Shown here piece after piece: positions 1-64,000 of a DNA stretch of 64,000 nucleotides. The translations under genes and the position numbers were made by a program. How positions within the stretch are numbered: position 1 is the first letter of the stretch; each line of letters begins with the position of its first letter. The notes beneath the pieces are model-generated. The model saw only the letters and a list, made by a program, of their open reading frames with translations. It had not been told where the DNA came from and ran no database searches. The DNA is from Streptomyces sp. NRRL F-5126 (GTDB lineage Bacteria > Actinomycetota > Actinomycetes > Streptomycetales > Streptomycetaceae): positions 434,001-498,000 of the forward strand of contig NZ_JOFZ01000012.1 in NCBI RefSeq assembly GCF_000721265.1, written 5' to 3'.

Positions 1-468
1 CAGCAGGTCCGTGTCGGGTATCTTCGGGTGGCCCTCCGGGTAACACGCCACGCCGATCCGCCCCAGCCGGTGGTCGAACAGCGACAGGGCGTCGAGGACT
101 TGACCTGCCGAGTCGAATTTCCCTGTCGGCTCGTCCGCGTCACCGCCGATGACGTAGAGGCCGTCCACGCCCAACTCGCGCACCCGGGCCACGAACCGGC
201 GCAGCGACTGCTCGTCCGGCACCATCCGCGCGGCCAGGTGCGGCACCACCCGGTATCCGTCCGCTACCGCCGACTCGACATGCTCAAGCGTCCGCTCCAG
301 CCCGAACTTCGGCGAACAGGTGATCGTCACCGTCGAACCCGTCGGCGCCGCTTTGAGCTTCTCGGCGGCCCCTTTGAGTGGAATCACCTCCAGCGACGCC
401 GCAGCGATCAGGTCGGCCGGTTGCCGAAGCCCCGGACGGCTGACGCTCTCACACTCATCCAGCGTCAT
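1..468 (-). CDS. Methylenetetrahydrofolate reductase-like protein, 3' end outside window
   Basis: The first 156 codons are visible; the gene runs off the left edge. MTHFR enzymes are flavoproteins that interconvert methylene- and methyl-tetrahydrofolate. Supporting features are the beta-1 segment LEVIPLKG near residue 30, in the place of the catalytic Glu of MetF, and YVIGGDADEPTG near residue 115, in the place of the folate-contacting Asp. A CSPKFGLERTLEHV segment also fits the barrel. The start is ATG at 468, preceded by GTGAAGGG. The gene is divergent from a LigM-like demethylase gene. In Sphingobium ligM and metF are partners in aromatic O-demethylation, so this copy probably serves methyl-folate turnover for that pathway rather than methionine synthesis (inference). 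The C-terminal part cannot be checked. Confidence 0.8.
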   Translation of the reverse strand, partial: MTLDECESVSRPGLRQPADLIAAASLEVIPLKGAAEKLKAAPTGSTVTITCSPKFGLERTLEHVESAVADGYRVVPHLAARMVPDEQSLRRFVARVRELGVDGLYVIGGDADEPTGKFDSAGQVLDALSLFDHRLGRIGVACYPEGHPKIPDTDLL

Positions 469-695
469 GGTTTTCCCTTCACCTCTGCATTCGTGCGCGC
501 AGCGCTCGGCCACGGGCGTACTCGTGAAACCTTCTCTGGAATACCGCGGGCCATATCGAGGAAACAGGTCGCGGATGTCGAGAGGAAAAGCTAACGTGCG
601 GCGCCGGCCGAGCCGAGCCATCCAGCGAACGCCTGCCGTGCACTATTCGAAGCGAGATCCACGTGGCGAGGTGCCCGGGCGCAGGCGCAGGCCCT

Positions 696-715
696 GGAGC
701 AGGCATGCATGCTCC
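696..715. promoter_or_regulatory. 20-bp imperfect palindrome, candidate operator
   Basis: Outer arms GGAGCA and TGCTCC flank GGCATGCA. Nine of ten symmetrical base pairs match. It lies in the middle of the divergent intergenic region, which suits an operator, but no regulator can be assigned. Confidence 0.35.
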
Positions 716-965
716 GCGGCCGGCCGATCGCGCCTCCGGCAGGCTGCCTCATCGCCGTCGAGATTGCAAGTGATTCTCGATAATTTGAGCACATGGCGTT
801 TTCCCATGCCCCCTGGGTGGCCCACGCCTGGAGAGCGGGACGACGCGCCCCGGCGGACACCTGCGCGTCGTCGCACCTGCTGTGCGAGGCGGCCGCGGCG
901 GTGGGCCGCGGTGAGCGTTCCGCTCGGGGGCTTCGCAAAGCGCACCTGGCCCTTCGCTGCGCGGA

Positions 966-994
966 TTGAGCCGCGCGATGCGCCGGCCTAGCGT
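966..994 (+). promoter_or_regulatory. Candidate sigma-70-type promoter for the LigM-like gene
   Basis: TTGAGC at 966-971 is followed after 17 bp by TAGCGT at 989-994, which fits the HrdB-type -35 and -10 pattern. The start codon is at 1044, giving a leader of about 40 nt. The same TAGCGT hexamer recurs at 3679-3684 upstream of the paralogue at 3744. Confidence 0.4.
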
Positions 995-1043
995 CACCGG
1001 AGTCCAGAGGACCAGCCCTCAGCAACTCGAGAAAGGCCCGGAG

Positions 1044-2459
1044 ATGAGCACGAGCGCAGGCATGTCACTCCAGGACCTGTTGGACTCCACAGCAGATCCG
1101 GTCGACTACTTCTCCAATGACACGCTCGGTCCGAACATCCGTACCCGCGGCGACCTCATCCCGATTCCGGCGGAGTTCTCGAACTGGCGGGACGAGCAGT
1201 TGGCCTGGCGCGAGTCGGCGATCCTTTTCGATCAGTCGCACCACATGCCCGAGCTGTTCCTGCGCGGGCCCGACGCGCTGAAGCTGCTGAACCGGATCGG
1301 CGTCAACAGCCTCGCCAACCTCGGGCCGGGGATCGCCAAGCAGTTCATCGGCTGCAACTCGCAGGGGCAGGTCATCGGCGACTGCATCCTGTACGCGCAT
1401 GCCGACGGCACCTACGAACTCGTGAGCAGCATGCCACTGCTGAACTGGATCGAGTACCAGGCGACCACCGGGCCGTGGGACGTCGAGATCCAGCGGGACA
1501 ACAACACGGCCGAGAACGAATCCGGCACCCGAGCCCGCTTCCGGTTCCAGCTTGACGGGCCGAGAGCCACCGAGATCTTCCAGGCCGTGGCCGAGGAGCC
1601 CCTTCCGCGATCGGGATCGTTCCGCGTGTTCGACGCCCGAGTCAGGGGCGTCGATGTCATGGTGCTGCGCCACGGGATGGCCGGCCGCCATCGCGCCTAC
1701 GAGATTTCGGGTCCGTTCGGACACGGGGCCGCCGTGCGCGGCGCGCTCATCGAAGCAGGAAAGGAACACGGGCTCAGGCTGGGCGGGTTGAAGTCATACT
1801 TCAGCACGAATTACGAGTCCGGCTGGATCGCCGGGCCGCTTCCCGCCGTGTACTCGGCCGAAGACATGCGGGGCTACCGCGAATGGCTGAGCGCGGACGG
1901 CTGGGAGGCGAACTTCCAGTTGGCGGGAAGCTACCGGGGCGATGACATCGAGGACTACTACGTGACTCCCTACGATCTCGGCTACGACCACATCGTAAAG
2001 TTCGACCACGATTTCATCGGGCGGGCCGCTCTGGAGACACTGGCCGAGCACCCTCCCCGCCGAAGGGTCACACTGGTCTGGGACCGCGATGACGTACTGG
2101 CCGTGATCGCGTCCATGCTCGACCGGGAGCAGGAGCTTCCCTGCAAATACTTCGATTTCCCCATCGCGGACTACGGGCTGCTCGCCCAGCGCGACGAGAT
2201 CCGCGTCGGCTCCCGGCTCGTCGGGCTCTCGACGTTCTGCGGCTACACCGCGAACGAGCGCAGAGTCCTCTCGCTCGCGATGATCGAAGCGGCATACGCC
2301 GCCCCGGGCACCGAGGTCACCGTCGTGTGGGGCGAGCCCGACGGAGGATCGCGGAAGCCCCGGGTCGAGCGGCACCGGCAGGCCGAGATCAGGGCGACGG
2401 TGGCACCTGCCCCGTTCGCCTACACCACCCAGTCGACCGGGGCCGCGAATCGCGCCTAG
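1044..2459 (+). CDS. LigM-type tetrahydrofolate-dependent O-demethylase (GcvT fold), paralogue A
   Basis: A 471-residue protein of the same length as Sphingobium LigM and collinear with it. LigM transfers the methyl of an aromatic methoxy group to tetrahydrofolate. Shared blocks include FSNWRDEQ (45-52), LFDQSHHM (61-68), LRHGMAG (208-214) and the ESGWI...PLPAVY block near 258. The LigM catalytic Tyr247 corresponds to Tyr252 here. LigM Arg122, which binds the substrate carboxylate, is replaced by Ser129, so a vanillate-like benzoate may not be the substrate. The start is ATG 1044 after GAGAAAGG; an in-frame ATG at 966 lacks a site and overlaps the predicted promoter. An AraC gene follows. A DMSP or glycine-type aminomethyltransferase role is less likely given the length and the LigM-specific blocks. 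Confidence 0.85.
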   Translation: MSTSAGMSLQDLLDSTADPVDYFSNDTLGPNIRTRGDLIPIPAEFSNWRDEQLAWRESAILFDQSHHMPELFLRGPDALKLLNRIGVNSLANLGPGIAKQFIGCNSQGQVIGDCILYAHADGTYELVSSMPLLNWIEYQATTGPWDVEIQRDNNTAENESGTRARFRFQLDGPRATEIFQAVAEEPLPRSGSFRVFDARVRGVDVMVLRHGMAGRHRAYEISGPFGHGAAVRGALIEAGKEHGLRLGGLKSYFSTNYESGWIAGPLPAVYSAEDMRGYREWLSADGWEANFQLAGSYRGDDIEDYYVTPYDLGYDHIVKFDHDFIGRAALETLAEHPPRRRVTLVWDRDDVLAVIASMLDREQELPCKYFDFPIADYGLLAQRDEIRVGSRLVGLSTFCGYTANERRVLSLAMIEAAYAAPGTEVTVVWGEPDGGSRKPRVERHRQAEIRATVAPAPFAYTTQSTGAANRA

Positions 2460-2534
2460 CCAGGCAATACCGGGGAATGCCCGGCGGCTCCCAGGCCGCC
2501 GTGCCGAGACTGCGCTACCGTGCTGCCGTGGAGC

Positions 2535-2581
2535 CTGTCCGACACACTCCGAGGCCGCCAGGAGCGAGATAGGTCGGACAG
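2535..2581. promoter_or_regulatory. Inverted repeat upstream of the AraC gene
   Basis: CTGTCCGAC at 2535-2543 and GTCGGACAG at 2573-2581 are perfect 9-bp inverted arms 29 bp apart. The second arm ends 37 bp before the AraC start codon. It could be an operator for autoregulation or, less likely, part of a terminator for the preceding demethylase gene. Confidence 0.4.
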
Positions 2582-2618
2582 AGCCGCTCCCCCGCGATGA
2601 TGCGTTGGAGATCCGACC

Positions 2619-3617
2619 ATGACCCGGCACGAGACCGATCCTCTCCTCGACTTCGAACTGTTCCGGACCAGGGACCCCTTGAAGGCGCAGGAGCAGGCGA
2701 TGCTGATCACCTCGCCGCACCGGCTGCAGGTCAGTGGGAGGCTGGCGGACTTCTCGGCGGCCTTCCAATCAGTGCAGGTCAAGCCCGTGACCGTGGGCGT
2801 CGTCCGCTACGGGGCCGAGATCACGATCGACCGCCCGGGCTTCGACGGCAGCGTCTCGGCCTTGGTGCCGATCAGCGGAGCGCTGTCCGTCGAGCAACGT
2901 GGGCGGGAGTACGTCGCCACACCGGGCCGGTCCATGGTGGTGTTCTCGCCCGGCCACGGCGCGATGCGCCTTCGCTGGATACCGCACACCGTGGTGATGG
3001 CACTGAAGGCGGACACGGAGGAGCTCTCGCGAGCGCTGCACTGGATCGCTCCCCAAGCCGGCGAACAACCGTTCAGGGCGACCTCTCCGCTGACGACCGG
3101 CCTGGGACCGAACTCCGTGCTGGGGACGATCCACCATTTCGCGGAGGTGTTCTCGCGGTTCGGCCCGAACCACACCATGCCACTGCCCCTGGCCAGGCAT
3201 CTTCGCGAGCAGGCGCTGAGCACCATCTGGCTGTCGGTGCCCAACAACCACACCGACGTCATCTACAGCACCGATCAGCCAACGAGCGGTTCTCGCGTGC
3301 GGCAGGTGATCGACCTCATCGCCACGGAGTCGCAGGCCGTGTACACCGTTCCGGACCTCGCTCGCGCGGTGAACGTCGGCGTGCGCTCGCTCGAACTGGC
3401 ATTCCGCAGGGAACTCGACGAGACCCCGCTGCACTACCTCCAGCGCGTCCGAATGGAACGCGCCCACGAGGACCTCCGCGACTACGATCCGCCGCGTATC
3501 ACCGTCACCGAGATCGCCCACCGGTGGGGATTCGGCCACCTCGGGCGCTTCGCGGCCCGGTACCGTGCTCGGTTCGGCGAGATGCCCGGGGAGACGCTCG
3601 CCCGCGCCGGGCGCTGA
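2619..3617 (+). CDS. AraC family transcriptional regulator
   Basis: A 332-residue protein with an N-terminal cupin-like ligand-binding half of the kind seen in AraC-binding-like activators and a C-terminal double helix-turn-helix (about 235-330). The second helix-turn-helix carries the pattern ITVTEIAHRWGFGHLGRFAARYRARFGEMP. It reads TVTEIAHRWGFGHLGRF followed by YRARFGEMP, close to the AraC signature. ATG 2619 is preceded by TTGGAG with 8-nt spacing. The gene sits between two LigM-like demethylase genes on the same strand. The natural inference is that it activates them in response to a methoxylated substrate or its product. Confidence 0.88.
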   Translation: MTRHETDPLLDFELFRTRDPLKAQEQAMLITSPHRLQVSGRLADFSAAFQSVQVKPVTVGVVRYGAEITIDRPGFDGSVSALVPISGALSVEQRGREYVATPGRSMVVFSPGHGAMRLRWIPHTVVMALKADTEELSRALHWIAPQAGEQPFRATSPLTTGLGPNSVLGTIHHFAEVFSRFGPNHTMPLPLARHLREQALSTIWLSVPNNHTDVIYSTDQPTSGSRVRQVIDLIATESQAVYTVPDLARAVNVGVRSLELAFRRELDETPLHYLQRVRMERAHEDLRDYDPPRITVTEIAHRWGFGHLGRFAARYRARFGEMPGETLARAGR

Positions 3618-3743
3618 GAATTCGGAAAATGCACAGGCCTACGGGCCGCAACGGATAGTCGCGCCGGTACGCCCTTCGTAGCGTCGTCCTGCACGTCCGG
3701 GCCTTGTCGGCCCCGCCGCGCCACTACGAGGAGGCACCCACCC

Positions 3744-5105
3744 GTGAACCCGACAAGCCTCGAACAGGCTATCCAGCAGGCCGGGGGCAACCCGGCTCTC
3801 ATGCTCCGCCATCTGCCCGGCGGCTCCTACCGCTTTCCGATTCCGCAGGAGGAGTACACGAACTGGCGCGACGAACAGGAGTCGTGGCGCCGCACGGCGA
3901 TCCTGTTCGACCAGTCGTTCCACATGAGCGATGTCTACTTCAAGGGCCCCGACGTCAAGCGGCTGTTCTCCGACGTCGGCGTCAACTCCTTCGCCAAGTT
4001 CGGGAAGGACAAGGCAAAGCAGTTCGTCGCCGTCAACCCGCAGGGTCGGATGATCGCCGACGCGATCGTCTTCGCCTTCGCCGATGACGAGTACTCGCTG
4101 GTCGGGGGGCCGGCAGCGGCGAACTGGGTACAGTACCAGTGCGAGATCGGCGACTACGACGTCACCGTCACCCGCGACGAGGCCTCTCCGTGGAACCCGG
4201 GCGACCGGCTGCTCTTTCGCCTGCAGGTCCAGGGCCCGCACGCGCTTGAGATCGTCAAGGCCGCCGCCGGCGGATCGATCCCGCGGATCAGGTTCTTCAA
4301 CATCGGCGAGTTCGGGATCGCGGGCACGACCGTCCGCGCGCTCAACCACACCATGGTCGGAGTCCCGGGCCAGGAGATGACCGGTCTTGAGATGACCGGG
4401 CCCTGGAAGGACCACGACAAGGTCTACTCCGCACTCGTCGAAGCGGGCAGGCCGTTCGGCATGAGGATCGGTGGCGCACGCTCCTACCCGACCACATCGA
4501 ACGAGTCCGGCTGGATCGGCCTTCCCCTCGCCGCGGTGTACACGGGCGACGACATGAAGGCCTACCGTGAGTGGCTGCCGGCCATGGGCTTCGAGGCGAG
4601 GGCCTCCCTCGCGGGCAGCTTCCACTCCGAGAACGCCGAGGACTACTACGTCACGCCCTACGACCTCGGCTACGGAAGGGTGATCGCGTTCGACCACGAC
4701 TTCATCGGACGGGAGGCCCTGGAGAACATGACCGAGGGGCCGCACCGTCGCAAGGTGTGGCTGGAGTGGCACGACGAGGACGTGGCGCGCGTCATGGCCA
4801 GCAGCCTGTTCGGGGCCTCCGGGAGGGCGAAGCACCTGGGCGTGCCCACCACCCGCTTCGGCGTCATCCACTACGACAAGGTGCTGGCGGGCGACGACGT
4901 CGCCGGCGTCGCCATGGACCCCATGTACACCGTCAACCACGGCCACTTCGTCTCCCTCGGGATGATCGAGGAGGCCATGGCCGTCGACGGCACCGAACTC
5001 ACACTCGTCTGGGGCGACGAGGCATCGATCGGCCACAAGCTCCAGGTCGAGACGCACAAGGAGACCACCGTCCGCGTGCGTGTTCGCACCACGCAACAAA
5101 CCTGA
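3744..5105 (+). CDS. LigM-type tetrahydrofolate-dependent O-demethylase (GcvT fold), paralogue B
   Basis: A 453-residue homologue of LigM and of the protein at 1044-2459. Conserved blocks are YTNWRDEQ (38-45), LFDQSFHM (54-61), the FFN(I/M)xE motif near 184 and ESGWI near 253. Gln57 and His60 of LigM are kept. Catalytic Tyr247 of LigM corresponds to Tyr248. The LigM carboxylate-binding Arg122 is Gly122 here and Tyr31 is Phe31, so the substrate pocket differs. The GTG start at 3744 is preceded by GAGGAGG at 3728-3734 with 9-nt spacing. It is probably a second demethylase with another methoxy substrate, or an allied methyl carrier step (inference). Confidence 0.85.
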   Translation: MNPTSLEQAIQQAGGNPALMLRHLPGGSYRFPIPQEEYTNWRDEQESWRRTAILFDQSFHMSDVYFKGPDVKRLFSDVGVNSFAKFGKDKAKQFVAVNPQGRMIADAIVFAFADDEYSLVGGPAAANWVQYQCEIGDYDVTVTRDEASPWNPGDRLLFRLQVQGPHALEIVKAAAGGSIPRIRFFNIGEFGIAGTTVRALNHTMVGVPGQEMTGLEMTGPWKDHDKVYSALVEAGRPFGMRIGGARSYPTTSNESGWIGLPLAAVYTGDDMKAYREWLPAMGFEARASLAGSFHSENAEDYYVTPYDLGYGRVIAFDHDFIGREALENMTEGPHRRKVWLEWHDEDVARVMASSLFGASGRAKHLGVPTTRFGVIHYDKVLAGDDVAGVAMDPMYTVNHGHFVSLGMIEEAMAVDGTELTLVWGDEASIGHKLQVETHKETTVRVRVRTTQQT

Positions 5106-5159
5106 CGGTGTGAGTGCTCCGGCCGCGGAAGAGGGCCGTCCACGCCCTCGGGCGGGGCC

Positions 5160-5180
5160 GGTCGCCTCCGGGAGGGGACC
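5160..5180. terminator. Hairpin between convergent genes, probable terminator
   Basis: GGTCGCCTCC and GGAGGGGACC form a stem with a single mismatch around a tiny loop. It lies just between the demethylase stop (5105) and the stop of the convergent lipoprotein gene (5185). There is no T run, as is common for actinobacterial terminators. Confidence 0.45.
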
Positions 5181-5184
5181 GCCG

Positions 5185-6162
5185 CTACGAGCCCGTCGCC
5201 GCGATGACGCCCTCCAGGCGGCTGACCACCTGCACCTTGCCCGTTTTCGGGACCTCGGCGACCTGGCTCGACACCCACTCCTTGGTGAGGCTCGACTTCA
5301 CCGTGCCCTTCGTCAGCGGCTTGACGTCCGCCGGGAGGTCGGGGCGGTAGCCGGCCGCCGTGGTCTGGCGCTGGAAGTAGCGCGTCGCGAAGAAGACGAG
5401 CGCGCCGCCGTCCTTCGTCGCCAGCGCCAGCGGCTTGAAGTCGCCGTCCTTCAGGGGCTGGTCGACGTACTGGATCGTGGAGGCGGGCTGCTTGGCCGTC
5501 TTGGCGCGCTGCGCGCGCCACTGGTCCGTGTGCGGGCCGGGGGCGAAGTCGTCGGGGCTGCCGGTCTTGAGGTACTTCGCGTACGCGGAGCTCAGGCGTC
5601 CCGGAGCGACCGCGAGCCCGTCCGCCGTGCCGTCGACCGCGACCGCGTACCCGTCGCCGTCCTTCTTGAACTGCGGTATCGCGTCCTGCGCCATGATCGT
5701 CAGGTACGCGACGCGCCAGGACGCGTCCGGGGCGTCGCGGACGAACGCCAGCACCCACCGGGCATGCGAGCCGCCCGCCCGCTGCCCCTGGGGCGCGGCG
5801 TCGGCGACGAACCAGCGGGGCCAGCCCGCCTTCTCGGGAATCGTGTAGCGCGCGTCGGTCAGCACCAGGTCCTTGTGCTGCTCGTTGCCGCCCGGACTGG
5901 TCACCGACTTCGACTTCAGCCCCGCCTGGTTGATCGCGCCGAGCGCGCCGGAGACCTCGCCCCTGTCGAGGGCCGGATCGTACGCCTTGTCGGCGGCGTT
6001 GTACGCGGCGACGAACCCCTTGAGCGCCTGCGCCGCCTCCCCCCGCTTCACGGCCGGGACGACCGCGAGCTCGCCGTGCACCGTCACGCATCCGCTCGCG
6101 GCCGGCGACAGGACCGCGGTCGTCGCCATCGCGAGCCACGCCGTTCGCATACGCCTTCTCAT
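5185..6162 (-). CDS. Predicted secreted lipoprotein of unknown function
   Basis: A 325-residue protein with an Arg-rich N-terminus, a short hydrophobic core and a lipobox LSPAASGC ending at Cys25, so it should be lipidated and anchored outside the membrane. The remainder is soluble and has no enzyme motif I recognise. Streptomycete genomes encode similar lipoproteins with no assigned role. ATG 6162 is preceded by AGAAGG with suitable spacing. It is convergent with the demethylase gene and reads in the same direction as the ArsR-type regulator upstream. Confidence 0.75.
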   Translation of the reverse strand: MRRRMRTAWLAMATTAVLSPAASGCVTVHGELAVVPAVKRGEAAQALKGFVAAYNAADKAYDPALDRGEVSGALGAINQAGLKSKSVTSPGGNEQHKDLVLTDARYTIPEKAGWPRWFVADAAPQGQRAGGSHARWVLAFVRDAPDASWRVAYLTIMAQDAIPQFKKDGDGYAVAVDGTADGLAVAPGRLSSAYAKYLKTGSPDDFAPGPHTDQWRAQRAKTAKQPASTIQYVDQPLKDGDFKPLALATKDGGALVFFATRYFQRQTTAAGYRPDLPADVKPLTKGTVKSSLTKEWVSSQVAEVPKTGKVQVVSRLEGVIAATGS

Positions 6163-6223
6163 CGGTCGCCTTCTGCTTCCCGGATCCCCGGCCCTCGTGG
6201 AGCCCCCAACCGTCCGCAGCAGC

Positions 6224-7228
6224 CTACCGGCCCGGATCGGTCAGCGTCCGGCCGAGTGCCGTCCGCTCGTACAGCACCTGGTGGCCGTGGCGCCGTGACG
6301 TCAGCAGCCCCGCGTCCCGCAGCACCGACAGGTGCCCGGAGACGGACGAGGGGGCCAAGCCCGTCCGGTGTGCCAACTCGGTGGTGGAGGCCGGGGTGAC
6401 GAGCCCGGCGAACAGCAGGGCGCGGTTCGCGCCGATGAGCCGCACCAGCGCATCCGACGCGTCGGGGCGCGCGGTCCCTCCCCACAACTCGCCGATGCCG
6501 CGGGCCGGGTAGAGGATCGTCGGCTGCCACGGCGGCGCGAAGCCGCTGATCACGTCCGGCCACACGAACACACTGGGCATCAGCAGCACACCGCGCCCGT
6601 CCAGGCGCTGCGTGATGGGGAACCCCGGGAACACGTCCCCCACCCGCAGGGTTCGGGTGCCGGCCGACCACACGACACGGTCGTCGAGGTCGGCGAAGAG
6701 CGCTTCGAGCCCGCCGCTCGCGAGCCGCCGCGACCTGTGCGCGATGTCCGCCTCCAACAGGGCGCGCAGACGGGGCCAGTCGGGGGCGAGCAGGGTGTGC
6801 CAGGCGCGCTCGGTGACGTCCGCGAGCAGGTGTACGGCCGCGGCCGGATCGGCCAGCAACTCCCTGCCGCGGGCGGACTCGAGCGCGCCTGGCGTGCACT
6901 CGAGCGAACGCGCCATCTCCACACGCGCCATGGCGGGGTCCGTCGCCCTCAAGCGCGCGATCTCGTCCTCGAAGGCAGCGACGGGCGCCTCGGGCGGCGG
7001 CCCGAGGAAGTCCGGCGTGTAGCCGCGGCCGCGCGGCATGAACAGCCAGAGGTCGGACAGGTCGAGCCGGGACGCCGCCGCCCGTACGCGCGTGAGCCAG
7101 GCGCGGTGGTAGCGGTGCCGCTCGGGGCGGCGCAGCAGGCGCAGCGCCTCGTGGGTCTGGCACAGCGGCGAGACGGCGAACCGGCAGCGCGTGAGGTCTT
7201 CCGTGCCGAGACGCATGTGCAGGGGCAT
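6224..7228 (-). CDS. ArsR-type winged-helix regulator with long N-terminal domain
   Basis: A 334-residue protein whose last 90 residues form a winged helix: STTELAHRTGLAPSSVSGHLSVL, then LLTSRRHGHQVLYERTALG. The first motif reads TELAHRTGLAPSSVSGHL and the wing reads RRHGHQVLYERT. The N-terminal 230 residues are a helical region typical of a large actinobacterial ArsR-like family with no known ligand. ATG 7228 is preceded by GGGAGGA with 8-nt spacing. An upstream extension lacks support and would overlap the divergent exporter promoter. It is divergent from an MFS exporter gene starting at 7353, so it probably represses that exporter (inference from arrangement). Confidence 0.8.
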   Translation of the reverse strand: MPLHMRLGTEDLTRCRFAVSPLCQTHEALRLLRRPERHRYHRAWLTRVRAAASRLDLSDLWLFMPRGRGYTPDFLGPPPEAPVAAFEDEIARLRATDPAMARVEMARSLECTPGALESARGRELLADPAAAVHLLADVTERAWHTLLAPDWPRLRALLEADIAHRSRRLASGGLEALFADLDDRVVWSAGTRTLRVGDVFPGFPITQRLDGRGVLLMPSVFVWPDVISGFAPPWQPTILYPARGIGELWGGTARPDASDALVRLIGANRALLFAGLVTPASTTELAHRTGLAPSSVSGHLSVLRDAGLLTSRRHGHQVLYERTALGRTLTDPGR

Positions 7229-7352
7229 GGCGTGGGTCCTCCCGGCCGCCGTTCGATTCGGCTCAGGCCGAAACACTAGTGCCCGGCCGACGGCGGCGGC
7301 CACGCTCTCCACCGGCGCCCTGCCACGCCCCGCCGTCCTCCCGGAGGAACCG

Positions 7353-8567
7353 TTGGCCATCGAGCCGGCAACCACCGCACGCCCCGCGAGCGCGTCCGCC
7401 GCGCGCTCCGCGATCGTCGTGGCGGGCCTGATGCTCGCCGCGTTCACCTTCAACTCGACGGAGAACCTGCCGGTCGGCCTGCTCGCCGACGTCTCGCGCG
7501 ACCTGCGCGTGCCGCTCGCCGCCGTCGGCTACCTGGTCACGGGGTACGGGCTGACCGTGGCGGTGTTCTCGCTGCCGCTGGCCCGCGCCACGCGCGCCGT
7601 CCCGCACCGCCACGTGCTGGGCGGGGTGCTCACCGTGCTGGTGGCGGCGAGCCTGGCGTCCGCGCTCGCGGGCTCGTACGGGGTGCTGCTGGCCGCCCGG
7701 CTGGCGACGGCGCTCGCGCAGGCCCTGTTCTGGGCGGTCATGGGCCCCGCCGCGGTGGGTCTCTTCCCACCCTCGCGCAGGGGCCGGGTGATCGGCCTGC
7801 TGTCGGTCGGCGGCTCGCTCGCGACGGCGCTCGGCGTCCCCGCGGGCACGTGGCTCGGCCGCCACGCGGGCTGGCAGGCGCCGTTCGCCGTGCTGACGGT
7901 GCTCGGCGCGACGGCGCTCGTCCTGGTGGCGGCCTGCCTTCCGGTGTCGCGTCCCGGCACCGGCCACGCGGCGTACGGCGCGGCGCCCGACCGGCGTGCG
8001 TTCGCGGTGGTGCTGGCGACCACGGCGCTGTCCGGCACGGGCGCCTATACGGGCTTCACGTACATCGAGACGTTCCTGACGCACGTCAGCGGCTTCTCCG
8101 GGGCGGCCGTGAGCCCGCTGCTGTTCGTGTTCGGCGTCGCCGCCCTCGCGGGCATCGCGGCGGCAGGGCCGCTCCTCGACCGGCTGCCGTGGACCATGCT
8201 GGCCGTGCCGGTGGCGCTGCAGACCGCCGCGATGCTCGGCCTGTGGGCGGCGGGCGGCGTGCGCTGGGTGACGGTGGTGATGCTCGCGCTGCTCGGCCTG
8301 GCGGTCGCGCCGGTGGTGATGGCGGCGCAGGCGCTGGTGCTGCGGGTGGCGCCCGGCCGCACGGAGACGGCGGTCGCGGCGAACTCGGCGGCGTTCAACA
8401 CCGGCGTGGCGCTCGGCGCCCTGACGGGCGGGCTCACGCTGCCGCTGGTGGCGGTGCGCGGCACGTTCCTGGTCGGCGCGCTGGCCACGGCGGTGGCGCT
8501 GGTCCTGCTGTCGCCCGCGGTGCGGGGCACGCCACCGCGGGTCGGGGCGGAGCCCTCAGGCGGTTGA
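7353..8567 (+). CDS. MFS transporter, drug-efflux (AraJ/CmlA) type
   Basis: A 404-residue membrane protein with about 12 predicted transmembrane segments. The first begins at AIVVAGLMLAAFTF and the motif-A region contains FPPSRRGRVIGLLSVG near residue 140. The proposed TTG start at 7353 has GGAGG five bases upstream; upstream in-frame ATGs lack a site and would overlap the divergent regulator. It probably exports a small hydrophobic compound or drug, with expression controlled by the adjacent ArsR-type protein. The substrate is unknown. Confidence 0.82.
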   Translation: MAIEPATTARPASASAARSAIVVAGLMLAAFTFNSTENLPVGLLADVSRDLRVPLAAVGYLVTGYGLTVAVFSLPLARATRAVPHRHVLGGVLTVLVAASLASALAGSYGVLLAARLATALAQALFWAVMGPAAVGLFPPSRRGRVIGLLSVGGSLATALGVPAGTWLGRHAGWQAPFAVLTVLGATALVLVAACLPVSRPGTGHAAYGAAPDRRAFAVVLATTALSGTGAYTGFTYIETFLTHVSGFSGAAVSPLLFVFGVAALAGIAAAGPLLDRLPWTMLAVPVALQTAAMLGLWAAGGVRWVTVVMLALLGLAVAPVVMAAQALVLRVAPGRTETAVAANSAAFNTGVALGALTGGLTLPLVAVRGTFLVGALATAVALVLLSPAVRGTPPRVGAEPSGG

Positions 8568-8579
8568 GGCAGAGCCTCA
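8565..8579. terminator. Bidirectional hairpin containing both stop codons
   Basis: TGAGGC at 8565-8570 and GCCTCA at 8574-8579 are perfect arms with a 3-nt loop. The TGA of the exporter begins the left arm, and the TGA of the convergent haem oxygenase gene is read from the right arm. Confidence 0.55.
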
Positions 8580-9236
8580 GGTGAGGTACAGCTCGCCCAG
8601 CTCGCGGAAGACCGCGCTGTTGTGGTCGAACGCGCGCCGGCACTCGTCGACGATCCGCGACTTCTCCTGCCCGCTCACCGGCAGCGCGTCGAGCCGCCTG
8701 TGGTACTCGCGCTTGAACGCGGCCGGGTTGCGGATCCCGTCGAATGCGTAGAAGCGGACGCCGTCTCCGCGGTGCGCGAAGCCCCACTGCTTCTCCGCCC
8801 GGTCGCCCAGGGCCTGCCCGCCGGACAGGTCGCCCAGGTAGCGGGTGTAGTGGTGCGCCACGTAGCCGCCGCGCCAGCCGGCCGCGCACTCCTCGATCCG
8901 CGCCGCGTACGCGGCGGTGGCGGGCAGCGGGGCCAGGTCGTGGCGCCAGTCGGGGCCGCGCAGGTAGGCGAGGTCGCGCGCGAGCCCCGGGGTACGGGCC
9001 AGTTCGGGCCTGCGGAACGGCCCTGCGACGGGGTCTTCCTCCGGGCTCTTGCCCGTGGCGCGCCCTTCGAGCGCCGCGTAGACGAACCAGAGCTGCTCCG
9101 TGTAGCGGGCGAAGGCGTCGACCCCGAGCCCGCCATCGAGGAGCGCGCTGACGAAGCCGGATGCCCTGGCCGCCGCATGCCGGCACGCCGAGGCCTCGCG
9201 GAGCTGGACGGAGAAGGGAACGGTGGCTGTCGGCAC
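8577..9236 (-). CDS. Biliverdin-producing haem oxygenase
   Basis: A 219-residue haem oxygenase, which opens haem to biliverdin, CO and ferrous iron. His20 in LREASACRH aligns with the axial haem ligand, at the same position as in Corynebacterium HmuO. TRYLGDLSGGQ around 131-141 is the distal-helix signature with flexible glycines. The GTG start at 9236 has AGGAGG eight bases upstream. An iron box at 9281-9299 lies upstream, so the gene should be derepressed in iron limitation by a DtxR/DmdR regulator. No haem importer is adjacent, so haem would come from elsewhere or from internal turnover. Confidence 0.93.
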   Translation of the reverse strand: MPTATVPFSVQLREASACRHAAARASGFVSALLDGGLGVDAFARYTEQLWFVYAALEGRATGKSPEEDPVAGPFRRPELARTPGLARDLAYLRGPDWRHDLAPLPATAAYAARIEECAAGWRGGYVAHHYTRYLGDLSGGQALGDRAEKQWGFAHRGDGVRFYAFDGIRNPAAFKREYHRRLDALPVSGQEKSRIVDECRRAFDHNSAVFRELGELYLT

Positions 9237-9280
9237 GGGCGGAACCTCCTGGCACGGGGGACGACCGGAACGCCAGAAGG

Positions 9281-9299
9281 TTAGCTTAGGCTCACCTAA
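9281..9299. promoter_or_regulatory. Iron box (DtxR/IdeR/DmdR operator)
   Basis: The 19-bp site TTAGCTTAGGCTCACCTAA matches the DtxR-family consensus TTAGGTTAGGCTAACCTAA at 17 of 19 positions. It lies 45 bp upstream of the haem oxygenase start codon, where a bound repressor would block transcription. Confidence 0.88.
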
Positions 9300-9452
9300 C
9301 TAGCCAGCCCTGCCGCCCGTCCGCCCGCCCTCGCGCACCCGGTGTCGCGTCGCGGAAAAACCGTAACCCGGGACGCCCGGGACCGCGCGCGCCGGCGACC
9401 GCGCGCCGGCGTCCTGCCTGCCTGCTTGCCTGAGGGCAGCCCGCCGGCCCGC

Positions 9453-10310
9453 TCAGGGCAGCGTGAGGATCTCCGCCCCCGCCGCCGTGACGACCAGCGT
9501 GTGCTCGAACTGCGCCGTGCGCCTGCGGTCCTTCGTGACGACCGTCCAGCCGTCGTCCCACAGGTCGTAGTCGTAGGACCCGAGCGTCAGCATCGGCTCG
9601 ATGGTGAACGTCATGCCCTCACGGATGACGGTGGTGGCGTGCGGGCTGTCGTAGTGCGGCACGACGAGCCCGGAGTGGAACGCGGTGTTGATGCCGTGGC
9701 CGGTGAAGTCGCGCACCACGCCGTAGCCGAACCGCTTGGCGTACGACTCGATCACCCGCCCGATCACGTTGATCTGCCGGCCGGGGCGCACGGCCTTGAT
9801 CGCGCGGGCCAGCGACTCCCTGGTGCGCTCCACGAGCAGCCGGGACTCCTCGTCCACGTCACCGCACAGGTAGGTCGCGTTGGTGTCGCCGTGTACGCCG
9901 TTGATGTAGGCCGTTACGTCGAGGTTGACGATGTCACCGTCCCGCAGCACCGTGGAGTCCGGGATGCCGTGGCAGATGACCTCGTTGACCGAGGTGCACA
10001 GCGACTTGGGGAAACCGCGGTAGCCGAGCGTGGACGGGTACGCGCCGTGGTCGCACATGTAGTCGTGTGCGACGCGGTCGAGTTCGTCGGTGGTGACGCC
10101 GGGCGCGATGTGCTTGGCCGCCTCCTCGCGCGCGTCGGCGGCGATGCGACCGGCGATCCGCATGAGTTCGACCGTCTCGTCCGTCTGCACGTCGGGCCCG
10201 CCGTACGGTTCGGGCGCCGGCTTGCCGACGTACGGGGGCCGCGGGATCGCGGCGGGGACGGCGCGCACGGGGGAGAGCTTTCCTGGTACGAGAAGCGGCT
10301 GGCCAGACAT
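9453..10310 (-). CDS. map: Methionine aminopeptidase, type I
   Basis: A 285-residue enzyme that removes the initiator methionine from nascent proteins. All dinuclear metal ligands are visible: Asp131 (NLDVTAY), Asp142 (HGDTNAT), His205 (TGHGI), Glu238 (TIEPM) and Glu269 (QFEHT), with catalytic His114 (ICHGIP). The N-terminal 40 residues are a Pro-rich extension, as in the longer actinobacterial type Ic isoforms. No convincing ribosome site precedes ATG 10310, so the message may be leaderless. Streptomycetes usually carry more than one map gene. Confidence 0.95.
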
Positions 10311-10387
10311 GGAGCGAGTCTAACCAGCGTCCCGCCGCGCCCGGCGGGGCAGCATGACCGTGACGGAGACGGAAGGAACGGACGACG

Positions 10388-10612
10388 ATGGCACTGTTCA
10401 AGAAGCGCACGGAGCCCAAGGCGGGCGAGTGGTACTACTGCCTCCAGCACAAGGCGGTGGAGGAAGGCATGCAGTGCCCCGCGAAGAACCGCTTCGGGCC
10501 GTACGCGACACGCGCCGAGGCGGAACACGCGATGGACAAGGTGAAGGAACGCAACCGCGAGTGGGACACCGACCCGAAGTGGAACGACGGCGGTGACGCG
10601 CCTCGCCCGTAG
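10388..10612 (+). CDS. Small SPOR-like protein
   Basis: A 74-residue soluble protein with GEWYYCLQHKAVEEG and then GPYATRAEAEHAMDKVKERN. The second segment resembles the last helix of a SPOR-type fold. There is no signal peptide or membrane segment. Related small proteins are conserved in streptomycetes, but I know no tested function. A GAAGGA element lies 11 bases upstream of ATG 10388. The gene is divergent from the map gene. Confidence 0.7.
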   Translation: MALFKKRTEPKAGEWYYCLQHKAVEEGMQCPAKNRFGPYATRAEAEHAMDKVKERNREWDTDPKWNDGGDAPRP

Positions 10613-11202
10613 CGGGCGGCGGGCCCGGGCCGCCACCCGCCACCCGCCACGGGGCACGGACCGAGCCCGTCGTGCGGCCCACCGCGGGTAGCGCGGGGCC
10701 GTCGGCCTGCCGGCCGGCTCGGCCCTGCCCGGGACCATCGCCGCGGGCCCCGCACGGCCGCCGCGATGACCTCGACGGCCGACTCCGCCCCCTTCGCCGG
10801 CCCCAGCGCCCGGCCTGGGCGGCCCGGACGGAGGCGCGACGGCAGGCCCCCGCGCCCACACCCTCGGCGGCCCCGGAGCGAGGCCCGGCTCCCGCACCAT
10901 GGACGGCAGACGGCCGTGTGGCCGCGGGCCCGGCGCCGTGGAGGGCGGCGGCCCCGGAGCGAGGCCCGGCTCCCGCACCATGGACGGCAGACGGCCGTGT
11001 GGCCGCGGGCCCGGCGCCGTGGAGGGCGGACCAGGCGGGCCGGACGGCGACGCGGCGGCAAGCCTCGCGCCGTGGACGGCGGACAGGGGCAAGCCGGCAG
11101 GCCCGGCGCCTCGGACGGCAGGCGGGTGGCCGCGTGGCGGAGCGGGCGGCGGGCGCCGCCGCGCCCGCCCCCTCCGGGGCCCGTGCCCCGCCGCACGGAG
11201 CC
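10613..11202. other. GC-rich repeat-bearing intergenic region, no supported gene
   Basis: This roughly 590-bp stretch follows the SPOR-like gene and precedes the 3' end of the exporter. Reading frames are open in several phases only because stop codons are rare at this GC content. Their products are Arg/Pro/Ala-rich and repeat-derived, with no family resemblance. It contains an exact 81-bp tandem duplication and degenerate relatives of its GCCGTGGACGGCGGAC segment. I see no promoter or RNA motif. Confidence 0.6.
10865..11029. repeat. Two tandem exact copies of an 81-bp unit
   Basis: Positions 10865-10948 and 10946-11029 are identical, giving period 81 with no mismatch. The unit contains CCATGGACGGCAG. 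Because 81 is a multiple of three, long frames pass through it, but no coding role is supported. Perfect identity implies recent duplication. Confidence 0.9.
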
Positions 11203-12573
11203 CTACGCCCCCGGCGCCTCGGCCGCGGCCCCGGCGCCGGGCGCGTCGTCCGGGGCGGTGGCGCGCGCCGCCGCCTCCTTCTGCGCGCGCCTGCGCACCG
11301 CGTCGGGGTCCGTGTCCGCGTGGTACGTCATCAGCCCGGGCAGCGCCACCGCCAGCAGCCCCACCGCCGCGACGCACGCGAAACCGCCTCCCCAGATCGC
11401 CGGGCGCGTGCCCGTGATGCCGGCGGTCGTACCCGCCCGTACCTGGCCGAGCTGCGGGCCGCAGCTGTACGACAGCACCTCTATGCCGGCGAGCCTGCCG
11501 CGCAGCTCGTCGGGGACCGTCTGGTCCCAGATCGTGTGCCGCGCCAGGCCGCTGACCATGTCGCCGCCGCCCGCGACCGCCAGGCACACGAGGACCAGCC
11601 AGACGTTGGACATCAGCCCGGCCGCGGCCATGGCGAGCCCCCAGCTCCCCGCCCCGATCGCGACCATGCGGCCGTGCCGCCTGGTCCTCGCCGCCCACCC
11701 GCTGGTGCCGGTCACGAGCATCGAACCGAAGGGAATCGCGCCGTACATCAGCCCGAGAGCCCACCTGGCGCCGAGCTCGTCCGCGAGGAACGGGAACAGC
11801 GTCACCGGGTAGGCGAAGAACATCGCCGCCACGTCCATCGCGTACGTGCCCAGCAGCACCGGCTTGCTCCACGCGTACCTGGCGCCCTCCACGACGCTGC
11901 GCAGCGAAGGGCGCGACATCTCGTGGAGCGGCGGCGCGGGCGCGAGCCGCAGGCACATCGGGACGGTGAGCAGGAAGCCGACGACGGTCACCGTGTACGC
12001 CACAGGCAGCCCCACGTACGTGACGACGACGCCCGCGAGAGAGGGGCCGACCACGGCGGCGAGCTGGCCCCGCATGAAGTTGAGCGCCGAGGCCGCCGTC
12101 AGCCGGTCGTGCGGCACGATCCTCGCGATCAGCGAGCCGAGGGCGGGCTGCTGGAGCCCGGACAGCGCCGACACCCCGGCCGCGACCACGTACAGCGGCC
12201 ACAGCGCCGGGCGGGCAAGCAGCGAGTTGGCCAGCAGGCCCAGGGCGAGTACGCCGAGCCCGGCCTCGGAGAACAGGATGATCCGGCGCCGGTCGACGGC
12301 GTCCGCGAGCGCGCCGCCGTAAAGGCCGAAGACGATCAGCGGCACCAGTTCGACGCCGCCCATCGCCCCCACGGCGAACGGTGAGCCGGTCAGCTCCTTG
12401 ATCTGCAGGGGCAGCGCGACCATCGTCATCGAGCTGCCGAACGAGGTCACGAGCCCCTGGAACCAGAGCAGGCGGAAGTCACGCAGCGTGCGCAGCGGCG
12501 CCAGGTCGGGCAGGACCGCGAGGGCCCTGCGGGAGGCGCGGCGCAGGAGGCGGGGGGACGAGGGGTGCGGCAC
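11203..12573 (-). CDS. MFS transporter, EntS-like family
   Basis: A 456-residue protein of the MFS_3/EntS-like group. The first transmembrane segment follows FRLLWFQGLVTSFGSSM, motif A appears as GLYGGALADAVDRRRII near 84, and RQHTIWDQTVPDELRGR-like sequence is seen as ARHTIWDQTVPDELRG in the C-terminal half. About 12 transmembrane segments are expected, followed by a 40-residue Ala/Asp-rich cytoplasmic tail. Members of this group export siderophores, macrolides and other metabolites; nothing nearby fixes the substrate. The GTG start at 12573 has no clear ribosome site, so the exact start is uncertain. Confidence 0.82.
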   Translation of the reverse strand: MPHPSSPRLLRRASRRALAVLPDLAPLRTLRDFRLLWFQGLVTSFGSSMTMVALPLQIKELTGSPFAVGAMGGVELVPLIVFGLYGGALADAVDRRRIILFSEAGLGVLALGLLANSLLARPALWPLYVVAAGVSALSGLQQPALGSLIARIVPHDRLTAASALNFMRGQLAAVVGPSLAGVVVTYVGLPVAYTVTVVGFLLTVPMCLRLAPAPPLHEMSRPSLRSVVEGARYAWSKPVLLGTYAMDVAAMFFAYPVTLFPFLADELGARWALGLMYGAIPFGSMLVTGTSGWAARTRRHGRMVAIGAGSWGLAMAAAGLMSNVWLVLVCLAVAGGGDMVSGLARHTIWDQTVPDELRGRLAGIEVLSYSCGPQLGQVRAGTTAGITGTRPAIWGGGFACVAAVGLLAVALPGLMTYHADTDPDAVRRRAQKEAAARATAPDDAPGAGAAAEAPGA

Positions 12574-12677
12574 GAGGTGTCATGTTCGGCGCTCGTACGT
12601 GCGCAGGGCAACCGGCTTCCGGGCGTGCGCGGCGCGCGCCGCGCCGGGGCCGCGTGCTCGCGCTCAAGCTTCCGTTC

Positions 12678-13478
12678 TCACCAGCGGGCGGGAGGCGGGG
12701 CGGTGAGGCGGTCGGCGAGCAGGGAGAGCCGGTCCCTGAAGCGGCGCCTGCCCCGGGCGGCGGGCAGCGCGGACTCCCCCGCTGCGGCGCTCACCAGGTG
12801 CTGCACTGTGTCGAAGTCCACATCGACGGGCGCATCGGCGCCGCCGGACTCGCCCGCGCCGCCGGGCTCACCCGCGCCGCCCGGCCCGTTCGCGCCGCCC
12901 GGCCCAGCACCGGCCGCCTCAGCGCCGACCGGCTCCGCACCGGCCGACTCCGTACCGTCCGGTGGATCCCCTGGACGGCCGGGTCCCGCCGCTCGTGGCT
13001 GGGCCGGCAGCAGGGGCGGTCCGGCCGCGCACGCCACCGTGAGCACCTCGTGCGCCAGCGCGTGCATCTCCGGGTCGCCGCCGTCGAGCGAGAAGACCGT
13101 CGCGCCCGCGCGACGCGCGCCGTGGACGCGCTCCAGCAGGCACTCGTCCGCCGCCCCCGGCGCGACCACCAGCAGCGTCTCGCCGCGCCCCGCCCCCTCC
13201 AGGCGGCCGAGGCCCACCGTGAGGTGCGCGGGAGCGCCGCAGGGCACCTCGTGCCGTACGAGCGTCGGCGCCAGCTCGGGCCGGCCCGACCACGCCGCCT
13301 CGTCGACGAGATGGGCCGCCAGGTGCCAGGGCTCGTACGCGCGCGTGCCGACGAGCAGCAGGCCGCCGCCCTGCGGCACGACGCACGAGCGCAGCGCGCC
13401 GGCGAAGCCACGGGCCTCGGAGGGCCAGCGGGTACCGGCGAGCACCTCACGCAGCAGGGCGACGCGTACGGCATCCAT
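12678..13478 (-). CDS. Conserved actinobacterial protein of unknown function
   Basis: A 266-residue protein with a globular region (1-170) and a low-complexity Gly/Ala/Pro-rich linker around 175-230. A short basic tail follows. Segments such as GGGLLLVGTRAYEPWHLAAHLVDEA suggest an alpha/beta fold but no catalytic motif is recognised. The start is placed at ATG 13478, with CAGGA ten bases upstream; an upstream in-frame start at 13535 has no site. It is divergent from npdG, which starts 78 bp away. Confidence 0.65.
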   Translation of the reverse strand: MDAVRVALLREVLAGTRWPSEARGFAGALRSCVVPQGGGLLLVGTRAYEPWHLAAHLVDEAAWSGRPELAPTLVRHEVPCGAPAHLTVGLGRLEGAGRGETLLVVAPGAADECLLERVHGARRAGATVFSLDGGDPEMHALAHEVLTVACAAGPPLLPAQPRAAGPGRPGDPPDGTESAGAEPVGAEAAGAGPGGANGPGGAGEPGGAGESGGADAPVDVDFDTVQHLVSAAAGESALPAARGRRRFRDRLSLLADRLTAPPPARW

Positions 13479-13556
13479 GGGCCCGCATCCTGCCCGAGAA
13501 CCACGCCACACGTCCGGGAGTGGCGGACACCTCACCCGAAAGGGAAAGCTGGACCC

Positions 13557-14294
13557 ATGACTTCTACTTCTGCCACTCCCTCACCCTCCGGCGAGCCGGG
13601 GAAGACCGCGACCAAGGCACCGGCCAAGGACCCCTGGGAACTGCCCGACGTGTCGGGACTCGTCGTCGGCGTGCTCGGCGGCACGGGCGACCAGGGCCGG
13701 GGGCTCGCCTACCGGTTCGCCCGCGCCGGGCAGCGGGTGATCATCGGTTCGCGGTCGCAGGAGCGCGCCCGGTCGGCGGCCGGGGAGCTAGGGGGCGGGG
13801 TCGAGGGCGCGGCGAACGCGGACTGTGCGAGCCGCAGCGACGTGGTGATCGTCGCGGTGCCGTGGGAGGGCCACGCCAAGACCCTCGAATCCCTCAGGGA
13901 CGAGCTCGCGGGCAAGCTCGTCGTGGACTGCGTCAACCCGCTGGGCTTTGACAAGAAGGGCGCGTACGCGCTGACCCCCGAGGAGGGCAGCGCGGCGCAG
14001 CAGGCCGCGGTGCTGCTGCCGCAGGCGAGGGTGACGGCCGCCTTCCACCACCTGTCGGCCGTGCTCCTCCAGGACCCGGAGGTCGACCGGATCGACACGG
14101 ACGTGATGGTGCTCGGCGAGTCCCGCGCGGACACGGACGTCGTGCAGGCGCTGGCCGGACGCATCGCCGGCATGCGGGGCGTCTTCGCCGGCCGGCTGCG
14201 CAACGCGCACCAGGTGGAGTCGCTGGTCGCCAACCTGGTCTCCGTCAACCGCCGCTACAAGGCGCACGCGGGGCTGCGCGTCACCGACCTCTGA
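13557..14294 (+). CDS. npdG: NADPH:F420 oxidoreductase (F420-dependent NADP reductase)
   Basis: A 245-residue Rossmann protein that transfers hydride between NADP(H) and coenzyme F420, a deazaflavin used by actinobacteria. The nucleotide motif is VGVLGGTGDQGRGLAYRFA (about 36-54), with the GGTGDQG loop typical of NpdG, and VVIVAVPWEGH and DCVNPLGFD follow. The first 30 residues are a disordered Ser/Thr/Pro-rich extension. ATG 13557 has AAAGGG upstream. It supplies reduced F420 to F420-dependent oxidoreductases, none of which is adjacent. Confidence 0.93.
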   Translation: MTSTSATPSPSGEPGKTATKAPAKDPWELPDVSGLVVGVLGGTGDQGRGLAYRFARAGQRVIIGSRSQERARSAAGELGGGVEGAANADCASRSDVVIVAVPWEGHAKTLESLRDELAGKLVVDCVNPLGFDKKGAYALTPEEGSAAQQAAVLLPQARVTAAFHHLSAVLLQDPEVDRIDTDVMVLGESRADTDVVQALAGRIAGMRGVFAGRLRNAHQVESLVANLVSVNRRYKAHAGLRVTDL

Positions 14295-14310
14295 CGGCGG
14301 CCTCCGCCTG

Positions 14311-14339
14311 GCCTCCGCGTCACGCACGGACGCGGAGGC
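14311..14339. terminator. Strong hairpin downstream of npdG
   Basis: GCCTCCGCGTC (14311-14321) and GACGCGGAGGC (14329-14339) are perfect 11-bp arms with a 7-nt loop, starting 17 bp after the npdG stop. There is no T run. Confidence 0.75.
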
Positions 14340-14413
14340 GGGGGCGGGACGGGCACCCCCATGGGGGAGACTGGGGTGACACCGTCACGCCGTCCCGACA
14401 GGAGCAGAACCCC

Positions 14414-14599
14414 ATGCCCCGCCTCGCCCTCTACGCCGTCACCGTCTGCGTGCTCGCCGTCGCCGCGGCCGTACTCTCCTTCGTCCAGGGCAGCTGGCTC
14501 GGCATCATCTGGGTCCTGCTGGCAGGCCTCTCCTCCAACATGGCCTGGTACTACGTACGGCGCGCACGGATGGCGACGGCCACGTCACAACAGCGCTGA
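14414..14599 (+). CDS. Small two-helix membrane protein
   Basis: A 61-residue protein made of two hydrophobic helices (about 4-24 and 28-46) and a basic tail YYVRRARMATATSQQR. AGGAG at about 14400-14404 gives good spacing to ATG 14414. Small proteins of this kind are common in streptomycetes; I recognise no function. It lies between npdG and a convergent site-2 protease gene. Confidence 0.7.
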   Translation: MPRLALYAVTVCVLAVAAAVLSFVQGSWLGIIWVLLAGLSSNMAWYYVRRARMATATSQQR

Positions 14600-14635
14600 C
14601 CCCGGGGGCCCGCGCCGTCAGGGCCGACAGCGCCG

Positions 14636-15451
14636 TCAGGGGCCGAAGAAGGCCGCGACGGAGCATCGCGGGTCCTGCGTGGACCAGAAGCGGAACAGGT
14701 CCTGCCCGCAGTAGATGGAGTTCTGGTCCACGCCGAGGTGGCCGAGGATGGCGTAGATCAGGTCGAAGAAGGCGTTGTTGACCGTGCCCTGGTACAGCAC
14801 GACGAAGACGGCGATCAGGCCGAACGGCGCGAAGGGCGCGATCTGGCGGCGGATGCGGTGCGACAGCCACGGCTCGATCACGCCGTACCCGTCGAGCCCC
14901 GGGACGGGGACGAGGTTCAGCAGGGTGGCCGAGACCTGGAGGAACACCAGGAAGGCGAGGGCCTGCCTGAACGCCAGCGGCACGCCGCCGAGGCCGAAGA
15001 GCCAGAACGGCATCGCGCACACGAGGGCGAACAGCGCGTTCGTCAGCGGGCCCGCGGCGGAGATCAGGCTGTGCCGCCAGCGGCCGCGCACCCGGTCGCG
15101 CTCGATGTAGACGGCGCCGCCCGGCAGGCCGATGCCGCCGAGGATGACGAACACGACGGGCAGCACGATGCTCAGCAGGGCGTGCGTGTACTTGAGCGGG
15201 TTCAGCGTGAGGTAGCCCTTGGCGCCGATCGTGATGTCGCCGCTGTGCAGGGCGGTGCGCGCGTGCGCGTACTCGTGCAGGCACAGGGAGACGACCCACG
15301 CGGACACCACGAAGAGGAACACGGCGAAGGCCGCGTTGTCCGAGAACCCCTTCCACACGGCGTAGCCGGAGACCGCCATGACGGCGGCGATGCCGAGGAA
15401 CACGGGACTGACCCGCCGGTCGCCCCTCGGCGTGGTGGTGACGCTGCTCAT
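14636..15451 (-). CDS. Site-2 protease family zinc metalloprotease
   Basis: A 271-residue intramembrane metalloprotease-like protein (M50 family). The zinc motif HEYAH is in a transmembrane helix near residue 60, and the third ligand motif LVPVPGLDGYG is near 210. Several hydrophobic segments flank both. Such proteins cut within membranes, for example anti-sigma factors, but no partner is adjacent. The start is set at ATG 15451, preceded by GGGGAG; an upstream ATG at 15487 would fall inside the inverted repeat at 15461-15500. The Cys-containing C-terminal tail is unusual for the compact M50 members. Confidence 0.88.
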   Translation of the reverse strand: MSSVTTTPRGDRRVSPVFLGIAAVMAVSGYAVWKGFSDNAAFAVFLFVVSAWVVSLCLHEYAHARTALHSGDITIGAKGYLTLNPLKYTHALLSIVLPVVFVILGGIGLPGGAVYIERDRVRGRWRHSLISAAGPLTNALFALVCAMPFWLFGLGGVPLAFRQALAFLVFLQVSATLLNLVPVPGLDGYGVIEPWLSHRIRRQIAPFAPFGLIAVFVVLYQGTVNNAFFDLIYAILGHLGVDQNSIYCGQDLFRFWSTQDPRCSVAAFFGP

Positions 15452-15460
15452 GCGGGCTCC

Positions 15461-15500
15461 CCCAGTACGGTGCACGTCGATACGCATGAACCGTACTGGG
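15461..15500. promoter_or_regulatory. 11-bp perfect inverted repeat between tandem genes
   Basis: CCCAGTACGGT (15461-15471) and ACCGTACTGGG (15490-15500) are perfect arms separated by 18 nt. The element fills the 60-bp gap between the exporter stop and the protease start on the minus strand. It could terminate the exporter transcript, or act as an operator or attenuator for the protease gene. Confidence 0.6.
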
Positions 15501-15511
15501 TCCCGCGGACA

Positions 15512-16894
15512 TCACCGGCCGCGGTGTGCGCGAGCGCCTTGCTCGTGTGCGCCTTGCTCGCGAGCGCCACCGGCCGTCGCGCGCCCGCCCGCGGCCACCG
15601 GCGCCGTGGGTAGGGCCACTGCCCTGGCGCGCCGCCAGGGCCGTACGAGGGTGACGAAGCAGGTGGCGGCGCCGAGCGAGCAGACGACCTGGACGAGCGC
15701 CATCGGCAGCGCCGTGTGCTCGCCGCCGACGCCGACCAGCGGCGAGGCCAGCGAGCCGACGAGGAACGAGGAGGTGCCGAGCAGCGCGGAGGCCGATCCC
15801 GCCGCGTGCGAGGCGCGCATCAGGCCGAGCGTGTTCGCGTTGGCATTGACCAGCCCCATGCCCGTCATCAGCGCGAAGAGGCCGGCCGCGACGGGCGCGA
15901 GGCCGACGTGCCCGAAAGCGCCTGCCGTCATCAGCAGCAGCGCGAGGGAAGCGGTGGTGATGACCGCCAGGCCGCCCGCCATGATCCTGTGCATGCTGAA
16001 CCTGCCGACCAGCACGCGCCCGTTGAGCTGGCCCACGCCGACCGAGCCGATCGCGTTGAGGCCGAACAGGACGCTGTAGGTCTGCGGCGAGGCGCCGTAG
16101 ATGACCTGCATGACGAACGGCGAGGCGGACACGTAGGCGAACAGTGCGGTGAACGCGAGCGTCCCCGTCAGCAGGTAGCCGCTGAACGCGCGGTCGGCGA
16201 GCAGGCCGCGCATCGTGTGCAGCGTGTGGCCGACGCCGCCGCTGTGGCGCCGCTCGGGCGGCAGGGTCTCGTGGAGCCACTTGGCGGCGACGAGCGTCAG
16301 CAGGGTGCCGACGACGGTGATCACCACGAAGACGCCCCGCCAGTCGGTGAAGCGCAGCAGCTGGCCGCCGAACACGGGCGCGGCGATCGGCGCGACGCCC
16401 GAGACCAGCATGAGGCTGGAGAAGAACCGGGCCATGGCCACACCGTCGTACAGGTCGCGGACCACGGCACGGGCGATGACGATGCCCGCGGCGCCCGCGA
16501 GGCCCTGTATCAGGCGTACGGCGATGAGGAGTTCGGCGTTGGGCGCGAGGGCGCAGACCACGCTCGCGGCCACGTACACGGTCATGCCGGCGAGCAGGGG
16601 CCTGCGCCTGCCCCACTTGTCGCTCATCGGGCCGATGACGATCTGGCCGAGCGCCATGCCGATGAGGCAGGCGGTGAGCGTGATCTGGACGGTGGCGGCG
16701 GGCGCGTGCAGGGACTTCGTCACGGCGGGGAGCGCCGGGAGGTACATGTCGGTGGAGAGCGGCGGGAGGGCGGTCAGCCCGCCGAGTACGAGGGTGACGA
16801 GGAGCCCGGCCCTGCGGGCGGGTACGTGATCGGTGCGGTGAAGGGGACTTGGGGGCTCGGGCTCTGCGTGGACGGAGGGGCCGCCGGCCGGCAT
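15512..16894 (-). CDS. Bcr/CflA-type MFS drug exporter
   Basis: A 460-residue transporter with about 12 transmembrane segments. The Bcr/CflA family markers are STDMYLPALPAV in the first periplasmic region and the motif A sequence GPMSDKWGRRRPLL. The start is moved to ATG 16894 because AGGAG lies directly upstream; farther in-frame ATGs at 16924 and 17035 lack a site. The C-terminal 35 residues are Ala/Gly-rich. Family members export chloramphenicol, bicyclomycin and sulfonamides; the substrate here is unknown. It is divergent from the oxidoreductase gene at 16986. Confidence 0.88.
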   Translation of the reverse strand: MPAGGPSVHAEPEPPSPLHRTDHVPARRAGLLVTLVLGGLTALPPLSTDMYLPALPAVTKSLHAPAATVQITLTACLIGMALGQIVIGPMSDKWGRRRPLLAGMTVYVAASVVCALAPNAELLIAVRLIQGLAGAAGIVIARAVVRDLYDGVAMARFFSSLMLVSGVAPIAAPVFGGQLLRFTDWRGVFVVITVVGTLLTLVAAKWLHETLPPERRHSGGVGHTLHTMRGLLADRAFSGYLLTGTLAFTALFAYVSASPFVMQVIYGASPQTYSVLFGLNAIGSVGVGQLNGRVLVGRFSMHRIMAGGLAVITTASLALLLMTAGAFGHVGLAPVAAGLFALMTGMGLVNANANTLGLMRASHAAGSASALLGTSSFLVGSLASPLVGVGGEHTALPMALVQVVCSLGAATCFVTLVRPWRRARAVALPTAPVAAGGRATAGGAREQGAHEQGARAHRGR

Positions 16895-16985
16895 CTCTTC
16901 TCCTTGGTCGTCGTGTCGTTTCATATGCTCGCAGCACTCAGTGGTCGCGGACGACCGGGAAAACCGGGGACGAGGAGGCGGGACG

Positions 16986-17972
16986 GTGCTGCGTTGGGGC
17001 GTGGTGGCGACGGGCGGGATAGCGGAGCGGTTCACGCGGGACGTGCAGGAGATGGAGGACGCGCAGGTCGTGGCGGTGGCGTCGCGCGCGGAGGAGTCGG
17101 CGCGCGCGTTCGCCGACCGGTTCTCGATCCCGCGCGCGTACGGAAACCGGACGGAGATGTTCGCGGACGCGGACGTGGATGTGGTGTATGTCGCAACGCC
17201 GCACTCCGGTCACCTGGCGGCCGCGTCCGCGGCGCTCGACGCGGGAAAGCCGGTGCTGTGCGAGAAGCCGTTCACGATGAACGCGCGGGAGGCGCGGGAG
17301 CTGGTCGCGCTGGCGCGCGAGCGCGGGCTCTTCCTGATGGAGGCGATGTGGACGTACTGCGACCCGGTGGTGCGGCGCCTCGTGGAGCTGGTGCGGGACG
17401 GCGCGATCGGTGAAGTCCAGTCCGTCCAGGCCGACTTCGGGATCGCCGGGCCGTTCCCCGCCGGCCACCGCATGCGCGACCCGAAGCTCGGCGGGGGCGC
17501 GCTGCTCGACCTGGGCGTGTACCCGGTCTCGTTCGCCCAGTTGCTGCTGGGCGAACCGGAGCGGGTCCAGGCGGACGCGCGCCTGTCGCCCGAGGGCGTG
17601 GACCTGAACACGGGCATGCTGCTCGGCTGGAAGGGCGGCGCGGTGGCGGCGCTGACGTGCGGCATCGAGGGCCGCTCGGGTACGCGGGCGACGGTGACGG
17701 GCACGCGGGGCCGGATCGACGTGCCGTCGGGCTTCTTCGCGCCCGGCTCGTTCGTCCTGCACCGCGAGGGCGGCGCGGAACCCGAGGTGGTGACGGTGGA
17801 GTCGCCCCTGCACGGCATGCAGCACGAGGCGGCCGAGGTGGCGTCCTGCCTGGCGTCAGGCGCGCTGGAGTCGTCCCTGGTGCCGCTGTCGGGGACGCTG
17901 GCGGTCATGCGCACGCTGGACGCGGTGCGCTCCCGGATCGGCGTCCACTACGCGCAGGACGCGCCGCGCTGA
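16986..17972 (+). CDS. Gfo/Idh/MocA family NAD(P)-dependent oxidoreductase
   Basis: A 328-residue dehydrogenase with an N-terminal Rossmann fold (LRWGVVATGGIAERF, 2-16) and the family motif CEKPFTMNAREA near 93-104, which contains the conserved EKP. The C-terminal half includes GGGALLDLGVYPV, matching the DxGxY signature helix. The GTG start at 16986 is preceded by GAGGAGG with 7-nt spacing. Family members oxidise or reduce sugars, inositols or trans-dihydrodiols; the DLGVYPV and length resemble dihydrodiol-dehydrogenase-like members. Substrate unknown. Confidence 0.85.
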   Translation: MLRWGVVATGGIAERFTRDVQEMEDAQVVAVASRAEESARAFADRFSIPRAYGNRTEMFADADVDVVYVATPHSGHLAAASAALDAGKPVLCEKPFTMNAREARELVALARERGLFLMEAMWTYCDPVVRRLVELVRDGAIGEVQSVQADFGIAGPFPAGHRMRDPKLGGGALLDLGVYPVSFAQLLLGEPERVQADARLSPEGVDLNTGMLLGWKGGAVAALTCGIEGRSGTRATVTGTRGRIDVPSGFFAPGSFVLHREGGAEPEVVTVESPLHGMQHEAAEVASCLASGALESSLVPLSGTLAVMRTLDAVRSRIGVHYAQDAPR

Positions 17973-18153
17973 CGCCGCCGGGCGTGCGGTGGTGGCCCCG
18001 ACGGCGGTCCCGGGCGCGGGCCGCCACCAGGCGGGGGGCGGCCCCGGTGCGCGGGGCGGCGGCGGACGTCAGGGCGCGCGGCGCGACCGGCAAGCGTACG
18101 GCCCGCGCGCTACGCGCGCCGCGGCCCCTCCTGGCAGGGCATAGCCTCGCCGC

Positions 18154-18918
18154 ATGACTCAGCCACCTCGTACACCCCGTGTCGCGCTGCTGACCGGCGC
18201 CGGATCCGGGATCGGCCGTGCGGTCGCCCGTGAGCTGGGCGCCGCCGGCTGGGATCTCGTGCTCGCCGGCCGGCGGCTGCCCGCCCTGGAGGAGACCAGG
18301 GCGGGCATCGAGGGCGCCGGCGTCCTGTGCGTCGCCGCCGACGTCTCGCGCGCCGGCGACGTCGAGCGCCTCTTCCGCGAGGCCGCCGCGTTCCGGCCGC
18401 GCCTGGACCTGCTCCTCAACAACGCGGGCACGTTCGGCCCCGGCGGCGTCCCGTTCGACGAACTGCCCCTCTCCGCCTGGCAGAAGGTCGTCGACACCAA
18501 CCTCACGGGCGCGTTCCTCTGTGCCCAGGCCGCGTTCCGCCGCATGAAGGCGCAGGACCCGCGGGGCGGGCGCATCATCAACAACGGTTCCGTCTCCGCG
18601 CACGCCCCGCGCCCGTCCTCCGCGCCCTACACGGCGACGAAGCACGCGCTGACGGGCCTGACCAAGTCGCTGTCGCTGGACGGCAGGCCGTACCGCATCG
18701 CCTGCGGGCAGATCGACATCGGCAACGCGGCCACCGACATGACGGAGCGGATGCGGCAGGGCGTGGAGCAGGCGGACGGCCGGGTCGTGCCCGAGCCGGT
18801 CATGGATGTGGCGGACGTCGCGCGGACCGTGCGGCACATGGCCGAGCTGCCGCTGGAGGCCAACGTCCAGTTTGCCACGGTCCTCGCGACGGCGATGCCG
18901 TTCGTCGGACGGGGGTGA
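18154..18918 (+). CDS. Short-chain dehydrogenase/reductase (SDR)
   Basis: A 254-residue classical SDR. The cofactor motif TGAGSGIG is at 14-21, NNAG at 89-92, and the catalytic Ser146, Tyr159 and Lys163 (YTATK) are present. The sequence after the active site, including [13 protein letters not shown], is typical of a streptomycete subgroup annotated only as oxidoreductases. Its substrate is not predictable. The 3' end runs into a short tandem repeat. Confidence 0.88.
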
Positions 18919-18949
18919 GCCGGAGGGGGTGAGCCGGACGGGGGTGAGC
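18911..18949. repeat. 14-bp tandem repeat across an SDR stop codon
   Basis: GGGGGTGAGCCGGA occurs exactly twice in tandem (18911-18924 and 18925-18938), followed by a partial third copy at 18940-18949. The TGA of the SDR gene lies in the first copy. Confidence 0.75.
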
Positions 18950-18969
18950 ACGCGCCGCCCGGCGGCCCG

Positions 18970-19911
18970 TCAGGTCAGTACCCGCACGGGCTCGCCCGCC
19001 GCCCACGCGGCGATGTCCTCGACCGCGTCGCGGTAGAACACCTCGTAGGTGTCGCGCGTGACGTAGCCGACGTGGGGCGTCAGCAGCGCGTTGTCGAGGC
19101 GCCGCAGAGGGTGGGCGGCGGGCAGCGGCTCCTGTGCGAACACATCGAGCGCGGCGCCCCCGATGCGGTGCTCGCGCAACGCGGCGAGCAGGGCGTCCTC
19201 GTCGACGATGGGCCCGCGCGAGGTGTTGACCAGCAACGCGGTGGGCTTCATCGCCGCGAGTTCGGGCGCGCCGACAAGGCCCCTGCTGCGCTCGCTGAGC
19301 ACGAGGTGGATCGACACCACGTCGGCGGAGGCGAACAACTCGTCCTTCGCGACCGCGCGCACGCCGTGCTCCGCGGCCTTCTCCTGCGTCAGGTTCCGGC
19401 TCCATGCGATGGTCTCCATGCCGAAGGCCTGGCCGATCGCCGCGACGCGCGACCCGAGGCGGCCGAGGCCGAGCAGTCCGAGCGTCCTGCCGTGCAGGTC
19501 CCCGCCGACCCCGGTCTGCCAGCCGCCGTCGCGCACGGAGCGGTTCTCGGCGGGCAGGCCGCGCACGGCGGCGAGGATGAGCGCCCACGTCAGCTCGGCT
19601 GTCGGGTGGGACATGTAGCCGGTGTGGCAGACCGTGATGCCGAGTTCGCCGGCCGCCGGGATGTCGATGGAGCGGTTGCCCTTGCCCGTGGTGACGAGCA
19701 GCCGCAGATCGGCCAGCCGGCGCAGCACCTGAGCGGGCAGCGGGGTGCGCTCGCGCATCGCCACGACGACGTCGAACCCGGCGAGCCGGCGCACGAGCGC
19801 GTCCTCGTCGGCGAAGGGCTCGTGGAAGGTCTCGATGTCGGCGCCGAGTGAGTCCCAGTCGGCGAAGCCGAGCGCGACGTGCTGGTAGTCGTCAAGAATT
19901 GCGATCCTCAT
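18970..19911 (-). CDS. D-2-hydroxyacid dehydrogenase family protein
   Basis: A 313-residue NAD-dependent dehydrogenase. The cofactor loop LGLGRLG is at 147-153. The catalytic triad is Arg232 (NTSRGPIVD), Glu261 (FAQEPL) and His280 (LTPHVGY). Family members reduce 2-ketoacids or oxidise D-2-hydroxyacids or phosphoglycerate; the absence of a C-terminal ACT domain rules against SerA. ATG 19911 has only a weak ribosome site. It is divergent from the MazG-like gene, whose start is 55 bp away. Confidence 0.88.
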   Translation of the reverse strand: MRIAILDDYQHVALGFADWDSLGADIETFHEPFADEDALVRRLAGFDVVVAMRERTPLPAQVLRRLADLRLLVTTGKGNRSIDIPAAGELGITVCHTGYMSHPTAELTWALILAAVRGLPAENRSVRDGGWQTGVGGDLHGRTLGLLGLGRLGSRVAAIGQAFGMETIAWSRNLTQEKAAEHGVRAVAKDELFASADVVSIHLVLSERSRGLVGAPELAAMKPTALLVNTSRGPIVDEDALLAALREHRIGGAALDVFAQEPLPAAHPLRRLDNALLTPHVGYVTRDTYEVFYRDAVEDIAAWAAGEPVRVLT

Positions 19912-19966
19912 GGGCCCGAAACTACCCGCAGGGTTTTCGGACGGGCCACGGTGCCACACTTCCCGC

Positions 19967-20308
19967 ATGGAGCACGAGGAAGAAGCGCCACCGCATCCCG
20001 GCAGCCCATGGACCACCGTCGAGCGGCTGCACGCGTGGCTGGACGAGCGCTCGGCGCTGCCCGCGGAGCAGGAGCGGCTGCTGCGGCTGCTGAAGCTGTC
20101 GGAGGAGACGGGCGAGGTCGCGTCGGCCGTCATCGGCGCCACGGGCCAGAACCCGCGCAAGGGCGTCACGCACAGCTGGGGGGACGTGGAGGCCGAGTTG
20201 TGCGACGTCATCGTGACGGCGATGGTCGCGCTGCGGACGCTCAACCAGGACGCGGAGCGGGTGTTCGCCGGCCACCTGCGGAGAGTGGACGACCGCGCCC
20301 GCTCGTGA
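19967..20308 (+). CDS. MazG-like nucleotide pyrophosphohydrolase
   Basis: A 113-residue all-helical protein of the MazG-like superfamily, which hydrolyses NTPs to NMP and pyrophosphate. The metal-binding pattern is KLSEETGEVASAVIG near 43-58, followed by VEAELCDVIVTAMVAL, giving the ExxE and ExxD arrangement. The start at ATG 19967 lacks a good ribosome site and an upstream ATG (19910) would overlap the divergent start, so translation may be leaderless. Role: probably clearing non-canonical nucleotides. Confidence 0.82.
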   Translation: MEHEEEAPPHPGSPWTTVERLHAWLDERSALPAEQERLLRLLKLSEETGEVASAVIGATGQNPRKGVTHSWGDVEAELCDVIVTAMVALRTLNQDAERVFAGHLRRVDDRARS

Positions 20309-20329
20309 CGGGCCGGCGCGGGTCCCGGA

Positions 20330-20364
20330 CGCGGCCGGCACAGCGCCGTGCCGTGCCGGCCGCG
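20330..20364. terminator. Strong hairpin between convergent genes
   Basis: CGCGGCCGGCAC (20330-20341) and GTGCCGGCCGCG (20353-20364) are perfect 12-bp arms with an 11-nt loop, between the MazG-like stop and the convergent enolase-family stop. It likely terminates in both directions. Confidence 0.78.
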
Positions 20365-20454
20365 ACTGTGTGACCGCCCGTACCGCACCGCTGAGACACG
20401 CCACGGGCGCGCGGGACCGGGGCGCCCCGCGCGCCGTCCGTGGGGGCCGCGTGG

Positions 20455-21582
20455 TCAGCCCGTGAGGTCGCCCTCCCTCTCGTTGACCGCCGCGTAGTGG
20501 CGCAGCTTGTCCTCGTCCACCGTGACGCCGAGCCCCGGGCCCGTCGGTACGCGCAGCCTGCCGCCTGCGAGGTGCAGGGGCTCGATGATGTCGTCCGCGT
20601 GCAGGTAGTACATGGAGTCGATGGCGCGCGAGAGCACCGGCGTGGACGCGACGACCGCGAGGTGCGCGGCGGTGGCGATGCCGAGTTCGCCGCCGCTGTG
20701 CAGGTTCATGCCGAGCCCGAAGGTCTCGCAGTGCGCGGCGAGCGCCTTGGTGGCGGCGATGCCGCCCCACTTGTAGACGTCGCCGTGGATGACATCGACG
20801 GCGCCGAGCCGCATCGCGGGCGCGAACTCCTCGAACCGCACGACGCACATGTTGGTGCACAGCGGTATGCGGACCCGCGAGCGCACCTGGCTCATCCCCT
20901 CGATGCCCGTACAGGGGTCCTCCAGGTACTCCAGGTCGAGCTCTTCGAGCGCGATGCCCGCGCGTACCGAGTCGGGCACGGACCAGGCGGCGTTCGGGTC
21001 CACGCGCAACTGCACGTCGGGCAGCGCGGCACGCAGGGCGCGCAGGATCGCCACGTCGCCGTCGACGTCCGTGGTGCCCTTGAGCTTGACGGCGCGGAAG
21101 CCGCCCTCGGCGACGACGCGCTCCGCGTGCCGGGCGAGCTCGGCGGGGAGCGAGGCGGCACCGGCGCCGGGCGCGTCGGCGCGGGTGATCAGGGCGGTGA
21201 TGGGCACCTCGTCGCGCACCGGGCCGCCGAGCAGGTCGGTGACCGACTGGCCGGTGGCCTTGCCCATGACGTCCCAGCAGGCCACGTCGAGTGCGGCGAT
21301 CGCCGCGTAGCCGAGGTAGCCGTGGAAGAACGGCACCATGTGCTGCTTGCGGTGGAATGCCTCCAGGGCGAACGGGCTGGTGCCGATGAGGTCTTCGGCG
21401 ATCGACTCGACGATGGCGGCGACGGGCCTGCCCCACATCGTCTCGCCCCAGCCCTCGACGCCGTCGTCGGTGCGCACGCGCACCACCGTGCGGGTCTCCC
21501 CCGTCTTCGTCTCGAACGAGCTGGTGAACGGGTTGACGAGGGGAAGGTTGACGACCTGCACGTCGACGTCAGTGATCTTCAT
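20455..21582 (-). CDS. Enolase-superfamily acid-sugar dehydratase, glucarate-dehydratase subgroup-like
   Basis: A 375-residue enolase-superfamily protein. Active-site residues read as Lys166/Lys168 (VKLKG), metal ligands Asp195 (RVDPNAAW), Glu221 (LEDP) and Asn244 (LCTNMC), and an Asp268-His295 dyad (HGDVYKWGG, NLHSGGELG). An Asn third ligand plus Asp-His dyad is the pattern of glucarate dehydratase, not of dipeptide epimerases or muconate cycloisomerases, which use a Lys. It is shorter than GlucD (about 446 residues), so it is probably a related dehydratase of another sugar acid. ATG 21582 has AAGGAG upstream, inside the end of the creatininase-family gene, and the 14-bp overlap implies coupled translation. 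Confidence 0.85.
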   Translation of the reverse strand: MKITDVDVQVVNLPLVNPFTSSFETKTGETRTVVRVRTDDGVEGWGETMWGRPVAAIVESIAEDLIGTSPFALEAFHRKQHMVPFFHGYLGYAAIAALDVACWDVMGKATGQSVTDLLGGPVRDEVPITALITRADAPGAGAASLPAELARHAERVVAEGGFRAVKLKGTTDVDGDVAILRALRAALPDVQLRVDPNAAWSVPDSVRAGIALEELDLEYLEDPCTGIEGMSQVRSRVRIPLCTNMCVVRFEEFAPAMRLGAVDVIHGDVYKWGGIAATKALAAHCETFGLGMNLHSGGELGIATAAHLAVVASTPVLSRAIDSMYYLHADDIIEPLHLAGGRLRVPTGPGLGVTVDEDKLRHYAAVNEREGDLTG

Positions 21583-22396
21583 GGGACTCCTTGGGTGCGG
21601 GGCGGGTGGCGGCGTCGAAGGCCGCGACGGCCTTCGCGAGGCCGCGGGCGCGGGCGTCGAGCAGCAGGCGCCCGGTGTCCGCGTCGGCGTGGGACGCGTC
21701 GTCGGTGGACCCGCCGACGCGGGCCCACTCGCCGTGGCGCTCGGTGGTGAGCCCCGGGTACGGCGGGTTGTCGAACAGGGGTGGCGACTCGACCGGGGTG
21801 CGGGCCGGCACGGGGGCTCGGACGAGTCCCGGGTGCGCGGCGAGCATGAGCGAGGTCTCGAACCACCCGGCGTGGCCGGGGGTGACGGCGGGCCGCTCGG
21901 CGCCGTTGTCGGTGTCGGTGTCGGTGACCGTCCAGTACGAGCAGGCCGCGACGGTGACGCCGGCGCTCTCCGGCCGCAGCGCGAAGCGCTTGACGGCGAG
22001 CCGCATGATCTCGTCGTTGCCGCCGTGGCCGTTGACGATCATGATCCGGCGGCAGCCGCTCGTGACGAGGGAGGCGAGGATGTCGTCGAGCACGGCCGTG
22101 AGGGTCGCGGCGGAGAGCGAGACGGCGGCGGCGAAGAGGTGGTGCGGGCTGTGCCCGTACGGCAGGGCGGGCAGGGTGACGATCTCCGCGACGCCCGCAC
22201 CCTCCTTCTCGTCGGCCAGGATCGCGAGGGCCCGGTCCAGCACCGCCTCGGCGAGGAGGGTGTCGGTGCCGAGCGGCAGGTGGGCGGCGTGCTGCTCCTG
22301 GGAGCCGATGGGCAGCACGGCGATGCCGCCGTCGCCCGCGGCGCGCACCTCGCGCCAGGTCAGCTCGGACAGCTCGGACATTTTTCGTTGGCTCAC
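21569..22396 (-). CDS. Creatininase-family amidohydrolase
   Basis: A 275-residue protein with the creatininase metal site: Glu34 and His36 (GSQEQH), Asp45 (LGTD) and His124 (NGHGGN). Family members open creatinine, deformylate FAPy intermediates or act on cyclic or formylated amides. The start is set at GTG 22396 because GGAG lies nine bases upstream; ATG 22381 has no site. It overlaps the dehydratase gene that follows and is divergent from a ROK-like gene 42 bp away. With the dehydratase and ABC importer nearby, it may cleave an amide of an imported sugar acid or peptide-like compound (inference). Confidence 0.82.
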   Translation of the reverse strand: MSQRKMSELSELTWREVRAAGDGGIAVLPIGSQEQHAAHLPLGTDTLLAEAVLDRALAILADEKEGAGVAEIVTLPALPYGHSPHHLFAAAVSLSAATLTAVLDDILASLVTSGCRRIMIVNGHGGNDEIMRLAVKRFALRPESAGVTVAACSYWTVTDTDTDNGAERPAVTPGHAGWFETSLMLAAHPGLVRAPVPARTPVESPPLFDNPPYPGLTTERHGEWARVGGSTDDASHADADTGRLLLDARARGLAKAVAAFDAATRPAPKESHEDH

Positions 22397-22438
22397 AGTG
22401 CTGTCTCCGGGAATCGCTGACGTGGCAGAGTTCGGCGC

Positions 22439-23395
22439 ATGGCGCAGAGAGGTACGCGGTTGCGGTTGGTCGGGCCCCGGGACGAGTCGCCGGCGTCCGC
22501 GCCGGTCAGGACGCTCGGCGCGGTCGAGCTCGTGCCCGGCCGGGTGCGGGCCGCGGTGCTCGGTGTCTCCGGCCGTGTGCTGGCGCGCGCCGAGACCGCG
22601 TACGCGCCCGACGCGCCGGGCCGTGGCGCCGTGGACGCGGCGCTGGCCGAGGTGGCCGGTGTGTTCACCGGGCACGCGCCGACCGGGATCGGTGTGGCTG
22701 CCGCGGGCATCGTGGACCCGGCGGCTGGCCTGATCGTCGAGGTCAACGACGTACCGGCGCTGCACGGGTATCCGGTGACCGAGCGCCTCGCGGCGCTGAC
22801 GGGCGTGCCGGTGCGCGTGGAGCACCGGGCGCGCCTCCAGGTTCTCGGTGACCGGTGGTTCGGCGCGGGCCGCGGCAGGCGGACGTTCGCGTCGGTGTCG
22901 ACGGGCGAGGTGCTGGGCGTCGGGATCCTGTACGAGGGCGAGGTGCTGGCGCCCCCCGGCGGCCGCAGCGGCGCGCACATGACGGTGACTGCGGGCGGGC
23001 GGCCGTGCACGTGCGGTTCGACGGGCTGCTGGAAGACGGTGGCGACGACGCGGTGGCTCAGGGCGCGCGCCGACGCGCTGGGGCTCGGCGCGGACCGGAC
23101 GCTGGGCTCGCTGGTGTCGGACGGCGACGAGCGTGCGGGGCGGCTCCTCGCGCAGTACGCGGAGAACCTGGTGCTCGGACTCGTCAACGTCCAGCAGTTG
23201 TTCGCGCCAGGTCTCTTCGTGCTGCACGGCGAGGCGAAGGAGGGCGGCGAGCACTTCCGCGCGCTGCTGGAGACGCGCCTGCGGCGGGACGTGGCGGCGT
23301 CGGGCGCGGAGCTGCCGCGCGTGGTGGTCAGCGAGGCCGCGGTGGACGACGTCGCCCTGCTGGGCGGCGCGGGGCTGGTGCTCTCCCACCTGTGA
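22439..23395 (+). CDS. ROK-family protein without kinase residues
   Basis: A 318-residue ROK-fold protein. The ROK zinc site is intact: His180 (GAHM) and Cys190, Cys192, Cys197 (CTCGSTGCW). The phosphate loop DxGGT is replaced by GAVELVPG near 27-34. The catalytic Asp region, normally ENDAN, reads EHRAR (128-132). It is therefore unlikely to phosphorylate sugars. There is no helix-turn-helix. A sugar-sensing or partner-binding role is more likely. It is divergent from the creatininase-family gene and shares its 42-bp promoter region. Confidence 0.78.
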   Translation: MAQRGTRLRLVGPRDESPASAPVRTLGAVELVPGRVRAAVLGVSGRVLARAETAYAPDAPGRGAVDAALAEVAGVFTGHAPTGIGVAAAGIVDPAAGLIVEVNDVPALHGYPVTERLAALTGVPVRVEHRARLQVLGDRWFGAGRGRRTFASVSTGEVLGVGILYEGEVLAPPGGRSGAHMTVTAGGRPCTCGSTGCWKTVATTRWLRARADALGLGADRTLGSLVSDGDERAGRLLAQYAENLVLGLVNVQQLFAPGLFVLHGEAKEGGEHFRALLETRLRRDVAASGAELPRVVVSEAAVDDVALLGGAGLVLSHL

Positions 23396-23419
23396 CGCCC
23401 GCCCCCGCCCGAGGGCGTC
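23394..23419. terminator. Hairpin at the ROK gene stop
   Basis: GACGCCC (23394-23400) and GGGCGTC (23413-23419) form a 7-bp stem with a 12-nt loop beginning within the stop codon. The remaining roughly 190 bp up to the convergent ABC gene show nothing else recognisable. Confidence 0.5.
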
Positions 23420-23612
23420 GGGCTCCGGTCCGCACCGCTGCGCGCCGCCGCCCCGGGCCCACCGTTCACCGGCCCGCGTTGCCCGCAGGGGGGATCGGTC
23501 CTGCGGGGGGCACCGGAGCCCCGGCGCCCATGGCCTACGCCCCGGAGGGCGGCGCGCCGGGCGGGCGTTCGGCAGCGGCCGCGATCCGCACGGCTCCGCC
23601 CGGGTGACCGCC

Positions 23613-24476
23613 TCATCCGGCGACCACTCCCCTGTGCCTGCGGGCCGCGCGCGGGTCGGGGTCGGGGACCGCGGCCAGCAGTTCCCTGGTGTAGGCGTGC
23701 CGTGGCGCACGGAACACCTCCGCCGCGTCCCCCACCTCCACCAGCCGCCCGGCCCGCATCACGGCGACCCGGTCGGCGACCTGGCGCACCACCGCGAGGT
23801 TGTGCGACACGAACACGTAGGTCAGGCCGTGCTCGCGCTGGAGGCGGGCGAGCAGGTCGAGCACGGAGGCCTGGACGGACACGTCGAGCGCGCTCGTCGG
23901 CTCGTCGAGCACCACGAGGCGCGGCGAGAGTGCCAGAGCGCGCGCGATGGAGATGCGCTGGCGCTGCCCGCCGGAGAACTCGTGCGGGTAGCGGTCCTGG
24001 ATCCCGGCGTCGAGACCCACGGAGTCGAGCAGGGCACCCACGCGCTCGCGGAGCCTGGCGCGCGCGCCGCCGCGCCGTCCGCGCATCGCCGGGTCGTGGG
24101 TGACGAGCGGTTCCGCGACGATGTCGGCGACCCGCAGCCGAGGGTTCATGCTGGAGTACGGGTCCTGGAGGACGACCTGCATCTCACGTCGTGTGCGCCG
24201 TAGTTCGGCCGGCGGGAGGGTCGCGAGGTCACGTCCGTCGTACGACACGGTGCCCGCCGTCGGCTCGGTGAGGCGCAGCAGCAGCCGGGTCAGTGTGGTC
24301 TTGCCGCACCCCGACTCGCCCACGAGCGCGAGGGTCTCGCCCTCGCGCACGGCCAGCGACACGTCGCACACCGCCGCCACCCTGGGTCCGCGCCGGCCGC
24401 CGCCGAACTCCTTGTGCAGGCCTTTGAGTTCCAGCAGGGGAACACCGCCCGTGCCGCCGCTCTTACCGCCGCTCAT
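23613..24476 (-). CDS. ABC transporter ATP-binding protein, DppF/OppF type
   Basis: A 287-residue ATPase, last gene of a five-gene Dpp/Opp importer operon. Walker A is GESGCGKTT near 52-60, the Q-loop QDPYSSMNP is typical of DppF, the ABC signature is FSGGQRQR, Walker B is LVVLDEPTSALD and the switch His is in VSHNLAVV. The oligopeptide C-terminal region ends in HAYTRELLAAVPDPDP. Its start overlaps the stop of the preceding ATPase by ATGA. It powers import with the second ATPase. Confidence 0.93.
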   Translation of the reverse strand: MSGGKSGGTGGVPLLELKGLHKEFGGGRRGPRVAAVCDVSLAVREGETLALVGESGCGKTTLTRLLLRLTEPTAGTVSYDGRDLATLPPAELRRTRREMQVVLQDPYSSMNPRLRVADIVAEPLVTHDPAMRGRRGGARARLRERVGALLDSVGLDAGIQDRYPHEFSGGQRQRISIARALALSPRLVVLDEPTSALDVSVQASVLDLLARLQREHGLTYVFVSHNLAVVRQVADRVAVMRAGRLVEVGDAAEVFRAPRHAYTRELLAAVPDPDPRAARRHRGVVAG

Positions 24477-25363
24477 GCCGTGCGCTCCAATCGCGGTGTG
24501 GCCGCGAGCAGCCGCCGTGTGTAGGGGTCCTCGGGCCGCTCGAACACGTCGAGTACGTCTCCGCTCTCGACGATCTCGCCCTGGTTCATCACGGCGACCC
24601 GGTCCGCCGTCTGCGCGACGACGCCCAGGTCGTGCGTGATCAGGACGACCGCCATGCCGTGCCGTGTCTGCAGGGCGACGAGCAGGTCGAGTATCTGCCG
24701 CTGCACGGTGACGTCGAGCGCGGTCGTCGGCTCGTCGGCGATCAGCACGCGCGGCCGGCCGACGAGCGCGGCGGCGATCATCACGCGCTGCCGCAGCCCG
24801 CCCGACAGCTCGTGCGGGTACTGGCGGTAGCGGCGTTCCGCGTCGGGGATGCCGACCTCGTCGAGCGCGGCGACGGCGGCGTCCCGCGCCTCGGCGCGTG
24901 AGGCGCCGCCGTGGTGTCTGAGCACCTCGGCGACCTGCGTGCCCACGCGTTGCAGCGGGTCGAGGCTCGTCATCGGGTCCTGGAAGACCATGGACACCGC
25001 GCTGCCCCTGACGCGCCCGAGCCGCTTGTCCGTACAGGAGAGCAGGTCGTCGCCCTCGAAGAGGATCCGGCCGCCCGTGTAGACGCAGGGCGGCTCAGGG
25101 TTGAGCCGCAGCACGGACAGGGCGCTCGCGGTCTTGCCGCTGCCCGACTCCCCCACCACGGCGAGCGTCTCGCCGGCTGCGACCTGCCAGCTGACGCCGC
25201 GCACCGCGTGCACGGCTCCGCCGTCGAGCCGGAAGTCGACGCTCAGGTCCTCGACGGACAGGACGGGTTCGCCGCGCGGCGCGGACTTCGGCGCCTGCGC
25301 GTGTGCCGGTTTCGGGGCCGGTTTCGGTGCCGGGTCCTGTCCCGGTTTCTGTGTGGGTGTCAT
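24473..25363 (-). CDS. ABC transporter ATP-binding protein, DppD/OppD type
   Basis: A 296-residue ATPase. A Pro/Ala/Lys-rich leader of about 32 residues precedes the nucleotide-binding domain. Walker A is GESGSGKTA, the Q-loop [10 protein letters not shown], the signature LSGGLRQR, Walker [13 protein letters not shown] and the switch His in ITHDLGVV. The C-terminal segment [16 protein letters not shown] is the oligopeptide/dipeptide transporter extension. ATGA overlaps join it to the permease upstream and the ATPase downstream. The Gly in LSGGL is a normal DppD variant. Confidence 0.93.
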
Positions 25364-26277
25364 CGGCGGTACGCCTTCGGGTCCGCGACGTCCCGCAGGG
25401 CGTCTCCAGTGATGTTGACGGCGAGCGAGGTGAGCATCAGGGCCACGCCGGGGAAGACCGCGACCCACCAGGAGGTGCCCAGGTAGAGCTGGCCGTCGGC
25501 GAGCATGGAGCCCCAGGTGACGGTCTCCTTCGGCACGCCGAGGCCGAGGTAGCTGAGGGACGCCTCGGCGACGATGGCGGCCGCGACGTGCAGGGTGCCG
25601 ATCGTGGCGAGCGGCGCCATGACGTTGGGCAGCAGGTGGCGGCGCATGATGCCGGCGTCGGTCACACCGATCGCGCGCGCCTCGGTGACGAAGTCGCGCG
25701 TGCGCAGCGACAACACCTCGGAGCGTACGACGCGTGCGTACGACACCCAGCCGGTGAAGCCGAGCACGAGGATCACGTACCACAGGCCCGAGCCGAGGAA
25801 GCCGACGATGGCGAGCGCCAGCAGGATGGCGGGGAAGGCGAGTTGGACGTCGGCCAGGCGCATCAGCACCTTGTCGAGCCAGCCGCCGAGGTATCCGGAC
25901 GCGAGCCCGACCGCGGTGCCGATCACACCGGCGAGCAGCGCCGCGCTCGCACCCACGAGCAGCGACACGCGCGAGCCGTAGATGACCCGCGAGAGCATGT
26001 CGCGGCCGAGCTGGTCGGTGCCGAGGAGGTGTGCGCTGCTGCCGCCGTGCTCCCAGGCGGGGGGACGCAGCCGCGTGAGGAGGTCCTGCGCATTGGGGTC
26101 GTCCGGGGCGATGAGCGGCGCGAACACGGCCGCGATCAGCATGAGCGCGAGTACGGCGAGCGCGGCGACGGCGAGCTTGTTGTGCAGCAGGGCGCGTACG
26201 GCGACGGCCCTCGTGCTGCGCGATCCGGCCCGCCGCCGCGGTGGTGCGGTGGTGGCCGATGCGGAGGTGGCGGTCAA
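25360..26277 (-). CDS. ABC transporter permease, DppC/OppC type
   Basis: A 305-residue inner-membrane permease. The N-terminal TM and OppC_N segment (LIAPDDPNAQDL) are followed by DQLGRDMLSRVIYGSRVSL and five more hydrophobic segments. The EAA loop reads EARAIGVTDAGIMRRHLLPNV. The likely start is TTG 26277, overlapping the TGA of the upstream permease as TTGA, with GAGGA seven bases upstream. It forms the channel with the DppB-type partner. Confidence 0.92.
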   Translation of the reverse strand: MTATSASATTAPPRRRAGSRSTRAVAVRALLHNKLAVAALAVLALMLIAAVFAPLIAPDDPNAQDLLTRLRPPAWEHGGSSAHLLGTDQLGRDMLSRVIYGSRVSLLVGASAALLAGVIGTAVGLASGYLGGWLDKVLMRLADVQLAFPAILLALAIVGFLGSGLWYVILVLGFTGWVSYARVVRSEVLSLRTRDFVTEARAIGVTDAGIMRRHLLPNVMAPLATIGTLHVAAAIVAEASLSYLGLGVPKETVTWGSMLADGQLYLGTSWWVAVFPGVALMLTSLAVNITGDALRDVADPKAYRR

Positions 26278-27287
26278 CGGGACGTCCTCACTCTCGGGTC
26301 GAGGAGGCTGTAGGAGAGGTCGACGAGCAGGTTCACCACGACGAACACCGCGGCGAAGAACATGACGGTGGCCTGCACGAGCGGGAAGTCGCGGTTGGAG
26401 ATGGCCTCGATGGTCAGCTGTCCCACGCCCGGCCAGGAGAAGACCTGTTCGGTGAGGATGGCGCCGCCGAGCAGGCTGCCCACTTCAAGGCCGACCACGG
26501 TGATCACGGGGAGGGACGCGTTGCGCAGCGCGTGCACGAAGACGATCTTCAGCGGGCCGAACCCCTTGGCCCGTGCGGTGCGTATGTGGTCGGAGGAGAG
26601 CACGTCGATCAGCGACGATCGCAGCAGTCTGGCGACGACGGCGACGGAGTAGACGGCGAGTGTGACGGACGGCAGCACCAGGTTGGCGAACGTGCCGTAG
26701 CCGGAGGCCGGCAGCGCGTGCAGTCCGACGGCGAAGACGAGGATGAGCAGGATGCCGACCCAGAACGGCGGTGTGGACTGGCCGAGCAGGACGCCCGTCA
26801 TCACACCGCGGTCCGCTGCCCGGCCGCGGCGCATCGCCGCGATGATGCCCGCGGGCACGGCGACGCCGAGGGTCACCACGATGGCTCCGGCGGCGAGTTC
26901 GAGGGTGGCGGGCAGCCGGTCGGCCAGCACGCGGCTGACGGGCTCGTTGTAGAAGAGGGAGTTGCCGAAGTCGAAGCGCGGCAGGCCCCACAGGTAGTCC
27001 AGGTACTGCGTGATCAGGGGCCGGTCGAGCCCCAGGCTCGCGCGGAGCGTGGCCTCCTGGTGTGCGGTGGCGTCGGGCGGCAGCAGCAGCTTGACGGGGT
27101 CGCCGGAGAGCCGTACGAGGAAGAACGACACGGTGGCGGTGCACAGCAGCACCAGCAGCGCGGTGCCGACGCGGGTGAGCACCATGCGCACGAGGTGGCC
27201 GCCGCCGCCGCGCCGCGCTGCGGCCCCGGGTCCTGTACCGCCCGGCGCTCCCGCGGAGGGGGCAGGGCCGAGTGTCACGTCCGTCAT
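26274..27287 (-). CDS. ABC transporter permease, DppB/OppB type
   Basis: A 337-residue inner-membrane permease. Markers are FFLVRLSGDPVKLL with a long periplasmic loop GLDRPLITQYLDYLWG after the first helix, then FGNSLF, and the EAA loop ARAKGFGPLKIVFVHALRNA. About six transmembrane segments are present. ATG 27287 overlaps the stop of the binding-protein gene as ATGA. The N-terminus has a Gly/Ala-rich cytoplasmic extension of about 30 residues. Confidence 0.93.
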   Translation of the reverse strand: MTDVTLGPAPSAGAPGGTGPGAAARRGGGGHLVRMVLTRVGTALLVLLCTATVSFFLVRLSGDPVKLLLPPDATAHQEATLRASLGLDRPLITQYLDYLWGLPRFDFGNSLFYNEPVSRVLADRLPATLELAAGAIVVTLGVAVPAGIIAAMRRGRAADRGVMTGVLLGQSTPPFWVGILLILVFAVGLHALPASGYGTFANLVLPSVTLAVYSVAVVARLLRSSLIDVLSSDHIRTARAKGFGPLKIVFVHALRNASLPVITVVGLEVGSLLGGAILTEQVFSWPGVGQLTIEAISNRDFPLVQATVMFFAAVFVVVNLLVDLSYSLLDPRVRTSR

Positions 27288-28867
27288 CGGGACACCTCCG
27301 CGCTCGCCATCTTCAGCACGCCCGCGGGGCCCGGTTTCCAGTGCGGGCGCCGGTTGCGGGCGTAGATGTTGTCGATCTGGTAGAGCGGCACGAAGGGCGC
27401 CTCGTCCTGGATCAGCCGCTGGAGTCGGGAGAAGGCGCGGCGGCGCTCGCTCGGTGAGACGGCGAGCTCCTCCACGTCGACGAGGTGGTCGGCCTCCTTG
27501 TTGTGCCAGCGGCTCTGCCTGCGGTCGCTGCGCACGTTGGACTGGAGCATGGACTCGCCGTCCAGGGTCCACACGGTGCTCGCGGCGAGGTACATGGGGC
27601 CGAGGGCTCCGTGGTCGTTCGAGGTCAGCCGGTCCGAGTAGGTGCCCGGGTCGATCAGGTCGACCTTGGCGTGGACACCGGCGCGTGCGAGGAGCCCGGA
27701 GACGGCCTCGGCGACGTTGGAGTCGATGTTGGATGCGGTGAGCCGGGTGGTGAAGCCGTGCGGGTAGCCCGCCTCGGACAGCAGCCTGCGTGCGGTGGCC
27801 ACGGAGCGGGTGAAGGGCTTGACGTCCGGGTCGAAGCCGAAGGCGCCGCGCGGGATCATCGCGGGCACCTCGGTGGCCTTGCCGCCGAGCACGGCCTTGA
27901 TGAGCAGCGGCACGTCCACGGCGTGGTTGAGCGCCTGGCGCACGCGCTTGTCGTGCAGCGGACCCTTGTCGAGTGTGTTGAGGGAGAGGTAGGAGGTGCG
28001 GATGCCGGTGTAGCTGTCGAGAAAGACACCGGTGTATCCGTCCAGTTGCTGCGCAGCGTCAGGAGTGAGGCCGGTGACGAGGTCGACGCCGCCGCTCTGC
28101 AGGGCGGCGAGCGAGGACGACGCGTTGGGCGCCGGGCTGAAGACGAGTTCGTCGACGTCCGGGCGGCCTGCCCAGTGGTGCGCGTATGCCTTCATGCGCA
28201 GCTGATGGTCGCGCTGCCACTCGGCGAACGTGAACGGGCCTGTTCCGACGGGGTGTTGTGCGAAGCCGTGGTCGCCGACGCGGGCGAGGTAGCGGGGTGG
28301 CACGACGACGCCGCCGAAGAGGGAGACCTTCTCGGGAATGATCGGGTCGTGCAGTGAGGTGTGCAGGTCGACGGTGTGCTTGTCGACGACGGACACGCCC
28401 TTGACGTAGCGCAGTTCGACGATGGGCGACTTGGTGGCGGGGTCGAGCAGCCGCTCGATGGAGAACTTGACCGCGTCGGCGTCGCACGGCTCGCCGTTGT
28501 GGAAGGTGACCCCGGGCCTGAGCGTGAAGCGCCAGGTGAGCGGGGAGACGACCTTCCAGGTCAGGGCGAGCCGCGGGTGCAGCCGGCCGTCGGCGCCGCG
28601 GGTGGTGAGGGTGTCGAACATGTTGATCAGGGCGTTCATCGACGTCATGTCGCCCTGCTTCTGCGGGTCCATCGTCTCCGGGTCGCCGGTCTGGGACACC
28701 CGCAGGACGTTGCCGACACGGCTCGCGGGGTCGGCGCCGCAGCCGGTGAGCAGGGCGGGCGCGGCGAGCGCCGGCGCGAGGAGGGCCCCGAGGCGCAGCA
28801 CGTCGCGACGGGGCGGCCCGTCGCGGCGCGCACGTCCCGGCCGTATTCGTTCCATTGAACAGCACAT
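27284..28867 (-). CDS. Extracellular solute-binding lipoprotein, family 5 (peptide/nickel type)
   Basis: A 527-residue SBP_bac_5 protein, the receptor of the ABC importer. The N-terminus has a twin-arginine-like PRRDVLRLG motif, a hydrophobic core and a lipobox LLTGC near residue 43, so it is exported and lipid-anchored. Family markers are the TWRFTLRPGVTFHNGEP segment and VRQALNHAVD. ATG 28867 and ATG 28855 are both possible starts; neither has a good ribosome site. First gene of the importer operon, divergent from IclR. The ligand could be a peptide or an opine-, sugar- or amide-like compound. Confidence 0.9.
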   Translation of the reverse strand: MCCSMERIRPGRARRDGPPRRDVLRLGALLAPALAAPALLTGCGADPASRVGNVLRVSQTGDPETMDPQKQGDMTSMNALINMFDTLTTRGADGRLHPRLALTWKVVSPLTWRFTLRPGVTFHNGEPCDADAVKFSIERLLDPATKSPIVELRYVKGVSVVDKHTVDLHTSLHDPIIPEKVSLFGGVVVPPRYLARVGDHGFAQHPVGTGPFTFAEWQRDHQLRMKAYAHHWAGRPDVDELVFSPAPNASSSLAALQSGGVDLVTGLTPDAAQQLDGYTGVFLDSYTGIRTSYLSLNTLDKGPLHDKRVRQALNHAVDVPLLIKAVLGGKATEVPAMIPRGAFGFDPDVKPFTRSVATARRLLSEAGYPHGFTTRLTASNIDSNVAEAVSGLLARAGVHAKVDLIDPGTYSDRLTSNDHGALGPMYLAASTVWTLDGESMLQSNVRSDRRQSRWHNKEADHLVDVEELAVSPSERRRAFSRLQRLIQDEAPFVPLYQIDNIYARNRRPHWKPGPAGVLKMASAEVSR

Positions 28868-28885
28868 CCGTTCCGTCAGATGGAA
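28849..28885. promoter_or_regulatory. Candidate IclR operator elements
   Basis: GTTC-CATT-GAAC (28849-28860) and TTCC-GTCAGAT-GGAA (28871-28885) are short dyads in the divergent region between the binding-protein gene and iclR. Their TTCC/GGAA arms are reminiscent of IclR-family sites. The arms are only four bases long, so this is tentative. Confidence 0.3.
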
Positions 28886-28909
28886 TGCGGTTGGGTTAAG
28901 CTAAGCGAC

Positions 28910-29740
28910 ATGGGGAAACCGGTCAACACCCGCCGCAGCGAGCAGGAGCCCGTCAAGGGCCCGGTCGACAAGGCGATGGAGGTGCTCGAAGCGCTGGTCG
29001 AGGGGGGTGGCGGCCCGCACCGCCTCGGCGAGATCGCCCGCCGCACGGGCCTGACGAAACCGACCGTCCACCGCCACCTGCGCACCATGGCCGACTACGG
29101 CTTCGCCCAGGTGGCCGAGGGCGGCAGCTACCGACCCGGCCCCCGGCTCCTCGGGCTCGCCGCCGCCGCGCTCGACGCGGGCCCCGGGCTCGGCCTCGCC
29201 CGTCCCGTGCTGGCGGATCTGCGGCAGCGCACCGGGCTCCTCGCGTACTACGCGGTGCGCGACGCGGACGATGCCGTCTTCCTGGCCCTGTCCGAGCCCT
29301 CGCGGGAGTACCGGATGAGCGCGCGCCCGGGCGGCCGCGCGCCGCTGTACTGCAGCGCGGCCGGGCTCGCGATGCTGTCGGCGCTGCCGCCCGCCGAGGT
29401 CGGCGACGTGCTGGACGGCGCGGGCCCGCTGCCCGCGCGCACGCCGCACACGCTGACGGATCCGGCGGCGCTGCGGGCCGAGTTGGCCGACTGCGGGCGG
29501 CGCGGGTACGCGGTGGACGACGAGTTCGAGGAGCAGGACGCACGCGCGGTGGCCGCGCCGGTGGTCGGCGCGGACGGCCGCGCGGTGGGCGCGATCGCGG
29601 TGCGCGGGCTGACGTTCGCTCTGGACGCGGCGGGCGTCGAGCTGTTCGGCCCGATGGTGCGGGCGGCGGCGAAAGCGGTCTCGTCAGGTATGGCCGGGGT
29701 GCCGAGGCTCGGTCTTGTGGCGGACGGGGGCGTCGCGTGA
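28910..29740 (+). CDS. IclR family transcriptional regulator
   Basis: A 276-residue regulator. The winged helix-turn-helix at about 20-80 reads LGEIARRTGLTKPTVHRHLRTM, followed by the IclR effector domain with VAAPVVGADGRAVGAIAV near the end. The first part is LGEIARRTGLTKPTVHRHL. It is divergent from the ABC importer operon and translationally coupled (GTGA) to a serine hydrolase gene. By arrangement it should control both. Its effector is probably the imported compound or a breakdown product. Confidence 0.92.
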   Translation: MGKPVNTRRSEQEPVKGPVDKAMEVLEALVEGGGGPHRLGEIARRTGLTKPTVHRHLRTMADYGFAQVAEGGSYRPGPRLLGLAAAALDAGPGLGLARPVLADLRQRTGLLAYYAVRDADDAVFLALSEPSREYRMSARPGGRAPLYCSAAGLAMLSALPPAEVGDVLDGAGPLPARTPHTLTDPAALRAELADCGRRGYAVDDEFEEQDARAVAAPVVGADGRAVGAIAVRGLTFALDAAGVELFGPMVRAAAKAVSSGMAGVPRLGLVADGGVA

Positions 29741-30792
29741 ACGAGCTGCGGGCGATCCTGGAGCGGGGCAGGGCCGAACGGGTCTACTCGGCCGCGGCCT
29801 GGTCGGTGGGCACGGCGGACGAGGTGCTGGACCGCGGGTGGCTCGGCACCCGCGCCTGGGACGAGGGCGCGCCCGAGGCAGACGGCGGCGCGCTGTGGGA
29901 CCTGGCATCGGTGACGAAGCCGATCGTGGGACTCGCGGTTATGGCGCTCGTGGACCGGGGCCGGCTCGCCCTGGCCGACACGGTCGCCGCGCATCTGCCC
30001 CGGTACGCCGCGACCGACAAGGCGCGCCTCACGGTCGGTCAACTGCTCACCCACACCTCGGGATTGCCGGGTCAGGTACCGATGTACCGCGATCACCCCA
30101 CCCGCGAGTCGCTGCTGGCCGCACTCGGCACGCTCACGCTCACCGGCCCGCCCGGCACCCGGGTGGCCTACTCCTCCCAGGGGTTCATGCTGCTGGGGCT
30201 GATCGCCGAGGCGGCATCGGGACAGTCGCTGGACGCGCTGGTCGCCGAAGCGGTGACCGGCCCCCTGTCCATGGCGGGCACCGGATTCGCGCCGGACGCG
30301 GTGGGACGGGCGCGCGCGGTGGCGACGGAGCACTGCCCGTGGCGCGGCAGGACCGTCGTCGGCGAGGTGCACGACGAGAACGCGGCCGTGCTGGGCGGCG
30401 TGTGCGGGCACGCGGGCCTGTTCGCGCCGCTCGGGGACATGGAGCGGCTCGGCATCTCGCTCGCGGGCGGCGCGCGCGAGATGCTGCGCCCCGGCACGTA
30501 CGCACGGATGACGGCGCCGCACACGGACGGCCTCGGCCTGCGCAGGTGCCTCGCGTGGCAGGGGCTCGACGCGGTGGGCTCGCCGGTCGGCACGGCCTTC
30601 GGGCCCGCCTCGTACGGGCACACGGGCTTCACGGGCACGAGTGTCTGGGTCGACCCGGACACCGGCCTCTACGCCGTCCTGCTGACGAACCGGGTGCACC
30701 CGACACGGCAGGGCGACTCCATCGGCGCGGTGCGCCGCGCGTTCCACGACGCGGCGCACGCGGCGTACGCGGGACAGGCGCACGCGCGGTAG
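29737..30792 (+). CDS. Serine hydrolase, beta-lactamase class C fold
   Basis: A 351-residue protein with the penicillin-binding fold. The nucleophile motif is Ser58-Val-Thr-Lys61 (ASVTK), the second motif Tyr145-Ser-Ser147 and a C-terminal YGHTGFTGT supplies the HTG in place of KTG. There is no signal peptide, so it acts in the cytoplasm. Family members are esterases, D-amino-acid amidases or peptidases as often as beta-lactamases. It follows iclR with a GTGA overlap and probably processes an ester or amide taken up by the importer (inference). Confidence 0.85.
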   Translation: MNELRAILERGRAERVYSAAAWSVGTADEVLDRGWLGTRAWDEGAPEADGGALWDLASVTKPIVGLAVMALVDRGRLALADTVAAHLPRYAATDKARLTVGQLLTHTSGLPGQVPMYRDHPTRESLLAALGTLTLTGPPGTRVAYSSQGFMLLGLIAEAASGQSLDALVAEAVTGPLSMAGTGFAPDAVGRARAVATEHCPWRGRTVVGEVHDENAAVLGGVCGHAGLFAPLGDMERLGISLAGGAREMLRPGTYARMTAPHTDGLGLRRCLAWQGLDAVGSPVGTAFGPASYGHTGFTGTSVWVDPDTGLYAVLLTNRVHPTRQGDSIGAVRRAFHDAAHAAYAGQAHAR

Positions 30793-30814
30793 GCGCACGC
30801 GGCAGGCGCACGCG
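30776..30814. repeat. Three copies of an 11-bp unit at a gene end
   Basis: AGGCGCACGCG occurs at 30776-30786, 30791-30801 and 30804-30814, starting within the last codons of the serine hydrolase gene and passing its stop. Confidence 0.7.
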
Positions 30815-31016
30815 CGTTACCGGGGAGCGCGGGGCCACGCCCGGCGGTGGGGCCGGTTGGCGCAGCACACAACCCGCTCGTGCGAAATCGGCGCGGATCA
30901 CACGGCTGCGCGCACAGGGCGGGAAGTAGTCGACGCAACCGGGCGCGGGTGCGACGCGGAGCGGTTCGTCCTCCGCGCGCGACCGTGCCGAACCCCTGTC
31001 CTCGAAGGGCTCTGAG

Positions 31017-32087
31017 TTGTACTACAGACAGATCTCGACGCGGCGCGCCCGGCTGGCCGGTGCCTGCGCCCTCGCCCTGGCCACCACCGCCGCACTCGCC
31101 GCGTCGAACGCGCACGCGGCCGCCCCCGCCGCACCGGGGCCCCAGGGACTGTCCGCGGCGTCCGCCGGGTCGCTGGCGGCCCGGTTCGGCGACACCTCCC
31201 AGGGCTCGTTCTACGACTCCGCCCACCGGCGGCTCGTCGTCAACGTCCTGGACGAGTCGGCCGCCGACACCGTGCGAGCCGGCGGGGCGACGCCGCGGCT
31301 GGTGTCCAACTCGCTCGCTGCCCTCAGGTCCGCCACCGCGACACTCAAGGCGAAGGCGAACATCGTCGGCACTGCGTGGGTCATCGACCCGAGGGCGGAC
31401 AAGGTCGTGGTGACGGCGGACCGCACGGTGGACGACGACAGGCTGGCGCGGCTGAACAAGATCGTGGGCGACCTGGGCAGCCGGGCGGTGCTCGAAAGGA
31501 CCCCGGGCAAGCTGTCCTTGTCCATCGCGGGTGGCGACGCCATCTGGGGTGACACCGCCCGCTGCTCCCTGGGCTTCAACGTGGTCAAGGACGGCGAGCC
31601 CTACTTCCTGACGGCCGGTCACTGCGGAAAGGCCGTCAAGACCTGGTCGTCCACGCAGGACGGGGCGAAGATCGCGCAGACCGAGACCGTGAGCTTCCCG
31701 ACGAACGACTATTCGATGGCGAAGTACACGGACACCGCGGCCCACCCCAGCGAGGTGGACCTCTACAACGGCACGTCCCAGCCGATCACCGAGGCCGGGA
31801 CCCCGCTGGTGGGCCAGTCCGTCGAGCGCAGCGGGTCCACGACGAAGACCCACACCGGCAAGGTGACGGGCCTCGACGCCACCGTCAACTACCAGGAGGG
31901 CACGGTGAGCGGCCTCATCAAGACCGACGTGTGCGCCGAGCCGGGCGACAGCGGCGGCCCCCTGTTCGACTCGTCCACGGCGCTGGGTCTGACGTCCGGC
32001 GGAAGCGGCGACTGCACGTCCGGGGGCGAGACGTACTTCCAGCCGGTCCCGGAGGCGTTGACGGCCCTGGGGGCGTCGATCGGCTGA
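31017..32087 (+). CDS. Streptogrisin-like S1 serine protease, prepro form
   Basis: A 356-residue secreted chymotrypsin-fold protease. A Sec signal peptide (1-34, ending NAHAAA), an alpha-lytic-type propeptide (about 45-168) and the mature domain from about Ile170 are seen. Catalytic residues are His202 (TAGHCG), Asp231 (TNDYSM) and Ser312 (GDSGGP). Cys183-Cys203 and Cys306-Cys333 should form the two family disulfides. The TTG start at 31017 has GAAGGG upstream. The propeptide assists folding and is removed by self-cleavage. It is separate from the following operon by a 139-bp gap with a palindrome. Confidence 0.93.
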   Translation: MYYRQISTRRARLAGACALALATTAALAASNAHAAAPAAPGPQGLSAASAGSLAARFGDTSQGSFYDSAHRRLVVNVLDESAADTVRAGGATPRLVSNSLAALRSATATLKAKANIVGTAWVIDPRADKVVVTADRTVDDDRLARLNKIVGDLGSRAVLERTPGKLSLSIAGGDAIWGDTARCSLGFNVVKDGEPYFLTAGHCGKAVKTWSSTQDGAKIAQTETVSFPTNDYSMAKYTDTAAHPSEVDLYNGTSQPITEAGTPLVGQSVERSGSTTKTHTGKVTGLDATVNYQEGTVSGLIKTDVCAEPGDSGGPLFDSSTALGLTSGGSGDCTSGGETYFQPVPEALTALGASIG

Positions 32088-32115
32088 CGGGAGCGACACC
32101 GCAGTCTGGGGATTG

Positions 32116-32136
32116 AACTCTGCAACATGCAGAGTT
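32116..32136. promoter_or_regulatory. 21-bp perfect palindrome upstream of the peptide operon
   Basis: AACTCTGCA and TGCAGAGTT are perfect 9-bp arms around ACA. The element starts 29 bp after the protease stop and ends 90 bp before the small-peptide start. It is more AT-rich than its surroundings and has no T run after it, which favours an operator over a terminator. No regulator gene is adjacent. Confidence 0.65.
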
Positions 32137-32226
32137 ACGTGAGCTTTTGCCCCATTTGCTCCCTATGCCGTGTGTGTGTTGCGATGGATCTGCAAGCAAA
32201 GAGCCGATCGAAAGGGGATGGTGGGG

Positions 32227-32415
32227 ATGGCTTCCGTCGAACCCGTGACCCGCGACCTCACTGAGCTTCAGGACACGGAACTCGAAGCGGCGCTCAACCC
32301 GCTCGAGGCGGCCGGCACCTTCCGTGACACCCGTGAGTGCGCGGCACTCGCCCTGGCCGCCGGCGGTGGACAGGTCCTGCTGTCGCCCCCGACCCCGCGG
32401 CCGAAGAAGGGCTGA
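32227..32415 (+). CDS. 62-residue peptide, candidate RiPP precursor
   Basis: The start is placed at ATG 32227, with AAAGGGG nine bases upstream; ATG 32218 is too close to that site. The N-terminal part is acidic and helical (LTELQDTELEAALNPLEAAG), like a leader peptide, and the C-terminal part is uncharged to basic: LALAAGGGQVLLSPPTPRPK ending KKG. The first segment is LTELQDTELEAALNPLEAAG. There is no signal peptide. It is the first gene of a coupled operon with four larger genes. A ribosomally made precursor is the leading interpretation; a small regulatory or chaperone-like subunit is the alternative. One Cys (38) is present, so lanthionine rings are not expected. Confidence 0.6.
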   Translation: MASVEPVTRDLTELQDTELEAALNPLEAAGTFRDTRECAALALAAGGGQVLLSPPTPRPKKG

Positions 32416-32424
32416 CGGGATTCC

Positions 32425-33186
32425 ATGACGGAGCAGTCAGGCACCTCGACCCGTCTGACGGGCGCGGTGCAGGACCTCGCGTTCGAGGTGGTCTCCGCCC
32501 TCCGGGGCGGGGACCACGTCGGCGGTGTGTGCGGGGGCGCCGGCATCGGCACGGACGACGGCCCCGGCCTCGCCGCCGTACGGGTACTCGGCTGTGACGT
32601 GCTGCTGCCGAGCACCATGCTCGGCCGCCCCGCCGACGCGGCCGATCTCGCGCTCTTCCAGCGGGCCGTCTCGGTCTTCCCCCCGGCGCAGGACGCCCCC
32701 GCCGTCTCGGCGTGGAGCCACTGGGCCATGACGCGTACCCTGCTGCGGCTCGCCGGCACCACCGACGCGGTCGGCACGTACACCCGGCCGGGCTCTCCCC
32801 CGGCCGCGGGCCCGGCACCGGGCGACGGGGCGGAGGCGGCCGCCGAGCCCGGCACCGGCTGGCTGGACGACGCGCCCTGGCAGACGCTGACCCACCAGCT
32901 CGCCGTGCTCGCCGCCCTCGCCGTACCGGGCGCCGACTGCGGCGTCGCGCGCGTCGCGGAACGCAGGCCGGTGGACGTCGCGCGGGGCTTCGTGCGCGCC
33001 GTACGCCGCCGCGACTGGCTGCAGGCCGCGGGCGCGGGGAGGTGGCTGTCCGCCACCGGAGGCGCACCGGACACCCTGGGCCTCGACGCGGGCCTCGCCT
33101 TCGTCGCGCAGATGGGCGCGCCGGACGCGCGCGTCGCGCTGCACGTCCACGTCGCGCAGGAGCTGCGGGCGGGGACCGCCGCGTGA
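32425..33186 (+). CDS. Protein of unknown function in the peptide operon
   Basis: A 253-residue protein, not recognised. It is helical, with a flexible Pro/Gly/Ala-rich insertion around 115-140 (PGSPPAAGPAPGDGAEAAAE), and has no signal peptide or membrane segment. It starts nine bases after the peptide stop and its end overlaps the next gene as GTGA. A tail DARVALHVHVAQEL contains two His. It may be an adaptor or a divergent relative of the next two proteins; similarity is too weak to claim. Confidence 0.65.
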   Translation: MTEQSGTSTRLTGAVQDLAFEVVSALRGGDHVGGVCGGAGIGTDDGPGLAAVRVLGCDVLLPSTMLGRPADAADLALFQRAVSVFPPAQDAPAVSAWSHWAMTRTLLRLAGTTDAVGTYTRPGSPPAAGPAPGDGAEAAAEPGTGWLDDAPWQTLTHQLAVLAALAVPGADCGVARVAERRPVDVARGFVRAVRRRDWLQAAGAGRWLSATGGAPDTLGLDAGLAFVAQMGAPDARVALHVHVAQELRAGTAA

Positions 33187-34121
33187 CCTCCCCCGGGGCG
33201 GTCAGAGCCGTCGGCGAGGCCGCACTCGGCTGGATCCGCGACCATCGCGCGGACTTCCGGCTCGGCGCGGACGCGCTCGACACGGCCGGGGACGTCAACC
33301 GCACGTGGAAACCGCTCGGTGAACTCGCGCAGGTCAGCCTCTCCGTGCGCCGGGCGACCAGCGCCGGGGACCCCCTGCACGACACCGCGGACGACCTGCT
33401 GCGCTACGCATGGGCGCTGACCGGTGAGGGCGCCTGCTTCCACGACGTCCTGCGCCTCGAACCCTTCGCCACGTACGCCCTGGAGGTCTACGCCGCCTTC
33501 GCGGCCGCGGGCCTGCGGCACGCCGCGTTCGAGGAGCTCGCGGCGACGATGGCGGGCACGCGCGGCTGGCGGCTGACGGAGCAGCAGCCGAACCGCCGCC
33601 TGGGCGTGCTGAACTCGGAGCGCCGGGTCGGCCTGCCCCAGCACCGCTCCCCCGAGCAGGCGCTGCGCGCCACCTGGCTCGGCGGACTGCCCGAGCCGTG
33701 GACGTTCGAGACGGCCTCCGGTTACACGCTCACCCACGTGGTCTTCCACCTCACCGACTGGGGCGGCGACGCCTCGCGCGTCCCCGGCGACATCGCCTCG
33801 TACCTCGGCCTGTGGCTGCCCGCCTGGCTCGACTCCTGCGCGGAGGACGACCAGTGGGACCTGCTCGCCGAACTCCTCGCCGTGGCTGCCGCGTTGCCCG
33901 AGCCCCCGGCACCGGCGCTGCTGCACGGCGCCTGGTCGGCGCTTGCCGCGGCGCAGGACCACGGCGGCGGCCTGCCCGAGACCGGTCCCGGCCGCCACGG
34001 GCGCGCAGGGCGGCGCGGCTTCGCCGACTGCTACCACTCGACCCTGATGGCCGCCTTCGCCGCCGCGCTCGCGCTGGGCGGGCACGACCCCCGTCGAGAC
34101 AGTGAGGGAGCCCCGGCATGA
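33183..34121 (+). CDS. Helical FHLTDWG-motif protein, paralogue 1
   Basis: A 312-residue soluble helical protein, unknown function. It shares with the next gene product the motifs KPLGE (43-47), THVVFHLTDWG (184-194), LWLPAWLD, WDLLAELL and a C-terminal YHSTLMAAF. The repeated W..L.AAQ..GG.P pattern near the end resembles the turn motifs of alpha/alpha-toroid enzymes such as terpene cyclases and LanC proteins, which suggests that fold (inference). His189 and Asp192 are candidate active-site residues. GTG 33183 overlaps the previous stop. Confidence 0.68.
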   Translation: MTSPGAVRAVGEAALGWIRDHRADFRLGADALDTAGDVNRTWKPLGELAQVSLSVRRATSAGDPLHDTADDLLRYAWALTGEGACFHDVLRLEPFATYALEVYAAFAAAGLRHAAFEELAATMAGTRGWRLTEQQPNRRLGVLNSERRVGLPQHRSPEQALRATWLGGLPEPWTFETASGYTLTHVVFHLTDWGGDASRVPGDIASYLGLWLPAWLDSCAEDDQWDLLAELLAVAAALPEPPAPALLHGAWSALAAAQDHGGGLPETGPGRHGRAGRRGFADCYHSTLMAAFAAALALGGHDPRRDSEGAPA

Positions 34122-35104
34122 CCACCACCACGGCGGCCGCCACGGCCGCCACCTCCCTGCTCCACTCGGTGGGCGCGCAGGCCGCGGAGTGGCTGTACGC
34201 GCACCGCGACGGCTTCCGCCTGGAACCCGGCGTCGACCCGGAGACGGGATTCCTCGAACGGTTCAAGCCCATCGGCGAGGTCGCCATGATCGGCTCGGTC
34301 CTCTTCCGCGAGGGCGTCGCGGGCTCGCGCCAGGCGGACCTCGTCAGGCGGCTGCTCGACCACGTGTGGCACGAGACGCTGGACAGCGGCCACCTGCTCG
34401 TACGGGGGCAGCGCATCGAGCCCATCTCGCCGATCCCGTTCGAGGTGTACCTGCCGTTTCGCGAGCTGGGGTACGCGGACCCCGAGGTCGAGCGTGCGGT
34501 GCTGATGAACCAGCGGTGGCGCGGCTGGGCCGCCTTCGAGGCCAAGCCCGTACGGCGGCTCGGCCTCGCCCTGTTCCGGCGGCGGTTCGAGGCCGCCGCG
34601 GCGCCCGACGGCGCGGGCCGCACGGAGCGGGCGGACGAGGCGGACGCCGACTTCCGCGCCGCCCTGCGCGAGACGTGGCTGGCGCGCCGCCCGGAACCGT
34701 GGACCGTCGAGGGACACATCGGCTACGACATCACGCACACCGTCTTCCACCTCACGGACTGGGGCAGGAACCCGCGGGGGCTGCCGGATGACCTGGCACG
34801 CTACCTCGCGCTGTGGCTGCCCGCCTGGCTGGACGACTGGCTCGACCTGGAGCGCTGGGACCTGCTCGGGGAACTGCTCGTCGTCGACGCGTGCCTGCCC
34901 GAGCCGACGCTCGACGCACGCGCCTGGGAGGCCTTCGCCGCGGCGCAGCGGCGCGACGGGGCCATGCCGGCCGTGCGCACCATGCCGGAGGGCAGCCCCG
35001 ACGAGGTCTTCGACATCGTGTACCACCCGACGCTCGTCGCCGCCTTCGCCTCCACCCTCGCCACCTCGCGCGCCATGGCGCGCCTGACCGGCGACCCGGC
35101 ATGA
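34118..35104 (+). CDS. Helical FHLTDWG-motif protein, paralogue 2
   Basis: A 328-residue soluble paralogue of the preceding protein. Shared motifs include RFKPIGEVA (near 48), THTVFHLTDWG (206-216), LWLPAWLDDWLDLERWDLLGELLV and YHPTLVAAF. The longer one begins LWLPAWLDDW. It has an inserted Ala/Asp-rich acidic segment around 158-178. ATG 34118 overlaps the previous stop as ATGA, and its own stop overlaps the next start. Two paralogues side by side suggest a heteromeric complex or successive steps on the same substrate (inference). Confidence 0.68.
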   Translation: MTTTTAAATAATSLLHSVGAQAAEWLYAHRDGFRLEPGVDPETGFLERFKPIGEVAMIGSVLFREGVAGSRQADLVRRLLDHVWHETLDSGHLLVRGQRIEPISPIPFEVYLPFRELGYADPEVERAVLMNQRWRGWAAFEAKPVRRLGLALFRRRFEAAAAPDGAGRTERADEADADFRAALRETWLARRPEPWTVEGHIGYDITHTVFHLTDWGRNPRGLPDDLARYLALWLPAWLDDWLDLERWDLLGELLVVDACLPEPTLDARAWEAFAAAQRRDGAMPAVRTMPEGSPDEVFDIVYHPTLVAAFASTLATSRAMARLTGDPA

Positions 35105-36138
35105 CGGACACGGCGGGCCGGACGCGGACGCTCCTCGACACGGCCGGCGACCCGGCCCCGGCGCTGGACGAAGCGGTCCTCGCGATGGACGCGCCCGACG
35201 CGGTCGTCGCGTACTCCCGTGCCGGCGTGCGCACCGTACGCCACGGCGGTACGGCGCCGCCCCCGCCCGAGCCGCGGGAGGCCCTGCGCTATGAGGCGGG
35301 GTCGGCGTCCAAGCCGTACACGGGGCTGCTGCTTGAGCGGCTGGCTCGGGACGGCGCCGTGGACCCCGGCACGCCGGCCGCCGCGCTCCTCGCCCCTGGA
35401 CGCCCCGTCGGCCGCGACCCCATCACGCTGACGCACCTGATCACCCACACCTCCGGGCTCCCGCCGCTGCCCTCCGACCTGTACCCGGGGGCGGTGCGGC
35501 ACTGGCTGACCAACCCCTACGCGCACTACGGCGCCGACCGCGTGAGCGCCGCCTTCCTGCGGGCCCGCCCGCGCCACCGTCCCGGCACCCGGTGGCGCTA
35601 CTCGAACTTCGGCGTCGCCGTCCTCGGCCAGGCGCTCGTGGCCGCCACCGGGAAGCCGTGGGCGCAGCTGGTGACCGGCGGCGTGCTCGCGCCCCTCGGC
35701 CTCACCGGGACCGCACTGTCCCCCGCGGGCCCCGGCATCGACGCCACCGGCCACGGCGCGGACGGTACGAAACCCACACCGCCGCTGCTCATCGGCGGCT
35801 TCGAGGCGGCGGGCGCGGTCCGCGCCACCCCCGGCGACCTGCTGTCGTTCCTGGAGGCCCACCTGCGCCCGGCCGGGCCGCTGCGCGAGGCCCTGCTCGC
35901 GGTGCGCCGCCCGCTCCTGCGCCGCGGGCGCGGCCACCTGCACGTCCACACCCTCACGTGGTTCCGCCACGAGACGGACCGCGGCCCCCTCTACTTCCAC
36001 GCGGGGGCCACCAGCGGCCAGCAGACCTTCCTCGGGTTCGCCCCCGGCACGGGCACCGCGCTGGCCGCGACCTGCACGCGCCGCTGCCGCCTGCGCGACA
36101 CCTTCGTGGCGACGGCGTACGGCCTGCTCGGGGGGTGA
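35101..36138 (+). CDS. Serine hydrolase, beta-lactamase class C fold, in the peptide operon
   Basis: A 345-residue protein with Ser68-Ala-Ser-Lys71 (GSASK), Tyr167-Ser-Asn169 (RYSNFG) and a C-terminal FHAGATSG motif in the place of KTG. ITHTSGLPPLP is typical of the family. There is no signal peptide, so it should act on an intracellular substrate. Its start overlaps the previous stop as ATGA. In a peptide biosynthetic operon it could act as a leader or D-amino-acid peptidase or an acyl transferase; a self-resistance function is another option. Confidence 0.82.
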   Translation: MTDTAGRTRTLLDTAGDPAPALDEAVLAMDAPDAVVAYSRAGVRTVRHGGTAPPPPEPREALRYEAGSASKPYTGLLLERLARDGAVDPGTPAAALLAPGRPVGRDPITLTHLITHTSGLPPLPSDLYPGAVRHWLTNPYAHYGADRVSAAFLRARPRHRPGTRWRYSNFGVAVLGQALVAATGKPWAQLVTGGVLAPLGLTGTALSPAGPGIDATGHGADGTKPTPPLLIGGFEAAGAVRATPGDLLSFLEAHLRPAGPLREALLAVRRPLLRRGRGHLHVHTLTWFRHETDRGPLYFHAGATSGQQTFLGFAPGTGTALAATCTRRCRLRDTFVATAYGLLGG

Positions 36139-36310
36139 AAGGGCGGCACGACGGGCCCGCTATCCTGGAACCCTTGCGGTGCTCTTCCCAGAGCCCCGCG
36201 CGGCGGTGGGGCCCGCCGTACCCGAACCGCGGCAGCCCGCCGCCAACGGTCCCTACTCGTGAAAGACCGCCTCCGCGCACGCGGATGTGCCACCACGCGT
36301 AGGGAGAACC
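36139..36310 (+). promoter_or_regulatory. Leader and probable promoter of the crcB pair
   Basis: TATCCT at 36161-36166 fits a -10 box and would leave a leader of about 135-140 nt before the first crcB start. Fluoride exporters are often controlled by fluoride riboswitches, and this length would allow one. I could not align the conserved riboswitch core to this leader, so only a promoter is suggested. Confidence 0.3.
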
Positions 36311-36805
36311 ATGCCGTCTCAGCGGACCGGCCTGCCGGCGTCGGCAGAATCCGTCGACCCCGATGCCGGCCTCTCGCCCACGCCGCGCCGCCGCGAACCG
36401 CGCCTGCCGCAGTACACCGTCCTCGGCGTGATCGCCGTCGGCGGAGCGCTCGGCGCCGTCGCCCGCTACGGCGCGTCCCGGCTCTGGCCGGCGGGCACAG
36501 ACGGCTTCCCCTGGGTGACGCTGGCCGTCAACGTGGTGGGATGCCTGGTGATCGGGGTCTTCCTCGTCGTGGTGAGCGAGGTGATCACCGCGCACCGCCT
36601 GCTGCGGCCGTTCTTCGCGACCGGCGTGCTGGGCGGCTTCACCACGTTCTCCACGTACTGCGTGGACATCGTGCGGCTGGTCGAGCACGGGCGTGCCGGG
36701 CCCGCGCTGGCCTATCTGGCGGCGACGCTGGTCGCCGCGATGGCGGCGGTGAGCGCCGGCGCGTGGTCCACCCGCCGTGTCGTCGCGAAGTGGGGCGAGC
36801 GGTGA
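36311..36805 (+). CDS. crcB: Fluoride exporter CrcB/Fluc, first subunit
   Basis: A 164-residue membrane protein with a 35-residue basic, disordered N-terminal extension and four transmembrane helices. Fluc markers are GGALGAVARY near 46, NVVGCLVIG near 77 and the central GGFTTFSTY break that binds Na+ and lines the fluoride pore. Fluc channels work as dimers in opposed topology. ATG 36311 has GGGAG upstream. Its stop overlaps the second crcB start as GTGA, so equal production of both partners is expected. Confidence 0.93.
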   Translation: MPSQRTGLPASAESVDPDAGLSPTPRRREPRLPQYTVLGVIAVGGALGAVARYGASRLWPAGTDGFPWVTLAVNVVGCLVIGVFLVVVSEVITAHRLLRPFFATGVLGGFTTFSTYCVDIVRLVEHGRAGPALAYLAATLVAAMAAVSAGAWSTRRVVAKWGER

Positions 36806-37179
36806 GCGACATCCTCCTCGTCGCCCTGGGCGGCGCCGTGGGCGCGCCGTTGCGCTACCTGACCGACCGGGCCGTGCAGTCGCGGCACGACACGGTCTTC
36901 CCGTGGGGCACGTTCACCGTCAATGTCGTCGGCTCGCTGATCCTCGGCATCCTGACGGGCGCGGCCCTGGCGGGGGCGGCGGGCCACACTTTGCAGGTGC
37001 TGCTCGGCACCGGGCTGTGCGGCGCGCTGACGACCTATTCGACGTTCTCGTACGAGACCCTGCGCCTCGCCGAGACCGGGGCCCGGTTCTTCGCGGTGGC
37101 GAACGTCGCCGCGTCGGTGGTGGCGGGTCTCGGCGCGGCCTTCGCCGGTTTCGCCGTGGCGCAGAGCCTGTTCGGATGA
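36802..37179 (+). CDS. crcB: Fluoride exporter CrcB/Fluc, second subunit
   Basis: A 125-residue protein of four transmembrane helices. Markers are GGAVGAPLRY near 10, NVVGSLILG near 43 and GALTTYSTFSYE near 75. In bacteria with paired crcB genes the two proteins usually form a heterodimer with fixed opposite topologies. GTG 36802 overlaps the preceding stop. The gene is convergent with the YihY gene. Confidence 0.93.
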   Translation: MSDILLVALGGAVGAPLRYLTDRAVQSRHDTVFPWGTFTVNVVGSLILGILTGAALAGAAGHTLQVLLGTGLCGALTTYSTFSYETLRLAETGARFFAVANVAASVVAGLGAAFAGFAVAQSLFG

Positions 37180-37217
37180 ACCGCGCCGACCTGTCGTCGC
37201 CCGCTTGCCCGGCCGGC

Positions 37218-38204
37218 CTACTTGTCGAGGGGTGAGGGGCCGAAGGACACGTCGATGTCCTGGAAGCCCTTCAGTTTCTGGATGGCGGCGTAGCGGGTGT
37301 ACGCGAGCCTGTCGCCGTGCGTGAGCAGGACGCGGTCGGTGAACGGGGTGAGCAGGCTGCGCGGCCACAGCCGGAACGCCCGCACGGTGCTGATCTCGGC
37401 TCCCAGCACGAAGACCAGGGCGCCGAGGAAGATCCAGGCGAAGAGGCCGAGGACGATGCCGAAAAGACCGTAGGTGGCCGTGGTGCCGCGCAGGATGTGG
37501 TTGACGTAGTAGGTGCCGCCCCACTGCACCGTCTGCCAGATACAGGCCGCGACCAGCGCCCCGCCCGCCACGTGCTGCACGTGCTGCGCCCGGTGGGTGA
37601 GGACGTGGTACGCCGCCATCAGTATGGCGGTGGTGAGGACGATCGCGGCGGCGTTCAGCCCGAGCGTGGAGCCCGTCCCGATGCGGGTGCCGAAGACCCG
37701 GGGGACCGAGGCGAGCGCGGACAGGGCCGAGGTGAGGACGAGGCCGGCGACGGGCACGACGAGGAAGAGCAGCCCGCGCACCCGGGACTTCAGTGGGTTG
37801 AGGCGTTCGCACCGCGGCACGGCCCAGATGTTGTTCAGCGCGTTCTGAGCCGCCGTCATGACGCCGGAGACGCCGTAGAGGCTGCCCGCGATGCCGCCGA
37901 AGAGGGCGAACCCGTTGCTGCGGAAGGAGTGGATGTTGTCGCCGATCTGGTCGCCGACCACCGGGAACTGGCTGAGCGCCGAGTGCAGCACCTCGTGCTG
38001 CAAGTGCGGATCGTTGTGCAGCAGGCCGCTCAGGGCCGTCACGAGCAGGAGCAGGAGGGGGAAGAGCGCGAGGAAGCCGTAGTACGTGAGGAGCGCGGCG
38101 AGGTAGGGCCCCTGGTCGTCGAAGAACTTGTAGACGACGGCCAGCGGCAGGCCGAGCCACCGGTGCCTGCGCTGAAAGGCGTCGACGCGCTGCACGGCTG
38201 TCAT
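37218..38204 (-). CDS. YihY/BrkB family membrane protein
   Basis: A 328-residue protein with six transmembrane helices and the YihY core: YLAALLTYYGFLALFPLLLL, then FGGIAGSLYGVSGVM, and WIFLGALVFVLGAEI. The last is followed by a cytoplasmic tail. The first part reads YLAALLTYYGFLALFPLL. BrkB-like proteins were once called ribonuclease BN and are now regarded as membrane transport-like proteins of unknown role. ATG 38204 is preceded by AAAGGG; longer forms reach into the divergent promoter. Divergent from an alpha/beta hydrolase gene. Confidence 0.87.
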   Translation of the reverse strand: MTAVQRVDAFQRRHRWLGLPLAVVYKFFDDQGPYLAALLTYYGFLALFPLLLLLVTALSGLLHNDPHLQHEVLHSALSQFPVVGDQIGDNIHSFRSNGFALFGGIAGSLYGVSGVMTAAQNALNNIWAVPRCERLNPLKSRVRGLLFLVVPVAGLVLTSALSALASVPRVFGTRIGTGSTLGLNAAAIVLTTAILMAAYHVLTHRAQHVQHVAGGALVAACIWQTVQWGGTYYVNHILRGTTATYGLFGIVLGLFAWIFLGALVFVLGAEISTVRAFRLWPRSLLTPFTDRVLLTHGDRLAYTRYAAIQKLKGFQDIDVSFGPSPLDK

Positions 38205-38416
38205 GTGTTCCCTTTCGCCTCCACTCGCCGGTCCACTCTGCATGAAGAGGCTGCCCATACCGGCCTGAGTCGGCACCCGCCCGCGGCGAGGGGACTGCGC
38301 GGTCCGCCAGGTGGCCCAAGCCGGCGGGCCGCCGCACGCGCGGAGAGCGCATGTCCTGTAGGCAGTGCGAAGACCAGCGTCGCGCCCAACGCGCCTGCCA
38401 CCGACAGGAGTCACCC

Positions 38417-39241
38417 ATGCCCACCATCACGGCCACGGACGGCACCGAGATCTTCTACAAGGACTGGGGGCAGGGCCGGCCCATCGTCTTCAGCCACGGC
38501 TGGCCCCTGTCGTCCGACGACTGGGACGCCCAGATGATGTACTTCCTGGGGCGCGGCTACCGCGTCGTCGCCCACGACCGGCGCGGCCACGGACGCTCCG
38601 AGCAGGTCCCCGACGGCCACGACATGGACCACTACGCGGACGACCTCGCCGCGCTGACCGCGCACCTCGACCTCCACGGCGCCGTCCACGTGGGCCACTC
38701 GACCGGCGGCGGCGAGGTGGTGCGCTACCTCGCCAGGCACGGCGCGGGCCGGGCGTCCAAGGCGGCGCTGATCTCCGCCGTGCCGCCGCTGATGCTGCGC
38801 ACCGACACGAACCCCGGCGGGCTGCCCAAGTCCACCTTCGACGGCTTCCAGGCCCAGACGGCGGAGCACCGCTCGGCCTTCTACCGCGACCTCGCCGCGG
38901 GCCCGTTCTACGGGTTCAACCGCCCCGGGGCCGAGCCCGTCGAAGCAGTGGTCGACAACTGGTGGCGCCAGGGCATGATGGGCGGTGCCAAGGCCCACTA
39001 CGACGGCATCGTCGCCTTCTCCCAGACGGACTTCAGCGACGACCTGCGGGCCATCTCGATCCCCGTGCTGGTCATGCACGGCGACGACGACCAGATCGTC
39101 CCCTACGCCGACTCCGCGCCGCTGACCGCGGAGCTGCTCCAGAACGCCACGCTCAAGACGTACGCAGGCTTCCCGCACGGCATGCCCACCACCCAGGCCG
39201 ATGTCATCAACGCCGATCTGCTCGCCTTCATCGAGGCCTGA
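38417..39241 (+). CDS. Alpha/beta hydrolase, cofactor-free haloperoxidase/perhydrolase type
   Basis: A 274-residue alpha/beta hydrolase close to the bacterial non-haem chloroperoxidases and aryl esterases. The oxyanion segment is FSHGWPLSSDDWD, the nucleophile Ser95 (GHSTGGGEV), the acid Asp is in HGDDDQIVP and the His in FPHGMPTT. The GHSTGGGEVVRY block and the Trp-containing oxyanion loop are typical of the perhydrolase subgroup, which forms peracids from acetate and peroxide. ATG 38417 has ACAGGAG six bases upstream. The 3' end overlaps the convergent gene by 14 bp. Confidence 0.9.
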   Translation: MPTITATDGTEIFYKDWGQGRPIVFSHGWPLSSDDWDAQMMYFLGRGYRVVAHDRRGHGRSEQVPDGHDMDHYADDLAALTAHLDLHGAVHVGHSTGGGEVVRYLARHGAGRASKAALISAVPPLMLRTDTNPGGLPKSTFDGFQAQTAEHRSAFYRDLAAGPFYGFNRPGAEPVEAVVDNWWRQGMMGGAKAHYDGIVAFSQTDFSDDLRAISIPVLVMHGDDDQIVPYADSAPLTAELLQNATLKTYAGFPHGMPTTQADVINADLLAFIEA

Positions 39242-40049
39242 GCGGCCTCAGGTGCCCGGCCGGCCGGCCCAGACAGTGCCGGTCGGCCCAGCTCGCCCGT
39301 GTCACGGCATGGATCGCGGCGCGGGCGCGCTCGGGTGCCAGGCCGGTCGTGCACACCGCGAGGACGTACGGGGGCGCGTCGGCGGGCTCGATGAGGGCGG
39401 CGTCGTGCTCCACCCCGTCCACCCAGGCGTTCTTGTTCGCCACCGGGACGCCGGCCGGCAGCGCCGCCGGTATCCCGTCTCGGTACTCCTGGTCGCGGTA
39501 CGGGGCGAGCAGGGCGGCGTCACCGGCCGCGTCGGCCAGCAGGGCGCCGGCCGCCGCGGCGGTGACGGTGTTGGTGAGCCCGGCCCCGATGGCGGCACGG
39601 TCCCCGATGGGGCGGGTGATCACCAGGCCGGGCGGTGCGCAGGCAGCGGCGGCGGGCAGCCCGACGGCCTCAAGCACCAGGCTGGTGGCGAGGTTGCTGC
39701 TGGCGCAGATCATCCGGTGGCACAGCAGGCCGAGCGTCATGTGGGCGCCGAGCCGCTCCCAGGGCGCCTCGTCGTTGTCGTCGCCCCGCTGTACGCGGTA
39801 GTGGCCGCGCACCACGGACGGGAACCGGTCGTGGACCGGGACCCGCTCGCCCAGGTCGAGGTTGCGGTGTGCGGCGCGCAGGACGGCCGGCTTCATCAGG
39901 CTCGCCGCGTAGTGCGTTCGGTCCGCCTGGTGCGTGAAGGCGGGCCGTTCGCCGGGGCGGCCGCACCACACCGACACGGCGCCTGCGTCCGCACGTCCGG
40001 CGGTGAGCGCCGCGGCGAGGTGGGGCGTGGCCCGGGCGGGCCGGCTCAC
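39228..40049 (-). CDS. Serine hydrolase, class A beta-lactamase-like
   Basis: A 273-residue cytoplasmic protein resembling class A beta-lactamases. Ser50-Leu-Met-Lys53 is the nucleophile motif, Ser117-Ser-Asn119 replaces SDN, and KNAWVDG near the end replaces KTG. No signal peptide is present, unlike true beta-lactamases. GTG 40049 overlaps the stop of the permease gene as GTGA; this start is needed because an internal ATG would remove the nucleophile. With the amino-acid permease it may hydrolyse an imported peptide or amide (inference). Confidence 0.78.
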   Translation of the reverse strand: MSRPARATPHLAAALTAGRADAGAVSVWCGRPGERPAFTHQADRTHYAASLMKPAVLRAAHRNLDLGERVPVHDRFPSVVRGHYRVQRGDDNDEAPWERLGAHMTLGLLCHRMICASSNLATSLVLEAVGLPAAAACAPPGLVITRPIGDRAAIGAGLTNTVTAAAAGALLADAAGDAALLAPYRDQEYRDGIPAALPAGVPVANKNAWVDGVEHDAALIEPADAPPYVLAVCTTGLAPERARAAIHAVTRASWADRHCLGRPAGHLRPLRPR

Positions 40050-41440
40050 TGCGGCTGGGTGAGCTCGACCGGGCGGCCGGTGAACTTGCGCACGAGGACG
40101 ACGACCACCCCGATCGCCAGCCAGATCAGGCCGCCGATCTGGGCCTTGGCGTCGGCGTTCCACAGGACGTAGGCGATGATCGCGAACCCGATGAGCGGCA
40201 CGGCGAGGTGCACGCCGTAGGTGCGCTGCCGCTTCTTGACCAGGTAGTACACCCCGACGGTGACGTGCAGCATCAGGAAGGAGAACAGCGCGCCGAAGTT
40301 GACCAGGCTGGACAGCAGGCCGACCTGGCCGACGAAGAAGACGCCGAGGATCAGGCTGACGGCGCCGACCAGCAGCACGGCCCGCTGCGGGACCCTGCGG
40401 TGCGGGTCGACGTGCGCGAGGAACTTCGGCAGCTGCCCGTCGCGGGCCATCGAGAACAGCAGGCGCGAGGTGGCCGCCTGTGCGGCGAGCGAGTTGGCGA
40501 GGGCGGCGGACAGGGCCACCGTCAGCGCGACCACGACCTTGAACCAGGTGCCGCCGACCAGCCGGGCGACGGTGTAGAAGGCGTCGTTGGTCGCCGTGTC
40601 GCCGGTGAACTGCGTCTTCCCGGGCAGCAGCAGCCCGGCGAGGAAGGTCTGCACGACGAACAGTCCCGCCACCATCAGCAGGGACAGCACGGTGGCACGG
40701 CCGACCATCTTCGAGCCGCCCTTGACCTCCTCGGCGAGCGTCGAGATGGCGTCGAACCCGAGGAAGGAGAGGGCCGCCACGGAGATCGCGCCGAAGACGA
40801 AGCTGACGTGGAACTGGTCCGGGTTGTACACCGGGTCCCAGCTCCAGTGCGCCCCGTTGACGCCCCTCGCGACCGCGATGACGCCGAGGACGATGAAGAG
40901 TGCCAGGACGAGCGCCTCGCCGATCAGGAAGACGGTGTTGGCCATCGCGAACAGCTTGATGCCCGCCAGGTTGACCACCGTGTTGACCGCCACGAAGACC
41001 ACCACCCACAGCCACTGCGGCACCTCGGGCACGACGGACCCGAGTGCGGCCGCGCCGGTGACGTACAGCAGGGTCGGGATCAGCAGGTAGTCGAGCAGGA
41101 TCGCCCAGCCCGCCAGGAAACCGGCGGGCGCGCCGAGCCCGCGCCCCGCGTAGGCGTAGACCGAGCCGGCCACGGGGAACGCGCGCGACATGGAGCGGTA
41201 GCTGTACGCGGTGAAGATCATCGCGACGCACCCGATGGCGTAGGTCAGCGCGACCATGCCCTTGGACTCGTTGAACACCGAGCCGTAGATGGCGAACGGC
41301 GCGGTGGGCACCATGAACACGAGCCCGTAGATCAGCAGGTCCTTCATGCCGAGGCTGCGCTTGAGCTCCTGGGTGTACCCGAACTCGGCGAGCGCCCGCT
41401 CCCCGGACGCGGGGCCGCTGCCTTGCGCACTACGGACCAT
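40046..41440 (-). CDS. APC-family amino acid permease
   Basis: A 464-residue permease with about 12 transmembrane helices. The unwound first helix region reads YGLVFMVPTAPFAIYG, and the sixth-helix region GFDAISTLAEEVKGG carries the conserved APC Glu-Glu. The protein resembles the putrescine/amino-acid PuuP-like branch. ATG 41440 has AGGAGG six bases upstream. It is coupled to the beta-lactamase-like gene and divergent from a FadR-type GntR regulator that probably controls it. Confidence 0.9.
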   Translation of the reverse strand: MVRSAQGSGPASGERALAEFGYTQELKRSLGMKDLLIYGLVFMVPTAPFAIYGSVFNESKGMVALTYAIGCVAMIFTAYSYRSMSRAFPVAGSVYAYAGRGLGAPAGFLAGWAILLDYLLIPTLLYVTGAAALGSVVPEVPQWLWVVVFVAVNTVVNLAGIKLFAMANTVFLIGEALVLALFIVLGVIAVARGVNGAHWSWDPVYNPDQFHVSFVFGAISVAALSFLGFDAISTLAEEVKGGSKMVGRATVLSLLMVAGLFVVQTFLAGLLLPGKTQFTGDTATNDAFYTVARLVGGTWFKVVVALTVALSAALANSLAAQAATSRLLFSMARDGQLPKFLAHVDPHRRVPQRAVLLVGAVSLILGVFFVGQVGLLSSLVNFGALFSFLMLHVTVGVYYLVKKRQRTYGVHLAVPLIGFAIIAYVLWNADAKAQIGGLIWLAIGVVVVLVRKFTGRPVELTQPQ

Positions 41441-41491
41441 GCCCAACCTCCTGCCGACCGTTACTGGACCCGGCCATACTGATGAAAGAAT

Positions 41492-41508
41492 GGTCAGAAA
41501 ACAAGACC
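41492..41508. promoter_or_regulatory. Candidate GntR operator
   Basis: GGTC-N9-GACC lies in an AT-rich patch (about 41480-41515) between the permease and the divergent GntR gene. FadR-type regulators bind short dyads with GT/AC arms, so it is a reasonable candidate, but the arms are only four bases. Confidence 0.3.
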
Positions 41509-41576
41509 TTAAGTTCGCCGAAACGAGAGCGTGCTGGCAGGCTGAGCCGGGGCACAGCGGTGAGGGAGGGGATCGC

Positions 41577-42407
41577 GTGGTCCACGAAGAACGGCCTGGT
41601 ACGCAGCCGGGCGCCGACGCGTCGCCGGCGCGGGGCGGGCTCGGCACGCTGCGGGTGCCGAGCGCCGTGGACCAGGTGGCCGACAGGCTCCTCACCGCGA
41701 TCGCCCTCGGCGAGTTCAGCGTCGGCGAACGCCTGCCCGCGGAGCGCGAGTTGGCGGCGATCCTGGGCGTGAGCCGGCCCACGGTACGCGCGGCGGTGGC
41801 GAGGCTGCGCGACATCGGGTGCCTCGACGTCACGCGTGGCAGGTCGGGCGGCCACTACGTGCGCTCCGGGTGGCGGGAGGAGTCGGCCCCTGCCGTGCGG
41901 CGCACCCTGGAGCCCCGCTGGGAGCAGACCAAGGCGCTGCTCGACGCCCGCGGCCTGGTCGAGTCGCTGATCGCCAGGACCGCGGCCGAGCGGCGGGACG
42001 CGCGGGACATCGAGCGGATGACCGGCGCACTCGCCGAGTACACGGCGGCCGCGACCGCCCCGGCCGCCGGGCCCGGCGCGGGGCCGGCCGCCGGGGCGCG
42101 GATCCGGCAGTCGGACGCCGCGCTGCACCACGCGATCACCCGGGCGGCGAAGAACGAACCGCTCGCGCTCTACAGCCGGCAGCTGCTGCGGGACATCAGC
42201 GCGGGCTTCCCGATCGAGCCGTACCGCGGCAACGCGACCGAGCGCGCGCTGGCCGACCACCGCGCGCTGACGGACGCGGTCGTGGCAGGCGACGGGGACA
42301 CCGCCGCCGGCGTGGCGGCCCGCCACTTCGACCTCACGGAGCAGGCGCTGCGCGCGGCCCTGGAACGCAGCCTGCGCCCCGCGGACCGGGCCGCGCCGGA
42401 GGCGTGA
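41577..42407 (+). CDS. GntR family regulator, FadR subgroup (FCD domain)
   Basis: A 276-residue regulator. The winged helix is at about 40-100 with GERLPAERELAAILGVSRPT and a wing RGRSGGHYV. The FCD ligand domain follows, containing DAALHHAITRAAKN and a final ADHRALTDAV...HFDLTEQAL. An Ala/Gly-rich insert lies near 162-175. The start is set at GTG 41577 because GAGGGAGG lies seven bases upstream. It is divergent from the amino-acid permease unit, which it likely represses. Confidence 0.88.
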   Translation: MVHEERPGTQPGADASPARGGLGTLRVPSAVDQVADRLLTAIALGEFSVGERLPAERELAAILGVSRPTVRAAVARLRDIGCLDVTRGRSGGHYVRSGWREESAPAVRRTLEPRWEQTKALLDARGLVESLIARTAAERRDARDIERMTGALAEYTAAATAPAAGPGAGPAAGARIRQSDAALHHAITRAAKNEPLALYSRQLLRDISAGFPIEPYRGNATERALADHRALTDAVVAGDGDTAAGVAARHFDLTEQALRAALERSLRPADRAAPEA

Positions 42408-42422
42408 GGCCTCCCGCCGCGC

Positions 42423-42977
42423 TTACGCCCTGAGCCCGTCCAGCATGGTCCGGACGATCGGTTCGAGGTACTCCGGGGAGCCCTCGATCCTCGCGATGGC
42501 CACGATGACGTCGAAGATCTGCTCCAGCGTGATGTCGTCGCGGATCTCGTGGGCGCCCTGCGCGGCGGCCAGCAGTGGCCGCCCGGCGTCGAGCGCCCGT
42601 CCGCGGCGGCTGGGGACACCGCCCTCACCGGCGTGGACCAGCAGTTCGGACACGATGAGGCGCTTGTGCGGGATGAAGGCGAACTGCCGCCGCAGCCAGG
42701 CGGTGAGCGCCTCGCCAGGCGTCTGGCCCTCCTCGATGACCGCGGCGTCGCAGAGCGCGTCGACCTCGTCGGCGTAGAGCGCTTCGAGCAGCTCCCGCCG
42801 CCCGGGGAAGTTGCGGTACAGCGTCGCCATGCCGACGCCCGCGCGCCGCGCCACCTCGGCCATGGAGAGTGACGTGTCGCCGGCGGAGAAAGCGTCCCGG
42901 GCGACCGCGAGGATCCTGTCGCGGTTGCGTTCCGCGGCGGCCCGCCTTGCGGGGAACGACGCCTTGTCGGAAGCCAT
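42423..42977 (-). CDS. TetR family transcriptional regulator
   Basis: A 184-residue repressor. The helix-turn-helix is LSMAEVARRAGVGMATLYRNF at about 37-57, written here as MAEVARRAGVGMATLYRNF. The C-terminal domain is typical of the family and includes RQFAFIPHKRLIVSELL. AGGAG precedes ATG 42977. It is divergent from a DHA2 exporter gene, with two copies of a dyad between them, so it is very probably the exporter's repressor, released by an exported drug. Confidence 0.92.
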   Translation of the reverse strand: MASDKASFPARRAAAERNRDRILAVARDAFSAGDTSLSMAEVARRAGVGMATLYRNFPGRRELLEALYADEVDALCDAAVIEEGQTPGEALTAWLRRQFAFIPHKRLIVSELLVHAGEGGVPSRRGRALDAGRPLLAAAQGAHEIRDDITLEQIFDVIVAIARIEGSPEYLEPIVRTMLDGLRA

Positions 42978-43031
42978 GGCTCTCCTTCGCTCCTGCCGCT
43001 ATCCGCCTGCCGCCCGGACGGCGACAGTGGT

Positions 43032-43082
43032 GGACAGCCTATCCGGTATCGCTCTACAGTTGACGGACAGCCTATCCGTCAA
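43032..43082. promoter_or_regulatory. Two TetR-type operator copies
   Basis: The 14-mer GGACAGCCTATCCG occurs at 43032-43045 and again at 43065-43078, exactly 33 bp apart. The second lies in a larger dyad with perfect arms TTGACGGA (43060-43067) and TCCGTCAA (43075-43082). TTGACG inside this dyad may double as a -35 box. The elements lie between tetR and the exporter gene. Confidence 0.78.
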
Positions 43083-43101
43083 TGTGTCGAGGAGCTGCCC
43101 C

Positions 43102-44580
43102 ATGCCTCACGAACGTCCCAGCGTGGCGACGGTGACGCCCCCCGCGCGGCCCACGGCGCAGGAGGTCGCCAAGCCGGGCGTGCGCCTGGCGGCCGTCGCC
43201 GCGATCGCGTGCGTCGCCCAGTTCATGGTGGTGCTCGACTCCAGCATCGTGAACGTCGCGCTGCCCTCGATGAAGGCGGGCCTCGGCCTGTCGGTCACCG
43301 CGCAGCAGTGGGTCGTCAACGGCTACCTGATCACGTTCGGGGGCCTGCTGCTGCTCGCCTCGCGCGCCGGCGACCTGTTCGGCCGTCGCCGCGTCTTCCA
43401 GACCGGCCTCACGGTCTTCGCCGCGGCCAGTCTCGTCGGCGGGCTCGCCCAGGACGGCTGGATGCTGCTGGCGGCACGCCTGCTCCAGGGCGCGGGCGCG
43501 GGCGCGCTCGCGCCGTCGAGCCTGAGCCTGATCACCGCGAGCCACACCGAGCCCGCCGCGCGCACGCGCGCCATGACGTGGTGGGGCGTCGCGGCCTCCT
43601 CCGCGGGAGCCGCGGGCATCGTGCTCGGCGGGCTGCTGACCGCGTCGCTGAGCTGGCGCTGGGTGATGCTCGTCAATGTCCCGATCGGCGCGGGACTGCT
43701 CGCCGTGAGCCTGGCGTGCCTGCGGCCCTCGGGGCCCTCGGGGCCCGCGTCAGACGGGGGCGAGTACGGCACGGGCCGGCGCGTGGACCTGCCGGGCGCC
43801 GTGACGATCACCCTGTCGGCCGCCGCGATCGTCTACGGCGTGTCGATCGCCCCCGACCACGGCTGGGGGTCGGCCGAGGTGCTCGCGCTGCTGATCGGCG
43901 GGCTCGTGCTGCTCGCCGCCTTCGTGGCGATCGAGCGCCGCGCCGCGGAGCCGCTGATCCCGCCCGCGGTGTTCGCCCTGCACAACGTCCGGATCGGCAA
44001 CGTCCTGACCCTGTGCCTGGGCGTGGTGATCATGGCGCCGCTGTTCTTCCTCTCCCTCTACCTGCAGCAGGTGCTCGGGCACAGCGCCCTGCGCACGGGG
44101 CTCTCCCTGCTGCCGATGGCGGCCGTGCTCAGCGTCGGCGTCCTCGTCTCGCAGAGGCTGATTCCCGTGATCGGCCCTCGGCGCCTGGTGGTGGGCGGCG
44201 CCCTGGTCGCCGCCGGGGGTCTGGTGTGGCTCGCCCGGCTGCCCGCCGATCCCGGCTACGTGAGCGGCATCCTGCTCCCCACCCTGGTCGTCGGCGCCGG
44301 GACGAGCCTGATGATGATGCCGGCGATCGTCGCGGCGACGGCCGGCGTCGCCCCGCGCGACGCGGGGGTGGCCTCGGGCCTGATCAACATGTGCCGCCAG
44401 CTCAGCGGGGCACTGGGCCTGGCGGCCCTGGTCACCGTCGCGTCCACCGTCACCCGGCACAGCGGTGCGGGCGGCGCAGCGGCCGTCGTCGAGGGCTATC
44501 GCGTCGCGTTCTACGCCATCGCCGCGATCAGCGTCGCCTCGGCGCCCCTCGCCCTGCTTCTGAGGAAGGCCGGCCGGTGA
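43102..44580 (+). CDS. MFS exporter, DHA2 (14-TM) drug:H+ antiporter family
   Basis: A 492-residue exporter with about 14 transmembrane helices. Motif D1 reads FMVVLDSSIVNVALPSM, motif A GDLFGRRRVFQTGL and motif C GAAGIVLGGLLT. These mark the EmrB/QacA-type family, common in antibiotic self-resistance. ATG 43102 has GAGGAG seven bases upstream. The gene is next to a divergent TetR gene with twin operators. Confidence 0.93.
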   Translation: MPHERPSVATVTPPARPTAQEVAKPGVRLAAVAAIACVAQFMVVLDSSIVNVALPSMKAGLGLSVTAQQWVVNGYLITFGGLLLLASRAGDLFGRRRVFQTGLTVFAAASLVGGLAQDGWMLLAARLLQGAGAGALAPSSLSLITASHTEPAARTRAMTWWGVAASSAGAAGIVLGGLLTASLSWRWVMLVNVPIGAGLLAVSLACLRPSGPSGPASDGGEYGTGRRVDLPGAVTITLSAAAIVYGVSIAPDHGWGSAEVLALLIGGLVLLAAFVAIERRAAEPLIPPAVFALHNVRIGNVLTLCLGVVIMAPLFFLSLYLQQVLGHSALRTGLSLLPMAAVLSVGVLVSQRLIPVIGPRRLVVGGALVAAGGLVWLARLPADPGYVSGILLPTLVVGAGTSLMMMPAIVAATAGVAPRDAGVASGLINMCRQLSGALGLAALVTVASTVTRHSGAGGAAAVVEGYRVAFYAIAAISVASAPLALLLRKAGR

Positions 44581-44687
44581 ACGGCCGCCCGGCGAGGGCC
44601 TCTTGACAGCGACGAGAGCCGATGGGATCTTCCAATCGCTTGTTTCCGGCACCCGTGGTGCCACCCGGGAAGAGGGATGGCAGGACC

Positions 44688-46739
44688 ATGACCGAACTGA
44701 CGCGGCGCAAGTTCGTGGCCCTCTCCGCGGGCGCGGCCGGCGCGGTGGTGACCGGGGCCTCCGTGGCGGGCGCGACCCCTGCCGCCGCTGCCGGAAAGGG
44801 CGCGGCCTCCGCCGGCGATCTGACCGCCGCGAAGCACATCGTGATCGTCATGCAGGAGAACCGCGGCTTCGACCACTACTTCGGCACGCTGAAGGGCGTA
44901 CGCGGCTTCGCCGACCGCAGCGCGATCCGGATCGCCGGCGGCCACAGCGTCTTCAACCAGCCGAACGGCTCGGGGCGCCAGTACCCGTGGCAGTTCAGCG
45001 CGACCTCGCCGTCCGGCGGCGCGGACCCCGAGCGGATGGCGCAGTGCAGCGGCGACCTCGCACACGGCTGGTCCGACCAGCACACGGCCTGGAACGGCGG
45101 CAAGCTCGACGCCTGGGTGGCCGCCAAGGGCAACGTCCGCACCCTCGGCCACCTCACGCGCGACGACATCCCCTTCCATTACGCCCTCGCCGACACCTGG
45201 ACCATCTGCGACGCCTACCACTCGTCCGTCATCAGCGCGACCGGCCCGAACCGCACCTACCACTGGAGCGGCACGATCGACCCGGCCGGTACGGCGGGAG
45301 GTCCCGCCATCGACGGCGGGTCGGAGTCCGGCCTGCGCTGGCAGACGTACGCGGAGGCCCTTGAGGACGCCGGCGTGAGCTGGAAGCTCTACCAGAACGC
45401 CGACGACAACTTCACGGACAACGCCCTCGCGTACTTCACGCAGTTCGCGGACGCCCCGGCCGGCAGCGCGCTCGCCACCAAGGGCATGGGCTCGGTCCCG
45501 CGCAGGACGGGCAGGACCCCGGACGACATCGCGGCGGCCGTCGCGGCCGACGTCAAGGCCGGCACCCTCCCGCAGGTGTCCTGGATCGTCTCGGACCAGG
45601 CCTCCTCCGAGCACCCCTACGCCACCCCGGAGGACGGCGCGCACTTCGTGCACGAGGTGATCAACGCGCTCGCCGCCGACGAGGACGTCTTCAACTCCAC
45701 CGTCATCCTGCTCAACTACGACGAGAACGACGGCTTCTTCGACCACGTCCCGCCCCCTGTGGCCCCGTCGGGCACCGCCGGGGAGTTCGTGGACGGCACC
45801 AACATCGGCCTGGGCTTCCGGGTCCCGATGATCGTCATCTCCCCGTGGAGCCGCGGCGGCTGGGTCGATTCGCAGGTCTTCGACCACACCTCGGTGCTGC
45901 GCTTCCTGGAGAAGTGGACCGCCGCCATCGGCAGACCCGCCAAGTGCCCGAACATCAGCGACTGGAGGCGCCGGGTCTGCGGCGACCTCACCAGCGCCTT
46001 CGACTTCGCCCACCCCGTCTACGGCCTGCCGTCGCTGCCGGACACCTCCGCCACCATCGGCCTGGCCGTCTGCGCGCCGGTGGCGAACCCCGCACCCGTC
46101 GACAACGCGCTGCCCGCCCAGGAGCCGGGCAGCCGCCCCGCCCGCGCGCTGCCGTACCAGCCGAGCGCCAGGCTCGACCGCTTCACCTTCGGCTCGGGCG
46201 GCGCCGTCCAGTACTGGATCGCCATGGCCAACGGCGGTTCGGCGGCCACCCACTTCTCCGCGTACGTCAACGCCCACCGCGGGGGCGGGCCCTGGCAGTA
46301 CACGGTCGCCCCGGGCGGCACGACCGAGGACTTCTTCAACTGCGGCCCCGGCTTCGGCGACGGCCCCTACGACCTGACCGTCGTCGGGCCGAACCGCTTC
46401 CTCCGCCGCTTCCAGGGCGACGCGAACAAGCCGGGCGCCGAGCTCGCCGTGACCGAGAGCTACGCCAACGCCCCGACCACCGGCAAGCTCGCCGTCTTCT
46501 TCGAGCTCGCGAACAACGGCAGCACAGCGACGACCTTCACCATCACGGCCAACGCCTACCGCACCGACGGCCCCTGGACCTACACCGTCGAGCCCGGCTC
46601 CTCCACGAGCGACTTCTTCAACGCCGTCTACTACAACCACGGCTGGTACGACTTCACCGTCACCGCGAGCACCGACTCCAGCTGGTCCCAGCGGTTCACG
46701 GGCCACCTCGAAACGGGCGCCGCGAGCGTCAGCGGCTGA
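44688..46739 (+). CDS. Tat-secreted phospholipase C, phosphocholine-specific type
   Basis: A 683-residue extracellular phospholipase C of the AcpA/PLC phosphoesterase family. A Tat signal peptide has TRRKFVALS near residue 5. The catalytic domain has VMQENRGFDHYFG, whose Glu, Asn and Asp bind metal or phosphate, NRTYHWSG, and NYDENDGFFDHVPPP. Two C-terminal repeat domains (about 490-585 and 595-675), each with a GPWxYTVxPG and DFFN segment, match the PLC C-terminal domain. Such enzymes release phosphocholine from phosphatidylcholine and are often phosphate-regulated. ATG 44688 follows CAGGA. Confidence 0.93.
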   Translation: MTELTRRKFVALSAGAAGAVVTGASVAGATPAAAAGKGAASAGDLTAAKHIVIVMQENRGFDHYFGTLKGVRGFADRSAIRIAGGHSVFNQPNGSGRQYPWQFSATSPSGGADPERMAQCSGDLAHGWSDQHTAWNGGKLDAWVAAKGNVRTLGHLTRDDIPFHYALADTWTICDAYHSSVISATGPNRTYHWSGTIDPAGTAGGPAIDGGSESGLRWQTYAEALEDAGVSWKLYQNADDNFTDNALAYFTQFADAPAGSALATKGMGSVPRRTGRTPDDIAAAVAADVKAGTLPQVSWIVSDQASSEHPYATPEDGAHFVHEVINALAADEDVFNSTVILLNYDENDGFFDHVPPPVAPSGTAGEFVDGTNIGLGFRVPMIVISPWSRGGWVDSQVFDHTSVLRFLEKWTAAIGRPAKCPNISDWRRRVCGDLTSAFDFAHPVYGLPSLPDTSATIGLAVCAPVANPAPVDNALPAQEPGSRPARALPYQPSARLDRFTFGSGGAVQYWIAMANGGSAATHFSAYVNAHRGGGPWQYTVAPGGTTEDFFNCGPGFGDGPYDLTVVGPNRFLRRFQGDANKPGAELAVTESYANAPTTGKLAVFFELANNGSTATTFTITANAYRTDGPWTYTVEPGSSTSDFFNAVYYNHGWYDFTVTASTDSSWSQRFTGHLETGAASVSG

Positions 46740-46744
46740 CCGCG

Positions 46745-47450
46745 GCCGCCGGGCCCCGTCGTCGAGCGGGGCAGCCGTCACGGTGCCGGCCGGCACGTAG
46801 TCGGGCGCGCTGCTGCCGACGAGCGGATGGTTGCCCGGGAGGTCGTAGCGCAGCGCGCGTGCGTAAGGATCCGGGCGCATCAGCGCGATCTGGGCCCGGG
46901 TCCAGTCCAGCACCCGGGCGCCGGCGGGGTGCCGCTCTGCGGTGCAGGTTGAGCCCCTGCCCCCCGAAGGGTCAGTGGACGTGGACGTGGACGTGGGCCG
47001 CGCCGCCCGCGAGCAGGACCCTGCCGCGCCGATAGGTGGTCGCCTGGCGGGCGTTGTCGGTGAACCGGGTCAGGCTCGTGACCGTGTTGACGGTGGCGTC
47101 GGCACCGGTGACGTGCCGGATGGCGGCGGCGAGGTCCGTGGCGGTCGCGGGCGTGTCACGGTCGGCCGGCGGGCTGTCGAACGCGATCACGGTGATGCGC
47201 CCGCGTGGCGGGTCGTAGAGGTAGCTCCCCGTCGCGGTCGCCCGCCGGCCGATGTCCAGGTCCCGCAGTCCGTCCACGTCGGCGACGGCGTGGTGGGCGG
47301 TTGTCCCCGGATCGGTACCGGGAAATCGAACCCGGCGAGCCACCGGCCGCGTACCGTGCCCCGGTCGGTCGTGGCGCTCACCCCTTCGGCGTCCTCGTCG
47401 AAACCGGTGACCTCGACGCCGCGCCCGGCCGGGCAACAGTCGCCGTACGG
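46745..47450 (-). pseudogene. Remnant of an FAD-dependent aromatic monooxygenase
   Basis: Fragments of an FAD-binding (PHBH/MhpA-like) hydroxylase occur in different frames. Reading downstream on the minus strand they are GVEVTGFDEDAEGVSATT, RWLAGFDF, then in another frame FPGTDPGTTAHHAVADVDG, YRRGRVLLAGGAAHVH, then PFGGQGLNL, then AERHPAGARVLDWTRAQIAL. A shift lies near 47330. The GD of the GDAAH motif is GG, the HVHVHVH stretch looks slipped, and about 40 residues are lost between GLNL and AERHP. The N-terminal FAD-binding region is absent. It starts right after the esterase stop. Clearly non-functional. Confidence 0.8.
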
Positions 47451-48938
47451 TCAGAGCCAGGCCTGCCGCTCCCGGCCGCCGGGGTCGTCGACCTGTGCCC
47501 ACTCGGTCCCGATGCGCATCGTGGCGCGACGCTCGCCGTCGTAAGGGTCCCAGCCGGGGTTGCCCGTCCTGGCGAACCGGACCCATGCCGCGTGCATACG
47601 GCCGGCGAGATCCGCCGGGGGCTCCTCGGGGCCGAGCAGCGCGGCGGGCCCGCGCAGCCGCGGCAAGTCGGCGACGTCGAAGACGAAGGGCAGTTCGACC
47701 GCGTGGGTGGCGCCGAGCCGTCCGTCCAGGGCGCGGGAGCGCCACGAGAACTCATAGGCATAGGTGCCGGATCCAGGGCGGGCGGCATGCGCGTCCGCCA
47801 AGGCCCAGCTGCCCGCGCCGAAGAGTGCGCCGCCCATGACGGCGGAGCGCAGCTCGCCGAGGGACGCGCCGGGGCGCGCCTTGCGGTACGCCTCGACGAG
47901 TCGCGCGGGGTCCGGGTGCGAGCGCGCCGCCGCGTCGTCGACGTCACGGGCCGTCGAGGTGTCGTACGTGCCCACCGGGACGAGATACAGGTGTCCCTCC
48001 TCGGTGTTGGTGCCGATGAGCAGGTCGGCGTCGTTGCCCAGGCCCGCGGCGACGGACTCGGCGGGCTGCCTGTCGAGGACAAGGCTGAAGGGGCTGAGCC
48101 CGATCAGCGGGTCGTAGTGCGTTTCGGTCCGCAGGTCGATGCCCCCGAGCCGGGACGCGGCCTCGACCAGGCGGTCGTCGGGGATGTCCGCGAAGGATCC
48201 GGCGTGCGGCTCGACGCCCAGCACCCGGGCCGCGGCCCGGGTGACGCGGGCGGCCTGCTCGGAGGTGAACGCGCCCAGTCCACTGCCGCTTTGGACGATG
48301 GCCCGCCGGAAGAGGCCCCTGGCCCCAGGGGCGGCGAGTACGCCGCCGACGATGGTCGCCCCCGCCGACTGGCCGAAGAGGGTGACACGGCGCGGGTCGC
48401 CGCCGAAAGAGGAGATGTTCTCCCCGACCCAGCGCAGGGCGGCGACGACATCGAGCAGGCCGCGGTTGGCCGGGGCTCCGGGGAGGTCGAGGAACCCGGC
48501 AATGCCGAGCCGGTAGTTGAGAGTGACGAGGACGACGCCGTCCCGGGCGAAGCCGGAGCCGTCGTACAGCGCGGCCCGCGTCGATCCGGCGACGAATCCG
48601 CCACCGTGGACGAACACCATGACGGGCAGATCGCGGCCGCCCTCGGGTGCCCGGACGTTGACCGTGAGGTAGTCCTCGCCGGGGATCCAGCCCGTACCGA
48701 AGTACGGAGACATGTCGACGCTGCCGAGCCGGCGCTCCGACTGCGGCGCGTTGGGTCCCGGCGCGGTCGCGTCCCGTACGCCGTCCCAGCGCTCGTGCGG
48801 TCGCGGTGGCTCGAACCGGCCGGCGCCGCGGGGCGGGGCGGCGTAGGGGATGTTCAGGAAGGTGGTGATGCCGCCCCGGCGCAGACCGCGGACGGCTCCT
48901 TGCGCGGTGGTCACGACAGGCTGCGGGTGGTTGCTCAT
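47451..48938 (-). CDS. Type B carboxylesterase
   Basis: A 495-residue alpha/beta hydrolase of the carboxylesterase/p-nitrobenzyl esterase family. Markers are EDYLTVNVRAP, the oxyanion loop FVHGGGFVAGS (109-119) and the nucleophile Ser191 in FGQSAGA. The acidic residue lies in NTEEGH and the His in GATHAVELPF. No signal peptide is present. ATG 48938 is preceded by GGAAAGG. It lies downstream of the MBL-fold gene on the same strand with 23 bp between, so the two are probably co-transcribed and act on an ester or lactone. Confidence 0.9.
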   Translation of the reverse strand: MSNHPQPVVTTAQGAVRGLRRGGITTFLNIPYAAPPRGAGRFEPPRPHERWDGVRDATAPGPNAPQSERRLGSVDMSPYFGTGWIPGEDYLTVNVRAPEGGRDLPVMVFVHGGGFVAGSTRAALYDGSGFARDGVVLVTLNYRLGIAGFLDLPGAPANRGLLDVVAALRWVGENISSFGGDPRRVTLFGQSAGATIVGGVLAAPGARGLFRRAIVQSGSGLGAFTSEQAARVTRAAARVLGVEPHAGSFADIPDDRLVEAASRLGGIDLRTETHYDPLIGLSPFSLVLDRQPAESVAAGLGNDADLLIGTNTEEGHLYLVPVGTYDTSTARDVDDAAARSHPDPARLVEAYRKARPGASLGELRSAVMGGALFGAGSWALADAHAARPGSGTYAYEFSWRSRALDGRLGATHAVELPFVFDVADLPRLRGPAALLGPEEPPADLAGRMHAAWVRFARTGNPGWDPYDGERRATMRIGTEWAQVDDPGGRERQAWL

Positions 48939-48961
48939 GTCTCGTGCCTTTCCGCGGGGGC

Positions 48962-49876
48962 TCAGGCCTGCTCGGAGTACGGGGCGAAGGGGGCCCAGCC
49001 CTTCAGGGCGAACCCGTCTCCCTCGCGGGCCACCTCGGCGGCGCCGTGGCCGCCCAGGTGCGCGGGGATCACCAGTGCGTTGTTGTCGGCCGCCCAGCCC
49101 AGGACTCTGCGGCGGGTGGCCCGCGCGCCCCTGGGGTCCTCGCAGAAGCAGCTGTTGGCGTCGGGCTCGACGATCTGTACCGGGCTGTGCAGCATGTCGC
49201 CGACGAACACCGCGCGGTCCGTGCCCGAGGTGAGTGTCAGCACGGAGGAACCAGGGGTGTGTCCCGGAGCCGTCTCCAGGCGGAGGCCGGCGTCGATCTG
49301 GTGGCTGTTCTCCCACAGCAGCGTCCGGCCGGCCCGGTGCACCGGCGCCACGCTGTCCTCGAAGACATTCTGGTTGCCCCGGCCGAGCAGCGGCTCATGG
49401 CCGTTCTCAGGGTTCCAGAAATCGAAGTCGTCCTTCGGCATCAGGTACGTGGCGTTGGGAAAAGTGGGCACCCACTGCCGACCGTCCAGGTAGGTGTTCC
49501 AGCCGACGTGGTCGATGTGAAGGTGCGTGTTGATCACGATGTCGACGTCCTCGGGCGAGACGCCCGCACGCGCGAGATTGGCCAGGAAACCCGTCTCGAG
49601 ACGGTTCCAGACCGGCGCGTACGGACGGTCCTTGTGGTTGCCGACCCCCGTGTCCACGAGGATGGTCCTGCCCTCGCTGCGCAGCACCCAGGTCTGGATC
49701 GCGGAATTCACGAGATTGGTGCCGGAATCCAGAAAATACGGGGTCAGCCAGGGGGATCCGTCGTCCCACACTTTCCTGGGAACTTCCGGGAAGAAAGTTT
49801 CCGGCGTCATTTCGACAGAGCCGAAGTATTCCCATACGCGCGTAACGGAGACGTCACCCAGCTTCATTTCTTCCAT
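48962..49876 (-). CDS. Metallo-beta-lactamase-fold hydrolase, lactonase-like
   Basis: A 304-residue MBL-fold protein. The zinc motif is His118-Leu-His120-Ile-Asp122-His123 (THLHIDH), with later ligands in APGHTPGS and FVGDMLHSP and a terminal His in IPAHLGGHG. The N-terminal region with IQTWVLRSEGRTILVDTGVGN resembles N-acyl-homoserine-lactonase-like and organophosphate-hydrolase-like members. ATG 49876 has AAGGA upstream. Together with the esterase downstream it may open a lactone or ester intermediate; the substrate is unknown. Confidence 0.85.
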   Translation of the reverse strand: MEEMKLGDVSVTRVWEYFGSVEMTPETFFPEVPRKVWDDGSPWLTPYFLDSGTNLVNSAIQTWVLRSEGRTILVDTGVGNHKDRPYAPVWNRLETGFLANLARAGVSPEDVDIVINTHLHIDHVGWNTYLDGRQWVPTFPNATYLMPKDDFDFWNPENGHEPLLGRGNQNVFEDSVAPVHRAGRTLLWENSHQIDAGLRLETAPGHTPGSSVLTLTSGTDRAVFVGDMLHSPVQIVEPDANSCFCEDPRGARATRRRVLGWAADNNALVIPAHLGGHGAAEVAREGDGFALKGWAPFAPYSEQA

Positions 49877-50054
49877 GAGGAATCCTTGGCAATTCGGAGA
49901 TTTCTTGTGACTGTAGGAGCGGGCTGGACACCCGCGGTATCCGCAACATGACTGCACCCGCGCACGGGGCCCGGCCACGGTGCCGGGCTGCTTGTAGCCT
50001 GGACGGTCAAGGGCAAGGCGGCTCCGGCCGTGAGCCACGGTTACGGGAGACTGC

Positions 50055-52814
50055 GTGGATGTGCGGCGGGGCGGGCGCGAGCCGGCCGTGGGACCGGGCC
50101 GTGACCAGGGGGAGTTGATCGTCGGCCGGGACGCGGAGCTGGCGTGGCTGTCCCGTGCGGTGGACTCGGTGCCGGCCGACCCGGTGCTGATGCTGGCGGG
50201 TGACGTGGGCACGGGGAAGAGCACGCTGCTTGAGCGTGCGGCACGCCGGGCCGAGGACGGCGGTGCCCGCGTGCTGCGTGCCGAGGGGAGCGAGTCGGAG
50301 TCGAGGTTGGCGTATTCCGCGTTGCACCAGCTGCTCGGGCCGGTGCACGCCGAGGTCGACGGCCTGCCCGGGAGGCAGCGCGCCGCGGTGCGGGACGCCT
50401 TCGGCGAGGGGCCGGCCACGTCGGAGCCGAGGCCCATGCTGGTCGGGGTCGCCGTCCTGTCTCTGCTTTCCGGCCTGGCCGAGCGCGGTCGGGTGGTCGT
50501 GGTGCTGGACGACGCGCAGTGGTTCGACCGTGCCTCCCTTGACGCGCTGTCCTTCGCCGCGAGACGGCTGGCGGGTGAACCGGTCACCGTGCTGATCGGG
50601 GTCCGTGCCGGTGATCACCTTCCCGGCTTCGGCCGTCAGGTGCCGGCACTGACACTCGCACCGCTCGGCGCCGCCGCGGCCGGCCGGTTGCTCGACCTTC
50701 AGCCGGCGAGCCCCACCGGCCGCGCGAGAGCGCTCGTCCTCGACCAGGCGGGTGGCAATCCGCTGGCTCTGGTGGAACTGGCGAGTACGGCCACCGCGCA
50801 CGTAACCGCGGGTTCTCCGTCAACCGGCCCGCTTCCGCTCACCGAGCGGCTGGAGAAGATCTTCGCCGACCGTTCGAGCGGCCTCCCCGACGCCACCGCG
50901 CGGGCTTTGCTGCTCCTCGCCGCCATGGACAGCACCGACGCCACGACGGCCGCGGCGGCGGGACTGCCGCGCGCCGGGGAATCAACCTGGCTGCCGGCCG
51001 AGCGAGCCGGGCTGGTCCTGCGGACCGGCCGGGGCGTGCGCTTCCGCCACCCCTTGGTCCGTTCCGCCGTGTATCACGCCGCGTCCCCGGCGGCGCAGCG
51101 CGAGGCGCACATCGCGCTGGGCGCCATGCTGCGGGACGCACCCGACCGGCGTGCCTGGCATCTCGCCGCAGCCTGCCGGCAGCCGGACGCGGCCGTGTCG
51201 GCCGAGCTGGAACGTACCGCCGGCCGGGCCCGCCGCCGGGGCGGCCATGCGGCGGCGGCGCGGGCCCTGCAGCGGGCAGCGGAACTCTCACCCCGGCGCG
51301 AGGACAGTGCGCGGCTCCTGGTCGAAGCCGCCGCGGCAGCCGTGTTCACCGGAGACATCGCATGGGTCGAGGAGCTGGCCGCCGCGGCCCGGGGGCGCAC
51401 GGATGACGCGGCCATCACCGCTTCGGCCGCCGTCCAGGCCGGGCGGCTGGCGGCCCTGACCGCGCGCCATACGACGGTGTTCTCCCGGCTGACCGACACC
51501 GCGGAGCGGCTGGCGCCCTCCCGGCCGGCCGCCGGACTCGACCTCGTGGCCTCCTCGGCCGTGGTCTGCTTCTACTCCGGAGAGGAAACCCAGCGCCGCC
51601 GTGTCCTGGACATCCTGGGGCGCCTCCCCGCGGACGCCTCGCAGGAGGGCCTTCGCGCCTGGGCGAGGGCCGTCTCGGACCCATGGAACAGCCGGGCCGA
51701 GGTCGCGTCGCTGCTCCCACGCTTGTCCGGCGCGGCACAGGCCAGGCCGGAGTGGCTCGTCCCCTTCGGGATCATGGCCTGGCTGCTGGACGAGACCCCC
51801 TGGGCGGTCCGCGCGTTCGACAGGGCCTTCGACCGCTGGGAGCTGAGCGGAACGCTCCCCGAGGGGCTGGGCGGGGCCGTCTCCTGGGCCTACGTGGAGC
51901 GGGGGCAGTGGGAACGGGCCCGTGAGGCCTGTGCCCGCACCGCCGAGGTCGGCCACGCGGCAGGCCTCGACCACGCCGTGGCCTGTGCGATCAGTGTGGA
52001 GGCCACCGTGCTCGCCTTCCAGGGCCATACGTCCGCGGCCGTCAGCCGGGCCGAGGACGCGCTCATGCTGATCGATCCGCTGGAGAGCCGCTCGGTCGCC
52101 GTCTACGCGCGCCGTGCGCTCGGTGCCGCGGCGGCCGCGGAAGGCGCCTACGAGATCGCGTACGGCCGGCTGCGCAGGGCGTTCACGGCGGATGGCGCGC
52201 CTGTGCACTACCACGCCTCCTACCCGGCCATCGCGGATCTGGCGGCCGCCGCCGTGCGCTGCGGCCACCGCGAGGAGGCTGCCGCGATCGTCGAGCGGGC
52301 GTCGTCCGAACTGGCGGACAACGCCTCACCTCGTCTGCGTGCGCTGATCAGCCGGGCCCGTGGGCTGCTGGCGGAACCCGAGGACGCCGAACCGCACTTC
52401 CGGGCGGCTCTGGCGGACCCGGTGCTGGAATACTGGCCGTTCGAGCACGCACAGGCCCAGCTCGACCTCGCCGAGTGGCTGCGGCGCCGTCGGCGCATCG
52501 CGGAGGCGCGTGAGCCGCTCACCGAGGCCCTGGAGACCTTCGGCCGTCTGGGCGCCCGGCCGTGGATCGAGCGGGCCAGGGCCGAATCGCGGGCCGCCGG
52601 CCTCGACGTCACGGACGCGGCGCCCGACGCGCTCCTCGGCCTTTCCCCGCAACAGCAGCAGATCGTCCGGCTCGCCGCCCGGGGGCTGACCAACCGCGAG
52701 ATCGGCGAGAAGCTCTTCCTCTCCCCGCGCACGGTCGGCTCGCACCTCTACCGCAGCTTCCCCAAGCTGGGCGTCACCGCCCGTTCCCAGCTGCGCGACC
52801 TCGTCGGGGGCTGA
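50055..52814 (+). CDS. LuxR family regulator, large ATP-binding (LAL/MalT-like) type
   Basis: A 919-residue regulator. The N-terminal AAA-type domain has Walker A GDVGTGKST (49-57) and Walker B VVVVLDDAQWFD. The middle has helical TPR-like repeats. The C-terminal LuxR helix-turn-helix (about 855-915) reads LSPQQQQIVRLAARGLTNREIG, then LFLSPRTVGSHLYRSFPKLGV. The motif core is LAARGLTNREIGEKLFLS. GTG 50055 has GGGAG upstream. LAL proteins are typical pathway activators in streptomycetes. It is divergent from the MBL/esterase pair, which it may control. Confidence 0.9.
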   Translation: MDVRRGGREPAVGPGRDQGELIVGRDAELAWLSRAVDSVPADPVLMLAGDVGTGKSTLLERAARRAEDGGARVLRAEGSESESRLAYSALHQLLGPVHAEVDGLPGRQRAAVRDAFGEGPATSEPRPMLVGVAVLSLLSGLAERGRVVVVLDDAQWFDRASLDALSFAARRLAGEPVTVLIGVRAGDHLPGFGRQVPALTLAPLGAAAAGRLLDLQPASPTGRARALVLDQAGGNPLALVELASTATAHVTAGSPSTGPLPLTERLEKIFADRSSGLPDATARALLLLAAMDSTDATTAAAAGLPRAGESTWLPAERAGLVLRTGRGVRFRHPLVRSAVYHAASPAAQREAHIALGAMLRDAPDRRAWHLAAACRQPDAAVSAELERTAGRARRRGGHAAAARALQRAAELSPRREDSARLLVEAAAAAVFTGDIAWVEELAAAARGRTDDAAITASAAVQAGRLAALTARHTTVFSRLTDTAERLAPSRPAAGLDLVASSAVVCFYSGEETQRRRVLDILGRLPADASQEGLRAWARAVSDPWNSRAEVASLLPRLSGAAQARPEWLVPFGIMAWLLDETPWAVRAFDRAFDRWELSGTLPEGLGGAVSWAYVERGQWERAREACARTAEVGHAAGLDHAVACAISVEATVLAFQGHTSAAVSRAEDALMLIDPLESRSVAVYARRALGAAAAAEGAYEIAYGRLRRAFTADGAPVHYHASYPAIADLAAAAVRCGHREEAAAIVERASSELADNASPRLRALISRARGLLAEPEDAEPHFRAALADPVLEYWPFEHAQAQLDLAEWLRRRRRIAEAREPLTEALETFGRLGARPWIERARAESRAAGLDVTDAAPDALLGLSPQQQQIVRLAARGLTNREIGEKLFLSPRTVGSHLYRSFPKLGVTARSQLRDLVGG

Positions 52815-52864
52815 CACACCACCGGGACACGGTCGTACCGGGAAGCCGGATCGGGGCGACCGCG

Positions 52865-53443
52865 CTACTCGGCCGGGGCGGCCGTGCGCAGCGGTGCGAG
52901 CGCCGAGGCGAACCGGACGAGTTCGTCGAGCATGGTCTTGGCGGCGGAGTCCATCACGTCGTTCGGTGTGAGTTCGTCCCCGTTGACGAACTGTCCTACG
53001 AAGGGGATCGACACGGCCTCGGGAAGCGGTGTCATCTTCAGGGTGGTGACGACCTGCTTGATCATCTGGGCAGCGCGCGTGCCCGCGGAGACGCCCCCGT
53101 AGCTGACCAGCCCGACCGGCTTGTACTGCCACTCCCCGTGGAGGTAGTCGATCGCGTTCTTGAGTTCGGCGTTGTAGCCGAAGTTGTACTCGGGCATGAC
53201 GAACACGAAGGCATCGGCTTCGCTGATCTTCGCGCTCCAGTCGCGGGTGTGCTGGTGCGTGTACTGGCCCAGTCGCGGGTGGTTCGGCTCGTTCATGAAC
53301 GGCAGGTTCCACGCGGCCAGGTCGACGAGTTCGACCTCGGTGCAGCCGCCGTGACGCACGGCGACGTCCTCGACCCAGCCGCCGACGGCGGGGCCGACGC
53401 GGCCGGGCCGGGTGCTGGCCACGATTATCTCGAGCTTCGTCAT
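52865..53443 (-). CDS. NADPH-dependent FMN reductase family protein
   Basis: A 192-residue flavodoxin-fold reductase. The FMN phosphate loop is ASTRPGRVG (9-17) and the isoalloxazine segment is MPEYNFGYNAELKNAIDYL, whose PEYN is the family hallmark; GGVSAGTRA follows. It can supply reduced flavin to a two-component oxygenase or reduce quinones. ATG 53443 is preceded by AGAGGGG. It is divergent from the FAH-family gene. No oxygenase partner is intact in this window; the flavin monooxygenase remnant at 46745-47450 is of a self-sufficient type. Confidence 0.9.
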   Translation of the reverse strand: MTKLEIIVASTRPGRVGPAVGGWVEDVAVRHGGCTEVELVDLAAWNLPFMNEPNHPRLGQYTHQHTRDWSAKISEADAFVFVMPEYNFGYNAELKNAIDYLHGEWQYKPVGLVSYGGVSAGTRAAQMIKQVVTTLKMTPLPEAVSIPFVGQFVNGDELTPNDVMDSAAKTMLDELVRFASALAPLRTAAPAE

Positions 53444-53560
53444 GTTTGTACCCCTCTTGGGTCCCGGATGCGCACGGACACTCGCGTATGCGGCAGGCCT
53501 GTGGAGTCCGCCACGCAGTGTGACGAGCAGACTAGCGTAAAAACGAGAAAGTAAAAAATA

Positions 53561-53577
53561 ATCGTTAATCTGTTGCG
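53561..53577. promoter_or_regulatory. Shared regulatory motif upstream of the FAH operon
   Basis: ATCGTTAATCTGTTGCG here differs at one base from ATCGTTAATCTATTGCG at 63117-63133 upstream of the intact acetoacetyl-CoA synthetase gene. It lies in a very AT-rich stretch (53535-53577) for this genome, 65 bp before the FAH start. Only the left half of the inverted repeat found at 63116-63142 is kept here. Confidence 0.65.
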
Positions 53578-53641
53578 CTGGCGCTACTCCAAGGTCGAGG
53601 CTGGGCACAGACACCGAACGCGAGACACACAGGAGACGCAC

Positions 53642-54502
53642 ATGCGGGTGGCGAACCTCAACGGGCGACTGGCTCTCAAGGACTCCGGTGGCTACGTGGA
53701 TGTCGAGGTCGCGAGCGAGGGCCGTTTCGGATCCGATCCGCAGGAAGCCTTCGCCCGCTGGGACGATCTCACCGCCTGGGCCCAGGAGACGGGCGCGAGC
53801 CGCGTCGCGGACAAGGCACGTGTGCGGACCGGTACGGAAGCCGTCTGGGGACCTCCTGTGCCCCGCCCGTCACAGATTTTCGCGATCGGCCTCAACTACC
53901 GCGATCATGTGGCCGAATCGGGCTTCCGGATCCCCGAGGAGCCGGCTGTCTTCACGAAGTTCGCCACATCGCTGACCGGGCACGGGGCAGCGGTGGCATT
54001 GCCGGATGGCATGGTGGACTGGGAAGCTGAACTGGTCGCTGTCATCGGCCGCCACTGCGACCACGCGACCAGGGAGACCGCCTGGTCCTACGTGGCCGGG
54101 CTGACCGTCGGACAGGATCTGTCCGAACGGCGGCTGCAGCTGGCGGGGCCGGCGCCGCAGTTCTCCCTCGGCAAGTCCTACCCCGGTTTCGGGCCCGTAG
54201 GTCCCGAGCTGGTCAGCATCGACGAGTTCACCGACCCCGGCGATCTGGAACTTGGCTGCATGCTCGAAGGCGGCGAGGTCCTGCAGAAGGGCCGCACCTC
54301 CAGCATGATCTTCGGCGTGCCCGAGCTGGTGGCACGGCTGTCGGCGGTGTGCCCCCTGCTGCCCGGAGACCTGATCTTCACCGGCACCCCGGCCGGTGTC
54401 GGAATGGGGCGCAGTCCGCAGAGGTCCCTGGCCCCTGGCGACGTGCTCGTCACGTGGATCGAGGGAATCGGCACGCTGCGCAACCCGATGGTCGCTGCCT
54501 GA
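53642..54502 (+). CDS. Fumarylacetoacetate hydrolase family protein
   Basis: A 286-residue FAH-fold enzyme. Markers are IFAIGLNYRDHV (79-90), PAVFTKF, and the metal ligands Glu128, Glu130 (DWEAELV) and Asp159 (VGQDLSER), followed by FGVPELVARLS and FTGTPAGVGMG. Members hydrolyse or decarboxylate ring-cleavage products, for example 2-hydroxyhepta-2,4-diene-1,7-dioate or acylpyruvates. ATG 53642 has AGGAG seven bases upstream. First gene of the operon with the VOC dioxygenase and the broken synthetase gene, so it likely handles the ring-fission product. Confidence 0.92.
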   Translation: MRVANLNGRLALKDSGGYVDVEVASEGRFGSDPQEAFARWDDLTAWAQETGASRVADKARVRTGTEAVWGPPVPRPSQIFAIGLNYRDHVAESGFRIPEEPAVFTKFATSLTGHGAAVALPDGMVDWEAELVAVIGRHCDHATRETAWSYVAGLTVGQDLSERRLQLAGPAPQFSLGKSYPGFGPVGPELVSIDEFTDPGDLELGCMLEGGEVLQKGRTSSMIFGVPELVARLSAVCPLLPGDLIFTGTPAGVGMGRSPQRSLAPGDVLVTWIEGIGTLRNPMVAA

Positions 54503-54546
54503 CCCGCGCCCAGGAATCCCACACCGATTCGGAAGGAGCCGTATCC

Positions 54547-55506
54547 ATGTCATTGCATCGCCTGACCCAGGTCGTCATGGGCGTGCCCGACGTCGAGCGG
54601 ACGGCCGCGTACTACAGAGAGTTCGGTCTGACGCCCGGCGCCGAGCCCGCTCCCACCGCGCCGCGCTCCCGGCCGTCCCCTGTGCTGTCGACCGTGGACG
54701 GCGGTGAACAGCTTCGCATCGTGCACTCGGCACGCCGGCGTCTGGTCGAACTCGGTGTCGGCGCGGACCACCCCGACGACCTCGACCGCGTCGCCTCCGC
54801 GCTGATGAGGCTGGGAGTGCCGATCGAGCGCACCCCCACCGCCGTGTCGGCCGTCGACCTGGGCACCGAGGTCCTGGTCCGCGTGGAAATCGCCCCGCGC
54901 TACGAGCAGCGGCCCGCCCGGCTGCCCGCCTACAACGTGCCGGGCGTGGACGGGCGTCTGCAGGAGCGTGCCCCGGGCATCCTGCGTGAGGGGCCGGTCC
55001 GGCCGCGCAAGCTCGGGCACGTGGTCCTGGGCTCCACCGACCATGAGGCGTCGCAGCGATTCTTCGAGCAGGGCATCGGCTTCAAGGTGAGCGACTCCGT
55101 GAAGGACCAGGGGGCGTTCATGCGCTGTTCCAGCGACCATCACAACGTGCTGGTGCACCAGGCCCCTGTCGCGTTTTTGCACCACACGTCCTGGCAGGTC
55201 GACGACGTCGACGAGATCGGGCGAGGCGCGACCGCCATGCTGGCGGCCGACCCCGACCGGCACACCTGGGGTCTTGGACGCCACTACATCGGCTCCAACT
55301 TCTTCTGGTACCTCAAGGACCCGGCGGGCAACTTCTCCGAGTACTACTCCGACCTCGACTGCATCGTCGACGACGCGCTGTGGAAGCCGGGCGTCTTCGA
55401 GGGCGTCCAGTCGCTGTACGCGTGGGGGCCTCCCATGCCGCCGTCGTTCCTGGCACCCGACGACCTGGCCGCGCTGATGACCGGCGCACACAGCCCGCAG
55501 GGATGA
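54547..55506 (+). CDS. VOC-superfamily extradiol dioxygenase-like protein
   Basis: A 319-residue two-domain protein of the type I extradiol dioxygenase fold. Iron ligands fit His158 (KLGHVVLGS), His213 (FLHHTSWQVDD; His212 is the alternative) and Glu265 (GNFSEYYSD). The DPAGNFSEYY block is typical. Such enzymes cut catechol rings next to the hydroxyls with O2. It follows the FAH gene by 44 bp with AAGGAG before ATG 54547. Its stop overlaps the start of the disrupted synthetase gene as ATGA. The exact catechol is unknown. Confidence 0.88.
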   Translation: MSLHRLTQVVMGVPDVERTAAYYREFGLTPGAEPAPTAPRSRPSPVLSTVDGGEQLRIVHSARRRLVELGVGADHPDDLDRVASALMRLGVPIERTPTAVSAVDLGTEVLVRVEIAPRYEQRPARLPAYNVPGVDGRLQERAPGILREGPVRPRKLGHVVLGSTDHEASQRFFEQGIGFKVSDSVKDQGAFMRCSSDHHNVLVHQAPVAFLHHTSWQVDDVDEIGRGATAMLAADPDRHTWGLGRHYIGSNFFWYLKDPAGNFSEYYSDLDCIVDDALWKPGVFEGVQSLYAWGPPMPPSFLAPDDLAALMTGAHSPQG

Positions 55507-57255
55507 GGAAGGCCGTGTCCCATCCCCCGCGGGCGGCCGCGGAACAGGTGGAGCCGATCTGGCGCCCCGCGCCGTCCCCCGACCGCAAGCCGCGCATCAC
55601 CGAGTTCGCCGAGTTCGTTGCCAGGAAGACCGGCACCGCCCATCCCGACTACCAGTCACTGTGGAAGTGGTCGACCGAGGACCTCGCCGGCTTCTGGGCG
55701 GCCGTCGCCGAGTTCTTCGACATCCGGACCACCGGTGCCCGGGGGCAGGTGCTGGACGACGCCCCCATGCCGGGGACCCGCTGGTTTCCCGGCGCCCGCC
55801 TCAACTACGCCGAACACGCCCTGCGCGCCCGGGACGGCATGCGGGAAGCCGTGATCTCCGTCGGCGAGGACGGCACCACGACCGTCACCACCTGGCAGGA
55901 GCTGCGCGACCAGGTCGGCGCCTTGTCCGGCTGGCTGCGCGAGCAGGGAGTCACCGCGGGAGACCGGGTGGTGGGCTACCTGCCCAACACCGTCCACGCC
56001 GTCGTCGCCTTCCTCGCCTCGGCCGGCATCGGCGCCATCTGGTCGGCCTGCGCCCAGGACTACGGCGCCTCGGGCGCGGCGGGGCGCTTCGCCCAGCTCG
56101 AACCCGTCGTGCTCGTCGCCGCCGACGGCTACCGCTGGAACGGCAAGGAGCACGACCGGCGGGCGGAGGTCGACGAGCTCCGCAGGGCTCTGCCGACGGT
56201 GCGCGTCACCGTGTCCGTACCCAACCTGGGGCTGCCGCTGCCCGACGAGGACCGCGCCGTCTCCTGGAGCCGGGCGACCGCCGGGCCCGCGGAGCCGTCG
56301 TTCGAGGAGCTGCCCTTCGACGCCCCGCTGTGGGTGCTGTTCTCCTCCGGCACGACCGGCACCCCCAAGGGCATCGTCCACGGCCACGGCGGCGTGCTCC
56401 TCGACCACCACAAGCTCCTGGGCCTCCACCTCGACCTGCGCCCGGGCGACCGCTTCCTCTGGCACACCACGACGAACTGGATGATGTGGAACATGGTCGT
56501 CTCGGGCCTGCTCGTGGGCGCGACCATCGTCCTCTACGACGGCAGCCCCACCCGTCAGCGGCTTCGCCGGCAGCGCCCCCACCACCCCCGTCTGGCCCGG
56601 CGAGATCTCGGCGCCCATGCTGGGTGTCGCCCTGAGCGCGTACGGAGCCGACGGGCATCCCTCCGGGCACGACACGGGGGAACTCGTCGTCACCCGCCCC
56701 ATGCCGTCGATGCCGCTGTACTTCTGGAACGACCCGGACGGCTCCCGCTACCGCGACGCCTACTTCGGCACGTATCCGGGAGTGTGGCGGCACGGCGACT
56801 GGATGACCCCCACTCCTCGCGGCAGTGTCATCGTCTCCGGCCGCTCCGACTCCACGCTCAACCGACACGGCGTCCGCCTGGGCAGCGCCGACATCTATGC
56901 CGCCCTCGACGACCTGCCCGGTGTCCTGGAGAGCCTCGTCATCGGCGCGGAACTGCCCGACGGCGGCTACTGGATGCCGCTGTTCGTCGTCATGGAGCCC
57001 GGACGCACCCTCACCGACGCGCTCCGGGCCGAGATCACCTCCGCGATCCGGACCAGGGCCTCGCCCCGCCATGTCCCCGACACGATCATCGCGGTGCCCG
57101 CTCTGCCCCACACCCGTACGGGCAAGAAGCTGGAGGTGCCCGTCAAGCGGCTGCTGCAAGGAGCTCCCCCGCACCAGGTAGCGGGCCGCGAAGCTGTCGA
57201 CGACCCCGCGGCCCTGGAGTACTTCACCCGTTTCGCTCCGACCCCGACCACCTGA
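55503..57255 (+). pseudogene. Disrupted acetoacetyl-CoA synthetase
   Basis: From ATG 55503 a synthetase frame runs through LFSSGTTGTPKGIVHGHGG and WHTTTNWMMWNM to IVLYDGSPT near 56553. The usual following 70-90 residues, including the GGTD motif, are missing. The sequence resumes in a different frame with FAGSAPTTPVWPGEISAPML near 56570 and continues through PMPSMPLYFWNDPDG, GRSDSTLNRHGVRLG and TGKKLEVPVKRLL to 57255. The deletion plus frameshift removes part of the adenylating site, so the protein cannot work. Its frame overlaps the VOC stop, showing it was once the third gene of the operon. An intact paralogue begins at 63190. Confidence 0.88.
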
Positions 57256-57405
57256 TCGGGCCACCGGGCCCGGCCGTCCGCTCCCCCGAGCAGGTGTGCG
57301 GCGCTCTTGCCCTGTCCTCCCGGGCGCCGCACACCGTCTTCCCGCGGACCTCCCCGGAGTTCCGCCGACCGCACCGACGATGAACCGACCGAAGGGAATT
57401 CGACC

Positions 57406-57822
57406 ATGACCAACCCCACGGCCCCCGAGCAGCAACCTCTCAGCTGGAACGCCCTTCGTGACTTGTCCGAGCAGAAGGGCCTGCTGGCCAAGCAGCTCTT
57501 CGCCGTGATCTCCACTCCCACGGCCGGATTCGGCCCGATCACCGCCAACCTCGACCCCCACCTCGCCTACCAGGCCAAGCTCGAAGAGGAGGGGGTGATG
57601 TTCGCCGCCGGCCCGCTGTCCTCCACGGACGGCTCCAGGTGGGACGGTGCAGGGCTGTTCGTCTACCGTGCCCCGTCGCTGGCGGCCGCGATCGCATTGG
57701 CGGAGCAGGACCCGATGCACGCGAGCGGTGCACGCAGCTTCGAGGTCCGGGCGTGGATGCTGAACGAGGGCTCCCTTTCGGTCCGTGTCCGCTACTCGCG
57801 CGGTGATCTCCACCTGGAGTGA
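57406..57822 (+). CDS. YciI-like protein
   Basis: A 138-residue protein of the YciI/muconolactone-isomerase-like ferredoxin fold. The core pattern is QLFAVISTP, then LDPHLAYQAKLEEEGVMFAAGPL and AIALAEQDPMHASGARSFEVRAW. The middle one begins LDPHLAYQAKLEEEG. Conserved His and Asp in HLAYQ and AEQDPMH fit the family. Relatives in catabolic clusters act as dehydrochlorinases or lactone isomerases. ATG 57406 has GAAGGG nine bases upstream. It follows the broken synthetase gene and is convergent with the amidohydrolase gene. Confidence 0.78.
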   Translation: MTNPTAPEQQPLSWNALRDLSEQKGLLAKQLFAVISTPTAGFGPITANLDPHLAYQAKLEEEGVMFAAGPLSSTDGSRWDGAGLFVYRAPSLAAAIALAEQDPMHASGARSFEVRAWMLNEGSLSVRVRYSRGDLHLE

Positions 57823-57848
57823 GGCCGTCCCCGGCCCGGCCGAGCCGG

Positions 57849-58877
57849 TCAGCGTTGCGCCGGGGGCCGATCGGTGAGCCGCGGGATCAGGCGCTGGGCA
57901 TTGGCGGTGGTCAGGCGGCGCCAGTTGGTTCCCTCGACCGGATCGGGTGCGGTGTCGAACGAGGCGGTGTGCTGTGCGGCAGCGTGGGCAGGCGTCCAGC
58001 AGTAGTCGCTGCCGTACAGCACCCGTTCCGGGTCCGCCAGGCTCATCAGGGCGGGGACCTGCCGGGGAAAGGGCGTGCCGGCGGTGTCGTAGTACAGCCG
58101 GCGCAGGGCCGCGAGTGCGTCGGGCCCCTGCGATCCGTCGTCCGCCGGGAACAACTGCGTGACCAGGTTGACGCGGTCGGCCAGCACCGGCAGGGCCCCT
58201 CCGCAGTGCGGCACGACGACCTTCAGGTTCGGGTACCTGGCCAGGGTGCCGGCGAGAAGCAGGTCGGTGACCGTACGGGCCGTGTCGAAGATGAACTCGA
58301 TCATCGGGCGGGGGCGGCCGAGAGCGGACTGCTCCCAGCAGACCGGTGAGGTGGGGTGCAGGAACACCACCGCGTTGCGCCGGTCGAGTTCGGCGAAGAC
58401 CGGCTCCAGCACGGGGTTGCCGAGGTAGACGCCCTGAGTGTTCGTCATCAGGATCACACCGTCGGCACCGAGGGTGTCGTAGGCGTAGTCGATCTCCGCC
58501 AGTGCGCCCTCGACGTCAGGCAGCGGCAGGCTGGCGAACAGCCCGAACCGCCGCGGATGAGCCCGCACCACCCCGGCACCGAACTCGTTGACCTCACGGG
58601 CCAGATCGCGTGCCGCCCGGTCGTCGCCGAAGTGGACACCGGGCGAGGACGTCGAGAGCATCGCGGTGGCGATCCCACTGCGGTCCATCAGCTCAAGGTG
58701 CGCCTCCGCGCTCCAGGCGGGCCAGTGGGGGATGCCGTCGGGAAACTCCCGGCCGGCGGCCCGTGCCTTGGCGACGTACGAATCGGTGAGGAAGTGGGCG
58801 TGGACGTCGATCATGCCGGGCGCACCGGGAACTGCCGCGGGCTCAGGTGCCCCGGTGGCGGAGGGATCGGAATTCAT
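57849..58877 (-). CDS. ACMSD-like metal-dependent amidohydrolase/decarboxylase
   Basis: A 342-residue TIM-barrel protein of amidohydrolase_2. Metal and catalytic residues are His26 and His28 (DVHAHF), His174 (FLHPTSP), His224 (VPHCGG) and Asp291 (YGSDYCWTP). This set matches aminocarboxymuconate-semialdehyde and resorcylate decarboxylases, which remove CO2 from aromatic acids or ring-fission products. ATG 58877 has AGGAG upstream. It is divergent from an AraC gene 127 bp away. Confidence 0.9.
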   Translation of the reverse strand: MNSDPSATGAPEPAAVPGAPGMIDVHAHFLTDSYVAKARAAGREFPDGIPHWPAWSAEAHLELMDRSGIATAMLSTSSPGVHFGDDRAARDLAREVNEFGAGVVRAHPRRFGLFASLPLPDVEGALAEIDYAYDTLGADGVILMTNTQGVYLGNPVLEPVFAELDRRNAVVFLHPTSPVCWEQSALGRPRPMIEFIFDTARTVTDLLLAGTLARYPNLKVVVPHCGGALPVLADRVNLVTQLFPADDGSQGPDALAALRRLYYDTAGTPFPRQVPALMSLADPERVLYGSDYCWTPAHAAAQHTASFDTAPDPVEGTNWRRLTTANAQRLIPRLTDRPPAQR

Positions 58878-59004
58878 GGCACGTCTCCTGATTTCACAGT
58901 GAAAGGCCGCCCGGGGAACTTCGGCCCGGGTGCGTTCGCCCTTCAGGTTCTTTTGCCAACCTATCTCTTCGTTCTCCTGCCGGACTCATATATTCGGGCA
59001 TTCC

Positions 59005-59925
59005 ATGAATGAAAACGGTCATGCGCAGGCGTCCGCCGCACGGACTCCGTTTCCCCTCGTCCCCTTTTACGCCGGCACCGGTTTCCCACCGGGAGCCGAG
59101 GTGATCGACTTCCAGGAACTCCTCACCCGCGCCGGCCGCCATGGCGTCGATCTGGCCAGACCGATGCGACTGGAATTCCATTTGATAATCTGCGCACGGG
59201 CCGGAGATCTGGCGTGCTCCGTCGACTTCACCAACTGCACGGTGCACCCCGGGAGTTGGTTGTGGGTTCGGCCGGGGCAGGTGCTGCGCTTCCGTTCCCG
59301 ACCGGAAGCGTGCGAGGGCAGGCTGCTCGCTTTTCCAGCCGCCTTCCTGCCCCTCGGTCCCGAAGCGCTCGCCCACGACGGCGAGTGCGCCGCGCATCCG
59401 CTGATCACGCCGGGGCCCGAGCGCCATGCCGAACTGTCCCAATTCATGGACATGCTGCGGCGCGAGTACTCCGCCGTATCGGAATTTCCGGTGGCGGTCC
59501 GGCTGGAGCTGATGCGCGGCCTGGTCTCCGTCGTCGTCGTGCATCTTGCGCACCTGGCGGACTCGGGACGATCGCAGCCTGCCGGCAGCGAGGCATTCCA
59601 CCGCTTTCGCCGGGCCGTCGAGGAGGATTTCACGCGAACCCACCGGGTCGAGGACTTCACGGACCGGCTTGGCTACAGCGTACGAACGCTGACCCGGGCG
59701 ACGAAGGCGGCAGTCGGGGTCGGCGCGAAACGCTACATCGACGACCGGGTCCTGCTCGAAGCCCAGCGACTGCTGGTGCACACCGACCTGCCGCCGGGGA
59801 CGATCAGCGAGAGCGTCGGCTTCACCTACCCGTCCGTCTTCAACGGGTTCTTCCGGCAGCGGACCGGCATGACGCCCAGTGGGTTCCGCTCCGCCTCCCG
59901 CCTCTCACCCGGTGGCGACGGGTAG
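59005..59925 (+). CDS. AraC family transcriptional regulator
   Basis: A 306-residue protein with an N-terminal cupin-like sensor (about 15-130) and a C-terminal AraC DNA-binding domain (about 205-300). The domain shows VEDFTDRLGYSVRTLTRATKA and ISESVGFTYPSVFNGFFRQRTGMTPSGFR. The second starts ISESVGFTYPSVFNGFF. ATG 59005 has no strong ribosome site. It is divergent from the amidohydrolase gene and probably activates it or the ring-cleavage genes in response to an aromatic effector (inference). Confidence 0.9.
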   Translation: MNENGHAQASAARTPFPLVPFYAGTGFPPGAEVIDFQELLTRAGRHGVDLARPMRLEFHLIICARAGDLACSVDFTNCTVHPGSWLWVRPGQVLRFRSRPEACEGRLLAFPAAFLPLGPEALAHDGECAAHPLITPGPERHAELSQFMDMLRREYSAVSEFPVAVRLELMRGLVSVVVVHLAHLADSGRSQPAGSEAFHRFRRAVEEDFTRTHRVEDFTDRLGYSVRTLTRATKAAVGVGAKRYIDDRVLLEAQRLLVHTDLPPGTISESVGFTYPSVFNGFFRQRTGMTPSGFRSASRLSPGGDG

Positions 59926-59959
59926 CCGGAGCACCGCCGGGTAGCCGGAGCACCGCCGG
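59922..59959. repeat. 19-bp tandem duplication at the AraC stop
   Basis: GTAGCCGGAGCACCGCCGG is repeated exactly in tandem at 59922-59940 and 59941-59959, beginning at the TAG stop of the AraC gene. It fills most of the gap to the convergent hydrolase gene, and with GGCGG following it can fold as a small hairpin. Confidence 0.85.
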
Positions 59960-59973
59960 GAAGGCGGCGCGCG

Positions 59974-60768
59974 TCATTCGGCCGGCACGCCTGCCAGGAG
60001 CCGGGCGGTGCCTTCGGGCGACTCCACCGGGAAGTGGTGGCTGCCCAGGTCGATGAGCACGATCTTGAATCGGTCCCCGTAGCGGTCGATCGCCTCCTGA
60101 GCTGTCAGCTCTCGTATCGCGAACACCGTGATCGGCTGCTTCGTCTCGGCCAGTGCCGCGTCCATGTCCCACTCCACCAGCCCCTCGATCGAGCGCAGAC
60201 CGGCCGGCTGCCGCACCGCGGACATCTTCTCGAAGTAGGCGTCCTTCAGGGCCTCGTCGGTCCCGGCCGGCGAGCCGCCTTCGACCAGGCCGCGCACCCC
60301 CGCGGCGAAGTCCTCGCGGAACAGGCGCCTCATGCCCTCGGTCCGTTCCGCGCTCTGCGCCGGGAACAGGCCCATGTAGTGCAGCGCGTCCAGAGCCACG
60401 ACGCGGGAGACCGTGCCAGGAAGCAGCCGGCCGACCTCGACGGCGACCGCTCCACCGAGGGAGTGGCCGGCCACGATCGCCGTGTCCACCGCTTCGGCCT
60501 CCAGTACGGCGGCCACGTCCCGGGCGAATTCCTCGATCGTCCAGACGTCCCGCGTCGAACGCGACTCGCCGTGCTCGGCGAGGTCGATCGCGAGGACGCG
60601 TCGGCCGGCCGGCAGGTGGTCGGTGATCGCGTCGAAGTCGCCCCGGTTCAGGCCCCATCCGTGGATGAGCACGAGGGCAGGTCCCGTGCCCGGGCCGGTG
60701 GCCGTGTACCGGATCGTCGTGTGGCCTGCTCGCTGGACCTGAAGGTTCTTCCTGCTCTTGGTGGTCAT
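59974..60768 (-). CDS. Alpha/beta hydrolase
   Basis: A 264-residue hydrolase. The oxyanion segment is LIHGWGLNRGDFD, the nucleophile Ser103 (AGHSLGGA) and the catalytic His lies in GSHHFPVESPE near the end. It is related to BphD/MhpC-like C-C bond hydrolases and to simple esterases and cannot be placed further. ATG 60768 is preceded by AAGGAG. It reads in the same direction as the upstream MFS gene, with 64 bp between, so the two may form one unit in the catabolic island. Confidence 0.88.
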   Translation of the reverse strand: MTTKSRKNLQVQRAGHTTIRYTATGPGTGPALVLIHGWGLNRGDFDAITDHLPAGRRVLAIDLAEHGESRSTRDVWTIEEFARDVAAVLEAEAVDTAIVAGHSLGGAVAVEVGRLLPGTVSRVVALDALHYMGLFPAQSAERTEGMRRLFREDFAAGVRGLVEGGSPAGTDEALKDAYFEKMSAVRQPAGLRSIEGLVEWDMDAALAETKQPITVFAIRELTAQEAIDRYGDRFKIVLIDLGSHHFPVESPEGTARLLAGVPAE

Positions 60769-60832
60769 GTCGGACTCCTTGCCCGAGGTGGTGAGGGGCT
60801 GGACGGTTGGGCGCGGGGTGCTGCTCGGCGCT

Positions 60833-62131
60833 TCAGGCGCCCGGGGTGCCGTGTGCGGCTGCCGGGGCCGGGCCGCGCCTCTTCGCCTTCAGGCGCAGGA
60901 CGAGGGAGGAGAGCGTGATCACCACGATGGCCGGCGCGTAGATCTCGGTCGCCGTCCTCAGCCCCAGGGTGGTGGCGGCGATTCCGCCGAGCACGGCCGG
61001 CACGCTGTTACCCAGGTAGTTGATCACGTTCGCCAGGGCGAAGACGGCGCTGCGCTCTCCCGGCCTCGCGACACGGGCCAGGGTTCCGAAGGTCGCCAGG
61101 ACCGAAGCACCGAAGCCGAGGCCCGCGACCACAGTGCCGGCAGCAGCGAGCCAGGCGAGATCCTGCATCACTCCGGCGAGCGATATCAGAGTGCCGAGCC
61201 CGAGCACCGCGGACGAGGGCGCGAGCAACGACATGGCGGGCCGGGAACGGAGCAGGGTGATCGCGAGCGCCCCGGTGCCCGCCAGCAGCGTCACGACGAC
61301 GCCGCCGATGAGATGGCTGCGCAGTCCGAGCAGTTGGGCGGCGACGGAAGGGCCGAGCGAGAGGTACATGCCGGCGAGGGCCCATGCGGCCACCCCCGCG
61401 GGTATCAGTGGCACGAAGTCCGCGCGCAGGTACGCGGGCATCGCGACCCGCGGGCGCAGGGAGGCGGCAGCGCCTGGCCTGCGCGGCGACGTCTCGGGCG
61501 TGCGGGCGACGGCCACCGCCGCGGCCGCCATGGCGGCGAGCAGCAGCGCGTAGACCAGCCGGGTCGGCGCGGGGGCGAGCTCCACGAGCAGGCCACTGCC
61601 CAGGGCGCCGGCCGCGAGTCCGCCCAGCGGTGCGATGGAGGTGACGACCCCCGCCCGCCCGCGTGACGGCTCGAGATCGACGAGCATGGCGCTCAGGGTG
61701 GTCGTCGCCGCCCCCGTCGCGATGCCCTGGAGCACACGTGCGGCGGACAGGACGTACACGTTCCCGGCGACCAGGAACAGGAGCAGTGCGACTGCTTCCA
61801 GTGCGATCGCGGCGGCGAGCACCGGCCTGCGGCCGAGATGGTCCGACAGCGATCCCACGGTGAGCAGTGCCGCGAGCAGACCGAGCACGTAGAGGGCGAA
61901 GACCACGGTCAGCGCCCATGCGGCGAAGTGCCACTGCTGCTGGTAGACCGCGTAGAGCGGTGACGGCGCGCTGGACGCGGCCAGGAAGAGGATGAACACG
62001 GCGCCGACAGCGGCGAAGGCGCCCTTCCCCGGGCCGAGCCGCGAACCGCGGGCCGACAGTGTGTGCTGGGCACTCCCGCCGTCAGACTTCCAGGCCTCAC
62101 GGCCCCCGGAGGCACGGTAGCTGGTTGTCAT
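60833..62131 (-). CDS. MFS transporter
   Basis: A 432-residue protein with about 12 transmembrane helices after a 40-residue hydrophilic N-terminus. Motif A reads GSLSDHLGRRPVLAAAIALE and GIATGAATTTLSAMLVDLEP follows. In such clusters these proteins import aromatic acids or export inhibitory intermediates. ATG 62131 has AAGGGA eight bases upstream, inside the preceding small frame. The promoter region upstream holds several palindromes. Confidence 0.87.
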   Translation of the reverse strand: MTTSYRASGGREAWKSDGGSAQHTLSARGSRLGPGKGAFAAVGAVFILFLAASSAPSPLYAVYQQQWHFAAWALTVVFALYVLGLLAALLTVGSLSDHLGRRPVLAAAIALEAVALLLFLVAGNVYVLSAARVLQGIATGAATTTLSAMLVDLEPSRGRAGVVTSIAPLGGLAAGALGSGLLVELAPAPTRLVYALLLAAMAAAAVAVARTPETSPRRPGAAASLRPRVAMPAYLRADFVPLIPAGVAAWALAGMYLSLGPSVAAQLLGLRSHLIGGVVVTLLAGTGALAITLLRSRPAMSLLAPSSAVLGLGTLISLAGVMQDLAWLAAAGTVVAGLGFGASVLATFGTLARVARPGERSAVFALANVINYLGNSVPAVLGGIAATTLGLRTATEIYAPAIVVITLSSLVLRLKAKRRGPAPAAAHGTPGA

Positions 62132-62309
62132 CTGACGTTCCCTTCATAGCTTTGACGGTGATGTCACGCAGCAGGGCTCGTCCCATGAACACCGCGCGCG
62201 CCGGCGGGTGGGCCGCCGCGTCGCGCATGAGCACGCCGGAGGTGACGTCCAGGAGGTCGATGCCCGCGGAGGCCGGTTCCTCGGCGAACGCGAACATCGC
62301 AGTGATCAC
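62097..62309 (-). pseudogene. Possible remnant of an old-yellow-enzyme (NADH:flavin oxidoreductase) gene
   Basis: A 70-codon frame contains ASAGIDLLDVTSG, resembling the GVDLLDVSSG strand of OYE-family barrels, and then ARAVFMGRALLRDI, resembling their late ADxVxxGRxLLRDP motif. In a complete enzyme these are about 60-70 residues apart; here they are nearly fused, as after an internal deletion. There is no ribosome site before GTG 62309 and the end overlaps the MFS start. The similarity is short, so an unrelated small protein is possible. Confidence 0.4.
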
Positions 62310-62313
62310 TGCG
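62298..62313. promoter_or_regulatory. 16-bp perfect palindrome
   Basis: CGCAGTGA and TCACTGCG form a perfect 16-bp dyad upstream of the MFS gene. The right half, GATCACTGCG, is repeated at 62365-62374, and ACTGCGTTA occurs at 62308-62316 and 62389-62397. Confidence 0.6.
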
Positions 62314-62333
62314 TTAAAAAGGAGCGTAGCACA

Positions 62334-62353
62334 AACGCATCGATCGATGCATT
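62334..62353. promoter_or_regulatory. 20-bp near-perfect palindrome
   Basis: AACGCATCGA and TCGATGCATT pair at 9 of 10 positions, with a perfect GCATCGATCGATGC core at 62337-62350. It is flanked by GCGTTAAAAA and CATTAAAAAA on either side, between the MFS and GntR genes. Candidate operator for the MFS transporter. Confidence 0.55.
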
Positions 62354-62394
62354 AAAAAAGCAACGATCACTGCGCCACTGGTCGTCCGACTGCG

Positions 62395-63075
62395 TTACAC
62401 CGCGCCCTCGTCGCCGTCCGCGATCACCGTGCGCAGCGCCTGAGCCGTGCGATCGGTGTGCTGGGCCAGCAGCGTGGTCGCGGCGTCGACGTCGCCACGC
62501 AGAACGGCGTCCGCCAGATGCTGGTGCTCGCCGGGGATGTCACGGTCGAAGTCGTGCCCCACCACCCGGGACCACCGGCGGTACAGCGCGGCAGCGTCGC
62601 GCAGGGTGAGCGCGGCGGCCAGCAGATGCGAGTTGCCGCAACCGTCGAGCAAGGACTGGTGGAAGCGCTCGTGGACGGCGAACCACTCGCCGTTCAACGT
62701 GCCGTCCGGCAGCACGAGCGGCGTGCCGGCCAGGCGGTGGTGGGCGGCGACCACGGACGCCTGCCAGTCGAGGTTGCCGCGCGCCATGGAACGGCGCAGC
62801 ACGATCGTCTCGATCTCGATGCGCGCCTCGGTGAGTTGGTCGAGGTCCCCGAGGGACACGGTGACCACGCTGAATCCCTGCTGCGGTGCCGCGCGGACCA
62901 GCCGCTGTTCCGACAGGCGCGTAAGGGCCTCACGGACGACCGACTGACTCACCGAGAACCGCTGGGCCAGCTCCACCAGCCGCAGTCGCTGCCCGGGCCG
63001 CAGGTCGCCCCGGAAGATCTCCTCGCGAATCCGAACGTAGACGGCACCCGCTCGCGTCAGCTTCTCACCGGTCAT
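62395..63075 (-). CDS. GntR family regulator, FCD (FadR-type) subgroup
   Basis: A 226-residue regulator. The winged helix (about 10-75) includes LRPGQRLRLVELAQRFSVSQ and VVREALTRLSEQRLV. The FCD ligand domain follows, with VHERFHQSLLDGCGNSHLL and a final GEHQHLADAVLRGDVDAA, supplying the metal-binding Asp and His residues of the family. The gene is divergent from the intact acetoacetyl-CoA synthetase gene, with a 27-bp dyad between them. Related motif halves lie upstream of the FAH operon. It is therefore the best candidate for the island's repressor (inference). Confidence 0.9.
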   Translation of the reverse strand: MTGEKLTRAGAVYVRIREEIFRGDLRPGQRLRLVELAQRFSVSQSVVREALTRLSEQRLVRAAPQQGFSVVTVSLGDLDQLTEARIEIETIVLRRSMARGNLDWQASVVAAHHRLAGTPLVLPDGTLNGEWFAVHERFHQSLLDGCGNSHLLAAALTLRDAAALYRRWSRVVGHDFDRDIPGEHQHLADAVLRGDVDAATTLLAQHTDRTAQALRTVIADGDEGAV

Positions 63076-63115
63076 GGCCAGGCACCCTAGCAGGAAAAAC
63101 GACAGATGGATAACT

Positions 63116-63142
63116 TATCGTTAATCTATTGCGTTAACGATA
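63116..63142. promoter_or_regulatory. Inverted repeat operator between gntR and the synthetase gene
   Basis: TATCGTTAA (63116-63124) and TTAACGATA (63134-63142) are perfect 9-bp arms separated by TCTATTGCG. It lies 41 bp from the gntR start and 48 bp from the synthetase start. The left arm plus spacer recurs at 53561-53577. Confidence 0.75.
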
Positions 63143-63189
63143 GATGGAGCGGAGACTGTAGCGCAAGCGCAAGAGGTGGGAGACGCACC

Positions 63190-64000
63190 ATGAGTACGCC
63201 CCAGCAGGCGGACGCGGCCCCGGTGGAACCGATCTGGCAGCCCGCCACGCACCCGGCCGGAAGGCCGCGCATCAGCGAGTTCGCCGACCTCGTGGGCCGC
63301 AAGACCGGCATCACCCATCCCGACTACGAGTCACTGTGGAAGTGGTCGACCGAGGACCTCGCCGGCTTCTGGGTCGCTGTCGCCGAGTTCTTCGACATCC
63401 GGACCACCGGCGTGTGGCTGCAGGCGCTGGACGACGCCCCCATGCCGGCGACCCGCTGGTTTCCCGGCGCCCGCCTCAACTACGCCGAACACGCCCTGCG
63501 TACCGGTGACCCCGCCGGGGCCGCACTGATCTCGGTCAGCGAGGACGGCACCACCGCCACCACCACGTGGCGGGAACTGCGCGACCAGGTCGGCGCCTTG
63601 TCCGGCTGGCTGCGCGAACAGGGAGTCACCGCGGGAGACCGGGTGGTGGGATACCTGCCCAACACCGTCCACGCCGTCGTCGCCTTCCTCGCCTCTGCCG
63701 CCATCGGCGCCATCTGGTCCGTCTGCGACCAGGACTACAGCGCCTCGGGCGCGGCGGCCCGCTTCGGCCGGCTCGAACCCGTCGTGCTCGTCACCGCCGA
63801 CGGCTACCGCAGGCAGGGCCGAGACCACGACCGGCGGGCGGAAGTCAGGAAGCTGCGCGACGCCCTGCCCACCGTCCGCGCCGTCGTCCACGTCCCCGTA
63901 CTGGGCCTGCCACTGCCCGGGCACAGCCGTGCCACCACCTGGCGGCAGGCGACGGCCCGTCCCGCGGAGCCGTCGTTCGAGAAGCTGCCCTTCGACGCCC
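63190..64000 (+). CDS. Acetoacetyl-CoA synthetase, N-terminal part
   Basis: The first 270 codons are present and the frame is open at the window edge. The enzyme activates acetoacetate to acetoacetyl-CoA using ATP. Markers are VEPIWQPATHP, HPDYESLWKWSTEDLAGFW, RWFPGARLNYAEH, GYLPNTVHAVVAFLASAAIGA and TGDPAGAALISVSEDG. The longest begins GYLPNTVHAVVAFLA. It is closely similar to the disrupted gene at 55503-57255, so it likely replaces its function. ATG 63190 has GGGAG seven bases upstream. It is divergent from gntR. The ATP-binding motif lies outside the window. Confidence 0.9.
   Translation, partial: MSTPQQADAAPVEPIWQPATHPAGRPRISEFADLVGRKTGITHPDYESLWKWSTEDLAGFWVAVAEFFDIRTTGVWLQALDDAPMPATRWFPGARLNYAEHALRTGDPAGAALISVSEDGTTATTTWRELRDQVGALSGWLREQGVTAGDRVVGYLPNTVHAVVAFLASAAIGAIWSVCDQDYSASGAAARFGRLEPVVLVTADGYRRQGRDHDRRAEVRKLRDALPTVRAVVHVPVLGLPLPGHSRATTWRQATARPAEPSFEKLPFDA

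What the first reader, a model, noticed from the sequence alone, without database searches (positions are those of the whole stretch)
32227..36138. Candidate new peptide (RiPP-like) system: 62-residue peptide, three unknown proteins and a beta-lactamase-fold hydrolase
Five genes form one operon; the last four are joined by GTGA or ATGA overlaps and follow a small acidic-then-basic peptide gene. The peptide looks like a leader-core precursor with a GGG followed by QVLLSPPTPRPKKG. Two partners are paralogues with an FHLTDWG motif and turn patterns suggestive of an alpha/alpha-toroid enzyme fold. No known RiPP enzyme (LanB/C/M, radical SAM, YcaO, lasso) is present, so if this makes a peptide product it uses unfamiliar chemistry.
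Basis: partly seen in the sequence, partly recalled or inferred. Interest (0 to 1): 0.75.

Follow-up and report, generated by a model that had tools for sequence, protein, structure and literature searches.

The report
Conserved Streptomyces peptide operon with DUF6895
A five-gene block, widespread in Streptomyces, encodes a small peptide with an almost unchanging tail plus enzymes that may flip its amino acids to the mirror-image form and cut or ring-close it, making it a probable new type of modified ribosomal peptide.

Summary
In detail: a 62-residue peptide gene (A, 32227-32415) and four translationally coupled genes (B-E, to 36138). C and D are not wholly unknown: both are DUF6895 (PF21836). 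E is an S12/PF00144 serine hydrolase with an intact active site. B has no family. A-B-C-D-E is complete in 75 of 80 named relatives; the other 5 run into contig ends. A sister subtype with one DUF6895 keeps peptide-B-DUF6895-E, and a third DUF6895 context is a radical-SAM cluster with its own short peptide. The peptide is under purifying selection: its last 12 residues hardly change, while a six-residue box just before them varies. A 2026 paper, seen by title only, reports a DUF6895 epimerase in lasso-peptide modification; this genome has no lasso leader peptidase. Best reading: a lasso-independent RiPP in which the toroid enzymes convert L- to D-residues near the tail and E then cleaves or cyclises. 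No chemistry is shown. My searches of one open library listed no description of this operon.

The parts
32116..32136 (.). Perfect palindrome AACTCTGCA-ACA-TGCAGAGTT upstream of the operon; candidate operator
   Evidence: One match in the window with up to 3 mismatches, none in 100 shuffles. Same palindrome at the same offset in the closest relative (L113), not found as an exact palindrome in the other 76 of 78 upstream regions. Function unknown.
32227..32415 (+). A: 62-aa peptide, proposed precursor
   Evidence: No family; 238 protein clusters at E <= 1, the query's own included; codon-level purifying selection; single copy in the genome
32356..32373 (+). Codons 44-49 of A (AAGGGQ): variable box
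   Evidence: 45 distinct hexapeptides in 77 relatives, 69% Gly/Ser/Thr/Ala
32374..32412 (+). Codons 50-62 of A (VLLSPPTPRPKKG): near-invariant tail
   Evidence: pN/pS 0.054 for LLSPPTPRPKKG
32425..33186 (+). B: 253-aa helical protein of no known family; proposed precursor-binding partner
   Evidence: No hits; model pLDDT 86.9, no strands, residues 113-134 under 50; no convincing fold match; found in all 80 named loci
33183..34121 (+). C: DUF6895 protein, more divergent paralogue; proposed peptide epimerase
   Evidence: PF21836 E 9.2e-85; conserved residues; tree
34118..35104 (+). D: DUF6895 protein, more conserved paralogue; proposed peptide epimerase
   Evidence: PF21836 E 2.1e-76; alpha/alpha toroid model, pLDDT 91.8; D-types form one clade (99/100), sister to the solo type (98/97)
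35101..36138 (+). E: S12/PF00144 serine hydrolase without evident signal peptide; proposed D-residue-directed peptidase or cyclase
   Evidence: PF00144 E 5.5e-44; SxxK (Ser68), YxN and HxG in 79 of 79 aligned sequences, window included; solved relatives

Best explanation
A is the precursor of a ribosomally made, post-translationally modified peptide. B is probably the partner that holds the precursor, since neither its model nor that of D shows an RRE-like fold. The two DUF6895 alpha/alpha-toroid enzymes C and D epimerise one or more L-residues to D, most plausibly in or beside the conserved Leu-Leu-Ser-Pro stretch shared with the one-DUF6895 subtype. E, a serine hydrolase of the DD-peptidase / D-peptidase / SurE superfamily that is probably cytosolic, then recognises the new D-residue and either cleaves there, releasing the Pro-rich basic tail, or closes a ring. 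Shown: gene order, coupling, conservation, selection, predicted toroid fold of D, intact E active site. Inferred: that A is the substrate, that C/D are epimerases, which residue is flipped, the role of B, and that E acts on D-residues. The confidence given is for precursor plus epimerisation; E's step, taken alone, I put at about 0.45.
For: A-B-C-D-E complete in 75 of 80 named loci and A in 51 of 51 tandem-pair loci among 60 chosen ones (50 by tblastn, L071 by inspection; in L067 A is fused in frame to B). B-DUF6895-E in order in 60 of 60. In the one-DUF6895 subtype B was found in 33 of 34 and E in 31 of 34 loci (the query locus L074 included), and a short peptide with a hydrophobic-SPK-like tail in 28 of 34 (that tail was the search filter). 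A third DUF6895 context, five loci, has a short acidic peptide and conserved partners which in L093, the one scanned, are a radical SAM protein, an MFS transporter and a subtilase. The title of Shi et al. 2026 names a DUF6895 family epimerase in lasso peptide modification. E's solved relatives include D-Ala carboxypeptidases, alkaline D-peptidase, D-amino acid amidase, ClbP and 6KSU; 6KSU is SurE, for which a C-terminal D-residue is obligate and D-Leu native (PMC11735501, passages). E motifs 79 of 79.
Against: No product or modification is shown. The epimerase report was seen only as a title; whether its enzyme resembles C or D is unknown. None of 21 DUF6895 places in 17 genomes lay within 150 kb of a lasso leader peptidase on the same contig (draft contigs hide others), so I never saw the lasso-type member. 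PF00144 also holds beta-lactamases: 31 of the 42 solved relatives carry that name. Some SurE-like cyclases (WolJ, Ulm16) accept a C-terminal Gly, so this superfamily does not always need a D-residue. Tail invariance and a flexible variable box are not the usual conserved-leader/variable-core plan. No transporter is encoded in the conserved block. The motif Asp is lost in both DUF6895 copies of L071 and is Asn in one copy of L035.
Confidence: 0.5

Rival explanations
1. A is modified and processed, but not by epimerisation: the toroid enzymes do another reaction, for instance at Cys38 or on the Pro-rich tail, and E is an ordinary leader or follower peptidase.
For: Cys38 is the same in all 78 peptides aligned. 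The closest folds to D include terpene cyclases and glycoside-acting toroids as well as sugar 2-epimerases. Fold alone gives no reaction.
Against: Only 2 of the 28 peptides found for the sister subtype contain any Cys, and not at the same place, and one double-type peptide outside the 78 (L054) has Ser at position 38, so Cys chemistry is unlikely to be the common function. The only function for DUF6895 that my searches turned up is epimerase (a title).
Confidence: 0.2
2. A is an unmodified small partner protein (adaptor, inhibitor or membrane-associated subunit) of enzymes that act on some other metabolite.
For: The tail is near-invariant; a hydrophobic stretch is followed by basic residues; solo-type peptides reach a mean best 19-residue hydropathy of 1.36 (28 peptides).
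Against: The window value of 1.13 and the double-type mean of 0.99 (77 peptides) are low for a membrane helix; DUF6895 also recurs beside other short peptides, including in a radical-SAM cluster.
Confidence: 0.2
3. A constant antimicrobial: the Pro-rich basic tail is released by E and acts like a proline-rich antimicrobial peptide on other cells.
For: The composition of the tail resembles, from memory only, proline-rich antimicrobial peptides; solo-type tails are Pro/Lys-rich too (where such tails were the search filter).
Against: No transporter or immunity gene in the conserved block; the tail is nearly constant across species, which is unusual for an antagonism system (general knowledge).
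Confidence: 0.07

Closest known systems
DUF6895 epimerase of a lasso-peptide pathway (Shi et al., ACS Catal. 2026; title only, in the reference list of PMC13352647)
   Same: Same protein family by name (PF21836), acting on a ribosomal peptide
   Different: No lasso leader peptidase in this genome; two DUF6895 copies in tandem; B and an S12 hydrolase beside them
Lasso-peptide epimerase MslH / MS-271
   Same: Post-translational epimerisation of a ribosomal peptide (PMC10406935, start of abstract seen)
   Different: C and D are PF21836; MslH was not compared with them; no lasso leader peptidase here
PBP-type thioesterases (SurE, WolJ, PenA)
   Same: E belongs to the same broad serine hydrolase superfamily; 6KSU (SurE) is among its sequence matches
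   Different: Those offload nonribosomal peptides; E sits with a small peptide gene
PQQ and mycofactocin precursor systems (recalled, no call)
   Same: Short precursor with an invariant part and a fixed set of enzymes
   Different: Those use radical SAM enzymes and PqqD-type binding; neither is among the five genes here

Membership tests
DUF6895 (PF21836) | Score above the curated Pfam cut-off over the full domain | tested here: met
   C 284.9 and D 257.5 bits against 23.8, almost full length
S12 / PF00144 serine hydrolases | SxxK, YxN and HxG/KTG active-site motifs | tested here: met
   Present in the window and in 79 of 79 aligned sequences; PF00144 E 5.5e-44
S12 enzymes acting on D-residues | D-residue at the scissile or acyl position | not testable with these tools
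   Relatives by sequence only
RiPP systems in general | Short ribosomal peptide gene conserved beside a fixed set of candidate modifying enzymes | tested here: met
   75 of 80 loci complete; purifying selection on the peptide
RiPP systems in general | Conserved leader and variable core | tested here: inconclusive
   Variable N-terminus, conserved middle, variable six-residue box, near-invariant tail
RiPP systems in general | The peptide is chemically modified | not testable with these tools
   Needs mass spectrometry and chiral analysis
Lasso peptides | Lasso leader peptidase (PF13471) | tested here: not met
   No match in the window's genome; the same search finds it in 130 of 295 same-genus genomes
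Lasso peptides | Asparagine-synthetase-like lasso cyclase | not tested
   Not searched genome-wide; not among the 18 window proteins scanned
RRE-dependent RiPPs | Winged-helix RiPP recognition element in a partner protein | tested here: inconclusive
   Models of B and D have no strands of 3 or more residues and no such Pfam match; C and E were not modelled and no RRE-specific tool was run

The most novel reading that the evidence does not exclude
A ribosomal counterpart of the SurE route: DUF6895 toroids install a D-residue (for example D-Leu) in the Leu-Leu-Ser stretch, and E uses it as acyl donor to cut off the Pro-rich tail and close a heterochiral macrocycle of nearly constant sequence, made by a large part of Streptomycetaceae as a physiological factor rather than a strain-specific antibiotic.
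Probability: 0.15. Interest if true: 0.87.

Novelty: new variant of a known kind. Interest (0 to 1): 0.66.

Why it matters
DUF6895 occurs in 130 of 295 sampled same-genus genomes and 57 of 101 sampled genomes of the family, yet in the hits listed the operon's A, B and D proteins are named hypothetical or DUF6895, apart from stray labels such as 'DUF397' for one A and 'Acyl-CoA dehydrogenase' for one B. If the peptide is epimerised without lasso machinery, this is a common, lasso-independent RiPP type with two cooperating toroid enzymes and a hydrolase suited to D-residues, and with a tail so constant that the product may have a housekeeping or signalling role. It would also give ribosomal peptides a possible D-residue-triggered cyclase.

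Full report
What is there. Five genes on the + strand fill 32227-36138: A (62 aa), B (253 aa), C (312 aa), D (328 aa) and E (345 aa). B/C share GTGA, C/D and D/E share ATGA, and A ends 9 bp before B. C and D match DUF6895 (PF21836) at 9.2e-85 and 2.1e-76, and E matches PF00144 at 5.5e-44; A and B match nothing in Pfam or NCBIfam at E <= 1. PHROGs and PADLOC add nothing under E 0.06 for A-D. Downstream lie two CrcB genes; upstream is a trypsin-like protease gene at 31017-32087.

Conservation of the block. A scan of a named genome collection with a DUF6895 alignment found 376 relatives and kept the best 80 loci, ranked by likeness to the window's C and so weighted towards the tandem-pair type. 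Nearly all are Streptomyces, with one Streptantibioticus and one Kitasatospora record; the closest is S. montanisoli. All five genes occur in order on one strand in 75 of 80; the other 5 (L127, L129, L134, L144, L181) run into a contig end where the missing gene should be. By my own gene calls, four-base overlaps are kept at B/C in 69 of 80, C/D in 79 of 80 and D/E in 67 of 78. Among 60 unnamed same-genus loci, picked from the places printed and therefore not a random sample, all 51 with a DUF6895 pair carry A (50 by tblastn, L071 by inspection; in L067 A is fused in frame to B), and all 60 have B-DUF6895-E in order.

Distribution. DUF6895 is found in 130 of 295 same-genus genomes (129 over the cut-off, the window's own included), in 57 of 101 sampled family genomes and 11 of 17 genera there, and in 7 of 396 genomes of a phylum-wide draw, where the 6 over the cut-off are all of the window's genus. 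The window's genome has only this pair and one copy of A.

The peptide. In 78 aligned peptides (77 relatives plus the window) the part before EAAL varies (pN/pS 1.14, with uncertain alignment), the middle part EAAL to ALAL is constrained (0.29), and the tail LLSPPTPRPKKG is nearly frozen (0.054); these are pooled proportions over all pairs, not corrected for tree shape. Cys38 is the same in all 78, though one unnamed locus outside that set, L054, has Ser. Directly before the tail sits a six-residue box with 45 different sequences in 77 relatives, 69% Gly, Ser, Thr or Ala. So the expected leader-core layout is not what is seen: the constant part is the end. The box reads more like a flexible linker than a selected core.

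Sister systems. Loci with one DUF6895 keep the plan short peptide-B-DUF6895-E: of 34 loci examined (the query locus L074 included), B was found in 33, E in 31, and a peptide of the type SDAPLYxPED...LLLSPKPPKxR in 28. The hydrophobic-SPK tail was the search filter, so the tail likeness is partly built in; the upstream SDAP-like box was not. In a tree of 60 DUF6895 proteins, D-types form one clade (99/100), solo types one (100/97), and these two are sisters (98/97) under midpoint rooting; C-types need two changes, and the window's C has a longer end branch than its D (0.49 against 0.30). My inference is that D keeps the older activity and C is the divergent partner. A third context (five loci, L093-L097) has two DUF6895 genes, one of them fused to a glycosyltransferase-like half in L093-L095, an SARP-type regulator, and a short acidic peptide (42-49 residues; 70 as called in L095) ending in C-V/I-x-N-N-S-x-x-L-like sequence. 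In L093, the one locus scanned with Pfam, the partners are a radical SAM protein, an MFS transporter and a subtilase. DUF6895 proteins thus recur beside short peptide genes with different partner enzymes. Other DUF6895 loci (6 of the 20 in L093-L112) fit none of these plans.

Not a lasso system. The lasso leader peptidase family PF13471 is absent from the window's genome, while the same search finds it in 130 of 295 same-genus genomes. In 17 genomes searched for both families none of 21 DUF6895 places was within 150 kb of a PF13471 place on the same contig (read by eye; different contigs cannot be judged). The lasso cyclase was not searched.

What E is. E has SxxK at Ser68, YxN and HxG, present in 79 of 79 aligned sequences. 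Of 13 N-termini (12 printed and the window's) none shows an evident signal peptide to the eye; no signal-peptide tool was run. Its sequence matches among solved structures (42 distinct at 1e-5) include D-Ala carboxypeptidases, an S12 peptidase, alkaline D-peptidase, D-amino acid amidase, ClbP and 6KSU; 31 of the 42 carry beta-lactamase in their name. A review (PMC11735501, passages read) identifies 6KSU as SurE and states that a C-terminal D-residue is obligate for SurE, with D-Leu native, but also that WolJ and Ulm16 accept a C-terminal Gly. E is therefore a plausible reader of a D-residue, not a proven one.

Mechanism proposed. B holds the precursor; C and D flip residues in or near the Leu-Leu-Ser-Pro stretch; E acts at the D-residue to release the basic Pro-rich tail or to cyclise. 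Shown: operon, conservation, predicted fold of D, active site of E. Inferred: substrate, reaction, site, order, role of B. My estimates: modified ribosomal peptide about 0.75, epimerisation by C/D about 0.6, E acting on the D-peptide about 0.45; the stated 0.5 is for precursor plus epimerisation together. The product's constancy argues for a physiological role.

Novelty. RiPPs with epimerases are a known kind; a lasso-independent system of two DUF6895 proteins plus an S12 hydrolase is not described in anything my searches listed, with the caveat that two of those lists were cut and most subscription papers were not searchable.

Noticed in passing
L093-L097 (e.g. L093:1967-13977, minus strand): A different DUF6895 cluster in five loci: SARP-type regulator, a 63-73-aa (82 as called in L096) and a 42-49-aa (70 as called in L095) peptide, the latter acidic and ending in C-V/I-x-N-N-S-like sequence, two DUF6895 (one fused to a glycosyltransferase-like half in L093-L095); in L093 also a radical SAM protein, MFS transporter and subtilase. 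Looks like a separate RiPP cluster.
   Followed up: partly
window 31017-32087 and L113-L192: A trypsin-like (alpha-lytic type) protease gene lies near the operon in 62 of 80 named loci; where placed relative to A it is downstream and convergent 57 times and upstream and co-directional 3 times. Could be lineage synteny or a functional link.
   Followed up: partly
window 32116-32136: Perfect 9-bp inverted repeat AACTCTGCA-ACA-TGCAGAGTT upstream of A, shared exactly only with S. montanisoli among 78 upstream regions.
   Followed up: partly
window 20455-30792: A gene group with an enolase-superfamily enzyme, a creatininase-family amidohydrolase, peptide-type ABC transporter parts, an IclR regulator and a second PF00144 hydrolase; possibly peptide uptake and use. 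Not tested for linkage to the operon.
   Followed up: no
L100:7281-7418 (-) and L112:6162-6359 (+): Other DUF6895 genes with a short ORF (45 and 65 aa) directly upstream, of visibly different sequence.
   Followed up: no
L071:4460-6387: Both DUF6895 copies have lost the Asp of the TDWG motif, and the peptide ends ...SSECAALLLLAGAVLLAPPPPRPKKG; a natural test of which residues matter.
   Followed up: no
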